Assembly: GCA_020860755.1 (NCBI GenBank)
Contig: JAJBTQ010000034.1
Location: 1-58,272, forward strand
Direction of reading: 5' to 3'
Origin: Lachnospiraceae bacterium
GTDB taxonomy: Bacteria > Bacillota > Clostridia > Lachnospirales > Lachnospiraceae
Length of the DNA: 58,272 bases
Below, one piece after another: positions 1-58,272 of this stretch. The notes under the pieces are model-generated. The model was given only the letters and a program-made list of their open reading frames with translations, did not search any database and had not been told where the DNA came from. Every line of letters starts with the position of its first letter. Position 1 is the stretch's first letter. A program made the translations under genes and the position numbers.

Positions 1-401
1 AATGCTTTCGCGTTTTCTAAGTCCGCCTGATCCGGATGCCCCTCATTTCGCCTTTTGTAGCTCCCCTTACAGCAGAAAAAATCATAGTCCGCAAGAAAGC
101 CCTGGTCTTCCAGCGCATCATGCATTTTTTTGCATGGATCTCCTGTGGTAGTGGTCCCGAACAGGACGATCTTTCCTACGTTTCTTCGCTCCAGACGGGT
201 GATGAATCCCAGAATGCTCGGATCAAGCTTTCGTTTGTAGATTGCACCGCCGAGGAACAAAACGTCGGTGTATCCCCGGATTCGCTCGCCAGTTGGCGTG
301 GCTGTGCAGCCCAGCTCCTCCGCGATGGCCTCCGCGATCAGCTTTGTATTTCCGGTTTTGGAAAAATAACGGACGCCGTAAGGATATTTTTGATCTGCCA
401 T
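1..401 (-). CDS. Flavodoxin-like protein (3' end cut off by window)
   Basis: Read on the minus strand from ATG at 401, preceded by AGGAGAG about eight bases upstream. The protein opens MADQKYPYGVRYFSKTGNTK; the Ser-Lys-Thr-Gly-Asn-Thr stretch is the phosphate-binding loop of flavodoxins that hold FMN. Hydrophobic strands follow as expected for a flavodoxin fold (DVLFLGGAIY, KIVLFGTTTTGD), then a Cys-Cys-Lys-Gly-Ser-Tyr region. The family carries out low-potential electron transfer or acts as FMN-dependent oxidoreductases. About 133 codons are visible and the C-terminus lies outside the window. The gene follows tRNA-Lys on the same strand with a terminator between them. Partner and substrate cannot be told. 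Confidence 0.8.
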   Translation of the reverse strand, partial: MADQKYPYGVRYFSKTGNTKLIAEAIAEELGCTATPTGERIRGYTDVLFLGGAIYKRKLDPSILGFITRLERRNVGKIVLFGTTTTGDPCKKMHDALEDQGFLADYDFFCCKGSYKRRNEGHPDQADLENAKA

Positions 402-479
402 ATCTTTAAGCTCTCCTTTCCTGCAGGACGTGATGTAAGATCTGTATACATTATACCTCTTATTTATAGGAAAAGACAG

Positions 480-507
480 AAAAAACGACAGTTTTTATAA
501 ACTGCCG
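480..507 (-). terminator. Rho-independent terminator after tRNA-Lys
   Basis: On the minus strand a 9-bp stem (arms 499-507 and 486-494, one G-U pair) with an ATAA loop is followed by six T. It lies just downstream of the tRNA and should separate it from the flavodoxin-like gene. Confidence 0.85.
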
Positions 508-517
508 CTTCCCATAG

Positions 518-590
518 TACGCCTTCAGGGGCTCGAACCCTGGACAAATAGATTAAGAGTCTACTGCTCTACCAACTGAGCTAAAGGCGC
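518..590 (-). tRNA. tRNA-Lys, anticodon CTT
   Basis: 73 bases fold as a cloverleaf on the minus strand. The acceptor stem GCGCCTT pairs with AAGGCGT, with G-U as first pair. The D arm contains AGCTCAGTTGGTAGAG, the anticodon loop is CTCTTAA (anticodon CTT, reads AAG) and the T arm is CAGGG-TTCGAGC-CCCTG. The discriminator base is A. The CCA end is not encoded and must be added after transcription. Confidence 0.96.
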
Positions 591-603
591 TGATGCAAGA
601 ACG

Positions 604-632
604 ATTATAGCCCACTACGGTTAAAAAAGCAA
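604..632 (-). promoter_or_regulatory. Promoter of tRNA-Lys
   Basis: On the minus strand TTGCTT (627-632), a 17-base spacer and a perfect TATAAT (604-609) lie 14 bases before the tRNA 5' end. This is a strong housekeeping sigma-factor promoter by sequence. Confidence 0.85.
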
Positions 633-772
633 GCAAAACCGGGAGAAGGAAATTTTTTCATGACAGGAACCCATTTTTTCCTGAAAAAAATCATGACGGA
701 TGAGGAGAGAAGTAGTAAAATTTACGTAGTATTTAAAAATCACTATTTTAAATAAGGAAGGTGGGTTTACGT

Positions 773-1528
773 ATGGAACAGAGAAAAAACCTGATTGGAG
801 CAGGACAGCACAAAGAGTATGCCGATGGAGAGGAAGGGCTTCATTTTCCGAGGATGGAGTGTCCGCCGCTGGAGCATCCGGATGTAGAACCGTTTGAGAT
901 TCATCCCAAGTACGCGGATAAAGACTTTGTGATCCTCGCAGATGTCGTCAAGTTCATTCCGGGAATCACGGCAGATATGGTTGACTGGTGGTGGGCCAAT
1001 TTGGAGAAGGGCTACTTCCTGTGGGCGCCGGGAGAGCATTACGGCTTTGAGTGGATCATTCCTCCGTGCGACGGCGGGTATATGACAGTGGAGGCGTCTT
1101 ACGAGTTTGATCCGGCGAATCCCATGGCGGTCACGCGCCGCAGCATCGCGGACGAGTATCCGTTTGCGCAGTGCTATGAGCACGTTATCATGTCAACATT
1201 TGAAACCCATCCGGGTGAGATGATATTAATCCATACCTGGCAGGATCAGGACGACGGCATTCTGTGGAGAGATCTCTCGTTGATGGAAGGCCGCTGGTAC
1301 AAAGAGGTCGGTAATGTCTTTGCGCATCTTCCGGATTTTCCGAGTCATATGGACTATGAGTCGAGAAGATTAAACCAGTTCCTCCCGCAGCTGTACGACA
1401 TGTGGAAAGATCATCCGGATCCGTGGCAGAACATGCACTTTGACTTAAGGGTACGCCAGCGTGAGGACGGCACTTGGGAACGCATCAGTCCGAATCTGCC
1501 GCCGAGTGTAGATGATGTTCAGAACTAA
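773..1528 (+). CDS. DAPG-hydrolase (PhlG-domain)-like protein
   Basis: 251 residues. The ATG at 773 is chosen over the upstream in-frame GTG at 761 because AGGAAGGTGG sits eight bases before it. Seen: a Trp-rich segment MVDWWWANLEKGYFLW followed by APGEHYGFEW, and later a His/Glu-rich half with EHVIMSTFETHPGEM and LIHTWQDQDDG. This arrangement resembles the PhlG domain of 2,4-diacetylphloroglucinol hydrolase, a zinc enzyme that cleaves a carbon-carbon bond beside an aromatic ring. The match is from motif memory, so the substrate is unknown and exact metal ligands were not assigned. There is no signal peptide, so it should be cytoplasmic. It is monocistronic, with its own terminator at 1563. 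Confidence 0.55.
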   Translation: MEQRKNLIGAGQHKEYADGEEGLHFPRMECPPLEHPDVEPFEIHPKYADKDFVILADVVKFIPGITADMVDWWWANLEKGYFLWAPGEHYGFEWIIPPCDGGYMTVEASYEFDPANPMAVTRRSIADEYPFAQCYEHVIMSTFETHPGEMILIHTWQDQDDGILWRDLSLMEGRWYKEVGNVFAHLPDFPSHMDYESRRLNQFLPQLYDMWKDHPDPWQNMHFDLRVRQREDGTWERISPNLPPSVDDVQN

Positions 1529-1562
1529 AAAGTAAGAAGAGCTTTTTTGAGGAGAAGACGGG

Positions 1563-1596
1563 AAAATCCCTGCGCTTTGTAAGTGCAGGGATTTTT
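1563..1596 (+). terminator. Rho-independent terminator
   Basis: An 11-bp stem (1563-1573 with 1584-1594) with a 10-base loop is followed by a T-rich run. It ends the PhlG-like gene. Confidence 0.85.
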
Positions 1597-1652
1597 CTGT
1601 TATTTTTTATAGAATCTTAAGGAGATTTTTCTGGGCGTTGGTCCGGATAGTA

Positions 1653-1661
1653 TGATATAAT
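1653..1661 (+). promoter_or_regulatory. Extended -10 promoter of the 45-codon ORF
   Basis: TGATATAAT is a perfect extended -10 (TG-N-TATAAT). No good -35 is visible at the right distance, which is usual for extended -10 promoters. The 11-mer TATGATATAAT recurs at 28356, upstream of the decarboxylase gene. Confidence 0.6.
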
Positions 1662-1709
1662 AAAAATGCATAAGATGATACTGTTTTATGATATAAGAGA
1701 GGAATGTTT

Positions 1710-1847
1710 ATGGAAACAACTTATCGCAAACTATCCCATTCCGGTCTGTTTTCCATCATTGGAGGACTCTGTGTGATCACGCTGGGGATCCTGGTCGTTA
1801 TTTCCGGAGGTCTTCTTTTGAGGCGAAAGAATGACTTGCTGTTCTGA
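1710..1847 (+). CDS. Small single-span membrane peptide (45 aa)
   Basis: The ATG at 1710 is preceded by AGAGAGGA about seven bases upstream. The peptide is a short polar N-terminus (METTYRKLSHSG), one hydrophobic span of about 24 residues (Leu13 to Leu37, rich in Ile, Val, Leu and Gly) and a basic tail RRKNDLLF. This layout predicts one membrane helix with the basic end inside the cell. An extended -10 promoter at 1653 and a terminator at 1880 frame it as a separate transcription unit. That context is the main reason to treat it as a real gene. No family is recognised and the function is unknown. Confidence 0.5.
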   Translation: METTYRKLSHSGLFSIIGGLCVITLGILVVISGGLLLRRKNDLLF

Positions 1848-1879
1848 TGTTTAGCGTCAATTGACAAAGTGATGTATGA

Positions 1880-1917
1880 ACATGTGCCGGCTGTAAGGCA
1901 GGCACATGTTTTTTGTT
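1880..1917 (+). terminator. Rho-independent terminator
   Basis: A perfect 9-bp stem ACATGTGCC/GGCACATGT (1880-1888, 1901-1909) is followed by a run of T. It follows the 45-codon ORF. Confidence 0.88.
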
Positions 1918-1996
1918 TATATTCCGTTTATTTCATCTTGTAAATTTAGTGTAGATTTTGCGAAAATCCCATAAAAAATTGTAAAAAATTGCGTTA

Positions 1997-2025
1997 TTGA
2001 CTTCCACAAAAGAAACCGTTATCAT
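1997..2025 (+). promoter_or_regulatory. Promoter of marR-ABC exporter operon
   Basis: TTGACT (1997-2002), a 17-base spacer and TATCAT (2020-2025) give a near-consensus promoter. The start of transcription would fall near 2032, inside the inverted repeat at 2029-2061. Confidence 0.82.
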
Positions 2026-2028
2026 TTA

Positions 2029-2061
2029 TTGTTGGATGTCGAACTGTTGGATTGCCAACAA
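2029..2061 (+). promoter_or_regulatory. Candidate MarR operator (nested inverted repeat)
   Basis: TTGTTGG (2029-2035) and TGTTGG (2045-2050) both face CCAACAA (2055-2061). The inner copy makes a perfect 16-base palindrome TGTTGGATTGCCAACA. The block starts three bases past the -10 and ends just before the ribosome binding site. That position suits autorepression by the MarR protein encoded next, as MarR-family proteins bind palindromes of about this size. Binding itself is inferred. Confidence 0.5.
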
Positions 2062-2079
2062 AAGAGGAGGTTTATCGTC

Positions 2080-2562
2080 GTGCCGAGAGAAAAATACATA
2101 GGACAGGAAATCCGAATGCTTTCCAATCTGATCGGTCGAAGTATCGACAATTCACCGGCCCGGATGCAGATAGAGGACGCGACGGGGAACAATACGTGGA
2201 TCATCGGATACATTGCGCAACACTCCGACACGGACGTGTTTCAGAAGGACCTGGAAGAGGAGTTTGGGATCACCCGCTCGACAGTTTCCAAGGTTGTAAA
2301 CCTGATGGTGAGCAAGGGGCTGATCGAGCGTCAGAGCATCCCGGAGGACGCCCGCCTGAAAAAACTTGTGCTGACACCGCGCTCCTGGGAGATCTTAGAT
2401 CAGATAGAAGCGGAGTTCCTTGCGATGGAAGATACCTTGACGGCGGGCCTTACGGACGAAGAGGTGGGTCAGTTTTATGACCTTATCCACCGAATGCAGG
2501 ACAACATAAAAAAAGACAATCTACGCAATAAATGTAATAACAGTAAAGGAGGAAATGAGTAA
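2080..2562 (+). CDS. MarR-family transcriptional regulator
   Basis: 160 residues starting at GTG 2080, chosen because GAGGAGG (2064-2070) lies nine bases upstream. A winged-helix domain is visible: DVFQKDLEEEFGITRSTVSK is the recognition-helix region, and RQSIPEDARLKKLVLTPRSW is the typical wing with its Asp-x-Arg. MarR dimers bind operators until a ligand releases them. The stop codon overlaps the ABC exporter start (TAATG), so the regulator and its probable target are translationally coupled. It likely senses a toxic or signalling small molecule exported by the pump, an inference from position only. Confidence 0.85.
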   Translation: MPREKYIGQEIRMLSNLIGRSIDNSPARMQIEDATGNNTWIIGYIAQHSDTDVFQKDLEEEFGITRSTVSKVVNLMVSKGLIERQSIPEDARLKKLVLTPRSWEILDQIEAEFLAMEDTLTAGLTDEEVGQFYDLIHRMQDNIKKDNLRNKCNNSKGGNE

Positions 2563-4319
2563 TGATTCGGAAATTGATGAGATCATTACGCCAATACAGA
2601 AAGCAGACGATCCTGACTCCGATCTTTGTCGTGATCGAGGTGGTGCTGGAGATTCTGATCCCGTATATCATGGCCTGGCTGATCGACCAGGGCATTACGC
2701 CCGGCAATATGCAGCTGATCGTGCGCTACGGTGTCATACTGATCATTTGTGCCTTAGTTTCACTGCTTTTCGGCGCTCTTGCGGGCAGAACGGCGGCCGT
2801 TTCTTCCGCCGGATTTGCGCAAAATCTGAGAAGGGATGAATACGACCATGTGCAGAACTTTTCGTTTTCCAACATTGATAAGTTCTCCACAGCCGGAATT
2901 GTGACAAGGCTGACAACGGATGTGACAAACGTGCAAAACGCGTTCCAGATGACGATCCGTATCGCGGCCCGTTGTCCGATCATGCTGATCGTTTCGATCA
3001 TCGTCTGCTTTACGATCAACAAGCGGCTGGCCAGTGTGTTTTTGATCATGGTGCCGATCCTGGCAGTCGTGCTGGCCATAATCAGTATCCGGGTGCATCC
3101 CATGTTCCGCAAGGTATTTGATACCTATGATGTCTTAAATGAAGTGACGCAGGAGGATCTGCGCGGGATCCGTGTCGTGAAGTCCTTTATCCGTGAAAAC
3201 TATGAAATTGAGAAATTCCACGGGATTTCCGATCGGATCTATAAGATCTTCCGAAAAGCGGAGTCGATCATCAACTTAAACATGCCGATCATGATGGCGG
3301 CAATCTACACTTGCATGATCCTGATCTCCTGGCTCGGCGCACATGCGATCGTAGGAAGCGGGAACACATCCGGCATTGCCGGAGGCCTGACCACCGGTGA
3401 GCTGATGAGTATGTTTACCTATGCGATGCAGATCTTAATGAGCCTGATGATGATCGCCATGGTACTGGTCATGATCATCATGTCTCTCGCCTCCGGAAAC
3501 CGGATCGTTGAGATCCTGGATGAGGAGAGCGACATCAAGGATAAGGAGGATCCGGTCATGGAGGTACCGGACGGATCGATCATTTTCGACCATGTTCATT
3601 TCCGCTACGATAAAGAGGCGAACCACGATGTCTTAAACGACATCAACCTGGAGATTAAACCCGGTGAACGCGTGGGTATCATAGGAGGAACCGGTTCTGC
3701 CAAGTCATCTCTGGTACAGCTGATCCCGCGTCTGTATGATGTGACGGAGGGATCTGTAAAGGTCGGAGGCATCGATGTGCGCGATTATGATATTGAGACG
3801 CTTCGGGACGAGGTCGCCATGGTGCTGCAGAACAACGTCCTCTTCTCCGGCACGATCAAGGAAAACCTGCGCTGGGGCAAGGAGGACGCCACGGATGAGG
3901 AGATCGAGCATGTCTGTCAGCTGGCGCAGGCGTCTGAGTTCATTGATCAGATGCCGGACGGCTACGATACCTACATTGAACAGGGCGGCTCAAACGTATC
4001 CGGCGGTCAGAAGCAGCGGCTTTGTATCGCGCGGGCTCTCTTAAAGAAGCCGAAAGTTCTGATTCTTGATGACTCTACGAGTGCCGTAGATACCAAGACA
4101 GATAAGCTCATCCGGCAGGCTTTCGCCGAGGTGATCCCGGAAACGACAAAATTTATTATTACGCAGAGGGTCGCCTCCGTGGACGACGCCGACAAGATCA
4201 TCGTCATGGATGAGGGTCACGTTGTGGCGGTCGGAAATCACGAGGAACTCATGAAGACCTGCGATATTTACAGAGAAACCTTTGAATCGCAGCAGAAAGG
4301 GGGTGACTTTGATGAATAG
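2562..4319 (+). CDS. Heterodimeric ABC exporter, subunit with degenerate ATPase site
   Basis: 585 residues: an exporter membrane domain (about residues 15-310, six spans) and an ATPase domain (about 340-580). The ATPase motifs are altered. Walker A is GGTGSAKSS (375-383) instead of GxxGxGKS/T, the catalytic Glu after Walker B is Asp504 (ILDDSTSAVD), and the switch His is Gln535 (ITQRVAS). The signature NVSGGQKQR is intact. This is the pattern of the non-canonical half of heterodimeric exporters such as BmrC/BmrD or TmrA/TmrB, where one composite site hydrolyses ATP and the other mostly binds it. The next gene overlaps by eight bases and supplies the canonical half. Likely substrates are drugs or peptides; none can be named. 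Confidence 0.9.
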   Translation: MIRKLMRSLRQYRKQTILTPIFVVIEVVLEILIPYIMAWLIDQGITPGNMQLIVRYGVILIICALVSLLFGALAGRTAAVSSAGFAQNLRRDEYDHVQNFSFSNIDKFSTAGIVTRLTTDVTNVQNAFQMTIRIAARCPIMLIVSIIVCFTINKRLASVFLIMVPILAVVLAIISIRVHPMFRKVFDTYDVLNEVTQEDLRGIRVVKSFIRENYEIEKFHGISDRIYKIFRKAESIINLNMPIMMAAIYTCMILISWLGAHAIVGSGNTSGIAGGLTTGELMSMFTYAMQILMSLMMIAMVLVMIIMSLASGNRIVEILDEESDIKDKEDPVMEVPDGSIIFDHVHFRYDKEANHDVLNDINLEIKPGERVGIIGGTGSAKSSLVQLIPRLYDVTEGSVKVGGIDVRDYDIETLRDEVAMVLQNNVLFSGTIKENLRWGKEDATDEEIEHVCQLAQASEFIDQMPDGYDTYIEQGGSNVSGGQKQRLCIARALLKKPKVLILDDSTSAVDTKTDKLIRQAFAEVIPETTKFIITQRVASVDDADKIIVMDEGHVVAVGNHEELMKTCDIYRETFESQQKGGDFDE

Positions 4320-6216
4320 AGGCGGCGGCGGAAGAGCTCAAAATATGGGCGCAACAACAATGCGTCTGCTCAGGTATCTTGGGAAATACAAAGGCCGGTT
4401 TACACTGGTATGTATCTGCATCGTGTTTTCCGCGATCGTGACTGCGATGGCCAGCCTGTTCATCCAGTCACTGATCGATGATTACATTACCCCGATGCTT
4501 TCGATCAGCAATCCCGATTTTCAGGGATTGGCCATGTACCTGATCCGGATGGCGGTATTGTTTGGGTTTGGTGTACTGGCAGCGAGGCTTTACAACTGGA
4601 TCATGGTACGGATCGCGCAGGGCATTTTAAAAGACGTCCGTGATGAGATGTTTGAGCATATGCAAAGACTGCCGATCCGGTATTTTGATACGCACACCCA
4701 CGGCGATGTAATGAGCCGTTACACGAACGATACGGATACCCTGCGTCAGGCACTCACCATGAGTATTCCGCAGATGCTTAATTCAGCGGTTACAATGGTT
4801 GCAGTGTTTGTCTCCATGCTGTTGGTCAGCTTCTGGCTGACACTTATCGTCATCGGATTTTTGGTGATCGTAGTCTTTATTATCCGGGTGGTCTTAAGAG
4901 GAAGTTCCAAGTACTTCGTCAAACAGCAGAACTCTCTGGGTGAGGTCAACGGCTATGTCGAGGAGATGATCAACGGCCAGAAAGTAGTTAAGGTTTTCTG
5001 CCACGAGGAGCAAGCCAAAGAGGGCTTCGACAAAGTGAATACGGAGCTGTACGAGAATGCAGCGAGAGCAAACACATACGTCAACATCCTGATGCCGATC
5101 ATGAACAACCTGGGCTATTTGGTGTATGTCGTGATTGCGATCGTGGGCGGCGCGCTCGGAATCGCCGGGGTGACCAACATAAGTCTCCGCGGAGTGAGCG
5201 TTTTGACACTCGGAGCGATCGCATCGTTCCTGCAGCTGTCACGGTCGTTTATCTCTCCGATCGCGCAGATTTCCAACCAGTTCAACTTCCTGGTCATGGC
5301 GCTGGCAGGCGCGGAGCGGATCTTCAATCTGATGGATGAGGAAGTCGAGCAGGATGACGGCGATGTGACTATGGTCCGCGTCAAGTTCGATGAGGACGGC
5401 AATATGGTCGAGTGTCCGGAGCGCACCAAGCACTGGGCATGGAAAGTCCCGAAGGAGGACGGCTCGTTTGAGCTCGTCGAGATGAAGGGCGATGTGGAGT
5501 TCGAGCACGTGGACTTTGGCTATGTGCCGGATAAGACAGTGCTCCACGACATCACGCTATACGCGAAGCCGGGTCAGAAAGTAGCCTTCGTCGGAAAGAC
5601 AGGTGCCGGCAAGACGACCATCACGAACCTGATCAACCGGTTCTACGATATCCAGAGCGGAACTATTACCTATGATGGGATCGACATCTCGCGGATCGAG
5701 AAGCCGTCCCTCAGACGGTCCCTCGGCGTTGTGCTGCAGGATGTCAACCTCTTTACCGGCACGGTGATGGAGAATATCCGATACGGCAAGCTGGAAGCCA
5801 CCGATGAGGAGTGCATCGCGGCGGCGAAGCTGGCTAACGCGGACAGCTTTATCCAAATGCTGCCGCACGGGTATGATACTGTACTCGAGGGCGACGGCAG
5901 CGGCCTCTCTCAGGGACAGAGACAGTTGATCTCCATAGCCCGGGCCGCGGTGGCGGATCCCCCGGTCATGATTATGGATGAGGCGACGTCCTCCATCGAT
6001 ACCCGTACGGAGCAGATCGTACAGGAGGGCATGGATGCGCTGATGAAAGGCCGCACGGTCTTTGTCATTGCCCACCGCCTGTCTACCATCATGAACTCTG
6101 ATGTCATCATGGTGCTCGAGCTCGGCAATATTATCGAGCGGGGCAACCACGATCAGCTGATTGCAGAGAAGGGAACTTACTATCAGCTGTATACCGGTGC
6201 GACCGATACAGAGTAA
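4312..6216 (+). CDS. Heterodimeric ABC exporter, canonical ATPase subunit
   Basis: 634 residues from ATG 4312, with AAAGGGGG eight bases before it; it overlaps the previous gene by eight bases. Six membrane spans are followed by an ATPase with intact Walker A (GKTGAGKTT), Walker B with catalytic Glu (VMIMDEATSS) and switch His (FVIAHRLST). The signature is LSQGQ rather than LSGGQ. That fits: this signature faces the degenerate Walker A/B of the partner, and the partner's intact LSGGQ-type signature faces this active site. The intracellular coupling region and the membrane-to-ATPase linker (about residues 350-390) are long and acidic. It ends at the long hairpin at 6263. Confidence 0.92.
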   Translation: MNRGGGGRAQNMGATTMRLLRYLGKYKGRFTLVCICIVFSAIVTAMASLFIQSLIDDYITPMLSISNPDFQGLAMYLIRMAVLFGFGVLAARLYNWIMVRIAQGILKDVRDEMFEHMQRLPIRYFDTHTHGDVMSRYTNDTDTLRQALTMSIPQMLNSAVTMVAVFVSMLLVSFWLTLIVIGFLVIVVFIIRVVLRGSSKYFVKQQNSLGEVNGYVEEMINGQKVVKVFCHEEQAKEGFDKVNTELYENAARANTYVNILMPIMNNLGYLVYVVIAIVGGALGIAGVTNISLRGVSVLTLGAIASFLQLSRSFISPIAQISNQFNFLVMALAGAERIFNLMDEEVEQDDGDVTMVRVKFDEDGNMVECPERTKHWAWKVPKEDGSFELVEMKGDVEFEHVDFGYVPDKTVLHDITLYAKPGQKVAFVGKTGAGKTTITNLINRFYDIQSGTITYDGIDISRIEKPSLRRSLGVVLQDVNLFTGTVMENIRYGKLEATDEECIAAAKLANADSFIQMLPHGYDTVLEGDGSGLSQGQRQLISIARAAVADPPVMIMDEATSSIDTRTEQIVQEGMDALMKGRTVFVIAHRLSTIMNSDVIMVLELGNIIERGNHDQLIAEKGTYYQLYTGATDTE

Positions 6217-6262
6217 ATGTATAAGCGATGTGCTTAGAGAGTCTTTAAGCTAAAAACGAGAG

Positions 6263-6344
6263 AACAGATCTGTGAAATAGGATCAGCCCCTTGTCTGCCT
6301 GACAAGGGACTGATCAATATCTGATTTCGCAGGTCTGTTTTTAT
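6263..6344 (+). terminator. Long two-tier hairpin with T tail
   Basis: An outer 16-bp stem (6263-6278 with 6324-6339, two G-U pairs) encloses an inner 15-base stem (6281-6295 with 6301-6315, one mismatch) with loop TGCCT. A T run follows. It closes the exporter operon. It is much longer than the other terminators in this window. Confidence 0.75.
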
Positions 6345-6368
6345 TTGGGAGAAACCCGGGCGAAGCAA

Positions 6369-6398
6369 TTGACGAGCGGATATTTTGAATGGTAAAAT
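6369..6398 (+). promoter_or_regulatory. Promoter of the cysteine-rich protein gene cluster
   Basis: TTGACG (6369-6374), an 18-base spacer and TAAAAT (6393-6398) lie 32 bases before the ATG at 6431. Confidence 0.6.
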
Positions 6399-6430
6399 GT
6401 GGTAACGCAAGAAAGGAGCGACAGACGATC

Positions 6431-6730
6431 ATGATAAAAGAATTTGGCATGGACGAACAGATTCCGGGACTGGAGCTGACGGAGACGGTGATCGAGGAAG
6501 ACCTGCGCTTCAATCCGAACTGCCCCTGCCCGACACGCACCTGCTCTCAGCACGGTTTCTGCAAAGCCTGTATCGTACACCACAAAGGGCTTCGGGAGCT
6601 CATAAAGGACGGGGTCCCCGGACCGCGGATAGAGCCGCGCGGAGGGGAATATCCCGAGGATCATTTTGTACCGCACTGTTACCGGGTCCCGAACGAGCGC
6701 ATGGCTGCCCGGCTGGACGACTATGACTGA
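6431..6730 (+). CDS. Small cysteine/histidine-rich protein of unknown function
   Basis: 99 residues from ATG 6431. GAAAGGAG lies 12 bases upstream, a little far; an in-frame ATG at 6389 is possible but falls within the predicted promoter. The core has Cys-x-Cys-x4-Cys-x2-His-Gly-x-Cys-x2-Cys-x3-His-His, a dense set of Cys and His spaced like a metal-binding (zinc or Fe-S) site. The remainder is acidic at the front and rich in Pro, Arg and Glu at the back, with no membrane span. It is followed 14 bases later by the DUF6273 gene. Its function is not recognised. Confidence 0.7.
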   Translation: MIKEFGMDEQIPGLELTETVIEEDLRFNPNCPCPTRTCSQHGFCKACIVHHKGLRELIKDGVPGPRIEPRGGEYPEDHFVPHCYRVPNERMAARLDDYD

Positions 6731-6744
6731 GAGGAAGTGACGAG

Positions 6745-7587
6745 ATGAGACTTCATGAGTTAACGATAGGAGACACGGTAAAGGACTGGCGAAGCGAGCT
6801 TTCTTTTTCCGTGGCGGCTACCGATCATCCCGGATATGACGGGATTGTTTTAGTGTGTGACAATGTCATCTGCTGTGCTGCATTTGACGCGGCGGAGCCG
6901 GATGCCGGGGGCCGGTTTCCCTTTGACAGCATTGATCAGTTCGGACGGAACAATTATGCGCTTTCCAACCTGCATCAGTGGCTGAATTCAGGCGAGACGT
7001 TCTGGTATCATCCGAGTCATGACACAGACACACCGCCAATAGGGAAAAATCTCAGGTATAACGAACAGCCCAATGCCGAGGCAAATGGTTTTTTAAGGGA
7101 GCTCACGCCTGCGTTTGTCGCGGCTATGCGTGAGAGCGAAGTGCCGGTGCTAGTGCGGACCGCAAAGGAACGGGGAGAGTTGGAAACGGTGAAGGCGAAA
7201 GTGTTTCTCCCGAGCCGCACGGAGATCGGCATGGGTGACGAGTCGGGCTTTGCCGAGGGAACCCCACTGCCCTATTTTGAGGGGCGAGCCCACTTAAGAT
7301 GCGCACCGACTAAGCTGCAGATGGAGATCTATGGACGCGCCTGGAATCCGGGCTTCAATTACGGCCTGCGCGAACGAAACCTGTTGGACGGCCCGCAGAC
7401 CTATGATCCGAAATATGTCTGGTGGTGGTGGTGCAGGACCCCGCATCTGGCCTATGCCTATCTGGTTCGCGTGATGAATGCCAACGGCGGGTTCACCTAT
7501 ACCTACGCAAATAACGATATCGTCGGAATCCGTCCGATGACAGTGATGGATCCGGATGCCGTTTTAGAGGACGGCTATATCGTCTGA
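6745..7587 (+). CDS. DUF6273-type domain protein
   Basis: 280 residues with RBS GAGGAAG before the ATG. The protein carries the marks of the DUF6273 family: an N-terminal half with NLHQWLNS, and a C-terminal block VWWWWCRTPHLAYAYLVRVM followed by a Gly-Gly-rich strand and GIRPMTVMD. The family is common in gut Firmicutes, often as the last domain of surface or phage proteins, and its fold suggests ligand or carbohydrate recognition. No enzyme motif is seen. There is no signal peptide here, so this copy seems cytoplasmic. It sits between the Cys-rich gene and an S66 peptidase with short gaps, suggesting one transcript. Confidence 0.7.
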   Translation: MRLHELTIGDTVKDWRSELSFSVAATDHPGYDGIVLVCDNVICCAAFDAAEPDAGGRFPFDSIDQFGRNNYALSNLHQWLNSGETFWYHPSHDTDTPPIGKNLRYNEQPNAEANGFLRELTPAFVAAMRESEVPVLVRTAKERGELETVKAKVFLPSRTEIGMGDESGFAEGTPLPYFEGRAHLRCAPTKLQMEIYGRAWNPGFNYGLRERNLLDGPQTYDPKYVWWWWCRTPHLAYAYLVRVMNANGGFTYTYANNDIVGIRPMTVMDPDAVLEDGYIV

Positions 7588-7607
7588 GACAAGGAGGAAA
7601 GAAACGT

Positions 7608-8630
7608 ATGAGATATCCGAAGTTTTTACCGAAAGGCGGGACTATCGGCTTTGTGGCCCCTTCGTTTGGCTGTGCCACGGAGCCGTATAAGTCAGGCTTT
7701 AAGAGCGCGATGGCGACGTTCGAAGACATGGGATATTCGATCGAGCGCGGCCCGAACTGCTTTGCCCATAAAGGCGTCGGCATCAGCAACACGCCCGAGC
7801 GCTGCGCGGCGGAGCTGCTTCGGTTTTACCGCAAAAAAACAAACGACGTGCTCATCTCCTGCGGCGGCGGCGAACTGATGTGTGAGGATCTGAACTATCT
7901 GGACTTTTCCAAGATCGCGAAGGCCGACCCGAAGTGGTATCTCGGCTACTCGGACAACACGAATATGACCTTCCTCCTGACGACGCTGTGCGATGTCGCG
8001 TCTCTTTACGGCCCCTGCGCTCCCGCTTTCGGCATGAAGCCCTGGCATCCGGCCCTTCAGGACACGTTTGACGTGCTCACCGGGAAAAACCTGACAGCCC
8101 ACGGCTACGACAAGTACGAAGTGGAGGAATTAAAAGACAAAGATCATCCGCTCGAACCCTATAACGTCACAGAACCCCGCGTCATGGTGAAAGTCCCAAA
8201 TCAGGACATCCACATGGAGGGACGCATGATCGGCGGCTGCCTCGACGTCATGCTCGTCCTTTTAGGTACCCCGTTCGACCGGGTAAAAGAATTTACGGAA
8301 AAATACAAAGAAGACGGAATCATCTGGTTCTTCGAGGCCTGCGATCTTAACACAATGATGATCCGTCGGGCATTCTGGCAGATGGAGCAAGCAGGCTGGT
8401 TCCACCATGTCAAAGGAGTCCTGGTCGGTCGTCCGCTCTGCAACGGACAGTCCTTCTGCGGTCTTGACCAGTACGATGCCGTCACCCGCGCCTTCGGCAA
8501 ATACGATGTTCCCATCTTAATGGACTTAGACATCGGGCATATCCCGCCCGCCATGCCCTTAATCTGCGGCTGCTACGCCTCGATTGACGCCGTAGGAAAT
8601 GATATCGAAATTGAGATGCAGTTAAAGTAA
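7608..8630 (+). CDS. S66-family LD-carboxypeptidase / MccF-like serine peptidase
   Basis: 340 residues, with RBS AAGGAGG before the ATG. S66 peptidases cut the L,D bond in muropeptides during wall recycling (LdcA), or cleave peptide-nucleotide antibiotics (MccF). The catalytic residues can be picked out by motif: Ser115 in GYSDNTN, Glu243 in FFEACDL and His311 in DIGHIPP. Length and order match the family. There is no signal peptide, so it acts in the cytoplasm. The length and the loop around Glu243 do not let me choose between LdcA and MccF. It converges on trmB with only two bases between stop codons and no terminator visible in the gap. Confidence 0.88.
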   Translation: MRYPKFLPKGGTIGFVAPSFGCATEPYKSGFKSAMATFEDMGYSIERGPNCFAHKGVGISNTPERCAAELLRFYRKKTNDVLISCGGGELMCEDLNYLDFSKIAKADPKWYLGYSDNTNMTFLLTTLCDVASLYGPCAPAFGMKPWHPALQDTFDVLTGKNLTAHGYDKYEVEELKDKDHPLEPYNVTEPRVMVKVPNQDIHMEGRMIGGCLDVMLVLLGTPFDRVKEFTEKYKEDGIIWFFEACDLNTMMIRRAFWQMEQAGWFHHVKGVLVGRPLCNGQSFCGLDQYDAVTRAFGKYDVPILMDLDIGHIPPAMPLICGCYASIDAVGNDIEIEMQLK

Positions 8631-8632
8631 AT

Positions 8633-9280
8633 TTATCTCTCAATAATCATTTTATAGATCGGCTTCCCCTCCCGCGTAAACCGCTCCTCATACTCCGTCA
8701 TCACATTCCCCTCGTTCATCGTATCGTCGTAGTGGAGATCACAGGTACATGCGACGAGGTCCCATCCGGCCTCCTCGGCCTGTTCCAGGGAGAAGCCGAA
8801 CAGTTCCCGGTTGTCAGTCTTAAACTCGATCTGTCCGTCCGGCGCGAGAACGTTATCATACCGCTCCAGATATCGGGTGGAGGTCAGCCGCCGCTTGGCA
8901 TGGCGGTCTTTCGGCCACGGGTCGGAAAAATTAAGATAGATGTGCGCCACTTCGCCCGGAGCGAACATAGAGCAGAGATCCTCCGCGTTCATGCGCAGAA
9001 ACCGGATATTGTAAAGCGGATCTTCTCTTCCATCGACTTTTTGAAGCGCGCGGACGAGTACACTGTCAAACATCTCGATCCCGACATAATTGCGCTCCGG
9101 ATGCAGTTCGGCCAAGGTGGTCAAAAACTTTCCCTTTCCCATGCCGATCTCCAGGTAAATGGGATGGTCATTCCCGAAGATCTCGCTCCACGTCCCGGCC
9201 AGCGGTTTTTCTCCTCCATCGTAGCAGAGTTCGTGGGCGGCAACGGTCTCCTGTGCTCCCGGTATATTCCTCAGTCTCAT
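8633..9280 (-). CDS. trmB: tRNA (guanine-N7-)-methyltransferase
   Basis: 215 residues. TrmB makes m7G46 in the variable loop of tRNAs using S-adenosylmethionine. Seen: the SAM-binding loop IYLEIGMGKGKF, the acidic strand NYVGIEMFDS, and the family signature YLNFSDPWPKDRHAKRRL with its Asp-Pro-Trp-Pro core. The start has GGGAGGAAATT just before the ATG. Its 3' end abuts the S66 peptidase gene tail to tail. Confidence 0.97.
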   Translation of the reverse strand: MRLRNIPGAQETVAAHELCYDGGEKPLAGTWSEIFGNDHPIYLEIGMGKGKFLTTLAELHPERNYVGIEMFDSVLVRALQKVDGREDPLYNIRFLRMNAEDLCSMFAPGEVAHIYLNFSDPWPKDRHAKRRLTSTRYLERYDNVLAPDGQIEFKTDNRELFGFSLEQAEEAGWDLVACTCDLHYDDTMNEGNVMTEYEERFTREGKPIYKMIIER

Positions 9281-9332
9281 AATTTCCTCCCGAACCGGCC
9301 CGTACCGGATTCTTTCGCCCTAAGTATAGTAT

Positions 9333-9384
9333 AAAAATTCAAAAAAGTAAAAAGCAGAAAAAAGCAGAAAAAAAGCAGTAAAAA
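9333..9384. promoter_or_regulatory. Phased A-tracts, likely curved DNA / UP element
   Basis: Six runs of five to seven A (starting 9333, 9341, 9349, 9358, 9368, 9380) recur every 8-11 bases, the last three separated by GCAG-type spacers. Near-helical phasing of A-tracts bends DNA. They lie directly upstream of the -35 of the carboxypeptidase promoter, where the RNA polymerase alpha subunit can contact A-rich DNA. Confidence 0.5.
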
Positions 9385-9398
9385 GCGTATCAGAGGGT

Positions 9399-9427
9399 TT
9401 GACTATGCCTATCGTATGTGGCATACT
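9399..9427 (+). promoter_or_regulatory. Promoter of D,D-carboxypeptidase gene
   Basis: TTGACT (9399-9404), 17 bases, CATACT (9422-9427). The A-tract block lies immediately upstream. Confidence 0.7.
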
Positions 9428-9463
9428 TACATTGTTGTTAATTTCCTATGGGAGCGGAGCTGT

Positions 9464-10951
9464 ATGAAAATTGTCTGGAAAAAAATCATTGCTTTTTGTA
9501 TGGCAGCCGCAGTGTTCGCCTTCTGTGTGCCGGCTGTCTCCACTTTAGCGGAAGAAGTTTCTGAAGAGACTGAATCGGAGGAATTGGTGACAGAGGATAA
9601 CGCCGAAGAGGCCGAAGCACAGGCTGAATTGGAGGAAGAGGCGGAGGAGATCGACGATGGAGAACCGAAGGCTACGGCGCCGGCAGCGGATTCTGCCTGG
9701 CCGGCCGGACCGGCGGTATTTGCGGAAGGAGCTATCGTCATCGATGCGGACACCGGGACCGTACTCTATGCGAAAAACGCCGATGAAGTGCTCTACCCCG
9801 CAAGTATCACCAAGATCATGACGACATTGCTAGCCTTAGAAAACAGCTCAATGGACGAGACGGTGGTGTTTTCCGAGGACGCAGTCATGAAAAATGAGGG
9901 GAATACCTCCCATATCGCCCGCGATGTCGACGAAGAGATGACGATGGAGCAGACACTCTACGCCGTCATGCTGGAATCCGCTAATGAATGCGCCTATGCC
10001 GTGGCGGAGCATGTCGGGAACGGTGACTATCAGTCCTTTATCGACATGATGAATGAGCGGGCGGCGGCGCTCGGCTGCACAAACACACATTTCACAAACG
10101 CAAACGGGCTTCCGGACGATGATCACTATACGACTTGCAGGGACATGGCTCTGATCGCGCAGGAAGCCATCAAAAACGACGAATTCCGGGAGATCATCGG
10201 GACCCTTTCCTATGTCATCCCCCCGACAAACAAGCACGACGAGGAGACCTATTTAAATAACCATGATAAGATGATCAATCCCAGTTCAGGGACAGAACAT
10301 ATCTACGAGTACTGTATTGGCGGCAAAACGGGCTACACAGTGGCTGCCGGGAACACACTGGTATCTTACGCGGAGAAGGACGGCAGGCTGTTGATCAGTG
10401 TCGTGATGAAGACAACAGCCCCCTATGATGACTCCATCGCAATTCTGGACTTTGGGTTTGACGACTTTCAGACGTTAAACATTGCGCAGAGCGAGACGCG
10501 TTTTAATGGCACCTCCGATGTGGAGGGCGAGACCATGATCTTTGACGGGGACGAGGTATACGCGCGGCTTGATCCGGATGCGGAACTCGTGCTGCCGAAT
10601 GAGGTTTCGTTTGACGAGACGGATGTGGAGGTCTCCTACGACGATGCCTCTGACTCCGTCCTCGGCACGCTTGTTTACTTCTATGATGGGCGGGAAGCGG
10701 GACGCGCGGACGTGCTCTTAACCGGAGAGGACGGGAAGATCTATGTGAATGAAGAGCTGAATGAGGCTCCGGAAGACGAGGATGTGGGCACAGCACGCTC
10801 CGAATCAAGAGGGTGGACCACCGGGATGAAGGTGGGGGTAGTCCTTGTGATCGTTGTCGCGGTCATCGTGATCATCTTTGTGGTTGCTGCCGTAAGGGCG
10901 AGACGCCGCAGAAGACGGAGAAGGAGAAATGCCAAACGGCATCACCGCTAA
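9464..10951 (+). CDS. Serine-type D-Ala-D-Ala carboxypeptidase (PBP5/DacF-like), membrane anchored
   Basis: 495 residues from ATG 9464, behind GGAG motifs. It trims the terminal D-Ala from peptidoglycan stem peptides outside the membrane. Order of parts: signal peptide (1-29), a very acidic Glu-rich linker (30-70), the penicillin-binding catalytic domain with Ser114-Ile-Thr-Lys117, Ser172-Ala-Asn174 and Lys288-Thr-Gly290, a beta-rich C-terminal domain, then a 25-residue hydrophobic helix and a tail with about nine consecutive arginines. The C-terminal true transmembrane anchor plus poly-Arg stop-transfer differs from the amphipathic helix of classical PBP5. The upstream in-frame start at 9416 lies before the predicted transcription start and would spoil the signal peptide. 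Confidence 0.93.
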   Translation: MKIVWKKIIAFCMAAAVFAFCVPAVSTLAEEVSEETESEELVTEDNAEEAEAQAELEEEAEEIDDGEPKATAPAADSAWPAGPAVFAEGAIVIDADTGTVLYAKNADEVLYPASITKIMTTLLALENSSMDETVVFSEDAVMKNEGNTSHIARDVDEEMTMEQTLYAVMLESANECAYAVAEHVGNGDYQSFIDMMNERAAALGCTNTHFTNANGLPDDDHYTTCRDMALIAQEAIKNDEFREIIGTLSYVIPPTNKHDEETYLNNHDKMINPSSGTEHIYEYCIGGKTGYTVAAGNTLVSYAEKDGRLLISVVMKTTAPYDDSIAILDFGFDDFQTLNIAQSETRFNGTSDVEGETMIFDGDEVYARLDPDAELVLPNEVSFDETDVEVSYDDASDSVLGTLVYFYDGREAGRADVLLTGEDGKIYVNEELNEAPEDEDVGTARSESRGWTTGMKVGVVLVIVVAVIVIIFVVAAVRARRRRRRRRRNAKRHHR

Positions 10952-11005
10952 CATACGGTCAAAAGCGAAAGCTTTGATAAATATAATGAAAAGAGGGATT
11001 ACATT

Positions 11006-11458
11006 ATGGAAAGCACAATCAAAAAATATCCGTGTTATATCAACGGAGTAGAGCAGGTATATCCGAATGTGGCACCGGGCACTCCAATCTACGCAAACGC
11101 GGTTGCGGTGGACAACATCCTTTATGTCTCGGGTATGACGCCCCAGAGCTTTGAAAATGGCGGCTGTGTGACCAACACCATGGAGACTCAGATGTGGGAT
11201 GCGCTTCTGAAAATGAAGCAGGTCCTTGAGGATGCGGGAAGCTGTCTGGAAAATGTGTTTAAGACGTTTATCATGTTGAAGGACATCAAGGACTATCCGG
11301 TGATGCGTGCTACGGAGTTAAAGTTTTATCAGCAGTATGCGCCTGAGCTGGTAGAAAGCCCTCCCGGAAGCACGATCCTTCAGGCCGGCTGCCTTGCACG
11401 CCCCGAATTTTTGGTCGAGATCGAGTGCAATGCAGTGATAAACCGCAAGAAAGACTGA
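11006..11458 (+). CDS. Rid (YjgF/YER057c) family protein, atypical
   Basis: 150 residues, RBS AGAGGGA. The Rid fold is recognisable from NILYVSGMTPQ, TMETQMWDALLKMKQVLEDAG and the C-terminal EFLVEIECNAV. RidA deaminates reactive enamines and imines formed by PLP enzymes. In RidA a Pro-x-Arg near the C-terminus supplies the catalytic arginine. Here the matching stretch reads PPGSTILQAG, with Ser/Thr in its place, so imine deaminase activity is doubtful. This puts it in one of the Arg-lacking Rid subfamilies of unknown function. It stands just before the LysR-molybdenum operon, but a terminator separates them. Confidence 0.8.
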   Translation: MESTIKKYPCYINGVEQVYPNVAPGTPIYANAVAVDNILYVSGMTPQSFENGGCVTNTMETQMWDALLKMKQVLEDAGSCLENVFKTFIMLKDIKDYPVMRATELKFYQQYAPELVESPPGSTILQAGCLARPEFLVEIECNAVINRKKD

Positions 11459-11490
11459 TCTGCAGCCGCAGCGAACAACACGAAGAACAT

Positions 11491-11534
11491 AAAAGGAGAG
11501 TGGGATATATTGCGTATCCGCTCTCCTTTTGTTA
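11491..11534 (+). terminator. Terminator of the Rid gene, overlapping the next promoter
   Basis: AAAAGGAGAG (11491-11500) pairs with CTCTCCTTTT (11521-11530), and the inner GGATA/TATCC extends the stem. A short T-rich tail follows. The -35 and spacer of the LysR promoter lie inside its loop and 3' arm. Confidence 0.75.
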
Positions 11535-11538
11535 TACT
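11510..11538 (+). promoter_or_regulatory. Promoter of the LysR-molybdenum reductase operon
   Basis: TTGCGT (11510-11515), 17 bases, TATACT (11533-11538). It is embedded in the preceding terminator hairpin. No obvious LysR palindrome (T-N11-A) was assigned. Confidence 0.6.
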
Positions 11539-11594
11539 TAAGACACTTAAAATCAGAAGAGTAAAACCTGAAGTAATCATAAGGAGAGTTAGCC

Positions 11595-12536
11595 ATGGCG
11601 GAGCCAAAATATCTGCATATCAATCTGCTTCAAATGCAATATTTTCTCGGAGTTGCCTCCTGCAGCAGCTTTACGAAGGCGGCGCAGCTTCTGTATACGA
11701 CACAGTCCACATTAAGCAAGACGATCTCCTCTCTGGAGCAGACTTTGGATGTCACGCTTTTTATCCGGAGTAAAAAACAGGTTACGTTAACGGAGGCCGG
11801 ACAGCATCTGTATGACAGGTGGAGCGTGATCCTTCGGGATATCGAAAAGTCGCTGGATGAAAGCCGTGTCCTGCAGGGAGGATACAACCAGTTTCTCGCC
11901 ATAGGCATTCTGGATTCCCAGAACTCGGAGAAGATCACGGCGCCTATTGTGCGGGGATTTTTGCAGAAGCATCCCCTTACCAATATCTCTGTCTCGGCAT
12001 GTCAGACACAGGAGTTGCAGAAAAGTCTGGTCTGCGACAATTTAGACATTGTGTTTACGGTGCTCTACGATCTGGAGCAGATGGGCAATCCGGCCTTTGA
12101 CTCTTTGATCTTTGACGAGTGCCCTCACAGTGTCTGCATGCTGGCGGACAATCCGCTTGCCAGCCGGGAGACCCTGACGGTTGCCGATTTAAAGGACAGT
12201 CATTTTGTCGGGATTTCACCTCTCTATCTTCCCAGTTACTGTGGGATGCTGGAAGATCTGTGCGTGCCGTACGGCTTCCGGCCTCAATACATCCGCTATG
12301 CGATCAATGCGATGTCCCAGCTGTACAATCTCATCGAACCGAATGACATCTTTATCTGTGACCAGAATTACAACGGATATAATAATCCGGATATGCCTCA
12401 TCTTCAGTTTCGTCCGCTGATCGACACGCACAGCGGAGTGGCCGCTGTCTGGAAGAAAAGCAATACCAAGGAGGAGCTGAAGATGTTTATCGATCAGATC
12501 CGCACCTATCAGGAGGAAAAAGCGAATGTTCTTTGA
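11595..12536 (+). CDS. LysR-family transcriptional regulator
   Basis: 313 residues, with RBS AAGGAGAG seven bases before the ATG. N-terminal helix-turn-helix: LQMQYFLGVASCSSFTKAAQ then TTQSTLSKTISSLEQTL. The rest is the periplasmic-binding-like effector domain typical of LysR proteins. LysR activators usually regulate an adjacent operon in response to a small metabolite. Unusually the gene is not divergent but is the first gene of the operon it probably controls, and its last 11 bases overlap the start of the molybdopterin oxidoreductase gene. The inducer is unknown; it may be the substrate of that enzyme. Confidence 0.92.
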   Translation: MAEPKYLHINLLQMQYFLGVASCSSFTKAAQLLYTTQSTLSKTISSLEQTLDVTLFIRSKKQVTLTEAGQHLYDRWSVILRDIEKSLDESRVLQGGYNQFLAIGILDSQNSEKITAPIVRGFLQKHPLTNISVSACQTQELQKSLVCDNLDIVFTVLYDLEQMGNPAFDSLIFDECPHSVCMLADNPLASRETLTVADLKDSHFVGISPLYLPSYCGMLEDLCVPYGFRPQYIRYAINAMSQLYNLIEPNDIFICDQNYNGYNNPDMPHLQFRPLIDTHSGVAAVWKKSNTKEELKMFIDQIRTYQEEKANVL

Positions 12537-15204
12537 TGGAAAAGATTGGAACAATATCATGCATGATACCCGGATCGAGGGTCTGGACGCGGCTGTGGAG
12601 GGCAGCCGGTTTTTTGATACCTGCGAGCCGAAGGTGCTGGAGCCTGAGACGGAAGAGCGGGTCATCAAGACAGCCTGCCGTGCCTGCATTGCCAATTGCG
12701 GCGTTCTGGCTTATGTAAAAAACGGTCGTGTCGTGAAGCTGGAAGGCAACCCGATCGATCCCATGAGCCGGGGACGGATGTGCGCCAAAGGCCTTTCAGG
12801 AATTCAGGCGCTTTATAATCCGAATCGGAATAAATATCCTTTAGAGCGCGTCGGAGAGCGCGGCGGCGGAAAATGGCACCGCATCACCTGGGATGACGCC
12901 CTGCACAAGATAGCTTTTCATCTCATGGATATAAGGGAAAAATACGGACCTCAGGCGGTATTCGGCTCCACCGGAGGCGGCGGAAACCCGGAGGTCTGGA
13001 GTGTCTGTCGTTTCTGTGACATCTTCGGGACACCCAATTGGTTTGAGCCGGGCAGCGCTCAGTGCTATCTGCCGCGCGTACTCGGATATACGATGATGTA
13101 CGGCGGGGTGGATCCCAGCATTGCGGACTCCAATGCGCTGGAGCTCTACTTTCCGGAGGACACACCGATCAAATGTCTGGTCCTGTGGGGGACGGACCCC
13201 TCCTACTCCTGTACGGCCAGCGGCGGACGCATGGTCAATGAGCTTCGGGCGAAGGGAGTCAAGACGGTTACGATCGACCCGCGGTTTACACCGGACGCGG
13301 CAAAGGCTGATGTGTGGCTCGCGCCCCGTCCCGGGACAGACGTGGCTCTTATGCTCTCCTGGATTCGCTATATTCTGGACAACAAGCTGTATGACGAGGA
13401 TTTTGTCATGCACTGGACGGATCTTCCCTATCTGGTGGATACGGAGACGAAGTTTATGCTCCGTCCGAAAAAGGGGGAGAACGGAGAGCCGGACACCTTT
13501 ATGGTCTGGGACGCGAAGACTAATTCTATGCAGCCTTTGGAATATCCCTGGAATGATGACCTGGATCCGGTGCTGGACGGCGCCTGGGTCGTGGACGGCA
13601 AGGAATATAAGACCGGCTACCGCCTCCTCTGGGAGCGGGTGGAGGAGTGGACGCTCGAACATGTCGGTGAAGTCTGTGAGATAGAGCCCGAGCGGATCGA
13701 GAAAGCGATCCATATGTTTACCGACAATAAGCCGAGCGGCTTAGCGATCGGTGTGGCCACCGACCAGACGCCCAATTCGGAGCAGGCGGCCATGGCGGCC
13801 TGCATCATTGACAGCCTGATGGCAAATATAGAGCGCCCCGGGGCACTGTGCCAGCGCTTCCGTGTGAGCGGCACGCTGCGTATGCCGAACTATCCGGTGC
13901 CGCAGGCGGAGAATATGCTGCCGGATGAGATGTTAAAGATCCGGCTGGGCGGCAACGAGTACAAGGGGCTGCACATCTGGTGGGGCGGACAGGGCGCGGC
14001 TATTTTGGATGCGTGTATTACGGGAAAGCCCTACCCGCTCAAGATGTGGATCGACCGTTCCGGCAACAAGTTTGGCGTGGTGGCGGAGGCCAATAAGATC
14101 GAGGAGGCGATCAAGCATCTGGACTATGTTGTCCATGCCTATATGTATCCCACTTCGATGTCGGCTTATGCGGATATCCTGATGCCGACGGAGGAATGGC
14201 TGGAGATGGATATGCTGGTGGAGACCTGCAACATGATCGTGGCCCGGCAGTCGACGACGCATCTCTGGGAGACTTGCGACGAAGCCGTATTTTTCTCCCG
14301 GCTGGCGAAAGTCTGCGCTGAAATGGGGCATGAGGGCTGCCAGAAGGCATTTGATCCCGAATTTATGGGAGACGATCTGGCCTACTGGGATACCATGGAA
14401 GAGCTGTTTGACCACTGTGTCGGCAAGATCGGCATGACATGGAATGAAGTCAAAGAGAAAGCGCCGTTCGAGTACCTGACAAAGGAAGAGTGGCGCACTT
14501 ACTATGTATACAAGCAGATTGACGAGGAGACAGGCAAGCCAAAGGGCTTTGACACACCCTCTAAAAAGATTGAGATCTATTTAGACAGCATGATCACGCT
14601 GTCCCGGACAGGACAGCCGTTTGCGAAGTGTATACTTCCGCCGGCATCGAAGGACTATGATCCGCTGCCCTACTATCTCGAGCCTCCCGAGGGCCCGATC
14701 GCCACGCCGGAGCTGGCGAAAAAGTATCCGCTGATCTTAACGAGCGGGCGGGTTCCTTTTTTCCATCACGGCACACTCCGGAATGTACCGGCCGTGCGGG
14801 AGATCTATCCGGCCCCGGAGGTCTGGATCAACCCGGTTGATGCGGAAAAATATGATATCCATACCGGTGACTGGGTATGGGTCGAGTCTCTGCGAGGCAA
14901 GATCCGCGGGAAAGGAGTCGTGACGGAGGGTATCAAGCCCGGAGCGGTCTTTATGGAGCGCTATTGGAATCCTGAGACCTTAAACACTAAGACACACGGG
15001 TGGAAAGAGATGAACGTCAACGTGCTGACGAAGGGGAGCGCGCCATATAATGATGTGGTCGGGACCTACACGCTTCGCGCATTTCTGGTCAGTGTTTCGA
15101 AAGCGGACGGCCCGCCGGAGGGCGTATGGACCAAGCCGGAAGAGTTTAAGTCCTGGCTTCCGATCGGCAGCGCACAGGGGAGGTATATCGAATGGCACAA
15201 TTAG
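12526..15204 (+). CDS. Molybdopterin-dependent oxidoreductase (DMSO reductase superfamily), catalytic subunit
   Basis: 892 residues, RBS AGGAGG. Seen: the [4Fe-4S] ligands Cys51, Cys54, Cys58 and Cys86, followed by FGTPNW, and Cys180 in GSAQCYLPRV at the place where this superfamily carries the Mo/W ligand. Cys there is as in NapA- or Psr/Phs-type enzymes, not Ser (DmsA) or Asp (NarG). The MGD-binding and C-terminal barrel domains follow (LILTSGRVPFFHH). There is no twin-arginine signal, so it works in the cytoplasm. Partner genes supply a four-cluster ferredoxin, a chaperone and an NAD(P)H-oxidising AsrA/AsrB pair, so it most likely reduces something. The substrate cannot be told; catechol dehydroxylases, acetylene hydratase-like and Psr-like enzymes are all relatives. 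Confidence 0.93.
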   Translation: MFFDGKDWNNIMHDTRIEGLDAAVEGSRFFDTCEPKVLEPETEERVIKTACRACIANCGVLAYVKNGRVVKLEGNPIDPMSRGRMCAKGLSGIQALYNPNRNKYPLERVGERGGGKWHRITWDDALHKIAFHLMDIREKYGPQAVFGSTGGGGNPEVWSVCRFCDIFGTPNWFEPGSAQCYLPRVLGYTMMYGGVDPSIADSNALELYFPEDTPIKCLVLWGTDPSYSCTASGGRMVNELRAKGVKTVTIDPRFTPDAAKADVWLAPRPGTDVALMLSWIRYILDNKLYDEDFVMHWTDLPYLVDTETKFMLRPKKGENGEPDTFMVWDAKTNSMQPLEYPWNDDLDPVLDGAWVVDGKEYKTGYRLLWERVEEWTLEHVGEVCEIEPERIEKAIHMFTDNKPSGLAIGVATDQTPNSEQAAMAACIIDSLMANIERPGALCQRFRVSGTLRMPNYPVPQAENMLPDEMLKIRLGGNEYKGLHIWWGGQGAAILDACITGKPYPLKMWIDRSGNKFGVVAEANKIEEAIKHLDYVVHAYMYPTSMSAYADILMPTEEWLEMDMLVETCNMIVARQSTTHLWETCDEAVFFSRLAKVCAEMGHEGCQKAFDPEFMGDDLAYWDTMEELFDHCVGKIGMTWNEVKEKAPFEYLTKEEWRTYYVYKQIDEETGKPKGFDTPSKKIEIYLDSMITLSRTGQPFAKCILPPASKDYDPLPYYLEPPEGPIATPELAKKYPLILTSGRVPFFHHGTLRNVPAVREIYPAPEVWINPVDAEKYDIHTGDWVWVESLRGKIRGKGVVTEGIKPGAVFMERYWNPETLNTKTHGWKEMNVNVLTKGSAPYNDVVGTYTLRAFLVSVSKADGPPEGVWTKPEEFKSWLPIGSAQGRYIEWHN

Positions 15205-15809
15205 CAATGGTCGTGGACTTGGATCGCTGTATCGGCTGCCGCGGCGGCTGTCAGGTCGGATGCAAGACAGAAAACAAGATCGCGCTGGGGCCCTCCCGAA
15301 GCACCTTTTATACCATGGGTCCGACTGGGCATTTCCCGGATATCGAGATGTATTTTATGCCGGTCATGTGCCAGCAGTGCAAATATCCGACCTGTACGGA
15401 AGTTTGCCCTACCGGAGCCTGTTACAAGGACGAGGAGGACGGTGTGATCTATATCGACCGGGAGGTCTGTATCGGCTGTCAGAGCTGTATGCGCGCCTGC
15501 CCTTTTGAGTGCAACCTGTTCAACAGTGAACTGGTCGTCATGGACAAGTGCAATCTCTGTGTTCAGAGACGGGATGAGGATATAGAGCCCGCCTGTGTGA
15601 GAAATTGTGTCGGCAGAGCCCTGCATGTCGGAGATATCGAGGACCCCGAGAGTGAAGTGTCAAAGCTTCTGGCGGAAAATGAGGGGCATGTCTACACCTT
15701 AAAGGACGAGAACGGGAACGAGCCGTCCGGCAGATTTATCCTCAGAAAATGCAAGTGGATCGAAGATCTGCCGTTTGAGTACGAGCGAAAGCTGAGAGGG
15801 GAGATATAG
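15192..15809 (+). CDS. Four-cluster ferredoxin subunit (DmsB/NrfC-like)
   Basis: 205 residues, overlapping the catalytic gene by 13 bases. Four groups of four cysteines are visible: CIGCRGGCQVGC, CQQCKYPTCTEVCP, CIGCQSCMRACP, and CNLC with ACVRNC. This is the DmsB pattern that wires electrons into molybdopterin subunits through four [4Fe-4S] clusters. No membrane anchor gene (DmsC/NrfD type) follows, so the complex is probably soluble. It would carry electrons from the AsrA-like protein to the catalytic subunit (inferred from order). Confidence 0.94.
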   Translation: MAQLAMVVDLDRCIGCRGGCQVGCKTENKIALGPSRSTFYTMGPTGHFPDIEMYFMPVMCQQCKYPTCTEVCPTGACYKDEEDGVIYIDREVCIGCQSCMRACPFECNLFNSELVVMDKCNLCVQRRDEDIEPACVRNCVGRALHVGDIEDPESEVSKLLAENEGHVYTLKDENGNEPSGRFILRKCKWIEDLPFEYERKLRGEI

Positions 15810-15810
15810 T

Positions 15811-16494
15811 ATGGAGAAAAAAGATGAGATCGTTACCCTCATAAGACAACGGGCGGACATGTATCGGTTTTTGGCCCGGCTCTATGTATTGGAAGTGGAT
15901 GCGGAGCTGCTTTCCAGGATGAAACAGATGGTGTTTCCCACGGACTGCACGGATATTGACTTAGCGGACGGGTATGAGCAGTTAAAGCAGTATCTCGACA
16001 CGGTCGCGGATTCGGAGCCGGAGGAGGGACAGCAGAGCATGGAGGACGCTGTCATCGACCTCGAGGTCGAGTACGCGCGGATCTTTTTGGCTGCGGGTGT
16101 CGCCAGCGGTGGCGCGGCTTTTCCCTATGAATCGGTATACACCAGTGAGGACCATCTGGTCAATCAGGAGGCCTTTGGCGATGTGGCCATCCTGTATGCG
16201 GCAAAGGGACTTAAGGCCCGGGAGGACATGTATCGGATCCCCGATGACCATGCCGGCCTGGAGTTTGAATATATGGCCAGACTCTGCGACGCGGCGGTTG
16301 CGGCTGCCGAGGCGGAGGACGAGGCGGGATTAGACGAGAGCATGCAGGAGCAAAGGACCTTTTACAGGGATCATCTGCGTTGGATCGCCATGTTTGGCGA
16401 GGATATCCGGAAATACGCATCGACGGACTTCTTCCGCGCCATCGGAAGGATCACGAGGGGATTTATGACAGAGGAGACAGCCCTGCTCAGATAG
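15811..16494 (+). CDS. TorD/DmsD-family molybdoenzyme chaperone
   Basis: 227 residues, beginning two bases after the ferredoxin stop. All-helical, acidic and without membrane spans. The features of the family are RADMYRFLARLYVLEVDAELL at the front, an FPYESVYTSEDHL stretch and DHAGLEFEYMARLC, which matches the family's (E/D)PxDHxxxEL(E)FM core. These chaperones hold the apo-catalytic subunit for cofactor insertion. As the catalytic subunit has no Tat signal, its job here would be cofactor loading rather than export proofreading. Confidence 0.87.
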   Translation: MEKKDEIVTLIRQRADMYRFLARLYVLEVDAELLSRMKQMVFPTDCTDIDLADGYEQLKQYLDTVADSEPEEGQQSMEDAVIDLEVEYARIFLAAGVASGGAAFPYESVYTSEDHLVNQEAFGDVAILYAAKGLKAREDMYRIPDDHAGLEFEYMARLCDAAVAAAEAEDEAGLDESMQEQRTFYRDHLRWIAMFGEDIRKYASTDFFRAIGRITRGFMTEETALLR

Positions 16495-16504
16495 GAGTAA
16501 TAAG

Positions 16505-17560
16505 ATGGGATATTATCTGACGAAAGAACAGGTCAATGATATATTGGAACAGCTGCGCGGGACTACGAAAGTCTGTGCGCCGAAAGCGATCACGCGCCGG
16601 GGACGCGGAAAAGGAAAGCCCGAGATCCGTTACGGAGAGATCCGGGATTTTTCGGAGATCGTTTTCGATCAGAAGGCGGACTACGGTCCGAAAGAGATCA
16701 TCTACCCGGTCATGCAGACCCTGCTTAAGTTTGCTGTGACGGAGGTGATCGTCAGTGAACTGGAAGACGAGCGGGATATCCTGATCCTTGCCCGCCCCTG
16801 CGACATCAATGCGATCCGCAGGCTGGACCAGATCTTTTTAAAAAACGGCGGGAACCCGGAGTATTACTATGCCCGGCTTAGAGAGAAAGCCAAATTTATC
16901 CTCTTAGAGTGTACACAGAGCTTTGAGACGTGTTTTTGTGTATCCATGGGCTCCAACATCGCCACGGACTATGCCGCCGCGGTGCGCTTTGATCCGGAGG
17001 GGATGCTGGTGGAGGTAAAGGACGAATCGCTGCTGCCGGTCTTTTCCTGCGGGGAGGAGAGAGACTTTGAGCCGGAGTTTGTAAAGGAGAACCTGCGGAC
17101 GGTTCAGGTACCGGACATCCCGGACCGCAGCTACTTAAGCGACATCATCGGGTTGGAATACTGGGCGCAGTTTACGGACCGCTGCATCCTGTGCGGAGGA
17201 TGCAATACCGTATGTCCCACCTGCACCTGTTTTGACACAAATGATATCATCTACAACGAGTCAAGTCTGGAGGGCGAGCGGCGTCGTACCTGGTCATCCT
17301 GCATGCTCTCCACTTACACGGTCATGGCCGGAGGGCACGGTGTGAGGGAAGACGCCGGTGCCAACACCCGTTTTAAGACCCTGCACAAGATCTACGATTA
17401 TAAAGAGCGGTTTGGCGAGGAGAACATGTGCGTAGGCTGCGGCCGGTGTGACATGCGCTGCCCCAAGGAGATCAAATTCTCCGAGACGATCGGCGGACTT
17501 GCGCAGGAAGTGGAACTGCTGAAACAAAAAAGAGCCGAGGAAGCAAAGGAGGACGCGTGA
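16505..17560 (+). CDS. AsrA-like Fe-S electron-transfer protein
   Basis: 351 residues, close to the length of anaerobic sulfite reductase subunit A. The C-terminal half has two [4Fe-4S] motifs, CILCGGCNTVCPTC and CVGCGRCDMRCP, and the conserved WSSCMLSTYTVMAGGH between them. The N-terminal half has ILARPCDINAIRRLDQIF, as in AsrA and hydrogenase beta-type proteins. In the Asr enzyme AsrA passes electrons from AsrB to AsrC, the sirohaem subunit. No asrC is present here; a molybdopterin enzyme takes its place upstream. The next gene starts within its stop codon (TGATG). Confidence 0.9.
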   Translation: MGYYLTKEQVNDILEQLRGTTKVCAPKAITRRGRGKGKPEIRYGEIRDFSEIVFDQKADYGPKEIIYPVMQTLLKFAVTEVIVSELEDERDILILARPCDINAIRRLDQIFLKNGGNPEYYYARLREKAKFILLECTQSFETCFCVSMGSNIATDYAAAVRFDPEGMLVEVKDESLLPVFSCGEERDFEPEFVKENLRTVQVPDIPDRSYLSDIIGLEYWAQFTDRCILCGGCNTVCPTCTCFDTNDIIYNESSLEGERRRTWSSCMLSTYTVMAGGHGVREDAGANTRFKTLHKIYDYKERFGEENMCVGCGRCDMRCPKEIKFSETIGGLAQEVELLKQKRAEEAKEDA

Positions 17561-18360
17561 TGGAAAATATTACACTCCCGGAACCCCACAGGATCTTAAA
17601 GATCATGTTGGAAACCGTTGCCGAGCACACGTTTCGTGTGGAATGGCACGGGGAAAAAGTACAGCACGGGCAGTTCTTCATGCTGTCCATCCCGAAAGTC
17701 GGGGAGGCACCGATCTCAGTCAGTGCGCACGGAGACGGCTATGTGGAGTTTACGATCCGAAAAGTCGGAAAACTGACCAGCGGTCTGTTCGGGCTTCATG
17801 AGGGGGATGTCCTGTTCATGCGCGGCCCATATGGGAACTATTTCCCCGTAGACCAATTCAAAAATAAACATCTCGTTGTCATTGCCGGCGGAACCGGCCT
17901 GGCGGCGGTGCGCAGTACGATCCAGTATTTTTATGATCATCAGGATGAGATCTTAGATGTATATGCCATGGCAGGCTTTAAGGATATGAGCGCCGTCCTG
18001 TTTAAGGATGACCTGGCCAAGTTCACGGCGGCGGAAAAGTTTCACACGTCGTGGTGCCTGGACAACTCGGAAGAGCCCGGCTTTAAGAAAGGCTTTGTGA
18101 CACAGTACATACCGGAAGTCCCCTTCGAGACCTTTGGGGAGGATTACAACGTGATCATCGTCGGTCCGCCGGCCATGTTCCGCTTCGCGGCGCAGGGCTG
18201 CATGGACAAGGGGGCCACGGAGGAGCACATCTGGGTATCGTTCGAGCGAAAGATGGCGTGCGCCGTCGGGAAATGCGGACACTGCAAGATCAATGAGACC
18301 TATATTTGCCTGGAAGGGCCGGTATTTAATTACGTAGAGGGAAAAGAATTGATCGATTGA
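17560..18360 (+). CDS. AsrB-like FAD/NAD(P)H-binding reductase
   Basis: 266 residues from ATG 17560, with AAAGGAGG seven bases upstream. It belongs to the ferredoxin-NADP reductase superfamily: an FAD-binding barrel ending in RGPYGNYF, an NAD(P)-binding half with VVIAGGTGLAAVRS and NVIIVGPPAMFR, and a C-terminal cluster motif (CAVGKCGHC, then a later Cys) for a [2Fe-2S] centre as in AsrB and PyrK. It should take hydride from NAD(P)H and feed the AsrA-like protein. It is the last gene of the plus-strand operon and converges on the cofactor genes 56 bases away. No clear terminator lies between. Confidence 0.9.
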   Translation: MENITLPEPHRILKIMLETVAEHTFRVEWHGEKVQHGQFFMLSIPKVGEAPISVSAHGDGYVEFTIRKVGKLTSGLFGLHEGDVLFMRGPYGNYFPVDQFKNKHLVVIAGGTGLAAVRSTIQYFYDHQDEILDVYAMAGFKDMSAVLFKDDLAKFTAAEKFHTSWCLDNSEEPGFKKGFVTQYIPEVPFETFGEDYNVIIVGPPAMFRFAAQGCMDKGATEEHIWVSFERKMACAVGKCGHCKINETYICLEGPVFNYVEGKELID

Positions 18361-18416
18361 TCAATGTCGGTAAGTTAAAGGAAAATCTGACTTTATGCAC
18401 AACAAAGACAATCCCT

Positions 18417-19448
18417 CTACATGGCGGTTCCCTTGCCGAACCCGCAGATGGGGAAGGTACAGGTGGGACAGCCCAGACAAAATCCCCCGTTTCCCAGACA
18501 GGCAAAGTCTTTTTTCTCTAAGGGGACACCGGCTGCGATGCGCGGCAGCACGATGTCAAAGACAGTCGTCTTATTGTACATGACACATCCCGGCAGCCCG
18601 CAGATGGGCGTCCCGTCGTCAAAGTAGGCCAACAGGAACATGGCGCCCGGAAGAACGGGCGAGCCGTATGTGACGATGTTGGCGCCGGACTGTTTGATGG
18701 CGCCCGGTGTCTGATCGTCCGGATCCACGCTCATGCCGCCGGTACAGGCGATCATATCCACCCCTTTTTCCTTCAGTTCCTTGATCGCAGAGACGATCTT
18801 ATTCATGTTGTCGTCCAAGACGACATGTTCGGTCGTCTCTATGCCGTATTGAGCCAGCTTTTCCTTGACAACCGGGGTGAATGTATCCTTGATCCTGCCG
18901 GAAAACACTTCGTTTCCGGTCGTGATGATTCCGGCTGTTTGCTTTTGATAAGGGATGATCCGGGTCAGCGGTTCGCTCCCGGCGGCCTCCTTTACCTGCT
19001 CCATTTTTTCTTTTTTAATAACGAGCGGGATGACGCGTGTGCCAAGCAGCTTATCTCCCGCCTTCACCGGCGTGTTGGTGTGCCGTGTGGCGATCATGAT
19101 CTGGTCGATCGAGTTGACCGCCATCAGACGTTCGATGTCGACCTGAAACAGGCCGTCTTTTACGGCCATCAGTTCGATCTTGCCCTCTTTCGGAGCGCTC
19201 GCCTCCATATATTTATTGATGCTGATATCGCGCAGGATCTCCGCGGCCTCGTCCTCGTGGTACATCGTGTCGTCTTTTTCCCACACATAGAGGTGCTCTT
19301 TTCCCAGATTTAAGAGGGCCGGGATATCCTCCGCCGTGACGACATGCCCTTTTCGAAACGGCGTATCCTTCACCTCATCCTTGATGATCCGTGTGATATC
19401 GTGACAGAGCACATGCCCCTCCGCTTCCGTTGTCTTGATCAGTTTCAT
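18417..19448 (-). CDS. MoeA-like molybdopterin-binding protein with Cys-rich tail
   Basis: 343 residues. The MoCF/MogA fold is shown by IITTGNEVFSGRIKD and CTGGMSVDPDDQTPGAI. The domains typical of full-length MoeA are shortened, so this is the second, clostridial type of molybdopterin-binding protein rather than the molybdotransferase itself. The C-terminus has a run of cysteines (Cys-x7-Cys-x2-Cys-x2-Cys-x4-Cys) ending GFGKGTAM, a possible metal site. It is the last gene of the minus-strand cofactor operon. An 11-bp tandem repeat lies just upstream of its ribosome binding site. A role in molybdenum handling is certain by context; the exact step is not. Confidence 0.85.
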   Translation of the reverse strand: MKLIKTTEAEGHVLCHDITRIIKDEVKDTPFRKGHVVTAEDIPALLNLGKEHLYVWEKDDTMYHEDEAAEILRDISINKYMEASAPKEGKIELMAVKDGLFQVDIERLMAVNSIDQIMIATRHTNTPVKAGDKLLGTRVIPLVIKKEKMEQVKEAAGSEPLTRIIPYQKQTAGIITTGNEVFSGRIKDTFTPVVKEKLAQYGIETTEHVVLDDNMNKIVSAIKELKEKGVDMIACTGGMSVDPDDQTPGAIKQSGANIVTYGSPVLPGAMFLLAYFDDGTPICGLPGCVMYNKTTVFDIVLPRIAAGVPLEKKDFACLGNGGFCLGCPTCTFPICGFGKGTAM

Positions 19449-19466
19449 ATCATCAACCCGCCTTTC

Positions 19467-19552
19467 GCTGTGATTCCTTCGCGATTTCTAATTGATTTCT
19501 TTGCGATTTCTTTGTGATTTCTTAGTGATTTTAAGCGATTTCTCAGTGATCC
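19467..19552 (-). repeat. 11-bp tandem repeat array (consensus GAAATCRCAAA)
   Basis: On the minus strand about eight diverged units follow one another with an 11-base period: GAAATCGCTTA, AAATCACTAA (one base short), GAAATCACAAA, GAAATCGCAAA, GAAATCAATTA, GAAATCGCGAA, GGAATCACAGC. The array begins inside the last codons of mobA and ends 18 bases before the next start codon. It codes for nothing apart from the mobA end. Confidence 0.85.
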
Positions 19553-20136
19553 CTAAGCGACTCATAGTCTTTTATCGTGTTTACATTGATCAGTGATTTC
19601 TTTAATTCTCCGAGGGAATTCTCCTCCACGTAAAAGACGCGGTGCGATGCGAGAAGATCCCGGAGTCTGTAGTTTTCTTCCTGTATCTTAAGATCCAGAT
19701 CCTTTAGGATCCTCCGGTGATAGATCCCGGCCGTGGGATAGATCCGCCCGCCCGCTCCCTTAACTAAGAGCGCGTCATATGATTCCGGGCTTACGCTGTC
19801 CCAGATTCCGCAAAGATGGCTGACATAAGCCCTTGCCATGAACGGCATATCACAGGCGCAGAAAAAACAGGCATCCGCATCGATCTGATGGAATACGGCA
19901 CTGATGCCGCCCATCGGTCCGACGTGGTCGGCCTCATCCCGAATGCAGGGGTAGATCTCGTGCAGGGGAACATGCGGGGTATCCGCAGAGACAGACAGAT
20001 ACAGCGGGCCGCAGGCGGCAAGTTCTTCCGCGATCCGCTCCGCGAATGTCTGCCCGTCCAAGACGAGCTCCGCCTTGGATGTTCCCATCCGGGTGCTGTT
20101 CCCGCCGGTTAAAAGTACCATGGCGATCCGGTCCAT
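19543..20136 (-). CDS. mobA: Molybdenum cofactor guanylyltransferase
   Basis: 197 residues. MobA attaches GMP to Mo-molybdopterin to make the MGD cofactor that DMSO-reductase-type enzymes need. The nucleotide-binding loop LLTGGNSTRMGTSK is intact, followed by the acidic metal site in ACDMPFM. Length fits the family. It starts one base after the moeA-mobB stop. Its presence matches the bis-MGD requirement of the adjacent reductase. The extreme C-terminus (SLRDH) runs into the tandem repeat array. Confidence 0.94.
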   Translation of the reverse strand: MDRIAMVLLTGGNSTRMGTSKAELVLDGQTFAERIAEELAACGPLYLSVSADTPHVPLHEIYPCIRDEADHVGPMGGISAVFHQIDADACFFCACDMPFMARAYVSHLCGIWDSVSPESYDALLVKGAGGRIYPTAGIYHRRILKDLDLKIQEENYRLRDLLASHRVFYVEENSLGELKKSLINVNTIKDYESLRDH

Positions 20137-20137
20137 A

Positions 20138-21988
20138 TCATGTCTCCCGTGAAAAATAATCCCAAATAAACTGTGCGATCCGCTCCGGCTGATTTAAGTC
20201 AAATACCGGGATATCCGGGGGAAAGCCGTCCGCGCCCCTTACGTCTGTGGCGATGCCGGCCAGCGTGGCCGTATCACTCACAGGGCTCTCGGAGTTCCCG
20301 TCCCGGACGATCTCGATCTTCGGATAGTCCGTCCACTTAAATCCCTCGAGCAGGATCAGATCCGCGTCAGGGAATGCGTTTATGAGTGCCCGCTCCGAAG
20401 TGCTCTCCCGTCGAACGACCATGGAGAGATCATCGGAAAAAATGGCGGTGCCGCAGGCTCCGGCCTGTCTTTGCCGGTAGGTATCGGTGCCCGGAACATC
20501 CGGGTCAAAGCCGTGGGCGTCGTGTTTTAAGACGGCTACGCTCCAGCCCATGTCCGCGAATGCGGGGATCAGGCTTTCGATCAGCGTGGTCTTGCCGGAG
20601 TTTTTTACGCCTGAGATCGCAAAGATACGAGGTCCGCTCGCTGTACCGCAGACGGAAGCATCCGAGCCGGCCAAAGATAAGCCGGCCGTATCCTGGTCGG
20701 GAAGATCTTCCGACCTCTCAAGAAGACACACCGACACGAGCTCTCCCGATTTTAAGGACGGGGAGCCCGGTGCAATGTCCACGAGGCAGTTGCAGTGCCG
20801 CATGGAGGCAAGGACGCCGGAAGAGTGTTCCACACCGGGCACTCCCGGTGCATCCGGCAGATATACGGCGCCATCAATATAGCGTGCCCGGATGAAGCGT
20901 CTTCCGGGGCTGGCCTTTGGAAAATCATTTTTTAAGATGCCGCAGACCCGCTTGATCCGAAGCGTGTGGTCTCCGGTCATTTTTTCCAGCATCGGGCGGA
21001 GCAAAAGCTCCAGGTTCCCCAGTGCGCCGAACGGATTGCCGGACAGGCTGACGATCGGCACCCCCTGATACAGGGAAAAGATCGTCGGCATTCCCGGCTT
21101 AAACCTTACGCGCCAGAACAGTTTCTTTGCTCCGAGCCTGTCAATGACATCGTGCAGGATGTCCTTTTTCCCGACGGATACACCGCCTGTCGTGAGGACG
21201 AGATCTGCGCCCTTATCCACGGCTTTTTGGATCGCCTGTGCCACGGTGTCGGCGTCATCGGGGAGATGAGCGCACCACTGCGCGGGCACGCCGAGCTCGC
21301 AAAGCCGCATCTTAAGCAGCAAAAGGTTGCTGTTGTATATCTTTCCGGGGGCGAGATCCTGACCCGCCTCCACCAGTTCGTCGCCGGTCGTAAACAGTGC
21401 GATGCGGGGGATCTCAATGACCGGAACAGATGCCGTGCCCATGGCGGCCAGATTGGCGATGCCGACGCTGTCTAAGCGCTCTCCGGCGCGGAGCATGCAG
21501 ATGCCTTTTTTAAAATCCTCGCCCCGGTCACAGAAGTTCCCGTGGGGCGGGACAGAGTCATAGACTGCCACTGTCTCCTCTCCGTAATCGGTGTCTTCCT
21601 GCCAGACGCAGCAGTCACAGCCGGCCGGGATCGGTGCGCCGGTCATGATGCGGACGGCTTCTCCGGGCTGTACGGTCCGGTCGGGATAATCTCCCGCATC
21701 GATCTCTTCTGTTACGCGCAGAAACACAGGATGCTCCTTTGTCGCATCCGCGATATCGGCGGAACGGCAGGCGTACCCGTCTATGGGAGACCGGTCAAAC
21801 GGAGGGTTATCCATCTCCGTATACATGTCTTTCGCCAGGATCCTTCCGTCGGCGTCCGACAGGGAGACCGTCTCCGTCCGGGTGATCGGTGTGGTGTGGG
21901 AGACTATGATCTCCACCGCTTCCTCCAGTGTGATATGTTCGCGGTAGACATCGGCCGCTTGCTCCTCTTTCTTCTCCGGTACGCTCAT
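20138..21988 (-). CDS. MoeA-MobB fusion: molybdopterin molybdotransferase plus GTP-binding adapter
   Basis: 616 residues in two parts. Residues 1 to about 410 are MoeA: PPFDRSPIDGYACRS, VRIMTGAPIPAG, the MoCF core TTGGVSVGKKD and SGNPFGALGNLELLLRP. It inserts molybdate into adenylylated molybdopterin. After a linker of about 40 residues, the C-terminal part is MobB, with Walker A GVKNSGKTTL and a Leu-Leu-Glu-Gly-Phe-Lys strand. MobB helps MobA in MGD formation. A fusion of these two steps, next to mobA, would place metal insertion and nucleotide attachment in one protein. Confidence 0.93.
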   Translation of the reverse strand: MSVPEKKEEQAADVYREHITLEEAVEIIVSHTTPITRTETVSLSDADGRILAKDMYTEMDNPPFDRSPIDGYACRSADIADATKEHPVFLRVTEEIDAGDYPDRTVQPGEAVRIMTGAPIPAGCDCCVWQEDTDYGEETVAVYDSVPPHGNFCDRGEDFKKGICMLRAGERLDSVGIANLAAMGTASVPVIEIPRIALFTTGDELVEAGQDLAPGKIYNSNLLLLKMRLCELGVPAQWCAHLPDDADTVAQAIQKAVDKGADLVLTTGGVSVGKKDILHDVIDRLGAKKLFWRVRFKPGMPTIFSLYQGVPIVSLSGNPFGALGNLELLLRPMLEKMTGDHTLRIKRVCGILKNDFPKASPGRRFIRARYIDGAVYLPDAPGVPGVEHSSGVLASMRHCNCLVDIAPGSPSLKSGELVSVCLLERSEDLPDQDTAGLSLAGSDASVCGTASGPRIFAISGVKNSGKTTLIESLIPAFADMGWSVAVLKHDAHGFDPDVPGTDTYRQRQAGACGTAIFSDDLSMVVRRESTSERALINAFPDADLILLEGFKWTDYPKIEIVRDGNSESPVSDTATLAGIATDVRGADGFPPDIPVFDLNQPERIAQFIWDYFSRET

Positions 21989-22021
21989 GTGCTGTACTCC
22001 TTATGTGTGAATTATATGTAT

Positions 22022-22957
22022 TTAGCTGCGGGCGCAGTCGTGCGCACTTCCCCGCAGGATATCGATCCCGTGGTCTAAGTTCGGAAGCAGGAACGTAAGC
22101 GCCTCTTCCACCGCTTTCGGGCTGCCTGGGAGGTTGATGATCAGGGATTTCCCCCGGATCCCGGACACGGCTCTGCTGAACATGGCGCGGGGTGTGATCT
22201 CCATGGAATAGGCGCGGATGGCCTCGGCGATCCCGTTGGCCATACGGTCACAGACTGCGACGGTGGCCTCCGGGGTGATATCCCGTTCGGAAAATCCGGT
22301 GCCGCCGGTAGTCAGGATCACATCCGGCTGACGCTGATCCGCGAGACGGATCAGTTCGTGCTCTAATGTTTCCTGCTCATCGGGGAGCAAAGAGGTCTCG
22401 AGCACTTCATAGCTGGCCTCTTTCAGCATTTGAACGATGACAGGTCCGCTTTTATCTTCCCGTTCGCCTGCGGCTCCCTTGTCGCTTAAGGTAACCACAG
22501 CGGCGGTATACGGTCTGTCTTTTTTTGGTGTGCTCATGATGATCTCATCTCCTTTTTTTATGGTTCCGCCTGTCATGACCCGGGCAAACACGCCCTCTCT
22601 CGGCATGATGCAGTCTCCCATGGTCTGCCAGATCCGGCAGTGGTCGTGGCATTCCTTTCCGATCTGCGTGATCTCCAGAACTGCCTCTCCGATCTGAAGC
22701 TGCGTTCCGACCGGAAGATCTTTTAGATCAAGGCCCTCGACAATGAGGTTTTCCCCAAACGCTCCGGCCTCTACTCCGGCGCCTCGGGAGTTAAATTCCC
22801 GGATGCGCTCGGCGGGCAGCAGGCTTACCTGCCGGTGCCAGTTTCCGCTGTGGGCATCCTCTTCAATGCCCCAGTCCTCTGTGAGTACTGCCTCTTCCAC
22901 CCCGCGTTTCGGGGTTCCTTTTTTTTCACTGATGCAGATGTATGCCAGTTTTCCCAT
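22022..22957 (-). CDS. MOSC domain - MogA/MoaB fusion protein
   Basis: 311 residues. Residues 1 to about 145 are a MOSC domain (GIEEDAHSGNWHRQVSLL, GAFGENLIVEGLD, and a Cys in GKECHDHCRIW), a molybdenum-sulfur-carrier fold. Residues about 148-311 are MogA/MoaB: VVTLSDKGAAGEREDKSGP and LTTGGTGFSERDITPEAT, the molybdopterin adenylyltransferase that primes the cofactor for MoeA. The fusion is a known arrangement in Clostridia. It lies between moaA and moeA-mobB on one transcript. Confidence 0.92.
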   Translation of the reverse strand: MGKLAYICISEKKGTPKRGVEEAVLTEDWGIEEDAHSGNWHRQVSLLPAERIREFNSRGAGVEAGAFGENLIVEGLDLKDLPVGTQLQIGEAVLEITQIGKECHDHCRIWQTMGDCIMPREGVFARVMTGGTIKKGDEIIMSTPKKDRPYTAAVVTLSDKGAAGEREDKSGPVIVQMLKEASYEVLETSLLPDEQETLEHELIRLADQRQPDVILTTGGTGFSERDITPEATVAVCDRMANGIAEAIRAYSMEITPRAMFSRAVSGIRGKSLIINLPGSPKAVEEALTFLLPNLDHGIDILRGSAHDCARS

Positions 22958-23005
22958 GGGGTAATCTCCACGTGTTATCTTTTGGCTTTGATGGACGGGG
23001 TTCGC

Positions 23006-23971
23006 TCACCCGCCGATCTTGACCATATCCTCGAGTCCGGGTGTCTGTGCCTCGGCCTCAAAACAGCTCATCGTAGGCTTTTCATCGATCGCGGTTTCTA
23101 AAAGTTCCCGGACCTTCTCATCCTTTCCGTCCCGCAGTGCAGCCCGGACATTTTCCTTTGCCTCAAAACACAGGCAGGGCTTTATATCCCCCTTTGCACT
23201 TAAGCGGATCCGGTTGCAGCGGCTGCAAAACGACGAGTACACTGGGCTGATAAAGCCGACGCTTCCGCAAAAGCCCGGGATCCGGTAATAGACGGCCGGG
23301 CCGTTTCCGTGTTTTTCTTTATCCGGCACAATGTCCGGATACTTATTTTTTATATCCGCAAAAAGGTCAACGTTTGCGACAGGCTCAAACAGTTTCCCGT
23401 TTTTGATCGGCATCTGTTCGATAAAACGGACGTCAAGCGGACGCTTACTGGCCAGCAAAAGCAGCGGCTCCCAGTCCGTCTCATTTATGCCTTTTAAGAG
23501 CACTGCGTTTACCTTGACCCGGATTCCGCTCGTAAGCGCGGCTTCGATGGAGTCGAGCACACTGCTTAGCTCATTAAAGCCGGTGATGGTCCGATACGTC
23601 TCCGGATCCGGCGTGTCGAGGCTGATATTGACGCCGTCTAAGCCGGCCTCTAGAAGTTCCGGAAGATACTGCTTGAAAAGGACTCCGTTGGTGGTCATGG
23701 TCACCTGCTGTACACCGGGGATCTGTTTGATCATTTTTACGAGAGAGGGGCAGCCCAGCCGCACCAGCGGCTCGCCGCCGGTGATTTTAAAAACCGTGAT
23801 ACCCAGCGTGACAGCCTGTCGGCAGACCCGTTCGATCTCTTCGTAGGTCAGGATCTCCGACATGGGGACGCACTCGATCCCGTTCGGCATACAGTAGACA
23901 CAGCGCAGATTGCACCGGTCCGTGATGGAAATCCTCATGTAGTTGATCTCTCTGCCATATCGATCTCTCAT
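23006..23971 (-). CDS. moaA: GTP 3',8-cyclase
   Basis: 321 residues. Radical-SAM enzyme that converts GTP to the cyclic intermediate processed by MoaC. N-terminal cluster motif [11 protein letters not shown]-binding KITGGEPL, and the second MoaA-specific cluster [20 protein letters not shown] are all present. The protein ends in Gly-Gly, as active MoaA does. The start overlaps the moaC stop by four bases (ATGA). Confidence 0.96.
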
Positions 23972-24468
23972 TTTTCTTCCTCAGTTTCCTCCGAGCGGAG
24001 ATAGTGTCCGCTCTTTCCGCCCTGTTTTTCCATGAGACAGATCTCTCCGATCTCCATGGAACGGTCTATGGCCTTGCACATGTCATAGATGGTGAGAAGC
24101 GCCGTGCTCACTCCGGTAAGCGCCTCCATCTCCACTCCGGTCTGCCCGGCACACTGCACCGTGCAGGAAGCAGTGATGATCCCCTGTTTTTGATCTGTCT
24201 CAAAATCCACGCTGCACTTTTGGATCAGCAGCGGATGGCAAAGCGGGATCAGGGAGGACGTCTGTTTGGCGCCCTGGATGCCTGCCACTCTGGCGACGCC
24301 CAACACATCGCCTTTTTTGGCCGTGCCGCCGAGGATGGCGTCCATCACTTCGCGGCTGACTCTGATCCTTCCCTGCGCCGTGGCCAGGCGGGATGTAACG
24401 GGTTTTTCCGACACATCGACCATGATGGCGTTTCCGTTTTTATCGACATGGGTAAGTTCCTTGCTCAT
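23968..24468 (-). CDS. moaC: Cyclic pyranopterin monophosphate synthase
   Basis: 166 residues. MoaC acts directly after MoaA. Characteristic segments are [24 protein letters not shown] and [23 protein letters not shown], with the conserved Lys in the latter region. The C-terminus KSGHYLR is typical. The MPT synthase genes moaD and moaE, the next step, are not in this window. Confidence 0.96.
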
Positions 24469-24495
24469 AAGATCTGTCTCCTTTTTCTGTCTGAC

Positions 24496-25545
24496 TCAGT
24501 CGTGAAGCAGCATCAGGGCTTCCTCTGGGATCCGGATCGCCACGCGCTCTTTTCGGGAGAGGGCGGCGGCCTGCTCTTTGCTCATCAACAGACGCATCTG
24601 AGCCCCGCTTCCGCCGGGACAGTCTAAGATGAGCTCCGATTCAAACTGCTGCTCCAAAAAATGGTTGAACGGGAGGACGGCACAGTTTTTTTCCTGAGCG
24701 GCGTCCTCCTCGATAACTTCAATATAGTGCGCGCGGATGCCGACATGGGTTAAGTCTTCCGGCACGGCCCGGTCTATTCGGAAGGTCAGATTCCAGTCGG
24801 TGGCAAAGAGCTCATGTTCCGAGAGGCGTTTTGCCACGGAAATGTTTCGGCAGCCGGAGAGTTTGGCCGCGGCGACGGTCTCCGGATTGGCGAAGAACTC
24901 TTTTTTCTCCTGGATCGTCTCCACGTGGCCTTCGTTTAACATACAGACCCGCTCGCAGAGGTGATACACCTCATCCCGGTTGTGCGTTACAAACAGGGTT
25001 GGCTTTTTTACGTATTTAAAGAGTGCTTCGAGCTCCTCCTCCACCTCCCACTTTAAGTAGGTGTCCAGTGCAGAGAGCGGCTCGTCGAGCAGCAGGATCT
25101 CGGGATCCGAGACGAGCATGCGCGCCAGCGCGACCCGCTGTTTTTGTCCGCCGGAGAGCTGTCGGGGCAGATGTCCTTCCAGTCCGCTTAAGCGGAAGCG
25201 GTCGATATATTCTCTCACCACGGCGGGATCCGGGTTTTTGCCCATCCCGATCGTGATGTTTTGTTCTACGGTCATATTCGGGAAGAGCGCATAGTCCTGG
25301 AACATGTAGCCGACTTTCCTCTCCTGCGTGATCACGTTGATCTTCTGAGCAGAGTCAAACAGAGTCCGGCCGTTTAGGATGATATGTCCCTCATCGGGAG
25401 TCTCTATGCCGGCAATGCACTTTAAGGTCATGCTCTTCCCGCAGCCGGAAGCTCCCAGTATGGCGAAAATCTCATCCTCTGTCTGAAATGCCACGTCGAG
25501 GAAAAAATTTCCGATTTGCTTTTTGATTGACACATCGATGCCCAT
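24496..25545 (-). CDS. modC: Molybdate ABC transporter ATP-binding protein
   Basis: 349 residues. The ATPase domain has Walker A GASGCGKSMT, signature LSGGQKQRVALARML, Walker B ILLLDEPLSALD and the switch His in LFVTHNRDEVY. A C-terminal region of about 100 residues after position 240 fits the regulatory/TOBE-like domain of ModC. It drives molybdate import through ModB. It starts three bases after the modB stop. Confidence 0.93.
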   Translation of the reverse strand: MGIDVSIKKQIGNFFLDVAFQTEDEIFAILGASGCGKSMTLKCIAGIETPDEGHIILNGRTLFDSAQKINVITQERKVGYMFQDYALFPNMTVEQNITIGMGKNPDPAVVREYIDRFRLSGLEGHLPRQLSGGQKQRVALARMLVSDPEILLLDEPLSALDTYLKWEVEEELEALFKYVKKPTLFVTHNRDEVYHLCERVCMLNEGHVETIQEKKEFFANPETVAAAKLSGCRNISVAKRLSEHELFATDWNLTFRIDRAVPEDLTHVGIRAHYIEVIEEDAAQEKNCAVLPFNHFLEQQFESELILDCPGGSGAQMRLLMSKEQAAALSRKERVAIRIPEEALMLLHD

Positions 25546-25548
25546 AGA

Positions 25549-26253
25549 CTACCACCTTTGTACGTTTTTCATGTTTCGGCCTGCGACCAGGTTCATCGAC
25601 ACGATGATGCCGAACGCGATCAGCAGGATAATGACCACCCAGACGCCGGCAGTCGCATAGTCTCCGTCCTGTATGACCATGGCGATCCGCTGGGAGATCG
25701 TCGATGTTTTGTGCGGAATATTCCCCGCCAGCATGGAAGTGGCTCCATATTCACCCAGAGCCCGGGCGAACGTGAGGATGATGCCGGCCAGGATGCCGGG
25801 ACCGGAGTTGGGGATGATGATCCGCCAATAGATCTTGAATTCCGGCATGCCGAGCGTCCGCGCGGCATAGATGAGATTGGGATCCAGCTGTTCAAACGCG
25901 GCCCGCGCATTGCGGTACATCAAAGGGAAGGCGATGACGGTCGCCGCGATGATGCAGCCTGCCCATGTCTGCACGATCTTTATGCCGAGGTTGCTGTACA
26001 AAAAGCTGCCCAGAGGGCGCTTTAAGCTGAATAAGAGGAGCAGAAAAAAGCCGGCTACGGTCGGGGGGAGCACCATAGGCAGAGTTAGACAACCGTCTGC
26101 GATGGCTTTTCCTCTGGTGCCGGTCCGCACGACCCTTCCGGCTGCGAAAATGCCTATGAAAAATGAAATTCCTGTTGCGACAACCCCCGTTTTCAGTGAG
26201 ATAAACAGTGGGCTCCAGTCCAGATTGGAGAGGATGTTCATCAGATTATCCAT
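25549..26253 (-). CDS. modB: Molybdate ABC transporter permease
   Basis: 234 residues from ATG 26253, chosen because GGAGGAGG lies directly upstream; a longer reading from 26283 would begin inside the intergenic hairpin. Five or six membrane spans. The EAA-type coupling loop is seen at ARTLGMPEFKIYWRIIIPNS, and LTLPMVLPPTVAGFFLLLLF near the front is typical of ModB. A hairpin separates it from modA. Confidence 0.94.
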   Translation of the reverse strand: MDNLMNILSNLDWSPLFISLKTGVVATGISFFIGIFAAGRVVRTGTRGKAIADGCLTLPMVLPPTVAGFFLLLLFSLKRPLGSFLYSNLGIKIVQTWAGCIIAATVIAFPLMYRNARAAFEQLDPNLIYAARTLGMPEFKIYWRIIIPNSGPGILAGIILTFARALGEYGATSMLAGNIPHKTSTISQRIAMVIQDGDYATAGVWVVIILLIAFGIIVSMNLVAGRNMKNVQRW

Positions 26254-26278
26254 AGTGCCTCCTCCACATTTAAGGAAA

Positions 26279-26301
26279 GGCATCTGAAAAAATCAGATGC
26301 C
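26279..26301 (-). promoter_or_regulatory. Hairpin between modA and modB (partial terminator or mRNA stabiliser)
   Basis: A perfect 9-bp stem GGCATCTGA/TCAGATGCC (26279-26287, 26293-26301) with a five-base loop. On the minus (coding) strand it is followed only by TTTCC, so full termination is unlikely. It sits after the binding-protein gene and before the permease gene. Confidence 0.6.
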
Positions 26302-26344
26302 TTTTCCCGCATGATAAATTTAGTTAAGATCAAATGTTGGATGT

Positions 26345-27340
26345 TTAGTCCTCTACGTCTACGTCGAAGTAGTAGCTCTCAAAAATTGTCTTCGCATCGT
26401 CAGAGATCAGGTAATTGATAAAGTCAAGTGCCGCCTCAGACTCAGCCTCGCTGGCCTCAGCGTTGTTCACCTGTGCTACGGGATAGATCACATCTCCGGT
26501 TAAATCATAACTGATATACTCTAAAATTTCAACCTGATCTTCGTAGCCGTAAGTGTCGGAATAATAAGCGGTGCCAACCTCATTGGACTGCTCGGCGACA
26601 GCCTGCAGAACCTTGCTGACGTTGCTGCACTCGTTGATCTCCAGACCGCCAAGAGCCTCGGAGACTTCCTCGGTCGTATACTCGGACGGATCATCTGTCT
26701 CAGGCAGGATGCCGATGTTCATCAGAGCTGTCCTTGTATATTTGCCGGCCGGAACGGAACCATCGGCCAGGGCCATGCTGGATGCGAGTTCAAGATTGTC
26801 AAGACCGGTCACTTCTGTGCCGCTGTCTGTGTAGGTGATGACACACACCTGGTTGTTTACGACGTTGTGCCGGGTGCCGTCTACGACGAGATTGTCATCG
26901 TCCTGCAGAGTGTTCATCTGTGTCTGTGCCGCAGAGAAGAAAACGTCGATGCCGTTGCCGGCAGCCTCTTCGATCTGTGTCAGAAGAGTGCCGGAACTGT
27001 CATAGCTTCCCACGATCTCGATGTCGGGGTGCTCTTCCGTATACTGAGCGATAAGATCCGTCATGACAGTCTCTAAGCTGGCCGCCGCATAAACCGTAAC
27101 GGTGGTGCCTTCGCCTTCGCCTGCAGCTTCGGTCGTCTCACCCTCTTCTTCCTCAATTACTTCGAGTTCGCTTGTGTCGGCGTCTTCCTGCTCCATCTCC
27201 TGTGCTTCTTCCTTTGCCTCATCAACAACGCTTTCGGCTTCTTCAACCACTGTCTCATCGCTGCCGCTGTTGCCGCAGCCTGCCAGCATGGTGGCGCCGA
27301 GCGCGGAAACACAGATAATGCTTACAATTTTCTTTTTCAC
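26345..27340 (-). CDS. modA: Molybdate-binding lipoprotein
   Basis: 331 residues starting at GTG 27340 behind AAGGAGG. A lipoprotein signal peptide ends at LAGC (Cys22), so it is anchored outside the membrane. Residues 23 to about 78 form a Glu-rich, low-complexity linker. The ModA fold follows: TVYAAASLETVMTDLIAQYT, YDSSGTLLTQIEEAAG and VFFSAAQTQMNTL, with the Ser residues expected to bind the oxyanion. It delivers molybdate to ModB/ModC. It is the first gene of the nine-gene molybdenum operon. Confidence 0.95.
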   Translation of the reverse strand: MKKKIVSIICVSALGATMLAGCGNSGSDETVVEEAESVVDEAKEEAQEMEQEDADTSELEVIEEEEGETTEAAGEGEGTTVTVYAAASLETVMTDLIAQYTEEHPDIEIVGSYDSSGTLLTQIEEAAGNGIDVFFSAAQTQMNTLQDDDNLVVDGTRHNVVNNQVCVITYTDSGTEVTGLDNLELASSMALADGSVPAGKYTRTALMNIGILPETDDPSEYTTEEVSEALGGLEINECSNVSKVLQAVAEQSNEVGTAYYSDTYGYEDQVEILEYISYDLTGDVIYPVAQVNNAEASEAESEAALDFINYLISDDAKTIFESYYFDVDVED

Positions 27341-27374
27341 GTGCTTTTCCTCCTTAATAGTATTAGTGGAATCA

Positions 27375-27403
27375 ATTATAATAGGATAATTGAGCTAAAG
27401 CAA
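27375..27403 (-). promoter_or_regulatory. Promoter of the mod-moa-moe operon
   Basis: On the minus strand TTGCTT (27398-27403), a 17-base spacer and a perfect TATAAT (27375-27380), about 28 bases before the modA start. No Mo-cofactor riboswitch-like structure fits in so short a leader. All nine genes downstream are tightly packed and may share this promoter. Confidence 0.85.
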
Positions 27404-27498
27404 GTTTAGCAATGAACAAAGAGCGTGTCAACGAACTGATTATATATATAGATTCATTTTCGGAATTAAATAATTCCCTGCTGACATGATATTATTTT

Positions 27499-28233
27499 TT
27501 ATTCTTTTTTATTATCTGGTGTTTGAAGTTTCCCTTTTTTTGAAGTATCCTTCTGTTTCGAAGTTTCCCTTTTTTTCGAAGTCTCCCTCTTTTTCGAAGT
27601 ACCTGTCTTTTTTGGAGTCTCTTTGGTTTTCGACGTCTCCTTCGGTTTTGCCATTTCCTCATTTTCGCCGGAAATGCTGTGCGGTTGCCGCAGGAAATGG
27701 GCAAGTATGATGTCTATGATAAACACGAAGAAGAGTACCATCATCGTGTTTTCCCAAGCCTCACCGTGCGGATTGCTGTAGACATTTGTTACGATCGGGT
27801 AGATCAGGTAGACAAGCGCTACGCCGCCGATCCCGAATAAAATGACCGAGCGAGCGCAGACGAAGCCGCCGATGTTGCCCCAGTTCCAGATCTCGGTATT
27901 GTAGTCCCACAGCCTTTTGCCGGTAAACCGATAGATAAAATATCCGCCCAAAAATTCGATCAGGCCGGTCACCAGGCAGCTCATAAGGAACACGAAGATC
28001 CAGTGTGCCCGGAAATGATAGACAATCAGCGTGAGAAGGATCCCTCCGATGCCATAGATCGGGATCCACGGGCCGAAGGTAGAACCTCTCTTCACCCATT
28101 TCTTCAGATCGATCCGGTAAAAAAGCTCTTCATAGACAAATCCGGCGATGCCGGCGATGACCGCGATCGCAACCACTGTATAGATAAAATCTTTTGGATT
28201 TAAGCCATAGGCAGCTTGTATTGCATGTGCCAT
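27499..28233 (-). CDS. Putative ABC-transporter-permease-like membrane protein with repetitive basic tail
   Basis: 244 residues. Residues 1 to about 185 hold five hydrophobic segments with FVYEELFYRI, GPWIPIYGIGG and LWDYNTEIWNWGNIGG, the pattern of the family annotated as putative ABC transporter permease (CmpB-type, PF06541). The function of that family is unproven. The last 50 residues are a charged tail built from Lys-(Glu/Lys)-Thr-Ser-Lys repeats, likely cytoplasmic and disordered. It is monocistronic on the minus strand between the mod operon promoter and the divergent decarboxylase gene. Confidence 0.75.
   Translation of the reverse strand: MAHAIQAAYGLNPKDFIYTVVAIAVIAGIAGFVYEELFYRIDLKKWVKRGSTFGPWIPIYGIGGILLTLIVYHFRAHWIFVFLMSCLVTGLIEFLGGYFIYRFTGKRLWDYNTEIWNWGNIGGFVCARSVILFGIGGVALVYLIYPIVTNVYSNPHGEAWENTMMVLFFVFIIDIILAHFLRQPHSISGENEEMAKPKETSKTKETPKKTGTSKKRETSKKRETSKQKDTSKKGKLQTPDNKKE
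27532..27651 (-). repeat. Coding tandem repeat: xx(E/K)TSK tail
   Basis: Residues 195-234 of the membrane protein are about six copies of a six-residue unit (for example KRETSK twice in a row), coded by diverged 18-base repeats. Such repeats can change copy number by slippage without shifting frame. Confidence 0.8.
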
Positions 28234-28335
28234 GGAACATTCCTTCCCGAAAAATGTCTGTTTATCACCGCAATATCAGGCCGCCGCGCAGGGGCCAAAA
28301 AGCAGTAATATGAATATAGCATATCTCCCTTTTAT

Positions 28336-28366
28336 TTGCAAATTCCGGAGGGTTTTATGATATAAT
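28336..28366 (+). promoter_or_regulatory. Promoter of decarboxylase gene
   Basis: Perfect extended -10 TGATATAAT (28358-28366) with TTGCAA (28336-28341) 19 bases upstream. Transcription should start near 28373, only about three bases before the ATG at 28376. Confidence 0.65.
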
Positions 28367-28375
28367 GACTTTGTT

Positions 28376-29941
28376 ATGGAGAGATACCTGGACGAATTGT
28401 TAACTGCATACGGCGCATCGGACATCTACCCTTTTCACATGCCGGGGCACAAGCGGCAGCGGCTGGGAAATTTCACCCCGGAGGAGATCGATGTCACGGA
28501 AGTCGAAGGGCTTGACGACCTGCATCACGCCGGGGGGATTCTCCGCGAGGGGCAGGAGCGTCTGGCGCGGGTCTTCGGGGCGGATGAAAGCTTTTATCTG
28601 ATAGACGGCAGCACGGCTGGGATCCTGGCAGCAGTCTGCGCATGCTGCGGCAGGGGCGGCCGGGTTTTGATCGGGCGGAACTGCCACAGGTCCGTGTATC
28701 ACGCCGCCTATCTGGCGGAGGCAAAGCTTGCCTTTGTCTATCCCGACCTTACCGACAGCGGTCTGCAGGGAAGCATCCCGCCGGAGCAGGTGGAGGAGGC
28801 GCTTTGTCGCAATCCGGATGTGCGGGCTGTTGTCATCACATCTCCGACGTATGACGGGGTCGTGTCGGACATCCGTGCAATCGCGGACATCGTGCATGCC
28901 AGGGATCTCCCGCTGATCGTGGACGAGGCTCACGGGGCACACTTTGGGTTTTCGGACGGATTTCCGCAAAAAGCCATCGCGCTCGGCGCGGATCTTTGCG
29001 TGGAGAGCCTTCACAAGACCCTGCCCGCCTATACCCAGTCGGCGGCCCTGCACCTTAAAAAGACCGGCGCGGTTGGAGAAGCATACCGCTTTGACGCGGG
29101 TAACGTGCAGAGATATCTGGACATCTTCCAGAGCAGCTCCCCCTCCTACGTGCTGATGGCGGGACTCGACCGCTGCGTGCGGATCGTCGGGGAAGACGCG
29201 GCGCTGTATGCGAATCCGGAGACAAGAAAAAACAGCCGCTTTGGGCAGTTTGAGGAGAGACTGCGGGAATTCTATGATCAGTGTGATGCGCTTACGAGTG
29301 TTCGGGTGTTCCCCGCCGGGACGGACAAAGAATGCCAAATACCCGGCATCTATGCCCGGGATCCGTCAAAGATCCTGATTTCAGCTGAGCGGGCCGGCCT
29401 TAACGGACAGGAGCTTTACGAGTTTCTTCTTAAAAAATATCGTCTCCAGATGGAGATGGCGGCCGACAGCTATGTGGTAGCGCTGACCGGCATCATGGAT
29501 ACCGATGAGGGCTTCTCGCGGCTTATAAAGGCGCTTTTTGAGATCGACCGGATCGCAGCAGACGGGCAGAAAGAGGCAGACGGTCAGACGGCAGCGGACG
29601 GACAGAATATTCCCGACGGGGCCGCAGGTTCGGGCACCTTCCCGAAAGCAGGGGGCTCGATCGACCCTGCTCTGCTCTACGGGCCGAGGGAAACGCGCAT
29701 GGAGCTCGCGCAGGCGATAGACGCGGAGGCATCCGCTGTTTTGCTTGACGAGGCGGCGGGCCGTATTTCGGCCGAATTTGTCTGTCTGTATCCGCCGGGC
29801 ATTCCGATTTTGATCCCCGGGGAAGTAATCCGGGAGGAGCTCATCGGAGCGCTTACCCTCTGTGCGGCGCGCGGTATGCAGCTCTACGGGATACAGGATA
29901 CCGGGGACACAGGCGGCATCAAGGTCCGTGCGATCACCTGA
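28376..29941 (+). CDS. Orn/Lys/Arg decarboxylase-family PLP enzyme
   Basis: 521 residues. The N-terminus YPFHMPGHKRQRLG, the glycine-rich IDGSTAGILA, VDEAHGAHFGF and the PLP-binding lysine in SLHKTLPAYTQSA define the fold-type I decarboxylases that act on basic amino acids (polyamine synthesis). The C-terminal domain with YPPGIPILIPGEVI is present. The start at 28376 is supported by the conserved N-terminus, though no ribosome binding site stands at the normal distance. A low-complexity insert near residues 392-425, with repeated Ala-Asp-Gly-Gln, splits the C-terminal part. It leads the housekeeping block as in many Firmicutes. Which amino acid it uses is not evident. Confidence 0.9.
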   Translation: MERYLDELLTAYGASDIYPFHMPGHKRQRLGNFTPEEIDVTEVEGLDDLHHAGGILREGQERLARVFGADESFYLIDGSTAGILAAVCACCGRGGRVLIGRNCHRSVYHAAYLAEAKLAFVYPDLTDSGLQGSIPPEQVEEALCRNPDVRAVVITSPTYDGVVSDIRAIADIVHARDLPLIVDEAHGAHFGFSDGFPQKAIALGADLCVESLHKTLPAYTQSAALHLKKTGAVGEAYRFDAGNVQRYLDIFQSSSPSYVLMAGLDRCVRIVGEDAALYANPETRKNSRFGQFEERLREFYDQCDALTSVRVFPAGTDKECQIPGIYARDPSKILISAERAGLNGQELYEFLLKKYRLQMEMAADSYVVALTGIMDTDEGFSRLIKALFEIDRIAADGQKEADGQTAADGQNIPDGAAGSGTFPKAGGSIDPALLYGPRETRMELAQAIDAEASAVLLDEAAGRISAEFVCLYPPGIPILIPGEVIREELIGALTLCAARGMQLYGIQDTGDTGGIKVRAIT

Positions 29942-30034
29942 GATTGCAAGCGGAAAGTGGATATGCTATCATCGAAAAAGGACCGGGCTGCGCAGGCGCT
30001 GCGGCGGCCCGTAAAACAGATATGAGGTGATATC

Positions 30035-30625
30035 ATGGGCAAGATCTTCTGTCTCATGGGAAAGAGTGCTTCCGGCAAGGATTACATTTACAAGCAGCTG
30101 CTGGGGCAAAGCGATCTAAATTTAAAACAGGTGATTCCCTACACGACGCGCCCCATCCGCATCAAAGAGATCGACGGGGAGAGCTATTTTTTCTGCACGG
30201 ACGAGGAGGCGGAGGAGATGGCGCGCGCCGGAAAGGTGATCGAGATGCGCTCCTATGACACGGCCTGCGGTGTATGGAAATACTTTACGGCGGACGACGG
30301 TCAGATTGACTTGGAACACAACGACTACCTGATGATCGGCACGCTCGAGTCCTATGAAAAGATCCGGGACTACTTCGGCGACGAAAACGTCTGTCCGCTC
30401 TATATCTGGGTGGAGGACGGCGAGCGCTTATCCCGTGCGCTCCGGCGTGAGAGAAAGCAGGCGGAGCCGAAGTACGCGGAGATGTGCCGGCGGTTTTTGG
30501 CGGATTCCCGCGATTTTTCCGAGGAGAACCTGCAAAAAGCGGGGATCACGCACTCCTTTGAGAATCTGGAAAAAGAGCAGATCGTCGCGGATGTGCGCGC
30601 TTACATTGAACAGATGCGCGCTTAG
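30035..30625 (+). CDS. Guanylate kinase-family protein
   Basis: 196 residues, RBS GAGGTGAT. The P-loop is GKSASGKD and the GMP-binding motif is YTTRPIR, as in guanylate kinase, with GESYFF following. The middle part keeps the lid-like arginines (RALRRER). Guanylate kinase makes GDP from GMP. The protein diverges enough from standard Gmk that a specialised role is possible, and a second gmk may exist elsewhere. It sits between the decarboxylase and holB genes. Confidence 0.75.
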   Translation: MGKIFCLMGKSASGKDYIYKQLLGQSDLNLKQVIPYTTRPIRIKEIDGESYFFCTDEEAEEMARAGKVIEMRSYDTACGVWKYFTADDGQIDLEHNDYLMIGTLESYEKIRDYFGDENVCPLYIWVEDGERLSRALRRERKQAEPKYAEMCRRFLADSRDFSEENLQKAGITHSFENLEKEQIVADVRAYIEQMRA

Positions 30626-30667
30626 CGGGCGAATGAAGTGCCAAACGTGCAAAGCGAGGAGAGCAAC

Positions 30668-31663
30668 ATGGCGGGATTTCGGGACATTATCGGTCACGAG
30701 CAGATCATTTCAAATTTACAAAATGCCGTTCATAGGGACCAGGTTTCCCACGCATACCTCTTAAACGGACCGGACGGATCCGGCAAGATGATGCTTGCGG
30801 AGGCGTTTGCCATGCTGCTTTTATGTGAGGATCCGCAGGGAGGGGAGGCGTGCGGAAAGTGCCGCTCCTGCCGGCAGGCTCTCGGACACAACCAGCCCGA
30901 TATCATCTATGTGACGCACGAGAAAGCCGGGATCTCAGTGGACGACGTGCGGCAGCAGATCAACCGGGATGTGGAGATACGGCCCTACAGCAGCCGGTAC
31001 AAAGTCTACATCGTGGATGAGGCAGAAAAAATGAACGTCCAGGCGCAAAACGCGCTCTTAAAGACGCTGGAAGAGCCGCCCGCCTACGTGGTGATCCTGC
31101 TCCTTACGACAAACGCGGACGCGCTTTTGCCCACGATCCTCTCCCGCTGTGTGCGGATAAATCTAAAAGCCGTGGAGGATGGGCGGATAAGGATACATCT
31201 GGTGCGGGATCTTTCGGTACCGGACGAGACGGCAGACCTGTGTGTGGCGTTTGCGCAGGGGAATGTGGGGCGCGCCATGGCGCTGGCATCCTCAAAGCAG
31301 CTTGAAGAGTTGAAAGAATATGCGTTTTCGCTGATCGTTAAGCTGAACCGGCTCCCCACGTATGAACTGGTGTCGGAGCTGGAGTTTTTTGACAACCGAA
31401 AAGAGGACATCCCGCTTTTTTCGGATCTGCTTTTGCTTTTGTTTCGGGATGTGTTATTATATAAATCGGCAGGCAGCCGGGAGCGCCTGATTTTTCAGGA
31501 TCAGACGGGTTTGATACGGCAGATCGCCGGGGAAAGTTCATTTGCCGGGCTAAATGAGATCTTAGCGGCCTTACAGACCGCGGATCAAAGGATCCGGATG
31601 AACGTGAACGCCTCCCTGACGCTGGAAATGCTGCTGCTTGAGATAAAGGAGAATATGGAATGA
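30668..31663 (+). CDS. holB: DNA polymerase III delta' subunit
   Basis: 331 residues from ATG 30668, with GAGGAG six bases upstream; the longer reading from 30638 lacks one. AAA+ clamp-loader subunit. The P-loop region is GPDGSGKMM, with Met where Ser/Thr usually sits, in line with delta' not needing ATP hydrolysis. The zinc module CGKCRSC, the DEAEKMNVQAQNALLKTLEEP segment and the Ser-Arg-Cys finger (LSRCVRI) are intact. It places the sliding clamp on DNA together with the tau/gamma and delta subunits. Overlaps the next gene by four bases. Confidence 0.92.
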   Translation: MAGFRDIIGHEQIISNLQNAVHRDQVSHAYLLNGPDGSGKMMLAEAFAMLLLCEDPQGGEACGKCRSCRQALGHNQPDIIYVTHEKAGISVDDVRQQINRDVEIRPYSSRYKVYIVDEAEKMNVQAQNALLKTLEEPPAYVVILLLTTNADALLPTILSRCVRINLKAVEDGRIRIHLVRDLSVPDETADLCVAFAQGNVGRAMALASSKQLEELKEYAFSLIVKLNRLPTYELVSELEFFDNRKEDIPLFSDLLLLLFRDVLLYKSAGSRERLIFQDQTGLIRQIAGESSFAGLNEILAALQTADQRIRMNVNASLTLEMLLLEIKENME

Positions 31664-32568
31664 TAGCTGTTGTTGGTGTCCGCTTTCGACAGGCGGGCAA
31701 GGTATACTATTTTGATCCGAAGGATTATGAGATCGAAAAGGGAATGCACGTGATCGTGGAGACGGCACGGGGGATCGAGTACGGCACTGTGATCCTTCCG
31801 CCGACGGGAGTGCCGGACGACGAGATCTCCCAGCCCTTAAAGAGCGTGCTGCGCATTGCGACGCCCGAGGACGACGAGGTGGAGGAGCACAACCGCGAAA
31901 AGGAGCGGGAGGCCTACCAGATCTGTCAGGAAAAGATTGAAAAACATGGCCTTGAGATGAAGCTGGTCGCAGCTGAATATACATTTGACAATAATAAACT
32001 GCTGTTTTACTTCACGGCGGACGGGCGGGTTGATTTCAGGGAACTCGTCAAGGATCTTGCCAGCGTGTTCCGGACCCGGATCGAGCTGCGGCAGATCGGA
32101 GTCCGCGACGAGACAAAGATTCTGGGAGGCATCGGGATCTGCGGGAGGCCGCTGTGCTGCAGCACTTTTCTCTCGGAGTTCGCGCCGGTCTCCATCAAGA
32201 TGGCGAAGGAACAGAATCTGTCTCTTAATCCGACCAAGATCTCCGGGACCTGCGGCCGTCTCATGTGCTGCCTGAATAATGAGGCGGAGACCTATGAGTA
32301 TTTAAACAAGCAGATGCCGAACATAGGCGACCGGGTGACAACGGACGACGGCTTAAAGGGAGAGGTCTCCGGCGTCAACATCCTGCGCCAGCAGGTAAAA
32401 GTGATCGTGGATACCGGAGATGAGAAAGAGATCCGCGAATATCCGGCAGACCGACTCAAAGTCCGCAGCAGGAAAAAGAAGGGAAAAGCCCAGTCATCCA
32501 AAGAAGAGATGAAGGAGCTTGAGGCTTTGGAGGACAGCGGAGAAGGGAAGTCCGGATTAGATGACTGA
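31660..32568 (+). CDS. ricT: PSP1-domain protein, RicT/YaaT
   Basis: 302 residues. The PSP1 domain and two clustered cysteine groups, CGRPLCCSTF and CGRLMCCL, identify it as YaaT/RicT. In Bacillus subtilis it forms an Fe-S-containing complex with YlbF and YmcA that tunes RNase Y maturation of mRNAs and developmental phosphorelay. The tail after residue 270 is Lys/Glu rich and disordered. It lies after holB, as in B. subtilis. Confidence 0.92.
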   Translation: MIAVVGVRFRQAGKVYYFDPKDYEIEKGMHVIVETARGIEYGTVILPPTGVPDDEISQPLKSVLRIATPEDDEVEEHNREKEREAYQICQEKIEKHGLEMKLVAAEYTFDNNKLLFYFTADGRVDFRELVKDLASVFRTRIELRQIGVRDETKILGGIGICGRPLCCSTFLSEFAPVSIKMAKEQNLSLNPTKISGTCGRLMCCLNNEAETYEYLNKQMPNIGDRVTTDDGLKGEVSGVNILRQQVKVIVDTGDEKEIREYPADRLKVRSRKKKGKAQSSKEEMKELEALEDSGEGKSGLDD

Positions 32569-33352
32569 TCTTAAGCCGGGAGAGCGTATCGACGATCTCC
32601 AGAGAAACGGATACAGGATAATCCAAAATCCGGAAAAGTTCTGCTTTGGAATGGATGCGGTGCTGCTCTCGGACTTCGCCCGGGTAAGTGAGAAGGAGCG
32701 CTGCCTGGACTTAGGCTGCGGGAACGGGATTCTCCCCATCCTTCTGGCGGCAAAGACGCCCGGGGAGCAGTTTATAGGGCTTGAGATCCAACCGTACAGT
32801 GTGGATCTGGCGAGACGGAGTGTGGCACTCAACCATCTGGAGGACCGGATCCGGATCACAGAGGGGGATATTAAGGATGCTTCCAAGCTGTTTGGGGCAT
32901 CTTCTTTTGATGTGGTCGTGACGAATCCGCCGTACATCACGGACAGCCGCGGGCTGCCCAATCAGGACGAGGAGCGCCGTATCGCCCGGCACGAGACGCT
33001 CTTAAGCCTTCAGGATGTGATCCGGGAGAGCGCTGCGATCTTAACGCCCGGCGGTCATTTTTTCATGGTGCACCGGCCGTTTCGACTCGCAGAGATCTTT
33101 GTGCGGATGAGTGAATACCAAATCGAGCCGAAGCGGATGCGCTTCGTCTACCCTTATCTGGACCGGGAACCGAACCTGGTCCTAATAGAGGGGGTGCCGG
33201 GAGGGAAGCCTCAGCTGACGGTGGAAAAGCCGCTGATCGTGTATCGGGCACCGGGAGAATATACGGATGAGATCTATCGGATCTACGGATACGAGACCGA
33301 AAAAGGCCGGGCGAACGATCAGTCGGATGAGGCAACGGATAACCAGAAATGA
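32561..33352 (+). CDS. tRNA1(Val) (adenine(37)-N6)-methyltransferase-like (TrmN6/YabB)
   Basis: 263 residues, overlapping ricT by eight bases. SAM-dependent N6-adenine methyltransferase with CLDLGCGNGILPILLA (SAM site) and VVTNPPYI (catalytic Asn-Pro-Pro-Tyr). The first residues LQRNGYRIIQNPEKFCFGMDAVLLSDF are the family hallmark. Position between ricT and rsmI matches yabB of Bacillus. Confidence 0.92.
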   Translation: MTDLKPGERIDDLQRNGYRIIQNPEKFCFGMDAVLLSDFARVSEKERCLDLGCGNGILPILLAAKTPGEQFIGLEIQPYSVDLARRSVALNHLEDRIRITEGDIKDASKLFGASSFDVVVTNPPYITDSRGLPNQDEERRIARHETLLSLQDVIRESAAILTPGGHFFMVHRPFRLAEIFVRMSEYQIEPKRMRFVYPYLDREPNLVLIEGVPGGKPQLTVEKPLIVYRAPGEYTDEIYRIYGYETEKGRANDQSDEATDNQK

Positions 33353-33366
33353 CGGGAGAGATAAAA

Positions 33367-34209
33367 ATGGCTGGGAAACTATACCTGTGTGCGACCCCGA
33401 TCGGGAATCTGGAGGACATCACGCTGCGTGTTTTGGAGACATTAAAGCAGGTTGACTTAATCGCGGCGGAGGACACGCGCAATTCCATCAAGCTGCTCAA
33501 TCGCTATGAGATCAAGACCCCCATGACCAGCTACCATGAGCACAACAAATACGATAAGGGACGTTACCTGATTCGGGAGATGCAGGCCGGAAAGGATGTC
33601 GCTCTGATCTCGGATGCCGGGACGCCGGGAATCTCCGATCCGGGCGAACAGCTTGTCCGCATGTGCTATCAGGAAGGGATCGAAGTCACCGCGCTTCCGG
33701 GGGCAGCCGCCTGTATCACGGCGCTGACGCTGTCCGGACTGCCGACCGGCCGCTTTTCGTTCGAAGCGTTTCTGCCCCGGGAGAAAAAAGAGCGCGCTGC
33801 CGTCTTAGAGGAGATGAAAGATGACACCCGCACGCTTGTGGTATATGAGGCGCCCCATCATCTGCTCGAGACGTTACAGGACCTTAAGGAAGCGCTGGGC
33901 GAGCGCAGGATCACGGTCTGCCGGGAGCTGACTAAGGTGCATGAGACTGTGTTTCGCAGTACCTTTTCCAAGGCCATCGCCTACTACGAGGTCAATGAGG
34001 TGCGCGGGGAGTGCGTCATCGTCATCGAGGGAAAGGACCGTGACGAGCTGACCCGCCAAAAACAGGAGAGCTGGGAGAGCGTAACGATCGAGGAGCACAT
34101 GGAGTACTACACTTCCGCCGGTATGGACCGGATGGAAGCCATGAAACAGGTCGCGAAGGACCGCGGCGTGAGTAAAAGAGATATCTATCAGAAACTGCTG
34201 GAAGAGTAA
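33367..34209 (+). CDS. rsmI: 16S rRNA (cytidine(1402)-2'-O)-methyltransferase
   Basis: 280 residues from ATG 33367, behind GGGAG with eight bases of spacing; an ATG at 33349 overlaps the previous gene. CATPIGNLEDITLR at the front, AAEDTRNS, ALISDAGTPGISDPG and ALPGAAACITAL are RsmI signatures. It methylates the ribose of C1402 in the decoding centre. Last gene of the block, ended by the terminator at 34208. Confidence 0.95.
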   Translation: MAGKLYLCATPIGNLEDITLRVLETLKQVDLIAAEDTRNSIKLLNRYEIKTPMTSYHEHNKYDKGRYLIREMQAGKDVALISDAGTPGISDPGEQLVRMCYQEGIEVTALPGAAACITALTLSGLPTGRFSFEAFLPREKKERAAVLEEMKDDTRTLVVYEAPHHLLETLQDLKEALGERRITVCRELTKVHETVFRSTFSKAIAYYEVNEVRGECVIVIEGKDRDELTRQKQESWESVTIEEHMEYYTSAGMDRMEAMKQVAKDRGVSKRDIYQKLLEE

Positions 34210-34236
34210 AAAAGACTGCTGAGCAGTCTTTTTTCT
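34208..34236. terminator. Bidirectional terminator
   Basis: A perfect 12-bp stem AAAAAAGACTGC/GCAGTCTTTTTT with loop TGA, starting inside the rsmI stop codon. A-rich and T-rich flanks on both sides let it serve rsmI and the minus-strand marR gene at 34293. Confidence 0.9.
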
Positions 34237-34292
34237 ATAATAAATAAAATATACAGAAATTAATAAATAAAACACACGGAAATAAATAAAAT

Positions 34293-34793
34293 TTACGGAA
34301 GATAGGTCTGGAAAAAATCGTCCAGATTTGTGAGTGCCCGGATGAGAGTCTGGGCCTGTTCTTTGTCCAAGTCCGTGAGGGCGGCGTTTACCATCGCCTC
34401 GTGGAACTCTTTGTGATGCCGGTAGGCCTTTTTGCCCTTTTCCATAAGGGAGATCAGCACGACGCGCCGGTCTTTTTCACTGCGGACGCGCTTGACATAG
34501 CCCTTTTTCACCAGACTGTTGATCGCGATAGTCAAGGTACCGACGGTTACATGGAGGTCTTTGGCGACCGCAGACATGCTTCGCGGCTCATCGATGCCGA
34601 TGGCCTCGATGATGTGCATGTCATTGCCGGAGATGTCGCGAAAATCGTCCGAGATCACGGCCTTCTCTTCCTTGTGTATGATGTTGTTAAAGAGCCTTGT
34701 TAATGTCGCGCTCTGCTCGGCGTTAAGGACGCTTTCCGATGCCTCGCCCTGCGTATGGCTCCCGGTTTTTTCCCTTGTCTCGTTCTCTTTCAA
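34293..34793 (-). CDS. MarR-family regulator, FabT-like
   Basis: 166 residues starting at TTG 34793, with GGGAGG just upstream. The winged-helix region SMSAVAKDLHVTVGTLTIAI and wing RVRSEKDRRVVLISL are clear. The sequence around ISGNDMHIIEAIGIDEPRSM closely resembles the MarR proteins that precede fatty-acid synthesis operons in Lachnospiraceae (FabT type), which repress fab genes when bound to acyl-ACP. Here no fab gene is adjacent. The FabT call rests on memory of sequence style. Upstream are repeated TTTTCAAAC elements that could be its operator. Confidence 0.75.
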   Translation of the reverse strand: MKENETREKTGSHTQGEASESVLNAEQSATLTRLFNNIIHKEEKAVISDDFRDISGNDMHIIEAIGIDEPRSMSAVAKDLHVTVGTLTIAINSLVKKGYVKRVRSEKDRRVVLISLMEKGKKAYRHHKEFHEAMVNAALTDLDKEQAQTLIRALTNLDDFFQTYLP

Positions 34794-34896
34794 ACGTGCC
34801 TCCCAAACTGTCTATAGAGATACTTTGACATTAAAATATTTTTATTATCGAACTATATTGCATTATAGCCTATTTTGTCCTGTCCCGCAATATGGT

Positions 34897-34926
34897 TTTT
34901 CAAACTATATGTGTCTGTTTTCAAAC
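34897..34926. repeat. Direct repeats TTTTCAAAC, 21 bases apart
   Basis: Two exact 9-base copies start at 34897 and 34918, so they lie on the same face of the helix, two turns apart. A related ATCGAAC is near 34846. They sit in the 249-base divergent region between the FabT-like gene and the sirtuin gene and may bind a regulator. The remainder of that region holds promoters but no gene. Confidence 0.5.
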
Positions 34927-35000
34927 CACAGATGCCTTGCGCAGGGCCTTTGCCGTCTAAGCATGTCCTTGTTTTATACTGGATATCAAAGTGGGATCTG

Positions 35001-35009
35001 TGCTATAAT
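35001..35009 (+). promoter_or_regulatory. Extended -10 promoter of sirtuin gene
   Basis: TGCTATAAT is a perfect extended -10. No convincing -35. The ATG lies 34 bases downstream. Confidence 0.65.
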
Positions 35010-35042
35010 AGGCAAAGAAAAAATCCGGAGAGGGGCGATCTT

Positions 35043-35768
35043 ATGGCAAATGAAATCGAGACATTGAAACAGTGGGTAAAGGATTCCGACAACATCGTAT
35101 TTTTCGGGGGAGCTGGTGTTTCGACCGAGAGCGGGATCCCGGACTTTCGGAGCGTGGACGGACTGTACAACCAGAAATATGATTATCCGCCCGAGACGAT
35201 TCTTAGTCACACCTTTTATGTGACGCGGCCGGATGAGTTTTACCGCTTCTATCAGGACAAGATGCTGGAGCTCGACGCCCAACCGAACGCCGCGCATTTA
35301 AAGCTGGCGGAGTTAGAGAAGGCCGGGAAGCTTAAGGCCGTGATCACACAGAATATTGACGGACTCCATCAGGCGGCCGGCAGCAAAAACGTGCTGGAAC
35401 TGCACGGCAGCGTGCACCGCAACTACTGCGAAAACTGCGGCAAGATGTTTGACGCCCAGTATGTAAAGGACTGCGGCGGCGTGCCCCGCTGCGACGAATG
35501 CGGCGGATCGATCAAGCCGGACGTGGTGCTGTACGAGGAGGGCCTGGACACCGGGACGATAGAAGCTGCGATCAGCTTTATCCGTCAGGCGGATGTCCTG
35601 ATCGTCGGAGGCACAAGCTTAGTCGTCTACCCGGCGGCGGGTCTGATTGACTATTATAATGGAAATAAATTGGTACTGGTCAACAAGTCCGCGACAGGGA
35701 TGGACCGCCGTGCGAATCTCGTGATCCAGGACTCGATCGGAAAAGTGTTCTCCCAGCTGGAGGTATAG
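35043..35768 (+). CDS. NAD-dependent protein deacylase (sirtuin)
   Basis: 241 residues from ATG 35043, behind GGAGAGGGG; upstream in-frame starts lie before the promoter. Seen: GAGVSTESGIPDFR (NAD binding), TQNIDGLH, catalytic His in ELHGSVH, and two zinc-binding Cys pairs (CENC, CDEC). It removes acyl groups from lysines using NAD, linking metabolism to protein regulation. Followed four bases later by the DUF951 gene. Confidence 0.95.
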   Translation: MANEIETLKQWVKDSDNIVFFGGAGVSTESGIPDFRSVDGLYNQKYDYPPETILSHTFYVTRPDEFYRFYQDKMLELDAQPNAAHLKLAELEKAGKLKAVITQNIDGLHQAAGSKNVLELHGSVHRNYCENCGKMFDAQYVKDCGGVPRCDECGGSIKPDVVLYEEGLDTGTIEAAISFIRQADVLIVGGTSLVVYPAAGLIDYYNGNKLVLVNKSATGMDRRANLVIQDSIGKVFSQLEV

Positions 35769-35772
35769 ACGG

Positions 35773-35964
35773 ATGGATTACGTCTATGAAGTGGGCGACA
35801 TCGTGCGCCTGAAAAAACCGCACCCCTGCGGCAGCAGCGAGTGGGAGATCCTGCGCGTCGGCGCGGACTTCCGCTTAAAGTGCCTGGGCTGCGGACACAT
35901 GATCATGGTGCCGCGCACGATGGTGGAAAAAAATACAAGAGGACTACAAAAAAAGAATCCATAA
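35773..35964 (+). CDS. DUF951 family small protein
   Basis: 63 residues. VYEVGDIVRLKKPHPCGSSE and LKCLGCGHMIMVPRTMVEK match the short DUF951 family with conserved Cys in PHPCG and CLGC, possibly a zinc site. It often precedes rpsF in Firmicutes, as here. The function is unknown; a link to translation or nucleic acid binding is suggested only by its neighbours. Confidence 0.9.
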   Translation: MDYVYEVGDIVRLKKPHPCGSSEWEILRVGADFRLKCLGCGHMIMVPRTMVEKNTRGLQKKNP

Positions 35965-35969
35965 TCCCC

Positions 35970-35998
35970 TTGCGGCTTTTGAAAAAACGTGCTATCAT
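35970..35998 (+). promoter_or_regulatory. Promoter of rpsF-ssb-rpsR operon
   Basis: TTGCGG (35970-35975), 17 bases, TATCAT (35993-35998), with an extended TG. The leader of about 70 bases contains CTCTTTTTAGAAGAG, a hairpin that could be the S6:S18 autoregulatory site; I could not confirm its motif. Confidence 0.75.
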
Positions 35999-36073
35999 AT
36001 GTTTCCGTGATATACAGATTCCTTGCTCTCTTTTTAGAAGAGGGCCATTAGACCAAAAGGAGGTAACTTAAGT

Positions 36074-36370
36074 ATGCATCAGTATGAGTTGGCACTGGTC
36101 CTGGACGCGACGATCGAGGATGAGGCCAGAGCGGATATTCTTGAGAATATCAAGGCCCTGATCGAGCGCTATGAAGGCCAGGTGACTGACATCGACGAAT
36201 GGGGCAAGAGGAAGCTCGCCTACGAGATCCAGAAGATGCCCGAGGGGTACTACTACTTCGTTCAGATAGACGCCCCCGGCACGACCCCGTCCGAGCTCGA
36301 GCAGCGCCTGCGGATCATGGACCATGTACTTCGCTTCCTGATCGTCAGAAAAGACGAAGAAGAAGAGTAA
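36074..36370 (+). CDS. rpsF: 30S ribosomal protein S6
   Basis: 98 residues, with AAAGGAGGT upstream. MHQYELALVLD, IDEWGKRKLAYEIQKMPEGYY and the acidic end are typical of S6, which pairs with S18 on the 30S platform. Operon with ssb and rpsR in the universal bacterial order. Confidence 0.97.
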   Translation: MHQYELALVLDATIEDEARADILENIKALIERYEGQVTDIDEWGKRKLAYEIQKMPEGYYYFVQIDAPGTTPSELEQRLRIMDHVLRFLIVRKDEEEE

Positions 36371-36452
36371 GAAAGAAGTCGACAGACAAGGCGACAGGCA
36401 GGGCGAAGTTCAACAGATTAAAAATTACACCACTTTTAGAAAGAAGGTTACT

Positions 36453-36905
36453 ATGAACAGAGTTATTCTGATCGGACGTCTCACGAGAGACCCCGATATT
36501 CGCTATGCACAAAACGACCAGACCATGGCGATCGCCAGATACACGCTGGCAGTGGATCGCAGAGGCCGCAGAGACAGCGGCGATGGTCAGCAGACAGCCG
36601 ACTTTATCAGCTGTGTGGCATTCCGGCAGCAGGCCGAGTTTGCCGAGAAGTATCTGCGCAAAGGCATGAAGATCGCCATTTCCGGAAGGATCCAAACAGG
36701 CAGCTACACGAACCGCGACGGACAGAAGGTGTACACGACCGACGTCATCGTGGAGGAACACGAGTTCTGCGAGAGCAAGAACGCCGGCTCCTCTTCGGGG
36801 AGCAGCCCTGTGCAGGAGGCGGAGGGACCGGCTCCGGACAGCGCCGTCGGCGACGGATTTATGAATATTCCGGATGGCATTGACGAAGAATTACCGTTTA
36901 ATTAG
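36453..36905 (+). CDS. ssb: Single-stranded DNA-binding protein
   Basis: 150 residues. OB-fold start [59 protein letters not shown]. The C-terminal acidic tip is GIDEELPFN rather than DDDIPF, still fitting the partner-binding tail. Encoded between S6 and S18. Confidence 0.97.
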
Positions 36906-36916
36906 GAGGAACCGAT

Positions 36917-37177
36917 ATGGCTTACAGCAACGATTCAAGATCCGACTCTCAGTCGAAACGCAGAGGCGGCCGCAGACGGAAAAAAGTATGTGTGTTCTGC
37001 GGGAAGGACAACGTGATCGATTATAAAGATGTCAACAAATTAAAGAGATATGTCTCCGAGCGGGGCAAGATCCTTCCGAGAAGGATCACCGGCAACTGCG
37101 CGAAGCATCAGCGCGCCCTTACGACGGCGATCAAGCGTGCCCGTCACGTGGCGCTCATGCCGTATATCGCGGACTGA
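36917..37177 (+). CDS. rpsR: 30S ribosomal protein S18
   Basis: 86 residues with [29 protein letters not shown] keeps both cysteines (zinc-type S18). Arg/Lys-rich tail typical of S18. Ends at the strong terminator at 37206. Confidence 0.97.
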
Positions 37178-37205
37178 TCGCGCGCAAAGCGGCATAAGAT
37201 TTCCG

Positions 37206-37239
37206 GCAGGCACCGATGAGAGTCGGTGTCTGCTTTTTC
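37206..37239 (+). terminator. Rho-independent terminator of rpsF operon
   Basis: 11-bp stem GCAGGCACCGA/TCGGTGTCTGC (one G-U) and a run of five T. Confidence 0.93.
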
Positions 37240-37261
37240 TAAGGTTTGAATGGAGCCTGTC

Positions 37262-39415
37262 ATGCATGTTCGGTTTTCTGGGAAAAAACTGATTTTTTTG
37301 GCGGCGGCGGTCTCGGCATTTGTCGTGATCTTTGTCGCTGTTAATTATAAGTTGTATTTGGGTGAGGATGTGGGCTTAGTCCGTGGAAAGCTGTTGTTTG
37401 TCCTGTCTCTTCTGGGCGGGGCCGCGATGTTTCCGCTGCTCACCATATGGCCTTTTGTCAATGACAAGTGGAAGATGCTGGCCAATACGATCATGTTTTT
37501 TTGTATGCCCGTTCTTTCCCTGCAGATGGTGGAGAGCTTCAATCAAAAATACATCTGGCACTTCATGTTTAAGACCGGCCTCGCCAACTATATGATCATC
37601 CTGGTTCTCTATCTCGCCTGCTGGCTGATCACGGGCCGGTTTCGTCTTACAGGTCTGATCGTAAACAGCTTCCTGTATGTGTTTGCCCTTGCAAGCAGTG
37701 TGCTCGAACAGTTTCGGGGCATCCCTCTTGTGCCGAGCGACCTTGCCAGCATTCGGACGGGGCTCAATGTCGCGGACAATTATTTCTTTGTGCTGACCTG
37801 GAATATTCTGCTCGGGTCGGTCCTCTTTGTCCTGATCTGTCTGATCAACCAGCACAGCACGGGCATCAGACCGGAAAAGATGCGGTTTAAAGTCCTCTCA
37901 AAGTCCCTTGCCGGGGCTTATCTGGCCGTGGTCGTGCTCACGTTTTACTTCACTGACATCTCCGCAAACACCGGATATACGCCGGACTTCTGGAATCAGT
38001 CCAGAGGCTACCACACGACCGGGTCGTTTCTCAACTTCTGCTTAAACACGAAATATCTCGCCGCGCGAAAGCCAACCGGATATGATCCCGATGCCGTGAC
38101 CGGCTATCTGGACGATGAGCTGGAGGCGGTTGGGGTAGATCCGGACGGAGATACCTCCTTAAACATCCTGACCGGTGAAAATGACTATGAGCCCTTCCTG
38201 GTGGACGGCCAGCATCCCAACATCATCTTTATCATGAATGAATCGTTTTCGGACCTGCGCAATCTGGGCGATCTGGAGACAAACGAAGACTTTATGCCAT
38301 TCATAGACAGCTTAACGGAGAACACCATTCGGGGATATGTGACCGTGCCTGTGTTCGCAACCGGTACGAGCAACAGCGAGTTTGAGGCCCTAACCGGCGA
38401 CACCATCACCTCCCTGCCGCTGGGCAGCAATATCTATCAGCTCTACTTGAAGCAGGAGCTGCCTTCCATGGTCTCCACGGTGAACAGCTTAGACTATACC
38501 AGCGTCGCGCTTCATCCCTACTACGCCAACGGGTGGAATAGGGATAAAGTCTATCCCCTGATGGGGTTTTCGGAGTTTGTCACTCTGGAGGATATCGTCG
38601 ACGCGGACATCCTGGAGGAGTATGAAAGTACGCAAAATGCCAACGAATATCGACGCAACCTGATCGAGCGCTACTACCCTTACGGGGCCGGCATGCTGCT
38701 GCGGAGGTTTATCAGCGACTCATACGATTTTGACCTGATCGAGCAGATAGACCGTGAGACCGATGATCCGCTCTTCCTTTTTAATGTGACGATGCAGAAT
38801 CACGGCAGCTACAACTATTCCTATACAGGCTTTGACGAATGTATCGAGATCACGAATATGGAGGGCGACTACGACAAGACAGAACGGTACCTGTCTCTGA
38901 TCAAGGCGACGGACGATGCGGTTGAGCAGTTGGTCCGGTACTATGAAAACAGTACGGAGCCCACGATCATCTGCATGTTCGGCGATCACCTGCCGGCCTT
39001 AGAGACCGCTTTTTACGAGGAGATCTATGGCAGTTCAATGGATGATCTGAATGCGGAGCAGGAGCAGGTCCGCTATCAGACACCCTTCTTTATCTGGGCC
39101 AACTATGATATAGAGGATGCCCAAGTGGACCATATCAGCTCCAACTATCTGTCCGTACTCATAGAGCAGGCGGCGGGGCTCCCCATGACCCAGTACGAAA
39201 AATATCTGGCGGCACTTTACCAGACGCTTCCGGTCATCTCCACCGTGGGATATGTCGACTCGGAAGGTGTGTATTATCCCTCATCCGGAAGCACGCCGTA
39301 CGATGATCTTTTGTACGAGTACAGCTGTATAGAGTACAACTCTCTGCTGGACAAGACCGATCGGCAAAACGACTTGTTTTACCTGGACGAATCGGCGGGT
39401 TCCGGCGATAATTAG
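37262..39415 (+). CDS. LTA synthase-family sulfatase-fold membrane enzyme
   Basis: 717 residues from ATG 37262, with TGGAG six bases upstream; ATG 37250 is the alternative. Five membrane spans fill residues 1 to about 240. The extracellular sulfatase-like domain has the first metal Glu in IFIMNESFSDL, the nucleophile Thr in ATGTSNSEFEALTG and the metal-binding Asp-His in CMFGDHLPALE. LtaS-type enzymes transfer glycerol phosphate from phosphatidylglycerol to build lipoteichoic acid or modify sugars. The exact acceptor is unknown. A D-alanylation-type operon starts at 55.6 kb in the same window, consistent with teichoic acid-like polymers. Confidence 0.88.
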   Translation: MHVRFSGKKLIFLAAAVSAFVVIFVAVNYKLYLGEDVGLVRGKLLFVLSLLGGAAMFPLLTIWPFVNDKWKMLANTIMFFCMPVLSLQMVESFNQKYIWHFMFKTGLANYMIILVLYLACWLITGRFRLTGLIVNSFLYVFALASSVLEQFRGIPLVPSDLASIRTGLNVADNYFFVLTWNILLGSVLFVLICLINQHSTGIRPEKMRFKVLSKSLAGAYLAVVVLTFYFTDISANTGYTPDFWNQSRGYHTTGSFLNFCLNTKYLAARKPTGYDPDAVTGYLDDELEAVGVDPDGDTSLNILTGENDYEPFLVDGQHPNIIFIMNESFSDLRNLGDLETNEDFMPFIDSLTENTIRGYVTVPVFATGTSNSEFEALTGDTITSLPLGSNIYQLYLKQELPSMVSTVNSLDYTSVALHPYYANGWNRDKVYPLMGFSEFVTLEDIVDADILEEYESTQNANEYRRNLIERYYPYGAGMLLRRFISDSYDFDLIEQIDRETDDPLFLFNVTMQNHGSYNYSYTGFDECIEITNMEGDYDKTERYLSLIKATDDAVEQLVRYYENSTEPTIICMFGDHLPALETAFYEEIYGSSMDDLNAEQEQVRYQTPFFIWANYDIEDAQVDHISSNYLSVLIEQAAGLPMTQYEKYLAALYQTLPVISTVGYVDSEGVYYPSSGSTPYDDLLYEYSCIEYNSLLDKTDRQNDLFYLDESAGSGDN

Positions 39416-39462
39416 TGTAAGCTAACTATATTTAGAAACTTCTTCCCATATGACGTAAAATG

Positions 39463-39471
39463 TGCTATACT
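39463..39471 (+). promoter_or_regulatory. Extended -10 promoter of gdpP operon
   Basis: TGCTATACT, an extended -10, about 73 bases before the gdpP ATG. The -35 is poor (TTCCCA). Confidence 0.5.
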
Positions 39472-39543
39472 TTCGATTAAGTCCCAGATATTTTGGGAAA
39501 AAATCGGGGGAAGTTTGGCCTAAGAATGGTTCCGGGGTGATTT

Positions 39544-41583
39544 ATGGATCAGGAGATGAAGCCGAGAGGCCGATTGAAAGCTTATATCACACTGCCGGTA
39601 TGGCTTACGATCTTATTTGCAGCGCTGGCTGTCTGGGTTTGTTTTTTAAACCGGATGGCCGGTTTATTATGCGTGATCTTTGTCGCCGTCTACTTTGTCA
39701 TCGTTCTGCTCGTCTACCGGAGGAGCAGCCGTTACGTGACAAATGAGATGGTAGACTTCGCCATGCGCTACGGTACCGTGCAGCGGAAGATCTTAAACGA
39801 GTTTGAGATCCCGTTTGCGATCTTGGACCAGAGCGCGCGGTTTCTGTGGATGAATCAGAAGTTCTGCGAACTGACCGGGAAGGACAAGCACAGCAACGCA
39901 TCCATCGCGAGTATTTTCCCTGCGATCACAAAGGACAGGATCGCCTCGTCGGAGCAGCTTAACTTACAGGTCACGAAGGATGAAAAAGTATACCGGGCCT
40001 CCGTACGAAAAGTAGCTTTTCCGGAAATGGCGGACGACAACCTCGAGCTGGAGAGTCCCGATCAGACCATTATCCTCATCTATCTCTTCGATGAGACGCT
40101 TAAAGAGCAGTATGAGCAAGAACAGCAGGACATGCAGATGGTGCCTGCTCTCGTATATATCGATAACTACGATGAAGTCATGGAGACCTTGGAGGAGGTC
40201 GATCAGTCCCAGCTTTTAGCCCTAGTGGATCAGACGGTGAACCCGTATTTTGCCACCCGGGGCGGCATCGTAAAAAAGACGGAGGAGGACAAGTATTTTG
40301 TCGTCTTCCCCCATAAATACTTAGATGAGATGACGGAGACCGGCTTTAGTCTGCTGGAGGACGTACAGAGCTTAAAGGCCTACGGCGGAGAGATGACGGT
40401 CACCTTAAGCATCGGGATCGGCGACGTCAGCACCGAATATATGAAAAACTACAGCTCTGCCCGGATGGCCATCGACTTAGCCCTCGGGCGCGGCGGCAAC
40501 CAAGCCGTCTTAAAGAGCGGAGATAAGACGTACTATTACGGCGGCGGTGCCCGTCAGAAGGACCGCACGACCCGCGTGAAGGCGCGTGTGAAGGCGACGG
40601 CGCTCCGTGAGATCATGATCAGCCGGGATAAGTTCTTTGTCATGGGACACCACATCGCCGATGTGGACAGTCTCGGAGCCGCGATCGGGATCTACTGTGC
40701 CGCGCGTCAGCTCGGCAAGAATGCGCAGATCGTTTTAGACACCGTGACGACGTCCCTTCGACCGTTTGTGGAGTGTTTCTCTCCGCAGAACGGATATCCG
40801 GATGATCTGTTCATTTCCAGCGACAAGGCACTGGAAATGGCGGACATGTCGAGCGCCCTGATCGTGGCAGATACGAACCGGGCGAACTACACGGCCTGTC
40901 CGGAACTGATCGGAAAAGTCCGCCCCCTTGTCGTGTTTGACCATCACCGCCCGGGAGATGAGGTCATACGAAACGCGGACCTCTCCTACATTGAGCCCTA
41001 TGCATCTTCGGCCTGCGAGATGATCGCCGAGGTGCTGCAGTATTTTGATGAGGACATTCATCTGTCCCACACCGAGGCGGATGTGCTCTACGCCGGGATC
41101 CTTTTGGACACCAACAACTTTGTGACTAAGACGGGCGTCCGTACCTTTGAGGCGGCGGCATACCTGCGGCGCTGCGGCGCTGAGACCTCCCGTGTCAGGA
41201 ATCTCATGCGCAACAGCATGGCAGACTACAAAGCGAGAGCCGATGCCATCCGCCACGCGGAAGTGTACCGCGATTCCTTTGCCATCAGTGTCTGTCCGGC
41301 AGATAATATCGAGAGCCCGACCGTGGCCTGCGCGCAGGCAGCCAACGAGCTCTTAAACATTATCGGCATCAAGGCATCGTTCGTACTTACGGCCTACGAT
41401 AACAAGGTCTATGTAAGTGCCCGCTCCGTCGATGAGATCAATGTACAGCGCATCATGGAACGCTTAGGCGGAGGCGGACACACCACGTCTGCCGGCGCTC
41501 AGCTGACCGGGGTTACGGTTGATAGGGCGGCCCAGGAGATCAAGCGCATGATCGACGAGATGCTGGAAGGAGATAAGAAATAA
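39544..41583 (+). CDS. gdpP: Cyclic-di-AMP phosphodiesterase
   Basis: 679 residues. Two membrane spans (about 15-60), a PAS-like domain, a degenerate GGDEF domain without the GGDEF motif, then the DHH/DHHA1 phosphoesterase with GHHIADVDSLGA, DTNNFVTK, FDHHRPGD and the GGGGHTTSAGAQ end. GdpP hydrolyses c-di-AMP and so affects potassium, wall and beta-lactam responses. It is followed one base later by rplI and then dnaB, the standard order in Firmicutes. Confidence 0.96.
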   Translation: MDQEMKPRGRLKAYITLPVWLTILFAALAVWVCFLNRMAGLLCVIFVAVYFVIVLLVYRRSSRYVTNEMVDFAMRYGTVQRKILNEFEIPFAILDQSARFLWMNQKFCELTGKDKHSNASIASIFPAITKDRIASSEQLNLQVTKDEKVYRASVRKVAFPEMADDNLELESPDQTIILIYLFDETLKEQYEQEQQDMQMVPALVYIDNYDEVMETLEEVDQSQLLALVDQTVNPYFATRGGIVKKTEEDKYFVVFPHKYLDEMTETGFSLLEDVQSLKAYGGEMTVTLSIGIGDVSTEYMKNYSSARMAIDLALGRGGNQAVLKSGDKTYYYGGGARQKDRTTRVKARVKATALREIMISRDKFFVMGHHIADVDSLGAAIGIYCAARQLGKNAQIVLDTVTTSLRPFVECFSPQNGYPDDLFISSDKALEMADMSSALIVADTNRANYTACPELIGKVRPLVVFDHHRPGDEVIRNADLSYIEPYASSACEMIAEVLQYFDEDIHLSHTEADVLYAGILLDTNNFVTKTGVRTFEAAAYLRRCGAETSRVRNLMRNSMADYKARADAIRHAEVYRDSFAISVCPADNIESPTVACAQAANELLNIIGIKASFVLTAYDNKVYVSARSVDEINVQRIMERLGGGGHTTSAGAQLTGVTVDRAAQEIKRMIDEMLEGDKK

Positions 41584-41584
41584 G

Positions 41585-42031
41585 ATGAAAGTGATCTTAT
41601 TGCAGGACGTAAAGTCCCTCGGGAAAAAAGATGAGATCGTTGACGTAAGCGACGGTTACGCGAGAAATATGATCCTGCCGAAAAAGCTCGGCGTGGAAGC
41701 CAACGCAAAGAACTTAAATGACTTAAAGCTGCGCAGTCAGCAGACCGAGCGGGCGGCTCAGGAGCAGCTTGAGGCCGCGCGCCAACTGGCAGATGAGCTC
41801 TCGGACAAGAGCGTGGAGATTAAGATCCGCGCCGGTGAGGGCGGGAAGATATTCGGATCCGTATCCACGAAAGAGATCGCGGCGGCGGCGAAAGACCAGC
41901 TCGGGCTGGAGCTCGACAAGAAAAAAATGATCCTCGCCGAGCCCATAAAGGCGATCGGCACCTATGCGATCGACATTCGCCTGCACCCGAAAGTGACGGC
42001 ACAGCTTCGCGTCAATGTGACGGAGATGTAG
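41585..42031 (+). CDS. rplI: 50S ribosomal protein L9
   Basis: 148 residues. MKVILLQDVKSLGKKDEIVDVSDGYARN and the C-terminal GKIFGSVSTKEIA with its long connecting helix are diagnostic. It follows gdpP by one base and precedes dnaB. Confidence 0.97.
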   Translation: MKVILLQDVKSLGKKDEIVDVSDGYARNMILPKKLGVEANAKNLNDLKLRSQQTERAAQEQLEAARQLADELSDKSVEIKIRAGEGGKIFGSVSTKEIAAAAKDQLGLELDKKKMILAEPIKAIGTYAIDIRLHPKVTAQLRVNVTEM

Positions 42032-42046
42032 CCCGGAGGATATCTC

Positions 42047-43411
42047 ATGGAAGAGACATTAATAAAACGGATCATGCCGAACAGCCTGGAGGCAGAGCAG
42101 TCCGTGATCGGATGTATGATCATGGATCGGGACGCGATCGTTACCGCTTCCGGGATGCTGGAAAAAGACGATTTCTACCACCAGCAGTACGGGATCCTTT
42201 TTGAGACAATTACAGAACTTTTTAACAGCGGCACAGCCGTGGATGTGGTCACACTCCAGAACCGTCTGCGGGAAAAGAATGTTCCGCCGGAGATCAGTTC
42301 CCTGGAGTATGTGGGTGACCTTGTCGCGGCGCTTCCCACTTCGGTGAACGTACCGGATTACGCCCGTATCGTTCGGGAAAAGTCTATCTTACGAAAGCTG
42401 ATCCGGATGAACGAGTCCATCGCGGATGCCTGCTATCTGCAGGAGGAGGGCGTTGACGACATCTTAGAGGATACGGAAAAGCAGGTCTTTAATCTGATCC
42501 AGAATCGCACGGAGGACGACTTTGTGCCGATCCGCCGGCTTGTGATGGAGGCACTCGACCGGATCGAACAGGCGGCAAAAGTGTCGGGAAGCGTGACCGG
42601 TCTTCCCACCGGTTTCCCGGATCTGGACTACATGCTTGCCGGGCTGCAAAAGTCAGATCTCGTGCTCGTCGCGGCCCGCCCCTCCATGGGGAAGACTGCG
42701 CTGGCCTTAAACATCGCGCAGTACGTGGCGTTTCACGAAGACGAAGCAGTTGCCATCTTCAGCCTGGAGATGTCGCGGGAACAGCTGGTGAGCCGCCTGC
42801 TCGCCATGGAGTCCCGGGTGGATTCCAAACTGATCCGGAACGGCAACTTAACAGATGCGGACTGGGAAAAGCTCATCGAGGGAGCCGATACGGTCGGAGG
42901 CTCAAAGCTGATCATCGACGATACGCCGGGCATCTCCGTCTCCGAGCTTCGCAGCAAGTGCCGCAAGTTTAAGCTGGAATACGACGTCAAGCTGATCATC
43001 TTAGACTATCTGCAGCTGATGTCAGGATCACGCAGGCCGGATTCCCGGCAGCAGGAGATCTCCGATATCTCCCGCTCGTTAAAACAGCTTGCCAGAGAGC
43101 TTAAGGTACCTGTTTTAGCGCTGTCGCAGCTCTCTCGTCAGGTGGAGCAGCGGCCCGATCACAGACCGATGCTGTCGGACCTTCGCGAGTCCGGAGCGAT
43201 CGAACAGGATGCGGACGTCGTCATGTTTATTTATCGCGACGATTATTACAATAAAGATTCCGATCAAAAAGGCATCGCGGAGATCAGTATCGCAAAGCAG
43301 AGAAACGGTCCGATCGGAACGGTAGACCTCGTGTGGCTGCCGCAGTATACAAAGTTTGTCAGTATGGAAAGAGATCGGGAATTCCCGAATACGGAGGAGG
43401 AGAAAAAATAA
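42047..43411 (+). CDS. dnaB: Replicative DNA helicase
   Basis: 454 residues. N-terminal primase-binding domain (PNSLEAEQSVIGCMI), RecA-like helicase with Walker A ARPSMGKTALAL, IILDYLQLM, and arginine finger region YRDDYYNKDS. RBS GGAGGA. The 3' end directly abuts the DtxR-like gene. Confidence 0.97.
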   Translation: MEETLIKRIMPNSLEAEQSVIGCMIMDRDAIVTASGMLEKDDFYHQQYGILFETITELFNSGTAVDVVTLQNRLREKNVPPEISSLEYVGDLVAALPTSVNVPDYARIVREKSILRKLIRMNESIADACYLQEEGVDDILEDTEKQVFNLIQNRTEDDFVPIRRLVMEALDRIEQAAKVSGSVTGLPTGFPDLDYMLAGLQKSDLVLVAARPSMGKTALALNIAQYVAFHEDEAVAIFSLEMSREQLVSRLLAMESRVDSKLIRNGNLTDADWEKLIEGADTVGGSKLIIDDTPGISVSELRSKCRKFKLEYDVKLIILDYLQLMSGSRRPDSRQQEISDISRSLKQLARELKVPVLALSQLSRQVEQRPDHRPMLSDLRESGAIEQDADVVMFIYRDDYYNKDSDQKGIAEISIAKQRNGPIGTVDLVWLPQYTKFVSMERDREFPNTEEEKK

Positions 43412-43792
43412 ATGCAGATACATGAGTCGGCGGAAGACTATCTGGAAAGTATTCTGAGATTGAGCAAGGTCAGACCGGTCGTGCGGTCCATCGACATCGC
43501 AACAGACATGAATTACTCGAAGCCAAGCATCAGCGTGGCCATGAAGAACCTGCGCACGAACGGCTTTATCGATGTGGATGACGCCGGATTCATCACACTG
43601 ACCGATTCCGGCATGAAGATCGCATCCGATATCTACGAGAGGCATCAGCTGATTCGGGACTGGCTGACTTATCTGGGGGTGGACAAAGAAATCGCCGAAG
43701 ATGACGCCTGTAAGATCGAGCACACATTAAGCCCGGAAACGTTTGAGGTATTAAAAGAGCACATAAGTGAGACAATGAACGACGCAGACTGA
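43412..43792 (+). CDS. DtxR/MntR-type metal-dependent regulator
   Basis: 126 residues, with start codon directly after the dnaB stop and GGAGGAGAAA upstream inside dnaB. The wing-helix opening ESAEDYLESILRLSK, DMNYSKPSISVAMKNL and the dimerisation helix with HxxIRDWLTYLGV and DACKIEH match MntR/IdeR-type repressors; the Glu/His pattern KIEHTLS is the metal site region. It is shorter than MntR and lacks the SH3 domain of DtxR. Genes of this type often control Mn or Fe uptake; none is adjacent. The next gene, gdhA, has a palindromic promoter. Confidence 0.85.
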   Translation: MQIHESAEDYLESILRLSKVRPVVRSIDIATDMNYSKPSISVAMKNLRTNGFIDVDDAGFITLTDSGMKIASDIYERHQLIRDWLTYLGVDKEIAEDDACKIEHTLSPETFEVLKEHISETMNDAD

Positions 43793-43826
43793 TCCGAAAG
43801 AGCGACGCAGGCTGATCCCGAAAAGC

Positions 43827-43864
43827 TTGCCTGACGATAGGTTTAGTATTAAAATACTGGTATT
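43827..43864 (+). promoter_or_regulatory. gdhA promoter with overlapping palindromes
   Basis: TTGCCT (43827-43832), 17 bases, TAAAAT (43850-43855). Two overlapping palindromes cover the -10: AGTATTAAAATACT (43845-43858) and AATACTGGTATT (43853-43864), a likely operator. Confidence 0.65.
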
Positions 43865-43866
43865 AA

Positions 43867-45228
<1,362 letters not shown>

Positions 45229-45307
45229 ATTGTACTGTAAAAAATACACAAGAATACTGCTGTTTTACACGTTCTCTTATTAAAAATAACGATTTGAAAA
45301 AATAAGC

Positions 45308-45336
45308 TTGTAAAATCGCCGAAATCACGCTAAAGT
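45308..45336 (+). promoter_or_regulatory. Promoter of Crh-like HPr gene
   Basis: TTGTAA (45308-45313), 17 bases, TAAAGT (45331-45336). Confidence 0.55.
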
Positions 45337-45371
45337 ATATGCGTATATAAAAGCGAAGGTTGAGGTGTGCA

Positions 45372-45629
45372 ATGAGCAAACAAGAGATTGTGATTGAAGA
45401 CATCGCAAACAAATACGAGAATCCGATCGCCGAGCTGGTCCGGGTAGCCTGTCAGTTTTCCAGTACGATTATCCTGGCAGATGATGCGCACCGTGTTAAC
45501 GCGAAGAGCATCATGGGCATCATGGCGTTCAAGCCGGTCGGCGGCAAAAATGTCTCCATCGAAGCCACAGGCGAAGATGAGAAAGCGGCAGTGGAGGCCA
45601 TGACTGAGTTCCTGCTCTGCAAGGATTAA
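45372..45629 (+). CDS. HPr-like protein lacking His15, Ser46 kept (Crh-like)
   Basis: 85 residues from ATG 45372 behind GAGGTG. It aligns with HPr without gaps in its first half: Ser46 falls exactly at position 46 in VNAKSIMGIM, the HPr kinase site. In HPr residues 15-18 read His-Ala-Arg-Pro; here they are Tyr15-Glu-Asn-Pro18. Without His15 it cannot pass phosphate in the PTS. Bacillus Crh has the same logic, with Gln15, and works only as a CcpA co-regulator through Ser46-P. So this is probably a regulatory rather than transport protein. It is monocistronic. Confidence 0.88.
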   Translation: MSKQEIVIEDIANKYENPIAELVRVACQFSSTIILADDAHRVNAKSIMGIMAFKPVGGKNVSIEATGEDEKAAVEAMTEFLLCKD

Positions 45630-45643
45630 ATTAGTCAGACATT

Positions 45644-45684
45644 AAATCACCGGAATGAGAGATCATTCCGGTGATTTTTATTTT
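45644..45684. terminator. Bidirectional terminator
   Basis: Perfect 15-bp stem AAATCACCGGAATGA/TCATTCCGGTGATTT with loop GAGA, between convergent genes. T-rich on the plus side, and A-rich in front. Confidence 0.93.
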
Positions 45685-45722
45685 AGGCTATATCGTTTAT
45701 ACTTCTATGTCGAAAGAATTGT

Positions 45723-46943
45723 CTATATGCCCGAGGACACATCCTCGACTTCATTGATCTCGTCGAGCTGTTTTTTGTCGTTGTAAGCCTGAACGAGCAC
45801 CTTGATCCTGTTGTACGGATCGAGCAGGTCGCTGATGGACGCGTTGTGGTTTAAGGTGTCAATGATGTAGGCGATATATTTGCTCATGTCGCAGCTGATA
45901 TAGTACGGGCGCGAGAGCAGCTCCGGGGACTGGTAGGTCATGTTTGTGGTGACCACCCGGTAGATAAGCCCCTCTTCCACCGCTTTGTCAAACTGCTTGA
46001 GGCCGTTTGTGAACAGTCCGAACGTCGCGATGACAAAAATCCGTCCCGCATGCCGTTTCTTAAGCTCCCTGGCCACATCGATCATGCTTCCGCCGGACGA
46101 GATCATGTCGTCGATGACCCAGACGTCCTTGCCGTCTAAGGAGGAGCCCAAAAACTCGTGCGCGACGATGGGGTTCATGCCATCCACAACGCGGCTGTAA
46201 TCGCGGCGTTTGTAGAACATGCCCATCTCCACGCCAAGAACACTGGCCATAAACACGGCCCGCTCCGTGGCACCCTCATCGGGGCTTACGATCATCAGAT
46301 GGTCGCTGTCAACCATCAGGTCGTCGCAGGAGCCCAAGATTCCCTTTACAAACTGGTAGAACGGCGTCACCGTGTCAAATCCGTTTAAAGGGATCGAATT
46401 CTGTACACGGGGATCGTGGGCATCAAAGGTAATGATGTTGTCCACACCCATGCCTATGAGCTCCTGCAGCGCCAGAGCGCAGTCCAGGGACTCGCGGGAC
46501 GTGCGCCTGTGCTGGCGGCTCTCATAGAGGAACGGCATGATGACCGTGAGTCTGCCGGCCTTACCGCAGGTGGCGGCGATCACGCGCTTTAAGTCCTGAT
46601 AGTGGTCGTCCGGAGACATGTGGTTTTCTATGCCGCAGAGCTTGTAGGTCATGCTGTAGTTTGTCACGTCGAGCAGAATAAACAAGTCATACCCGCGGAT
46701 GCTCTGGGCGATGCGCCCTTTGGCCTCGCCGCTGCCAAAGCGCGGGCACTCCGCCTCGACCATGTAGGAGTCGCGCATATATCCCTTGAAAGTGATATCG
46801 TTCTCATGCTCATGTTGACGGACCGTCCGCCATCTCACGAGATGCTCATCAATAGACTTTCCAATCTCTCCGCAGCTCTCCAGAGGAATGATTCCCAAGG
46901 GACCCTCCGGTATGGAATCCAGATTTCGTTTGTCGTCATGCAT
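45723..46943 (-). CDS. Ribose-phosphate pyrophosphokinase (PRPP synthetase)
   Basis: 406 residues, longer than the usual 310-320. Seen: PRFGSGEAKGRIAQSIRGYD, ESRQHRRTSRESL (ATP loop), ITFDAHDPRVQNSIP and the PRPP-binding VWVIDDMISSGGSM. N- and C-terminal extensions account for the extra length. It makes PRPP for nucleotide, His and Trp synthesis. Last gene of a minus-strand run from murC. The alternative metal-loop sequence suggests the divergent clostridial form. Confidence 0.9.
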   Translation of the reverse strand: MHDDKRNLDSIPEGPLGIIPLESCGEIGKSIDEHLVRWRTVRQHEHENDITFKGYMRDSYMVEAECPRFGSGEAKGRIAQSIRGYDLFILLDVTNYSMTYKLCGIENHMSPDDHYQDLKRVIAATCGKAGRLTVIMPFLYESRQHRRTSRESLDCALALQELIGMGVDNIITFDAHDPRVQNSIPLNGFDTVTPFYQFVKGILGSCDDLMVDSDHLMIVSPDEGATERAVFMASVLGVEMGMFYKRRDYSRVVDGMNPIVAHEFLGSSLDGKDVWVIDDMISSGGSMIDVARELKKRHAGRIFVIATFGLFTNGLKQFDKAVEEGLIYRVVTTNMTYQSPELLSRPYYISCDMSKYIAYIIDTLNHNASISDLLDPYNRIKVLVQAYNDKKQLDEINEVEDVSSGI

Positions 46944-46997
46944 AACTTGCTTGTCCCTCCCTGATAAGATTTTTGATGCGATACCGTCGTTCGTATA

Positions 46998-48095
46998 TTA
47001 CAGGTTCGCTTGTACCCGGATGTCCTTTCCGAACAGATGCAGCACCAAAAAGCTGCTGGAGATCCGTGAAAAGATGCGTTCCGAGTAGATGGATGAGATC
47101 TCCTGAAGTCCCAGGTTGCTGGAGATTAAGGTGGATCTCTTGTGCAGGAGCCGCTCGTTTAAACAGACAAAAAACTGGGACAGAGTGAACGAATTCGTCA
47201 TCTCGGTACCCAGGTCGTCGATGATCAAAAGGTCACAGTCAAAGATACTCCGATAATCCGCCTCTGCCGCCGTATTCCGGCCGAATGCGTGATCTGCGAG
47301 CAGCTGGAATAAACGGTCCGCGGAAAAATAGATGACCGAGTGACCCGAGCGGATCAGCTCTCCGGCGATGCAGTTCGTAAGGAACGTCTTTCCCAGACCG
47401 GTGTCGCCGAACAGGTATATATTCTGAAATTCATTGTCAAACTCTCTCACAAACCGGCGGCATTGGTCAAACGTGTTCTTTGCCGCCGCGTAGGACGAGA
47501 TGCCCGTTCCCTTATCGATCAGATCTTTCGGGTAATACTCCAAAGAAAAGTGATCAAAGCACTCCTCCTCGAGGATGGGCGCAAAATGAGACTGTTCGTA
47601 GACTAAGTCAATGGCCGCCTGCTTAAAGCAATGGCAGCGCTCGGACCCGATGTAGCCGGTGTCCTGACAGTCCGGACAGTCATAAGGGGGATCCAGATAA
47701 TCCTCCGGATAGCCGAGGGAGGAAAGCAGCGCCCGCTTTTCGTCAGCGAGTGCGGCGATCTTCTCCTGCGGCGTGGAGCTTTGCTCCGCCGCCGCAGTTT
47801 CAGATATCCTTGTCGCCGTTTCCGACATGTTACTTCCTGCAGCGGGACGATTGGTCCCGGCTTCGGCGGGAGCTCCAGCCCTCGCAGAGAGGTCAGTCTC
47901 CGCGGAAGAGTCCACTCCCAGCCTTCGCTTTGCCTCCTCTACGCTTAGGTGCGCTATCCGGGCGTTTAATTCCGCCATTTCGGGAGAGCGCTTCGCGATC
48001 TCCTCCTCCCTGGCGGTGATGATATGATGGCGCATGAGTTGCTTGTCCTGATAGGAACGCATGATCTCATCATACTGCGTGTTGGTAAGAGGCAT
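46998..48095 (-). CDS. DnaC/DnaI-like helicase loader ATPase
   Basis: 365 residues. A zinc motif (CPDCQDTGYI, CHCF) precedes an AAA+ domain with Walker A FGDTGLGKTFL, Walker B CDLLIIDDLGTE and sensor TLISSNLGLQ. It loads the DnaB helicase during replication initiation or restart. Residues about 60-110 are an Ala/Ser/Glu-rich insert of low complexity between the N-terminal helicase-binding part and the zinc motif. It follows the DnaD-like gene, as in dnaD-dnaI type pairs. Confidence 0.9.
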   Translation of the reverse strand: MPLTNTQYDEIMRSYQDKQLMRHHIITAREEEIAKRSPEMAELNARIAHLSVEEAKRRLGVDSSAETDLSARAGAPAEAGTNRPAAGSNMSETATRISETAAAEQSSTPQEKIAALADEKRALLSSLGYPEDYLDPPYDCPDCQDTGYIGSERCHCFKQAAIDLVYEQSHFAPILEEECFDHFSLEYYPKDLIDKGTGISSYAAAKNTFDQCRRFVREFDNEFQNIYLFGDTGLGKTFLTNCIAGELIRSGHSVIYFSADRLFQLLADHAFGRNTAAEADYRSIFDCDLLIIDDLGTEMTNSFTLSQFFVCLNERLLHKRSTLISSNLGLQEISSIYSERIFSRISSSFLVLHLFGKDIRVQANL

Positions 48096-48153
48096 AGTGG
48101 CTCCTTGCTGCCGGCCCGCTCGGCCGGTAGATCCGCCCGGCAGATCCGTTTTC

Positions 48154-49242
48154 TTACGGACAACTCGTTTCGTTATCGCTCGTAAAGGATTTCTGGATCA
48201 ACCGGTTTTGGATCTCCTCATAGTCGTTGTCCCGCTGCGTGAAATTAAGGAAGCGGTTGCCGGATCCGCCGGCCGCGGCACGTTGATTCTGCCGGGCCTG
48301 CTGGAACGATGCGTCGGCCTCTTTGACCTCCTCCAATGTGTGGATCCCCTGTTTGTACCACTTCTCCAGGATGGAGTTGGCATAACCGAAGCTCTGCTCA
48401 TGGATCGCGTCGATGGTGCGGGTACACGCCTCGCTGATCATCTCCGCGGAAAAGCCGAACTTTCCGGTCCAGGTGGTCAGATAGTTGGTCTCGGACGGAA
48501 CCAGGTTCCGCCCACGGATGCCGAAGGCCTTCATCACGGCATAGTAGACCGCGGAAGTCTGGTTGGTAAACACCCGCGCCTCGTCCACAGTGTGGATATC
48601 CCTGGCGGCGTAGTCCTCCGCGATCCGCTGCATGTAGCGCAGGCTGGTGTGGCCGCTCGCCACACAGTTCTCAATGAGATACTCGATCAGCTCTGTCGGA
48701 AAATGCAGCTCGTCATACCAGAAAAAGATGGTGGAGAGGTCGGACTGATTCAAGGTGCGCCCCAGATACTGTTCCGTGATAAACACCAGCTCCCGCACAT
48801 CCTCCTTCCCGCAGAACTCTTCGAGACTGCTTTCGGAAGGTGAGGTATGCCCGGGCGCTGCCGCGACAAAGCGGTCCGCCGCCTTGACGGGGCCTGCATC
48901 GGCCGTACTCTTTTCTGACACGATCGGATCCTCGTGTCCGGCATCCGTCACAAAACAGATGGCGGACAGGCTGCCGTCCTCGTCATATTCCAGACGGAAC
49001 AGGTGCCTTTTTTCCCAGTATTTTAAGGCACGAAGAATATCCCGCTCCGTGCAGTCGAAGTGGTCCGCGATGTCGGACAGTGAAAAACTGCGGTCTGAGC
49101 GGTTGATGCTGCGCAGCAGATAGAGGTATATTTTCACATACTCTCCGTTTGCCTGCGTCATGTATTCATCGATAAAAATATTGGGGACGCAAGTAGCCGT
49201 GATAGGCTGCTCGTCATGCAAGGTGATCGTTGCCATTTCCAT
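48154..49242 (-). CDS. DnaD-domain replication protein
   Basis: 362 residues if it starts at ATG 49242; 49236 (MATITL) is equally possible, and neither has a strong ribosome binding site. The N-terminal winged helix (DIADHFDCTERDILRALKYW) is followed by the DnaD/DnaB2 domain with YANSILEKWYKQGI near residue 300, the family's Tyr-x3-Ile-x3-Trp motif. DnaD-type proteins remodel the origin and recruit the helicase loader, encoded next (48095-46998). Confidence 0.88.
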   Translation of the reverse strand: MEMATITLHDEQPITATCVPNIFIDEYMTQANGEYVKIYLYLLRSINRSDRSFSLSDIADHFDCTERDILRALKYWEKRHLFRLEYDEDGSLSAICFVTDAGHEDPIVSEKSTADAGPVKAADRFVAAAPGHTSPSESSLEEFCGKEDVRELVFITEQYLGRTLNQSDLSTIFFWYDELHFPTELIEYLIENCVASGHTSLRYMQRIAEDYAARDIHTVDEARVFTNQTSAVYYAVMKAFGIRGRNLVPSETNYLTTWTGKFGFSAEMISEACTRTIDAIHEQSFGYANSILEKWYKQGIHTLEEVKEADASFQQARQNQRAAAGGSGNRFLNFTQRDNDYEEIQNRLIQKSFTSDNETSCP

Positions 49243-49389
49243 CTCTCTCTTTCGAAATCGAGTATAGCATACCACCCTGGAAAAGAGAAGAAAAAGATAC
49301 CAACACAGCGCCGTGGAAAGAACGCAAATATGCGGAAAACTCGTGTTGATAATTTTTAAAAAAAGTGGATAAGTATAAGGGGCGAAAGC

Positions 49390-50772
49390 TCAATCCTCAG
49401 ATAACAAAGCTTCCCCGATCTGATAGACGTCTCCAGCGCCCAAAGTTATCAACATGTCATGTTTTAAAAAATTTTTTGAGAGGAAAGATTCGACCTCTTT
49501 GAACGTGGGGAAATAGTATGCCTCCGTACCCAGCTCCCGGAGGGCCTCTGCCAGATCCTCACAGCGCACGCCTAATGTGTCGGTCTCCCGTGCCGCGTAC
49601 ACATCCGTCAAGATGACCACGTCGGATAAGGACAGGGCGTCGACAAACTCATCCCACAAAAGCTTCGTACGGGAATAGGTGTGAGGCTGGAACACACTGA
49701 CCACCCGCTCATGGGGGCAGTCAAGCGCAGTCTGCAGCGTCGCGCGGATCTCCGTCGGATGGTGGGCATAGTCGTCGATGACCGTTGTATCCCCGTACAT
49801 CCCCTTGAATTCGAACCGGCGCGCCGCACCGGTAAAAGACTGCAGGCCATTTATGATCTGCTCGTCCGAATAGCCGGCCTCTGCCGTACAGGCGATGGCG
49901 GCGAGGGCATTTTTGACATTGTGCCGGCCTGGCACCTGCAGGGAGACATATCCGCATTTTTCGCCGTTTTTCGTCCAGATAAAGGACGGACACGCATGGC
50001 TGTCGCAGGCGATCTGTGTGGCGCTGTAATCCTCATCGCCGTTTATGCCGAACGAGACAACGCGCACATCACTCCCGGCGGTGATCTCCTCCGGGTGGTC
50101 GATGACACTGCTTACAAACAGCACGCCGCCGGGCAGCGTGTTTCCGGCAAAACGGCGGAAAGACCTGCGGATCTCATCGAGGTCTTCAAAGAAATCCAGA
50201 TGGTCTTCTTCTATATTTAAAATGATATTGTATTTCGGATGAAAGTGAAGGAAGCTGTTCGTGTACTCACAGGCTTCGGTGATAAAGAGCCCGGAGCCGC
50301 CCACGCGGATGTTGCCGCCTATGGCCTCGAGCATGCCTCCGATAGAAATAGTCGGGTCGGCTTCCGCCGCCAGCAGGATGTGGGCGAGCATGGCCGTGGT
50401 CGTCGTCTTTCCGTGCGTGCCGGCCACCGCGATGGATTCGGAATAGTTGTCCATCAGCTGTCCCAAAAACTCGGCGCGGGAGAGCATGGGGATATCTTTT
50501 TCGACCGCCGCCTGCCATTCCGGGTTGTCCGGATGGATCGCAGCCGTGTAGACGATCAGATCGATGTCATCCGTGATATTCTCCGCCATCTGCGGGATAA
50601 AGATCTGTGCCCCGTGCGATGCGAGCTGGTCCGTCAATGCGGAGGACCGGTTGTCGGAACCGGAGACTGTAAAACCTTCCTTTAAGACCACTTCGGCCAG
50701 GCCGCTCATGCTGATGCCGCCGATGCCCATAAAGTAGATGCGGATTGGATGATGAAAATCAATCTGATACAT
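49390..50772 (-). CDS. murC: UDP-N-acetylmuramate--L-alanine ligase
   Basis: 460 residues from ATG 50772, with GGGGAA upstream. IYFMGIGGISMSGLAEV (UDP-substrate Rossmann), AGTHGKTTTTAML (ATP loop), ITEACEYTNSFLHFHP and the C-terminal DDYAHHPTEIRATL are MurC hallmarks. It adds the first amino acid of the peptidoglycan stem in the cytoplasm. First gene of a minus-strand run murC-dnaD-dnaC-PRPP synthetase. Confidence 0.96.
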   Translation of the reverse strand: MYQIDFHHPIRIYFMGIGGISMSGLAEVVLKEGFTVSGSDNRSSALTDQLASHGAQIFIPQMAENITDDIDLIVYTAAIHPDNPEWQAAVEKDIPMLSRAEFLGQLMDNYSESIAVAGTHGKTTTTAMLAHILLAAEADPTISIGGMLEAIGGNIRVGGSGLFITEACEYTNSFLHFHPKYNIILNIEEDHLDFFEDLDEIRRSFRRFAGNTLPGGVLFVSSVIDHPEEITAGSDVRVVSFGINGDEDYSATQIACDSHACPSFIWTKNGEKCGYVSLQVPGRHNVKNALAAIACTAEAGYSDEQIINGLQSFTGAARRFEFKGMYGDTTVIDDYAHHPTEIRATLQTALDCPHERVVSVFQPHTYSRTKLLWDEFVDALSLSDVVILTDVYAARETDTLGVRCEDLAEALRELGTEAYYFPTFKEVESFLSKNFLKHDMLITLGAGDVYQIGEALLSED

Positions 50773-50829
50773 AGTGCAAATTCCCCAAATCGTTGATCTA
50801 AAGTCCACCCGTGGTGAACATCATATCGT

Positions 50830-50858
50830 AGTATACCAAAAGAAAGAGATAGTTGCAA
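50830..50858 (-). promoter_or_regulatory. murC promoter
   Basis: On the minus strand TTGCAA (50853-50858), 17 bases, TATACT (50830-50835), with extended TGG. The -35 TTGCAA is its own reverse complement and serves also the pth promoter. Confidence 0.8.
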
Positions 50859-50882
50859 GCTGAGGGGCCCCGGTGGTACAAT
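50853..50882 (+). promoter_or_regulatory. pth promoter sharing the murC -35
   Basis: TTGCAA (50853-50858), an 18-base GC-rich spacer, TACAAT (50877-50882), about 36 bases before the pth ATG. Confidence 0.65.
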
Positions 50883-50918
50883 GAAGGGCGACAAACGGGG
50901 AAAGGACAAAAGAGTGCG

Positions 50919-51491
50919 ATGTATCTCATAGCCGGGCTTGGCAATCCCTCAGACAAGTACAAAGACACCCGCCATAACGTCGGCTTTGATGTGATCGACG
51001 CCCTTGCGGACCGGTACGGCATCAAACTGAACCGGAAGAGAGGCCGTGCCGTCTGCGGCCGCGGCGAGATCGAGGGGGAAAGCGTGCTTTTGGCCAAGCC
51101 GCAGACGTATATGAACTTAAGCGGGGACAGTATCTCCCGTCTTGTGAGGAGCAACGGTCTGGACCCGAAAAAAGACCTGATCGTGGTATTAGACGACATT
51201 CATCTTGATCCCGGAAACATCCGGATCCGGCAGCAGGGAAGCGCCGGAGGCCATAACGGCATGAAAGACATTATCGCCAAAGTGCACACCGATGAGATCC
51301 TCCGTGTGCGCATCGGCGTCGGTGAGGTGCCGGAAGGCGGCGACCAGGTAAAGCACGTCCTAAGTCGTTTTTCCGCCGGCGAGAGATTGCGCGTGAATGA
51401 AGCCATCGCGGATGCCGAAGCGGCACTCGCCCTCATGGTGCAGGGAAAAACGGACGAGGCCATGAACCGGTATAACCAAAAAAAGTATTAG
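50919..51491 (+). CDS. pth: Peptidyl-tRNA hydrolase
   Basis: 190 residues from ATG 50919 (AAAGGA upstream). MYLIAGLGNPSDKYKDTRHNVGFDVID contains the catalytic His in RHNVGF; KPQTYMNLSG and GSAGGHNGMKDI are also intact. It releases tRNA from prematurely dropped peptidyl-tRNAs. In Bacillus pth and mfd are close neighbours; here a terminator and a 362-bp structured element separate them. Confidence 0.97.
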   Translation: MYLIAGLGNPSDKYKDTRHNVGFDVIDALADRYGIKLNRKRGRAVCGRGEIEGESVLLAKPQTYMNLSGDSISRLVRSNGLDPKKDLIVVLDDIHLDPGNIRIRQQGSAGGHNGMKDIIAKVHTDEILRVRIGVGEVPEGGDQVKHVLSRFSAGERLRVNEAIADAEAALALMVQGKTDEAMNRYNQKKY

Positions 51492-51500
51492 ATCTCAGTG

Positions 51501-51545
51501 CCGCCGGCTTAATAAAGCCGGTGGTATTTTTTATTTTATTTTTCC
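51501..51545 (+). terminator. Terminator of pth
   Basis: 10-bp stem CCGCCGGCTT/AAGCCGGTGG (one G-U), AATA loop, then a long T-rich run. Confidence 0.92.
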
Positions 51546-51551
51546 GCGAGT

Positions 51552-51913
51552 ATATTATGATACTACGGATTGCTCCGTGCTATGCACTCCCGCAATCCTG
51601 CAAACTCTATACAACGCTCCGAGCACCCATCTCGAAAACTACGTTTTCTCGATGTTCGTTGCACTCACATCGGACTCTTCCGCAGCGCACATCCGGCCGC
51701 AAGCGACCGCCATGTAACTGCGAAACCCGCTGTCGTCTGCAAGCAGCCGCAGCGTATTGCCGCAGTTACGCAGCCGTCTGTAAACAGACGGCTGTGCTAT
51801 GCATCATCGTCCGCGCTCGTCGCTTATGCGTTCATATTTGTTTGGGCCCGAAAGTCGTAAAATTAGATGCAAGCATCTATTTTACGATTTATCGTTCCCT
51901 TGTATCATAATAT
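51552..51913. mobile_element. 362-bp structured non-coding element with 12-bp terminal inverted repeats
   Basis: Ends are exact inverted copies: ATATTATGATAC (51552-51563) and GTATCATAATAT (51902-51913). Inside are several strong hairpins: GGATTGC/GCAATCC (51567-51573, 51592-51598) capped by GTGC-TAT-GCAC; GTAACTGCG/CGCAGTTAC (51714-51722, 51761-51769); a perfect 10-bp CAGCCGTCTG/CAGACGGCTG (51771-51794); and a 15-bp stem with one bulge (51855-51870, 51873-51887). The 10-mer GTGCTATGCA occurs twice (51577, 51794). Long open frames cross it but show no codon-like protein. It could be a MITE-like non-autonomous element or a structured RNA. No clear target-site duplication was found beyond a GT at each end. 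Confidence 0.6.
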
Positions 51914-51914
51914 G

Positions 51915-51923
51915 TGCTAAAAT
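51915..51923 (+). promoter_or_regulatory. Extended -10 before mfd
   Basis: TGCTAAAAT directly outside the element's right inverted repeat. The transcription start would be at or within a base or two of the mfd ATG. Confidence 0.45.
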
Positions 51924-51929
51924 ATTTTC

Positions 51930-54900
51930 ATGAACGCATTTTTAAAGCCGCTTAAGAGCCTTGCCGGCTTTAAAGAGCTGGAAGAGGCTGTGCGTTCGGA
52001 CGCGGGACTGTACTCCGTCACCGGATGCACAGATGCGCAAAAACCACATTTCATATATGCGATCACCCGGGCATCGGCAAATGGCCGGCTTATTGTCGTG
52101 CCCTCAGAGACGCGCGCGCGGGAGCTTTTGGAGGCATATCGCTTCTTTGATCCTGTCGTGCGCTACTTTCCCGCAAAGGACATTTTATTCTACCAGTCGG
52201 ACATCCGCGGCAATGCTCTAACGCGCGAGCGGATGGAGGTGTACCGCGCGCTTTTGGAGGGGGAGGATATCACGGTCATCACGACATTTGACGCGCTGAT
52301 GGACCGCCTCATCCCGCCTCAGGCGCTTTTGGACTCCCGCCTTTCTGTAAAGCAGGGGACTGCGGTGGATTTAGACGATCTAAGGAGCAGGCTGGCCCGC
52401 ATGGGCTATGAGTACGCGGATCAGACTGAGGAGCCGGGCCAGTTCTGTGTGCGCGGCGGCATTTTGGACGTCTTCCCCTTAACGGAGGAGACACCGTACC
52501 GTATTGAGCTGTGGGGCGACGAGGTCGACTCCATCCGAAGCTTCAGCCCCGAAAGCCAGCGCTCCATCGAGACCGTGGAGAGCTTAATGATCTATCCTGC
52601 CGGAGAGCTCGTGCTGGATGATGAGCGCCTCCATGAGGGTGTGGAGGCCTTGACAAAGGACGCCGAAAAACAGATCAAAAAATACCGCGACAGCATGCTC
52701 ACCGAGGAGGCGGCCAGGATCCGTCACAGTGTGGACGCCGTTCGGGAAGAGCTTTTGGAGCTGGTGTCCGTGCGCCAGGCGGAGGCTTATCTGACCTATT
52801 TTTACAGCAATACCACAGGGTTCTTAGACTACTTTACTTACTCAGACCGAAAGGCTGGCTCCGGAGAGGAACCCCTCCTTTTTATAGACGAGCCTGCCCG
52901 CTGTCAGGAAAAGGCCCGAGCCGTGGAGAAGGAGTTTTTCTCCAGCATGGAACAGCGCTTAAAAAAGGGGTACATTCTGCCGGGCCAGACGGACATGCTG
53001 ATCCCGGCCGGGGAAGTGTGGAATGCACTCTCACGCTGTCCGGGCTTAGCGCTCTCCAATCTGGAGACGCGCACGGAAGAACTCCCTGCGACAGACAGTG
53101 CCGCAGGGCAGCCGGCAAGGCGCAGTCCGCTCTTACATAAAGAGCCTCTTCGCCTCAATGTAAGATCCGTCAACACATACAATGGCAGCTTTTCGCTGCT
53201 TGTAAAGGACTTAACTTCCTATAAAAAACAAAAATACAGCGTGATCCTTCTTTGCGGTTCCCGGACAAGGGCACAGCGCATGGCGCGGGACTTACAGGAG
53301 GAGGGTCTTACGGCTTTTTACAGCGAGGACACCAACCGGGTCGTAAGCCCGGGCGAGGCTATGGTGCTCTACGGCGTGCTGCCGCAGGGCTTTTGCTACC
53401 CGGATATCCGCTTTGTCGTGCTGACTGAGACGGACATTTTCGGCGCGCCGAAAAAAAGGACCCGGAAGAAAAGATATCAGGGCGGCGAGCGGATTGCGAG
53501 CTTTACCGAACTGAAGCCGGGGGACTATGTCGTGCACGAAAACCACGGGCTCGGGATCTACCGCGGCATCGAGCAGGTCGAGATGAACAGGACGCAGCGC
53601 GACTACATGAAGATCGAGTACGATAAAGGCAGCAGCCTCTATGTACCTGCGACCCAGCTTGATGTGATCCAGAGATACTCCGGTTCCGACGGCAGACAGC
53701 CGAAATTAAACCGCCTCGGCGGGCAGGAGTGGAAACACACGAGAAGCCGGGTCCGGCAGTCGGTGCAGGTCATCGCCAGGGATCTTGTAGAGCTCTATGC
53801 CATCCGGCAGAGCTCGCAGGGTTACCGTTACGGGCAGGACACGGTCTGGCAGCGCGAGTTCGAGGAGATGTTCCCATACGAGGAGACGGAGGATCAGCTG
53901 ACTGCCATCGCTGATATCAAGTCGGATATGGAGAGCGGCAAGATCATGGACCGCCTGCTCTGCGGCGACGTGGGCTTCGGAAAGACGGAGGTGGCGCTTC
54001 GGGCGGCCTTCAAGGCCGTTCAGGAAAACAAGCAGGTCGTCTACCTCGTCCCGACCACGATCCTGGCTCAGCAGCACTATGACAACTTTGTGGAGCGCTT
54101 AAAAAATTTCCCGGTGAACGTGGAACTGCTCTGCCGCTTCCGCACGCAGGCCCAGCAGCGCGAGACGATAAAGCGCTTAAAACAGGGGATGACAGATATC
54201 GTCATCGGCACGCACCGCGTGCTTTCTGACGACGTCGAGTACAAGGACTTAGGCCTCCTCATCATCGACGAGGAGCAGCGCTTCGGCGTGACACATAAGG
54301 AGAAGATCAAACAGTTAAAAAAGACGGTGGACGTCCTGGCCTTAACAGCGACGCCGATCCCGCGAACCCTCCACATGAGCATGGTGGGGATCCGGGATAT
54401 GAGTGTCTTGGAGGAGCCGCCGCAGGACCGCCTGCCGATCCAGACCTACATCATGGAGTACAACGAGGAGATGGTTCGGGAAGCCATCGAGCGGGAGCTG
54501 GCCCGGGGCGGTCAGGTCTACTATGTCTATAACCGGGTCAATACGATTGCCGATCAGACGGCCCGCATTGCCCGGCTCGTGCCGGACGCCGAGGTGGCCT
54601 TTGCCCACGGGCAGATGAGTGAACGGGAACTGGAGCGGGTCATGTACCGGTTTATCGACCGGGAGATCGACGTGCTCGTGTCCACCACGATCATCGAGAC
54701 CGGTATGGACATTGCGAATGTAAACACGATGATCGTCCACGATGCGGACACGATGGGCTTATCGCAGCTCTACCAGCTTCGGGGACGGATCGGCCGCTCA
54801 AACCGTACGTCCTATGCCTTCCTCATGTACCGCCGCGACAAGATATTAAAAGAAGTCGCGGAAAAGCGTCTCTCCGCGATCCGGGAGTTCACGGAGCTCG

Positions 54901-55517
54901 GGAGCGGCATCCGCATCGCCCGTAAGGATCTGGAGATCCGCGGGGCCGGCAACCTGCTCGGCGAGCAGCAGCACGGGCACATGGAGGCGGTCGGCTACGA
55001 GCTCTACTGCAAGATGTTAAACGAGGCGGTCCGCGAGGCGAAGGGGGAGCCCGCCGTCAGTGATTTTGAGACGGCGATCGACCTGGAGCTGGACGCTTAC
55101 ATTCCGTCCGACTACATTGAAAATGAGGTGCAGAAGCTGGATATCTACAAGCGGATCGCCGCCGTCGGGAGCGAGGAGGAGCGCGACGAGATGACAGACG
55201 AACTCATCGACCGCTTCGGAGAGCCGCCGCGCAGTGTGCAGAATCTGCTGGCAGTGGCCATGCTCCGCGAACAGGCGCACGCCGTCTTTGTAACGGAGAT
55301 CAAGGAGACGCCTGACGGGATCATCTTTTCGCTCTATCCGCAGGCCGTGGTCGATCCGGCGAAGATCCCGGACGCGGTAAAGTCCCTGCAGCCCGGTCTT
55401 TCCTTTCAGGCGAACCGGGACAGGCCGCGCTTTGTCTACCGCAGACAAAAGTCGGATCCGGACACGATCCGGGTGGTTCAGCGCGTGCTGGATGTGTGCC
55501 GGGAGATCTGTCTGTAA
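51930..55517 (+). CDS. mfd: Transcription-repair coupling factor
   Basis: 1195 residues. UvrB-homology part, the RNA polymerase-interacting region ELKPGDYVVHENHGLGIYRG, RecG-like motor with DRLLCGDVGFGKTEVALRA (Walker A), IIDEEQRF (DEEQ box), TATPIPRTLHMSM and GLSQLYQLRGRIGRS, and the C-terminal TRCF domain. It removes stalled RNA polymerase and recruits UvrA. The ATG at 51930 has no visible ribosome binding site. Its residues 310-420 are Arg/Pro rich but in frame. Confidence 0.97.
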   Translation: MNAFLKPLKSLAGFKELEEAVRSDAGLYSVTGCTDAQKPHFIYAITRASANGRLIVVPSETRARELLEAYRFFDPVVRYFPAKDILFYQSDIRGNALTRERMEVYRALLEGEDITVITTFDALMDRLIPPQALLDSRLSVKQGTAVDLDDLRSRLARMGYEYADQTEEPGQFCVRGGILDVFPLTEETPYRIELWGDEVDSIRSFSPESQRSIETVESLMIYPAGELVLDDERLHEGVEALTKDAEKQIKKYRDSMLTEEAARIRHSVDAVREELLELVSVRQAEAYLTYFYSNTTGFLDYFTYSDRKAGSGEEPLLFIDEPARCQEKARAVEKEFFSSMEQRLKKGYILPGQTDMLIPAGEVWNALSRCPGLALSNLETRTEELPATDSAAGQPARRSPLLHKEPLRLNVRSVNTYNGSFSLLVKDLTSYKKQKYSVILLCGSRTRAQRMARDLQEEGLTAFYSEDTNRVVSPGEAMVLYGVLPQGFCYPDIRFVVLTETDIFGAPKKRTRKKRYQGGERIASFTELKPGDYVVHENHGLGIYRGIEQVEMNRTQRDYMKIEYDKGSSLYVPATQLDVIQRYSGSDGRQPKLNRLGGQEWKHTRSRVRQSVQVIARDLVELYAIRQSSQGYRYGQDTVWQREFEEMFPYEETEDQLTAIADIKSDMESGKIMDRLLCGDVGFGKTEVALRAAFKAVQENKQVVYLVPTTILAQQHYDNFVERLKNFPVNVELLCRFRTQAQQRETIKRLKQGMTDIVIGTHRVLSDDVEYKDLGLLIIDEEQRFGVTHKEKIKQLKKTVDVLALTATPIPRTLHMSMVGIRDMSVLEEPPQDRLPIQTYIMEYNEEMVREAIERELARGGQVYYVYNRVNTIADQTARIARLVPDAEVAFAHGQMSERELERVMYRFIDREIDVLVSTTIIETGMDIANVNTMIVHDADTMGLSQLYQLRGRIGRSNRTSYAFLMYRRDKILKEVAEKRLSAIREFTELGSGIRIARKDLEIRGAGNLLGEQQHGHMEAVGYELYCKMLNEAVREAKGEPAVSDFETAIDLELDAYIPSDYIENEVQKLDIYKRIAAVGSEEERDEMTDELIDRFGEPPRSVQNLLAVAMLREQAHAVFVTEIKETPDGIIFSLYPQAVVDPAKIPDAVKSLQPGLSFQANRDRPRFVYRRQKSDPDTIRVVQRVLDVCREICL

Positions 55518-55543
55518 TTTTCCGTTTTTTGGCTGTAAAATAA

Positions 55544-55572
55544 TTGAACTTTTCTGCCGATTAGGGTAGAAT
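55544..55572 (+). promoter_or_regulatory. Promoter of dlt-like operon
   Basis: TTGAAC (55544-55549), 17 bases, TAGAAT (55567-55572). Confidence 0.75.
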
Positions 55573-55611
55573 ATTCTTATATTTAGTTTGTAAGTTTCGG
55601 GAGTTATGAAG

Positions 55612-57201
55612 ATGAACGATCTGCTGGACTATTTTGAAAAAACAGCCCTGCGATTTCCCGATAAAACGGCCGTCGCCTGCAGGAATTTAGACTATACTTT
55701 TCAGCAGCTTAAGGACCTGTCGCAGGCCCTGGGAGAGTGCATCGCCGGCTTACAGCCCGGAAATGGTCCGGCAGGAGTGCTCGTCGACCGCGGCATTGAT
55801 ACGGCGGTCTTTTTTCTTGCGGCCCTCTACAGCGGCAATTTTTATGTCCCGATCGATCCGGACATGCCGCGCGAGAAGATCGAGTTGGTGTTGGAGGACG
55901 CGGACATCCGGGTTCTGCTTTGCAGGGAGGATCGCAGAGATTTTCTGCGGGAACTGGGCTATGAGGGGGAGATCCTGACCATTGGCGACGCGAACACCCC
56001 TTCCACGGACGATGATCCGGCCACAGGTCTGCATACGCAGGAGAGCCCAAAGGGGCAGAGCGCGGTCCGCACACCTTTGACCGACCCCAACACCCCGGCC
56101 TACATGATCTACACGTCCGGTTCCACCGGGCAGCCGAAGGGTGTGTTGAAAAGCCACGGGGCAGTCATCGACTTTATGGAGACATTCATCGATCTTTTTT
56201 CGCTGGGACCGGAGGAGATCATCGGCAATCAGACGCCGTTCTTTTTTGATGCCTCGGCCAAGGATTTCTATCTGATGGTGTTTACCGGCGCCACGCTTGA
56301 GATCCTGCCCTCGGAGTTGTTTGTCTTTCCGGTCACCCTGATCGAATATCTAAACCAGCGGAACGTAAGCTACATCTGCTGGGTCCCGTCGGCGCTTACG
56401 GTCGTCACGCAGCTGAATACGTTTTTGCAGGTCCTGCCGACTACGCTTACAAAGATCTTTTTTGTCGGCGAGACCTTTCCGTTAAAGCACTTAAAAAAGT
56501 GGATGGAGGCGCTTCCCGGGATGCAGTATGTCAATCTGTACGGCTCCACGGAGATCGCCGGCGTATGCTGCTTTTATGAGCTGCCGGTCCCTTTTGAGGG
56601 GGAGGAGATTCCGATGGGACGTGCGCTGCCGAATTGCGAGGTCTTTTTGCTGGAGACAGCGGACGCGGCGCCCGGAACAGATCCGGACAAAGCCGCGAGC
56701 CGGCGCTTTATCACGGATCCTGACACGGTCGGAGAGATCTGCGTCGCCGGCGACAGTCTGGCATTGGAATATTACCACGATCCGGAGCGCACAAAAAATA
56801 CCTTTGTCACGCTCACGCTGCCGGACGGGACATGTGCGCGCACGCTTTGCACCGGAGATCTGGGGCGGTACGATGCCGACGGCAACCTGCTCTTCGTCTC
56901 CCGCCGGGACGATCAGATCAAGCACATGGGACACCGCATTGAGCTGGGCGAGATCGAATCCGTCGTGGACCGGATCCCGGAGATTGCAAAGTGCTGCTGC
57001 CTCTATCAGAAAAAGAAACAGCGGATCTGTCTGTTTTGTGAACTCATCCCCGGCTGCGACTGGGATGCGAAGACGATCCGACGGATGCTGGGTGAGAGGC
57101 TGTCCGAATACATGCAGCCGTCCAAATGCTATGTGCTTGACAAGATCCCCTTAAACGCCAACGGCAAGGCAGACAGGGGACGCTTAAAAGAAATGCTTTA
57201 G
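55612..57201 (+). CDS. DltA-like amino acid adenylation enzyme
   Basis: 529 residues. ATG 55612 is preferred over 55606 because CGGGAG is eight bases upstream. Adenylation-domain motifs: MIYTSGSTGQPKGV (A3), YGSTEI (A5), TGDLGRYDADG (A7), DDQIKHMGHRIELGEIE (A8) and NANGKADR with the catalytic Lys (A10). With the carrier protein and MBOAT genes behind it, this fits a D-alanine--carrier protein ligase that charges carrier for D-alanylation of teichoic-acid-like polymers. The amino acid is inferred from context, and an insert near residues 125-150 is low in complexity. Confidence 0.85.
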   Translation: MNDLLDYFEKTALRFPDKTAVACRNLDYTFQQLKDLSQALGECIAGLQPGNGPAGVLVDRGIDTAVFFLAALYSGNFYVPIDPDMPREKIELVLEDADIRVLLCREDRRDFLRELGYEGEILTIGDANTPSTDDDPATGLHTQESPKGQSAVRTPLTDPNTPAYMIYTSGSTGQPKGVLKSHGAVIDFMETFIDLFSLGPEEIIGNQTPFFFDASAKDFYLMVFTGATLEILPSELFVFPVTLIEYLNQRNVSYICWVPSALTVVTQLNTFLQVLPTTLTKIFFVGETFPLKHLKKWMEALPGMQYVNLYGSTEIAGVCCFYELPVPFEGEEIPMGRALPNCEVFLLETADAAPGTDPDKAASRRFITDPDTVGEICVAGDSLALEYYHDPERTKNTFVTLTLPDGTCARTLCTGDLGRYDADGNLLFVSRRDDQIKHMGHRIELGEIESVVDRIPEIAKCCCLYQKKKQRICLFCELIPGCDWDAKTIRRMLGERLSEYMQPSKCYVLDKIPLNANGKADRGRLKEML

Positions 57202-57217
57202 AGAAAGGAGCTCTCAC

Positions 57218-57451
57218 ATGGATGAATTACTGGAGATCCTCGAAGATATCAATCCGGATGTCGACTATGAGACGGAGACCCGCTTAATCGACGGAAAGGT
57301 TTTAAATTCGTTCAGCATTATCACGCTGGTCTCGAACATTCAGGAAGAGTTTGACATCGAGATCAGCCCGGCATATCTCGTTCCTGAAAACTTCAACAGC
57401 GTCGACGCCATGTGGGCCATGATCCAAATGATCCAGGAGGAGGACGAGTAG
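57218..57451 (+). CDS. Acyl carrier protein-like (DltC-type) carrier
   Basis: 77 residues, RBS AAAGGAG. A four-helix carrier with LIDGKVLNSFSIITLVSNI; the Ser in Asn-Ser-Phe takes the place of the usual Asp-Ser-Leu phosphopantetheine site. Very acidic, as carriers are. It lies 16 bases after the adenylation gene and one base before the MBOAT start. Likely receives the activated amino acid and gives it to the membrane enzyme. Confidence 0.88.
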   Translation: MDELLEILEDINPDVDYETETRLIDGKVLNSFSIITLVSNIQEEFDIEISPAYLVPENFNSVDAMWAMIQMIQEEDE

Positions 57452-57452
57452 C

Positions 57453-58272
57453 GTGGAGTTGTTGTCCTTTCGATTTCTCATATTTTGTGCAATTGTAGTA
57501 ATTGCCTACTTCGCCCTGCCAAAACGCATGCAGTGGTGGGTGCTTTTGGCAGCCAGCATGGTCTTCTATGCTTCGGGCGGAGTCAGGAATGTTCTTTTTG
57601 TTCTGATCACAGCCACCTCGACGTATGCAGCGACACTTCTCATGCAGCGCATGGCGGATACCCAAAAAACATGGCTGAAAGAAAATAAATCCCTTGTAAG
57701 CAAAGAAGAAAAAGATGCCTTTAAGTCCAAGATCCTGTTTAGGCGCCGCCTCGTTCTCGTGGTGACGCTGGTGATTAATTTCGGCCTTTTAGGCTATTTT
57801 AAATATCTGCAGATGATCCTCGAAACACTCAGCAGGATAATAAGCGGCTTCGGAGGCGCTGCGGTCAATGATGTCTGGGAGCTGATCGTTCCCCTGGGTA
57901 TTTCATTCTATACCTTCCAGACCATGGGATATCTGATCGATGTGTACTGGAAGAAAACCCCTCCCGAGAAAAACTATCTCAAGACCCTTTTGTTCGTTTC
58001 ATTCTTCCCGCAGATGACGCAGGGACCTATCAGCAATTTCAAAGACCTGACGACAGAACTCTTTACAAAGCATTCCTTCTCCTATAAACAGTTTTCCTGG
58101 GGCTGCCAGCGGATCATATGGGGCCTGTTTAAAAAGTTGGCGATCGCGAATGTCCTGGCGGGCTATGTTGGAAATGTGTTTGCCAACTATCACGAATACT
58201 CTGCTCTCACTACGCTGCTCGGCGCATTTATGTACAGTGTGCAGATCTATGCCGATTTCTCGGGATATATGG
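57453..58272 (+). CDS. MBOAT-family (DltB-like) acyltransferase, cut by window end
   Basis: Starts at GTG 57453 with GGAGGAGGA nine bases upstream and runs off the window (273 codons seen). Many hydrophobic spans; LGISFYTFQTMGYLIDVYW, SFFPQMTQGPIS and QIYADFSGYM are MBOAT signatures. DltB-type proteins move the amino acid from the carrier across the membrane. The catalytic His region lies beyond the window. Gene order here is A-C-B rather than the classical A-B-C-D. Confidence 0.9.
   Translation, partial: MELLSFRFLIFCAIVVIAYFALPKRMQWWVLLAASMVFYASGGVRNVLFVLITATSTYAATLLMQRMADTQKTWLKENKSLVSKEEKDAFKSKILFRRRLVLVVTLVINFGLLGYFKYLQMILETLSRIISGFGGAAVNDVWELIVPLGISFYTFQTMGYLIDVYWKKTPPEKNYLKTLLFVSFFPQMTQGPISNFKDLTTELFTKHSFSYKQFSWGCQRIIWGLFKKLAIANVLAGYVGNVFANYHEYSALTTLLGAFMYSVQIYADFSGYM

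Follow-up and report, generated by a model that had tools for sequence, protein, structure and literature searches.

An AsrA/AsrB-type electron module encoded with a putative NAD(P)H-dependent molybdopterin reductase in a Lachnospiraceae bacterium

AsrA and AsrB are usually the electron-transfer proteins of the AsrABC sulfite reductase. In the sulfhydrogenases, AsrA-like and AsrB-like subunits (HydBG, ShyBC; PDB 9nez) form an NAD(P)H module on a different catalyst, a [NiFe] hydrogenase. Complex iron-sulfur molybdoenzymes of the Dms, Psr and Nar types combine a bis-MGD subunit and a four-cluster ferredoxin with a membrane anchor. The catechol dehydroxylases of Eggerthella and Gordonibacter are reported to be nearest to acetylene hydratase, and the dadh, cadh and hcdh enzymes of E. 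lenta to carry Tat signals together with a presumed membrane anchor (accessible part of PMC7028382). No account of AsrAB with a molybdoenzyme was found in a literature search that excluded preprints and covered subscription papers sparsely; the accessible part of PMC10949509 deals with AsrABC only.

The window analysed here is the whole 58,272-nucleotide stretch of contig JAJBTQ010000034.1, from a genome assembly that is 79% complete. The six genes listed in the first-pass annotation (LysR regulator to AsrB) were all present, tightly packed between 11595 and 18360 (Table 1), with spacings of -11, -13, +1, +10 and -4 nt; lysR and the molybdenum gene run in the same direction and overlap by 11 nt. 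The lysR gene was correctly recognised, but the start given for the locus, 11510, is that of another ORF; the lysR ATG is preceded by AAGGAGAG. The hairpin upstream was not among the sites from the consensus scan. The convergent molybdenum-cofactor genes were assigned by domain search (343-aa protein, MobA, MoeA-MobB) or by reading translations (MOSC-MoaB, MoaA, MoaC) and are supply genes outside the enzyme proper. ModCBA homologues also lie upstream of the operon in locus L031.

Table 1. Features of the operon and its surroundings in the window
Feature	Position	Strand	Basis or remark
Terminator-like hairpin	11491..11530	.	AAAAGGAGAG...CTCTCCTTTT with GGATA/TATCC, between RidA-like gene and lysR; by eye
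LysR-family regulator	11595..12536	+	PF00126, PF03466
bis-MGD catalytic subunit (DMSO-reductase superfamily), 892 aa	12526..15204	+	PF04879, PF00384, PF01568 and alignments
N-terminal peptide WNNIMHDTRIEGLDAAVEGS of the catalytic subunit	12547..12606	+	matches Tat signal block of exported homologues, minus twin arginine
NrfC/DmsB-type ferredoxin subunit, four [4Fe-4S] motifs	15192..15809	+	PF13247
TorD/NarJ-family maturation chaperone	15811..16494	+	PF02613, 85.6 bits
AsrA-type Fe-S electron-transfer subunit	16505..17560	+	TIGR02910 over cut-off, cofactor cysteines, tree
AsrB-type subunit (FAD/NAD(P), [2Fe-2S]), GTG start	17557..18360	+	TIGR02911 over cut-off; PF00175, PF10418
Convergent molybdenum-cofactor genes	18417..24468	-	molybdopterin-binding 343-aa protein, MobA, MoeA-MobB, MOSC-MoaB, MoaA, MoaC
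Molybdate ABC transporter ModCBA	24496..27340	-	named by reading translations

The AsrA and AsrB products exceeded the curated cut-offs of the sulfite reductase models (TIGR02910, 390.9 bits, cut-off 323.15; TIGR02911, 315 bits, cut-off 288.6). As in AsrABC, the genes follow the order asrA-asrB, and the AsrA cofactor cysteines, common to AsrC-linked AsrA, are intact. Unlike AsrABC, the operon has no AsrC, the module comes after the molybdenum subunit, ferredoxin and TorD, and its AsrA belongs to a separate lineage. In an AsrA tree of 114 rows (two sets of 57, quick method), a single branch with SH-aLRT 100 parted the molybdenum-linked from the AsrC-linked sequences; the former frequently have residues of their own at 232, 244 and 264. 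The other AsrA places in the order survey were all near asrC (58/58). The sulfhydrogenase subunits of PDB 9nez were the best solved relatives of AsrA and AsrB here, but the sulfhydrogenase cut-offs were missed (ShyB/HydB 115.6 vs 690 and 113.3 vs 750; HydG/ShyC 141.8 vs 650 and 141.4 vs 600 bits).

That no asrC follows the operon, as the first-pass annotation had it, was borne out, and a co-regulated copy elsewhere is lacking in the genome as far as assembled. The profile search of the window's genome with TIGR02912 returned five partial matches, none above 32 bits (cut-off 324.1); a hidden AsrC was rejected within the 79% complete assembly. An asrC over the cut-off was absent from eight of the nine operon-bearing genomes.

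The gene order sought in other genomes proved to be conserved. AsrA and AsrB adjoin the molybdenum gene in 54 of 80 named homologous loci (18 lack AsrA and/or AsrB, 8 are cut), a linkage far beyond chance. TorD and AsrA form one ORF in 25 of these 54, among others in Parasporobacterium paucivorans and Eubacterium oxidoreducens, and both domains exceeded their cut-offs in 5/5 full ORFs scanned. The arrangement Mo-Fd-AsrA-AsrB with a TorD domain was also found in all eight family relatives, six of which correspond to named loci; one of the contigs starts within the molybdenum gene. Five non-Tat loci (L037, L059, L060, L061, L071) showed no AsrA or AsrB by BLAST though the contig runs on, and AsrA pieces in L043, L045 and L060 end before the Fe-S domain, so some lineages can do without the module. 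Hosts of the clade are gut Lachnospiraceae, Oscillospiraceae, lactobacilli, Sutterella and environmental clostridia; one operon-bearing genome is that of E. ramulus. A plasmid collection gave relatives at 24-27% identity among the matches listed (30 of 1189 records). Control by LysR, proposed at first for this operon, is not a conserved trait of the clade: at 17 of 80 loci the 2.5 kb upstream contain a LysR homologue, some contigs ending too early, and it is co-oriented in nine of the 17 and only divergent in eight. Upstream genes at other loci were GntR-like or unrelated by reading, and LysR was rejected as a general regulator.

In the catalytic subunit, Cys51, Cys54, Cys58 and Cys86 are the [4Fe-4S] cysteines and Cys180 is the metal-ligand candidate. 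The earlier choice of Cys180 as likely Mo ligand agrees with the alignment, in which it is cysteine in 62/62 clade rows and matches the metal-ligand cysteine of acetylene hydratase and PsrA. Among enzymes of solved structure, acetylene hydratase (PDB 2e7z) matched best, along most of the sequence, and shares the cysteine ligand, the Fe-S cysteines and a YDPLPYY motif. It ranked first of 46 distinct PDB sequences, with 240.7 bits against 211.6 for PsrA (191.4 against 165.3 in single-sequence comparison), a ranking of solved enzymes only. A 28-row tree, which adds eight more distant rows to an earlier one, grouped the clade with acetylene hydratase at an SH-aLRT of 96, leaving PsrA and six further rows outside; the clade sits on a long branch. 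In the earlier, midpoint-rooted tree three groups meet at one point, so that it alone does not place the clade with acetylene hydratase. Identity with acetylene hydratase was rejected. The catalytic residue of that enzyme is Asp13, after the second Fe-S cysteine, and the position is isoleucine (Ile55) in 62/62 rows; unlike that enzyme, the present one has an extra ferredoxin and an electron module. The best NCBIfam model was the PhsA thiosulfate reductase at 272.1 bits, below the cut-off of 694 (NF012032), followed by DmsA. With PhsABC and PsrABC (PDB 2vpw) the locus shares a catalytic subunit, an NrfC-type ferredoxin and a cysteine at the ligand position; it differs in having no NrfD anchor.

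The four-cluster ferredoxin of the first-pass annotation was verified: 16 of its 19 cysteines are spaced as four clusters, and its best solved chains were 6cz7_B (beside ArrA) and 2vpw_B. The chaperone matched a TorD in the PDB with an E-value of 0.00098. No membrane anchor (NrfD, DmsC, NarI) was found among the six operon genes. The window's molybdenum subunit has no Tat motif, as stated before, but a Tat-like relic is present at its N-terminus (p = 0.006 against the Tat signal block, 1000 shuffles of the same N-terminus); among rows without Tat, 26 of 51 reached p<0.05. None of the 54 AsrAB loci has the motif RRxF[LT][KE]; of the 16 uncut loci that lack both AsrA and AsrB, 11 have it. Twin arginines outside the strict motif occur in some AsrAB-type N-termini, notably TRRKYLAA in L036, at the equivalent place, and SRRVLK in L092, so some of these lineages may still export the enzyme. 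Eleven homologues combine a Tat motif with absence of AsrAB. L073, an exported relative, encodes an anchor of the NrfD/DmsC type, which is typical of quinol-linked enzymes. One catalytic clade occurs in two forms, one with Tat motif (and membrane anchor in the loci read) and one with the NAD(P)H module and no Tat motif.

The operon probably encodes an NAD(P)H-dependent bis-MGD reductase with molybdenum (or tungsten) that is soluble and cytosolic, a reading to which we give a probability of roughly 0.7. An AsrAB-type module serving a molybdopterin reductase and not AsrC, as first suggested, is supported by the conserved linkage, the TorD-AsrA fusions, the single-branch AsrA split and the lack of asrC over the cut-off in 8/9 genomes. 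The complex, its electron path and direction and its cytosolic site are predictions from sequence. NAD(P)H would reduce the FAD of AsrB, from which electrons would run through the [2Fe-2S] cluster of AsrB, the Fe-S clusters in AsrA, the four ferredoxin clusters and the [4Fe-4S] cluster in the catalytic subunit to the metal bound by Cys180. There they would reduce a substrate taken up by the cell. AsrA would occupy the docking site that membrane-bound relatives use for the quinol anchor. TorD would load the cofactor, probably by gripping an N-terminus that is still Tat-like but has lost its role in export. The design was called unusual for the superfamily, which fits this part of it; soluble NADH-fed molybdoenzymes exist elsewhere, namely assimilatory nitrate reductases and NAD-linked formate dehydrogenases.

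It is highly improbable that AsrA and AsrB stand beside the molybdenum gene by chance and work with a partner encoded at another place, AsrC or a different one. Their scores over the sulfite reductase equivalog cut-offs and the incomplete genome would allow it, and G154 carries both the operon and a true asrC, with weaker AsrC-like matches in G103 (142 bits) and G021 (96 bits). The asrC of G154, however, belongs to a separate asrABC on another contig, and the separate AsrA lineage, the TorD-AsrA fusions and the eight genomes without asrC over the cut-off speak against it. Also unlikely is an oxidative or redox-neutral complex (hydratase, hydroxylase, transhydroxylase) in which AsrAB keeps the metal reduced or returns electrons to NAD+. 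Acetylene hydratase is non-redox and needs a reduced metal, and some hosts degrade gallate or pyrogallol by a pathway with a non-redox transhydroxylase; yet the Asp13 position is not kept, a four-cluster ferredoxin and two further electron-transfer subunits would be in excess, and L073 has its anchor.

As substrate of the reductase, a catechol- or pyrogallol-type aromatic hydroxyl compound, reductively dehydroxylated, is put forward tentatively, at less than even odds. It is favoured by the acetylene hydratase affinity and by the co-occurrence of a UbiD-type decarboxylase homologue (5/9 operon genomes vs 27/290 others, one-sided p = 0.001 in a test that ignores kinship). This homologue scored below the decarboxylase cut-off (448 vs 650) and is absent from the window's genome and from that of E. 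ramulus (G159); UbiD and UbiX adjoin the operon in the sister species L057 and L102. BaiCD-like flavoenzymes lie near the operon at six loci, and URO-D-like genes, named by reading, at five by BLAST and two more by eye; the one URO-D-like gene scanned received no NCBIfam family. L051 has an RraA-like gene and a gene without NCBIfam family as neighbours. Together the neighbours are suggestive of aromatic metabolism and not decisive. By their description (accessible part of PMC7028382), the catechol dehydroxylases likewise are bis-MGD enzymes of gut anaerobes with an acetylene hydratase relation and a ferredoxin partner; the window differs in the missing Tat motif and in AsrAB in place of the anchor. 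With the same NAD(P)H-driven architecture, the substrate might instead be a sulfur compound such as thiosulfate or polysulfide, or else an S- or N-oxide or some different small acceptor, which we consider possible but doubtful. The PhsA and DmsA models and the origin of AsrAB from a sulfur enzyme point that way, as does the presence of the clade in Sutterella and lactobacilli, which are not known as aromatic degraders; the higher score of acetylene hydratase, the separate place of PsrA, the differing residues around Cys180 and the UbiD-type genes point away from it.

Which form came first was addressed with trees. With distant outgroups, and with nearer outgroups and trimmed N-termini, the Tat clade nested among soluble rows, so that the Tat form would be derived; yet very long branches lead to the outgroups, and the root forks of the nearer-outgroup tree have support 8 and 0. 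The root of the 28-row tree fell between L068 with the Tat rows (87) and the remaining AsrAB rows (92). Anchor-like genes at several outgroup loci, identified by reading, argue for an anchored ancestor.

Electron-transfer proteins usual for sulfite reductase appear to power a molybdenum enzyme in some gut and soil anaerobes. Since the AsrA and AsrB equivalog models of NCBIfam fire above cut-off, AsrC-free genomes can be miscounted as sulfite reducers and hence as hydrogen sulfide producers. Purification of the complex could make use of the TorD-AsrA fusions, and the Tat/anchor and NAD(P)H-module forms are a natural experiment in wiring such enzymes to metabolism. Aromatic dehydroxylation would give a fermenter a way to reoxidise NAD(P)H. 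The clade could conceivably, on a reading we hold only loosely, comprise cytosolic NADH-fed dehydroxylases of plant phenolics, in which AsrAB replaces the quinol anchor to give an NAD+-regenerating fermentation sink and the dead Tat signal is kept as a chaperone handle. The NAD(P)H-module form predicts an electron sink of a new kind among gut anaerobes, including Eubacterium ramulus.

Open reading frames and family scans bore out the six tightly spaced genes that the first-pass annotation had described in the window. The catalytic subunit carries an N-terminal [4Fe-4S] motif (Cys51, 54, 58 and 86) in addition to molybdopterin domains. Cys180, proposed earlier as the likely metal ligand, remains a candidate, as it aligns with the cysteine that occupies the metal-ligand position in acetylene hydratase and PsrA; all five residues were unvaried in an alignment of 62/62 clade sequences. 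Four cluster motifs were found in the ferredoxin, and AsrA and AsrB exceeded the cut-offs curated for the sulfite-reductase equivalog models. The genome containing the window (1.72 Mb) encodes one AsrA, and one enzyme was picked up with PF01568. The expected lack of asrC held, with no protein over the AsrC cut-off in this genome, which is 79% complete. Molybdenum-cofactor genes and, identified by reading, molybdate-transport genes lie downstream of the operon in convergent orientation. Homologues of the 343-aa protein encoded there share a locus with the Mo operon in L042, L052, L057, L073, L084, L090 and L102.

Coordinates of the operon, neighbouring genes and variant loci
Sequence	Coordinates	Feature
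Window	11595-18360 (+)	LysR, catalytic subunit (892 aa), ferredoxin, TorD, AsrA, AsrB
Window	18417-19448	343-aa molybdopterin-binding protein, cysteine-rich C-terminal tail
Window	20138-21988	Cofactor gene fusion MoeA-MobB (Pfam)
Window	22022-22957	Cofactor gene fusion MOSC-MoaB (by reading)
L043	6310-7692	TorD-AsrA ORF stopping before AsrA Fe-S domain; AsrB not found
L045	5404-6792	As L043
L060	6181-7191	As L043
L061	12204-16782	After TorD: pyruvate-type 2-oxoacid:ferredoxin oxidoreductase gene (Pfam), small partner (by reading), FrhB-like protein where AsrAB would stand
L072 (Parasporobacterium MAG)	12983-16192	Second, different bis-MGD enzyme downstream
L087 (Sporomusa acidovorans)	17619-20198	Second, different bis-MGD enzyme downstream
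L182 (Rhodococcus opacus plasmid)	2989-5349	786-aa molybdopterin enzyme

Within the same family, 299 genomes were searched, and nine, the window's among them, encode the catalytic subunit. The gene order recurred as anticipated: in 8/8 family relatives the Mo gene was followed by the ferredoxin, AsrA and AsrB. TorD was a gene of its own in four of these and the N-terminal part of the AsrA ORF (573-629 aa) in the other four. Scanning of a named genome collection gave 155 encoding stretches, from which 80 loci were retained. The Mo gene was adjoined by AsrA and AsrB at 54/80 loci, a count not independent of the family survey since six genomes appear to be common to both. Among these 54, TorD was separate in 28, fused to AsrA in 25 and missing in L051; Eubacterium oxidoreducens and Loigolactobacillus bifermentans are examples with the fusion, which reduces the enzyme's genes from five to four. 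Eleven of the 80 had a Tat motif and no AsrAB, two (L043, L045) lacked AsrB and had a TorD-AsrA ORF that ends short of the Fe-S domain, and eight were cut by contig ends (L025, L047, L056, L079, L080, L083, L091, L093). In the remaining five (L037, L059, L060, L061, L071), which are without Tat, neither AsrA nor AsrB was found by BLAST. A phylum survey of 398 genomes added one clade member (G974, 60% identity), the locus of which is of the Tat type as judged by eye.

The TorD ORF of L060 continues into a degenerate AsrA-like piece, and the modules of L043, L045 and L060, all in Oscillospiraceae MAGs, are apparently decayed or reduced. The set of genes at L061 is perhaps another electron partner. 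In L026, L027 and L028, AsrA is followed by two consecutive AsrB-like genes (80-81% and 73% identity to window AsrB); the window has one.

AsrA was detected at 59 places in 57 of the 392 genomes of the order surveyed. The DNA around the 58 places besides the window (1.5 kb or ~4 kb per side, less at contig ends) contained an AsrC homologue in 58/58 cases, at L118 only as a 60-aa ORF. One genome, G407, has three such places (L116, L159, L165), with AsrC at each. Among the nine genomes with the Mo operon, AsrC exceeded its cut-off only in G154, where it is located in a separate asrABC; matches in G103 and G021 were below the cut-off. Of 121 AsrA sequences extracted, 114 were left once seven identical ones had been removed; in the tree built from these, a single branch with an SH-aLRT of 100 parted Mo-linked from AsrC-linked AsrA. 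Residues were counted in rows of more than 300 aa, not de-duplicated. Fifteen cysteines were common to both sets, 14 of them in every row and one in 63/63 and 49/55 rows. Mo-linked and AsrC-linked rows differed at positions 232 (G in 56/63 versus R in 48/55), 244 (D in 58/63 versus T in 50/55) and 264 (S in 60/63 versus A in 54/55). Because the cysteines are shared, these positions differ and the tree is split, the Mo-linked module looks intact and on its own evolutionary path.

The 11 Tat-type homologues, from Sporomusa, Sutterella, Parasutterella, Duodenibacillus and Acidobacteriota, were 57-62% identical to the window protein. All 11 have RRxF[LT][KE] near the N-terminus; a stricter pattern flagged four. 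In one of them, L073, the ferredoxin and TorD genes flank one that matches NrfD and DmsC, and L077, L087 and L101 carry the same family by clustering. Clustering also placed NapG-like proteins in 8 and NapH-like proteins in 6 of the 11 loci; the NapG and NapH matches of L073 were below their cut-offs. The soluble form had been described as lacking a Tat signal, and RRxF[LT][KE] was found in 0/54 AsrAB loci. Twin arginines occur in some of them, and that of L036 (TRRKYLAA) sits at the Tat-equivalent place. Few gaps are nevertheless needed to align the N-termini of soluble rows to the Tat block; the clearest case is KKDFLSATNITGITSALNGS of L068 compared with RRQFLKATAVTGIAAAFGGS of L073. Nine Tat blocks, with the two arginine columns omitted, gave a score matrix, and each row was compared to 1000 shuffles. 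Values of p<0.05 were obtained in 26 of 51 rows without Tat versus ~2.6 expected, the rows being related and the count thus not a single probability; the window gave p=0.006, and one further row was too short. The retained N-terminus may serve as the handle of TorD. Tat rows formed one group (support 99 and 92) nested among soluble rows in two rooted trees, whose very long outgroup branches make the root unreliable; a 28-row tree roots the clade elsewhere.

Among solved enzymes (46 distinct sequences below E 1e-20), acetylene hydratase was nearest in a profile search (240.7 bits), followed by PsrA (211.6). Besides the acetylene-hydratase side, the 28-row tree comprised PsrA, the four rows nearest to it and eight molybdoenzymes that are more distant. 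One branch, with an SH-aLRT of 96, grouped the clade with acetylene hydratase and separated both from PsrA and from six of the eight distant molybdoenzymes; this split is to be read with care because the remaining two, one of which is a long NasC-type plasmid row, are found on the same side as acetylene hydratase. Acetylene hydratase itself was ruled out, since its catalytic residue Asp13 is replaced by Ile in 62/62 rows. The L182 enzyme grouped with acetylene hydratase (SH-aLRT 100) and adjoins ferredoxin FdxA and a ferritin-like protein. The second enzymes of L087 and L072 share 32% identity; that of L087 is closest to BisC/DmsA models, below cut-off. Catechol dehydroxylases are described in one study as closest to acetylene hydratase and widespread, including Clostridium ljungdahlii and Desulfitobacterium (PMC7028382); another places those of the gut in Coriobacteriia (PMC11887054).

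A UbiD-family protein related to hydroxyarylic acid decarboxylases, scoring below the VdcC cut-off, lies with UbiX upstream of the Mo operon in two sister species. It was found in 5/9 operon genomes versus 27/290 others (Fisher one-sided p=0.00096, not corrected for phylogeny); a homologue search did not detect it in the window's genome or in Eubacterium ramulus. The latter is among the cultured hosts of the clade, as are E. oxidoreducens and Parasporobacterium paucivorans; these species break down gallate, methoxylated aromatics and flavonoids. Lactobacilli and Sutterella are also hosts; we know of no comparable aromatic degradation in these, which speaks for a sulfur compound or an N-oxide as substrate, a live alternative. 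On this evidence, an aromatic substrate is put tentatively, at about one chance in three.

The assignment of the AsrAB module to a molybdenum reductase in place of AsrC is supported, and the evidence now exceeds what the sequence alone had offered. No description of this combination was found in the literature searched. The catalytic superfamily and the electron module are both known; what appears to be new is their conserved combination, which, as read from the gene sequences, includes gene fusions and exchange against a membrane module.
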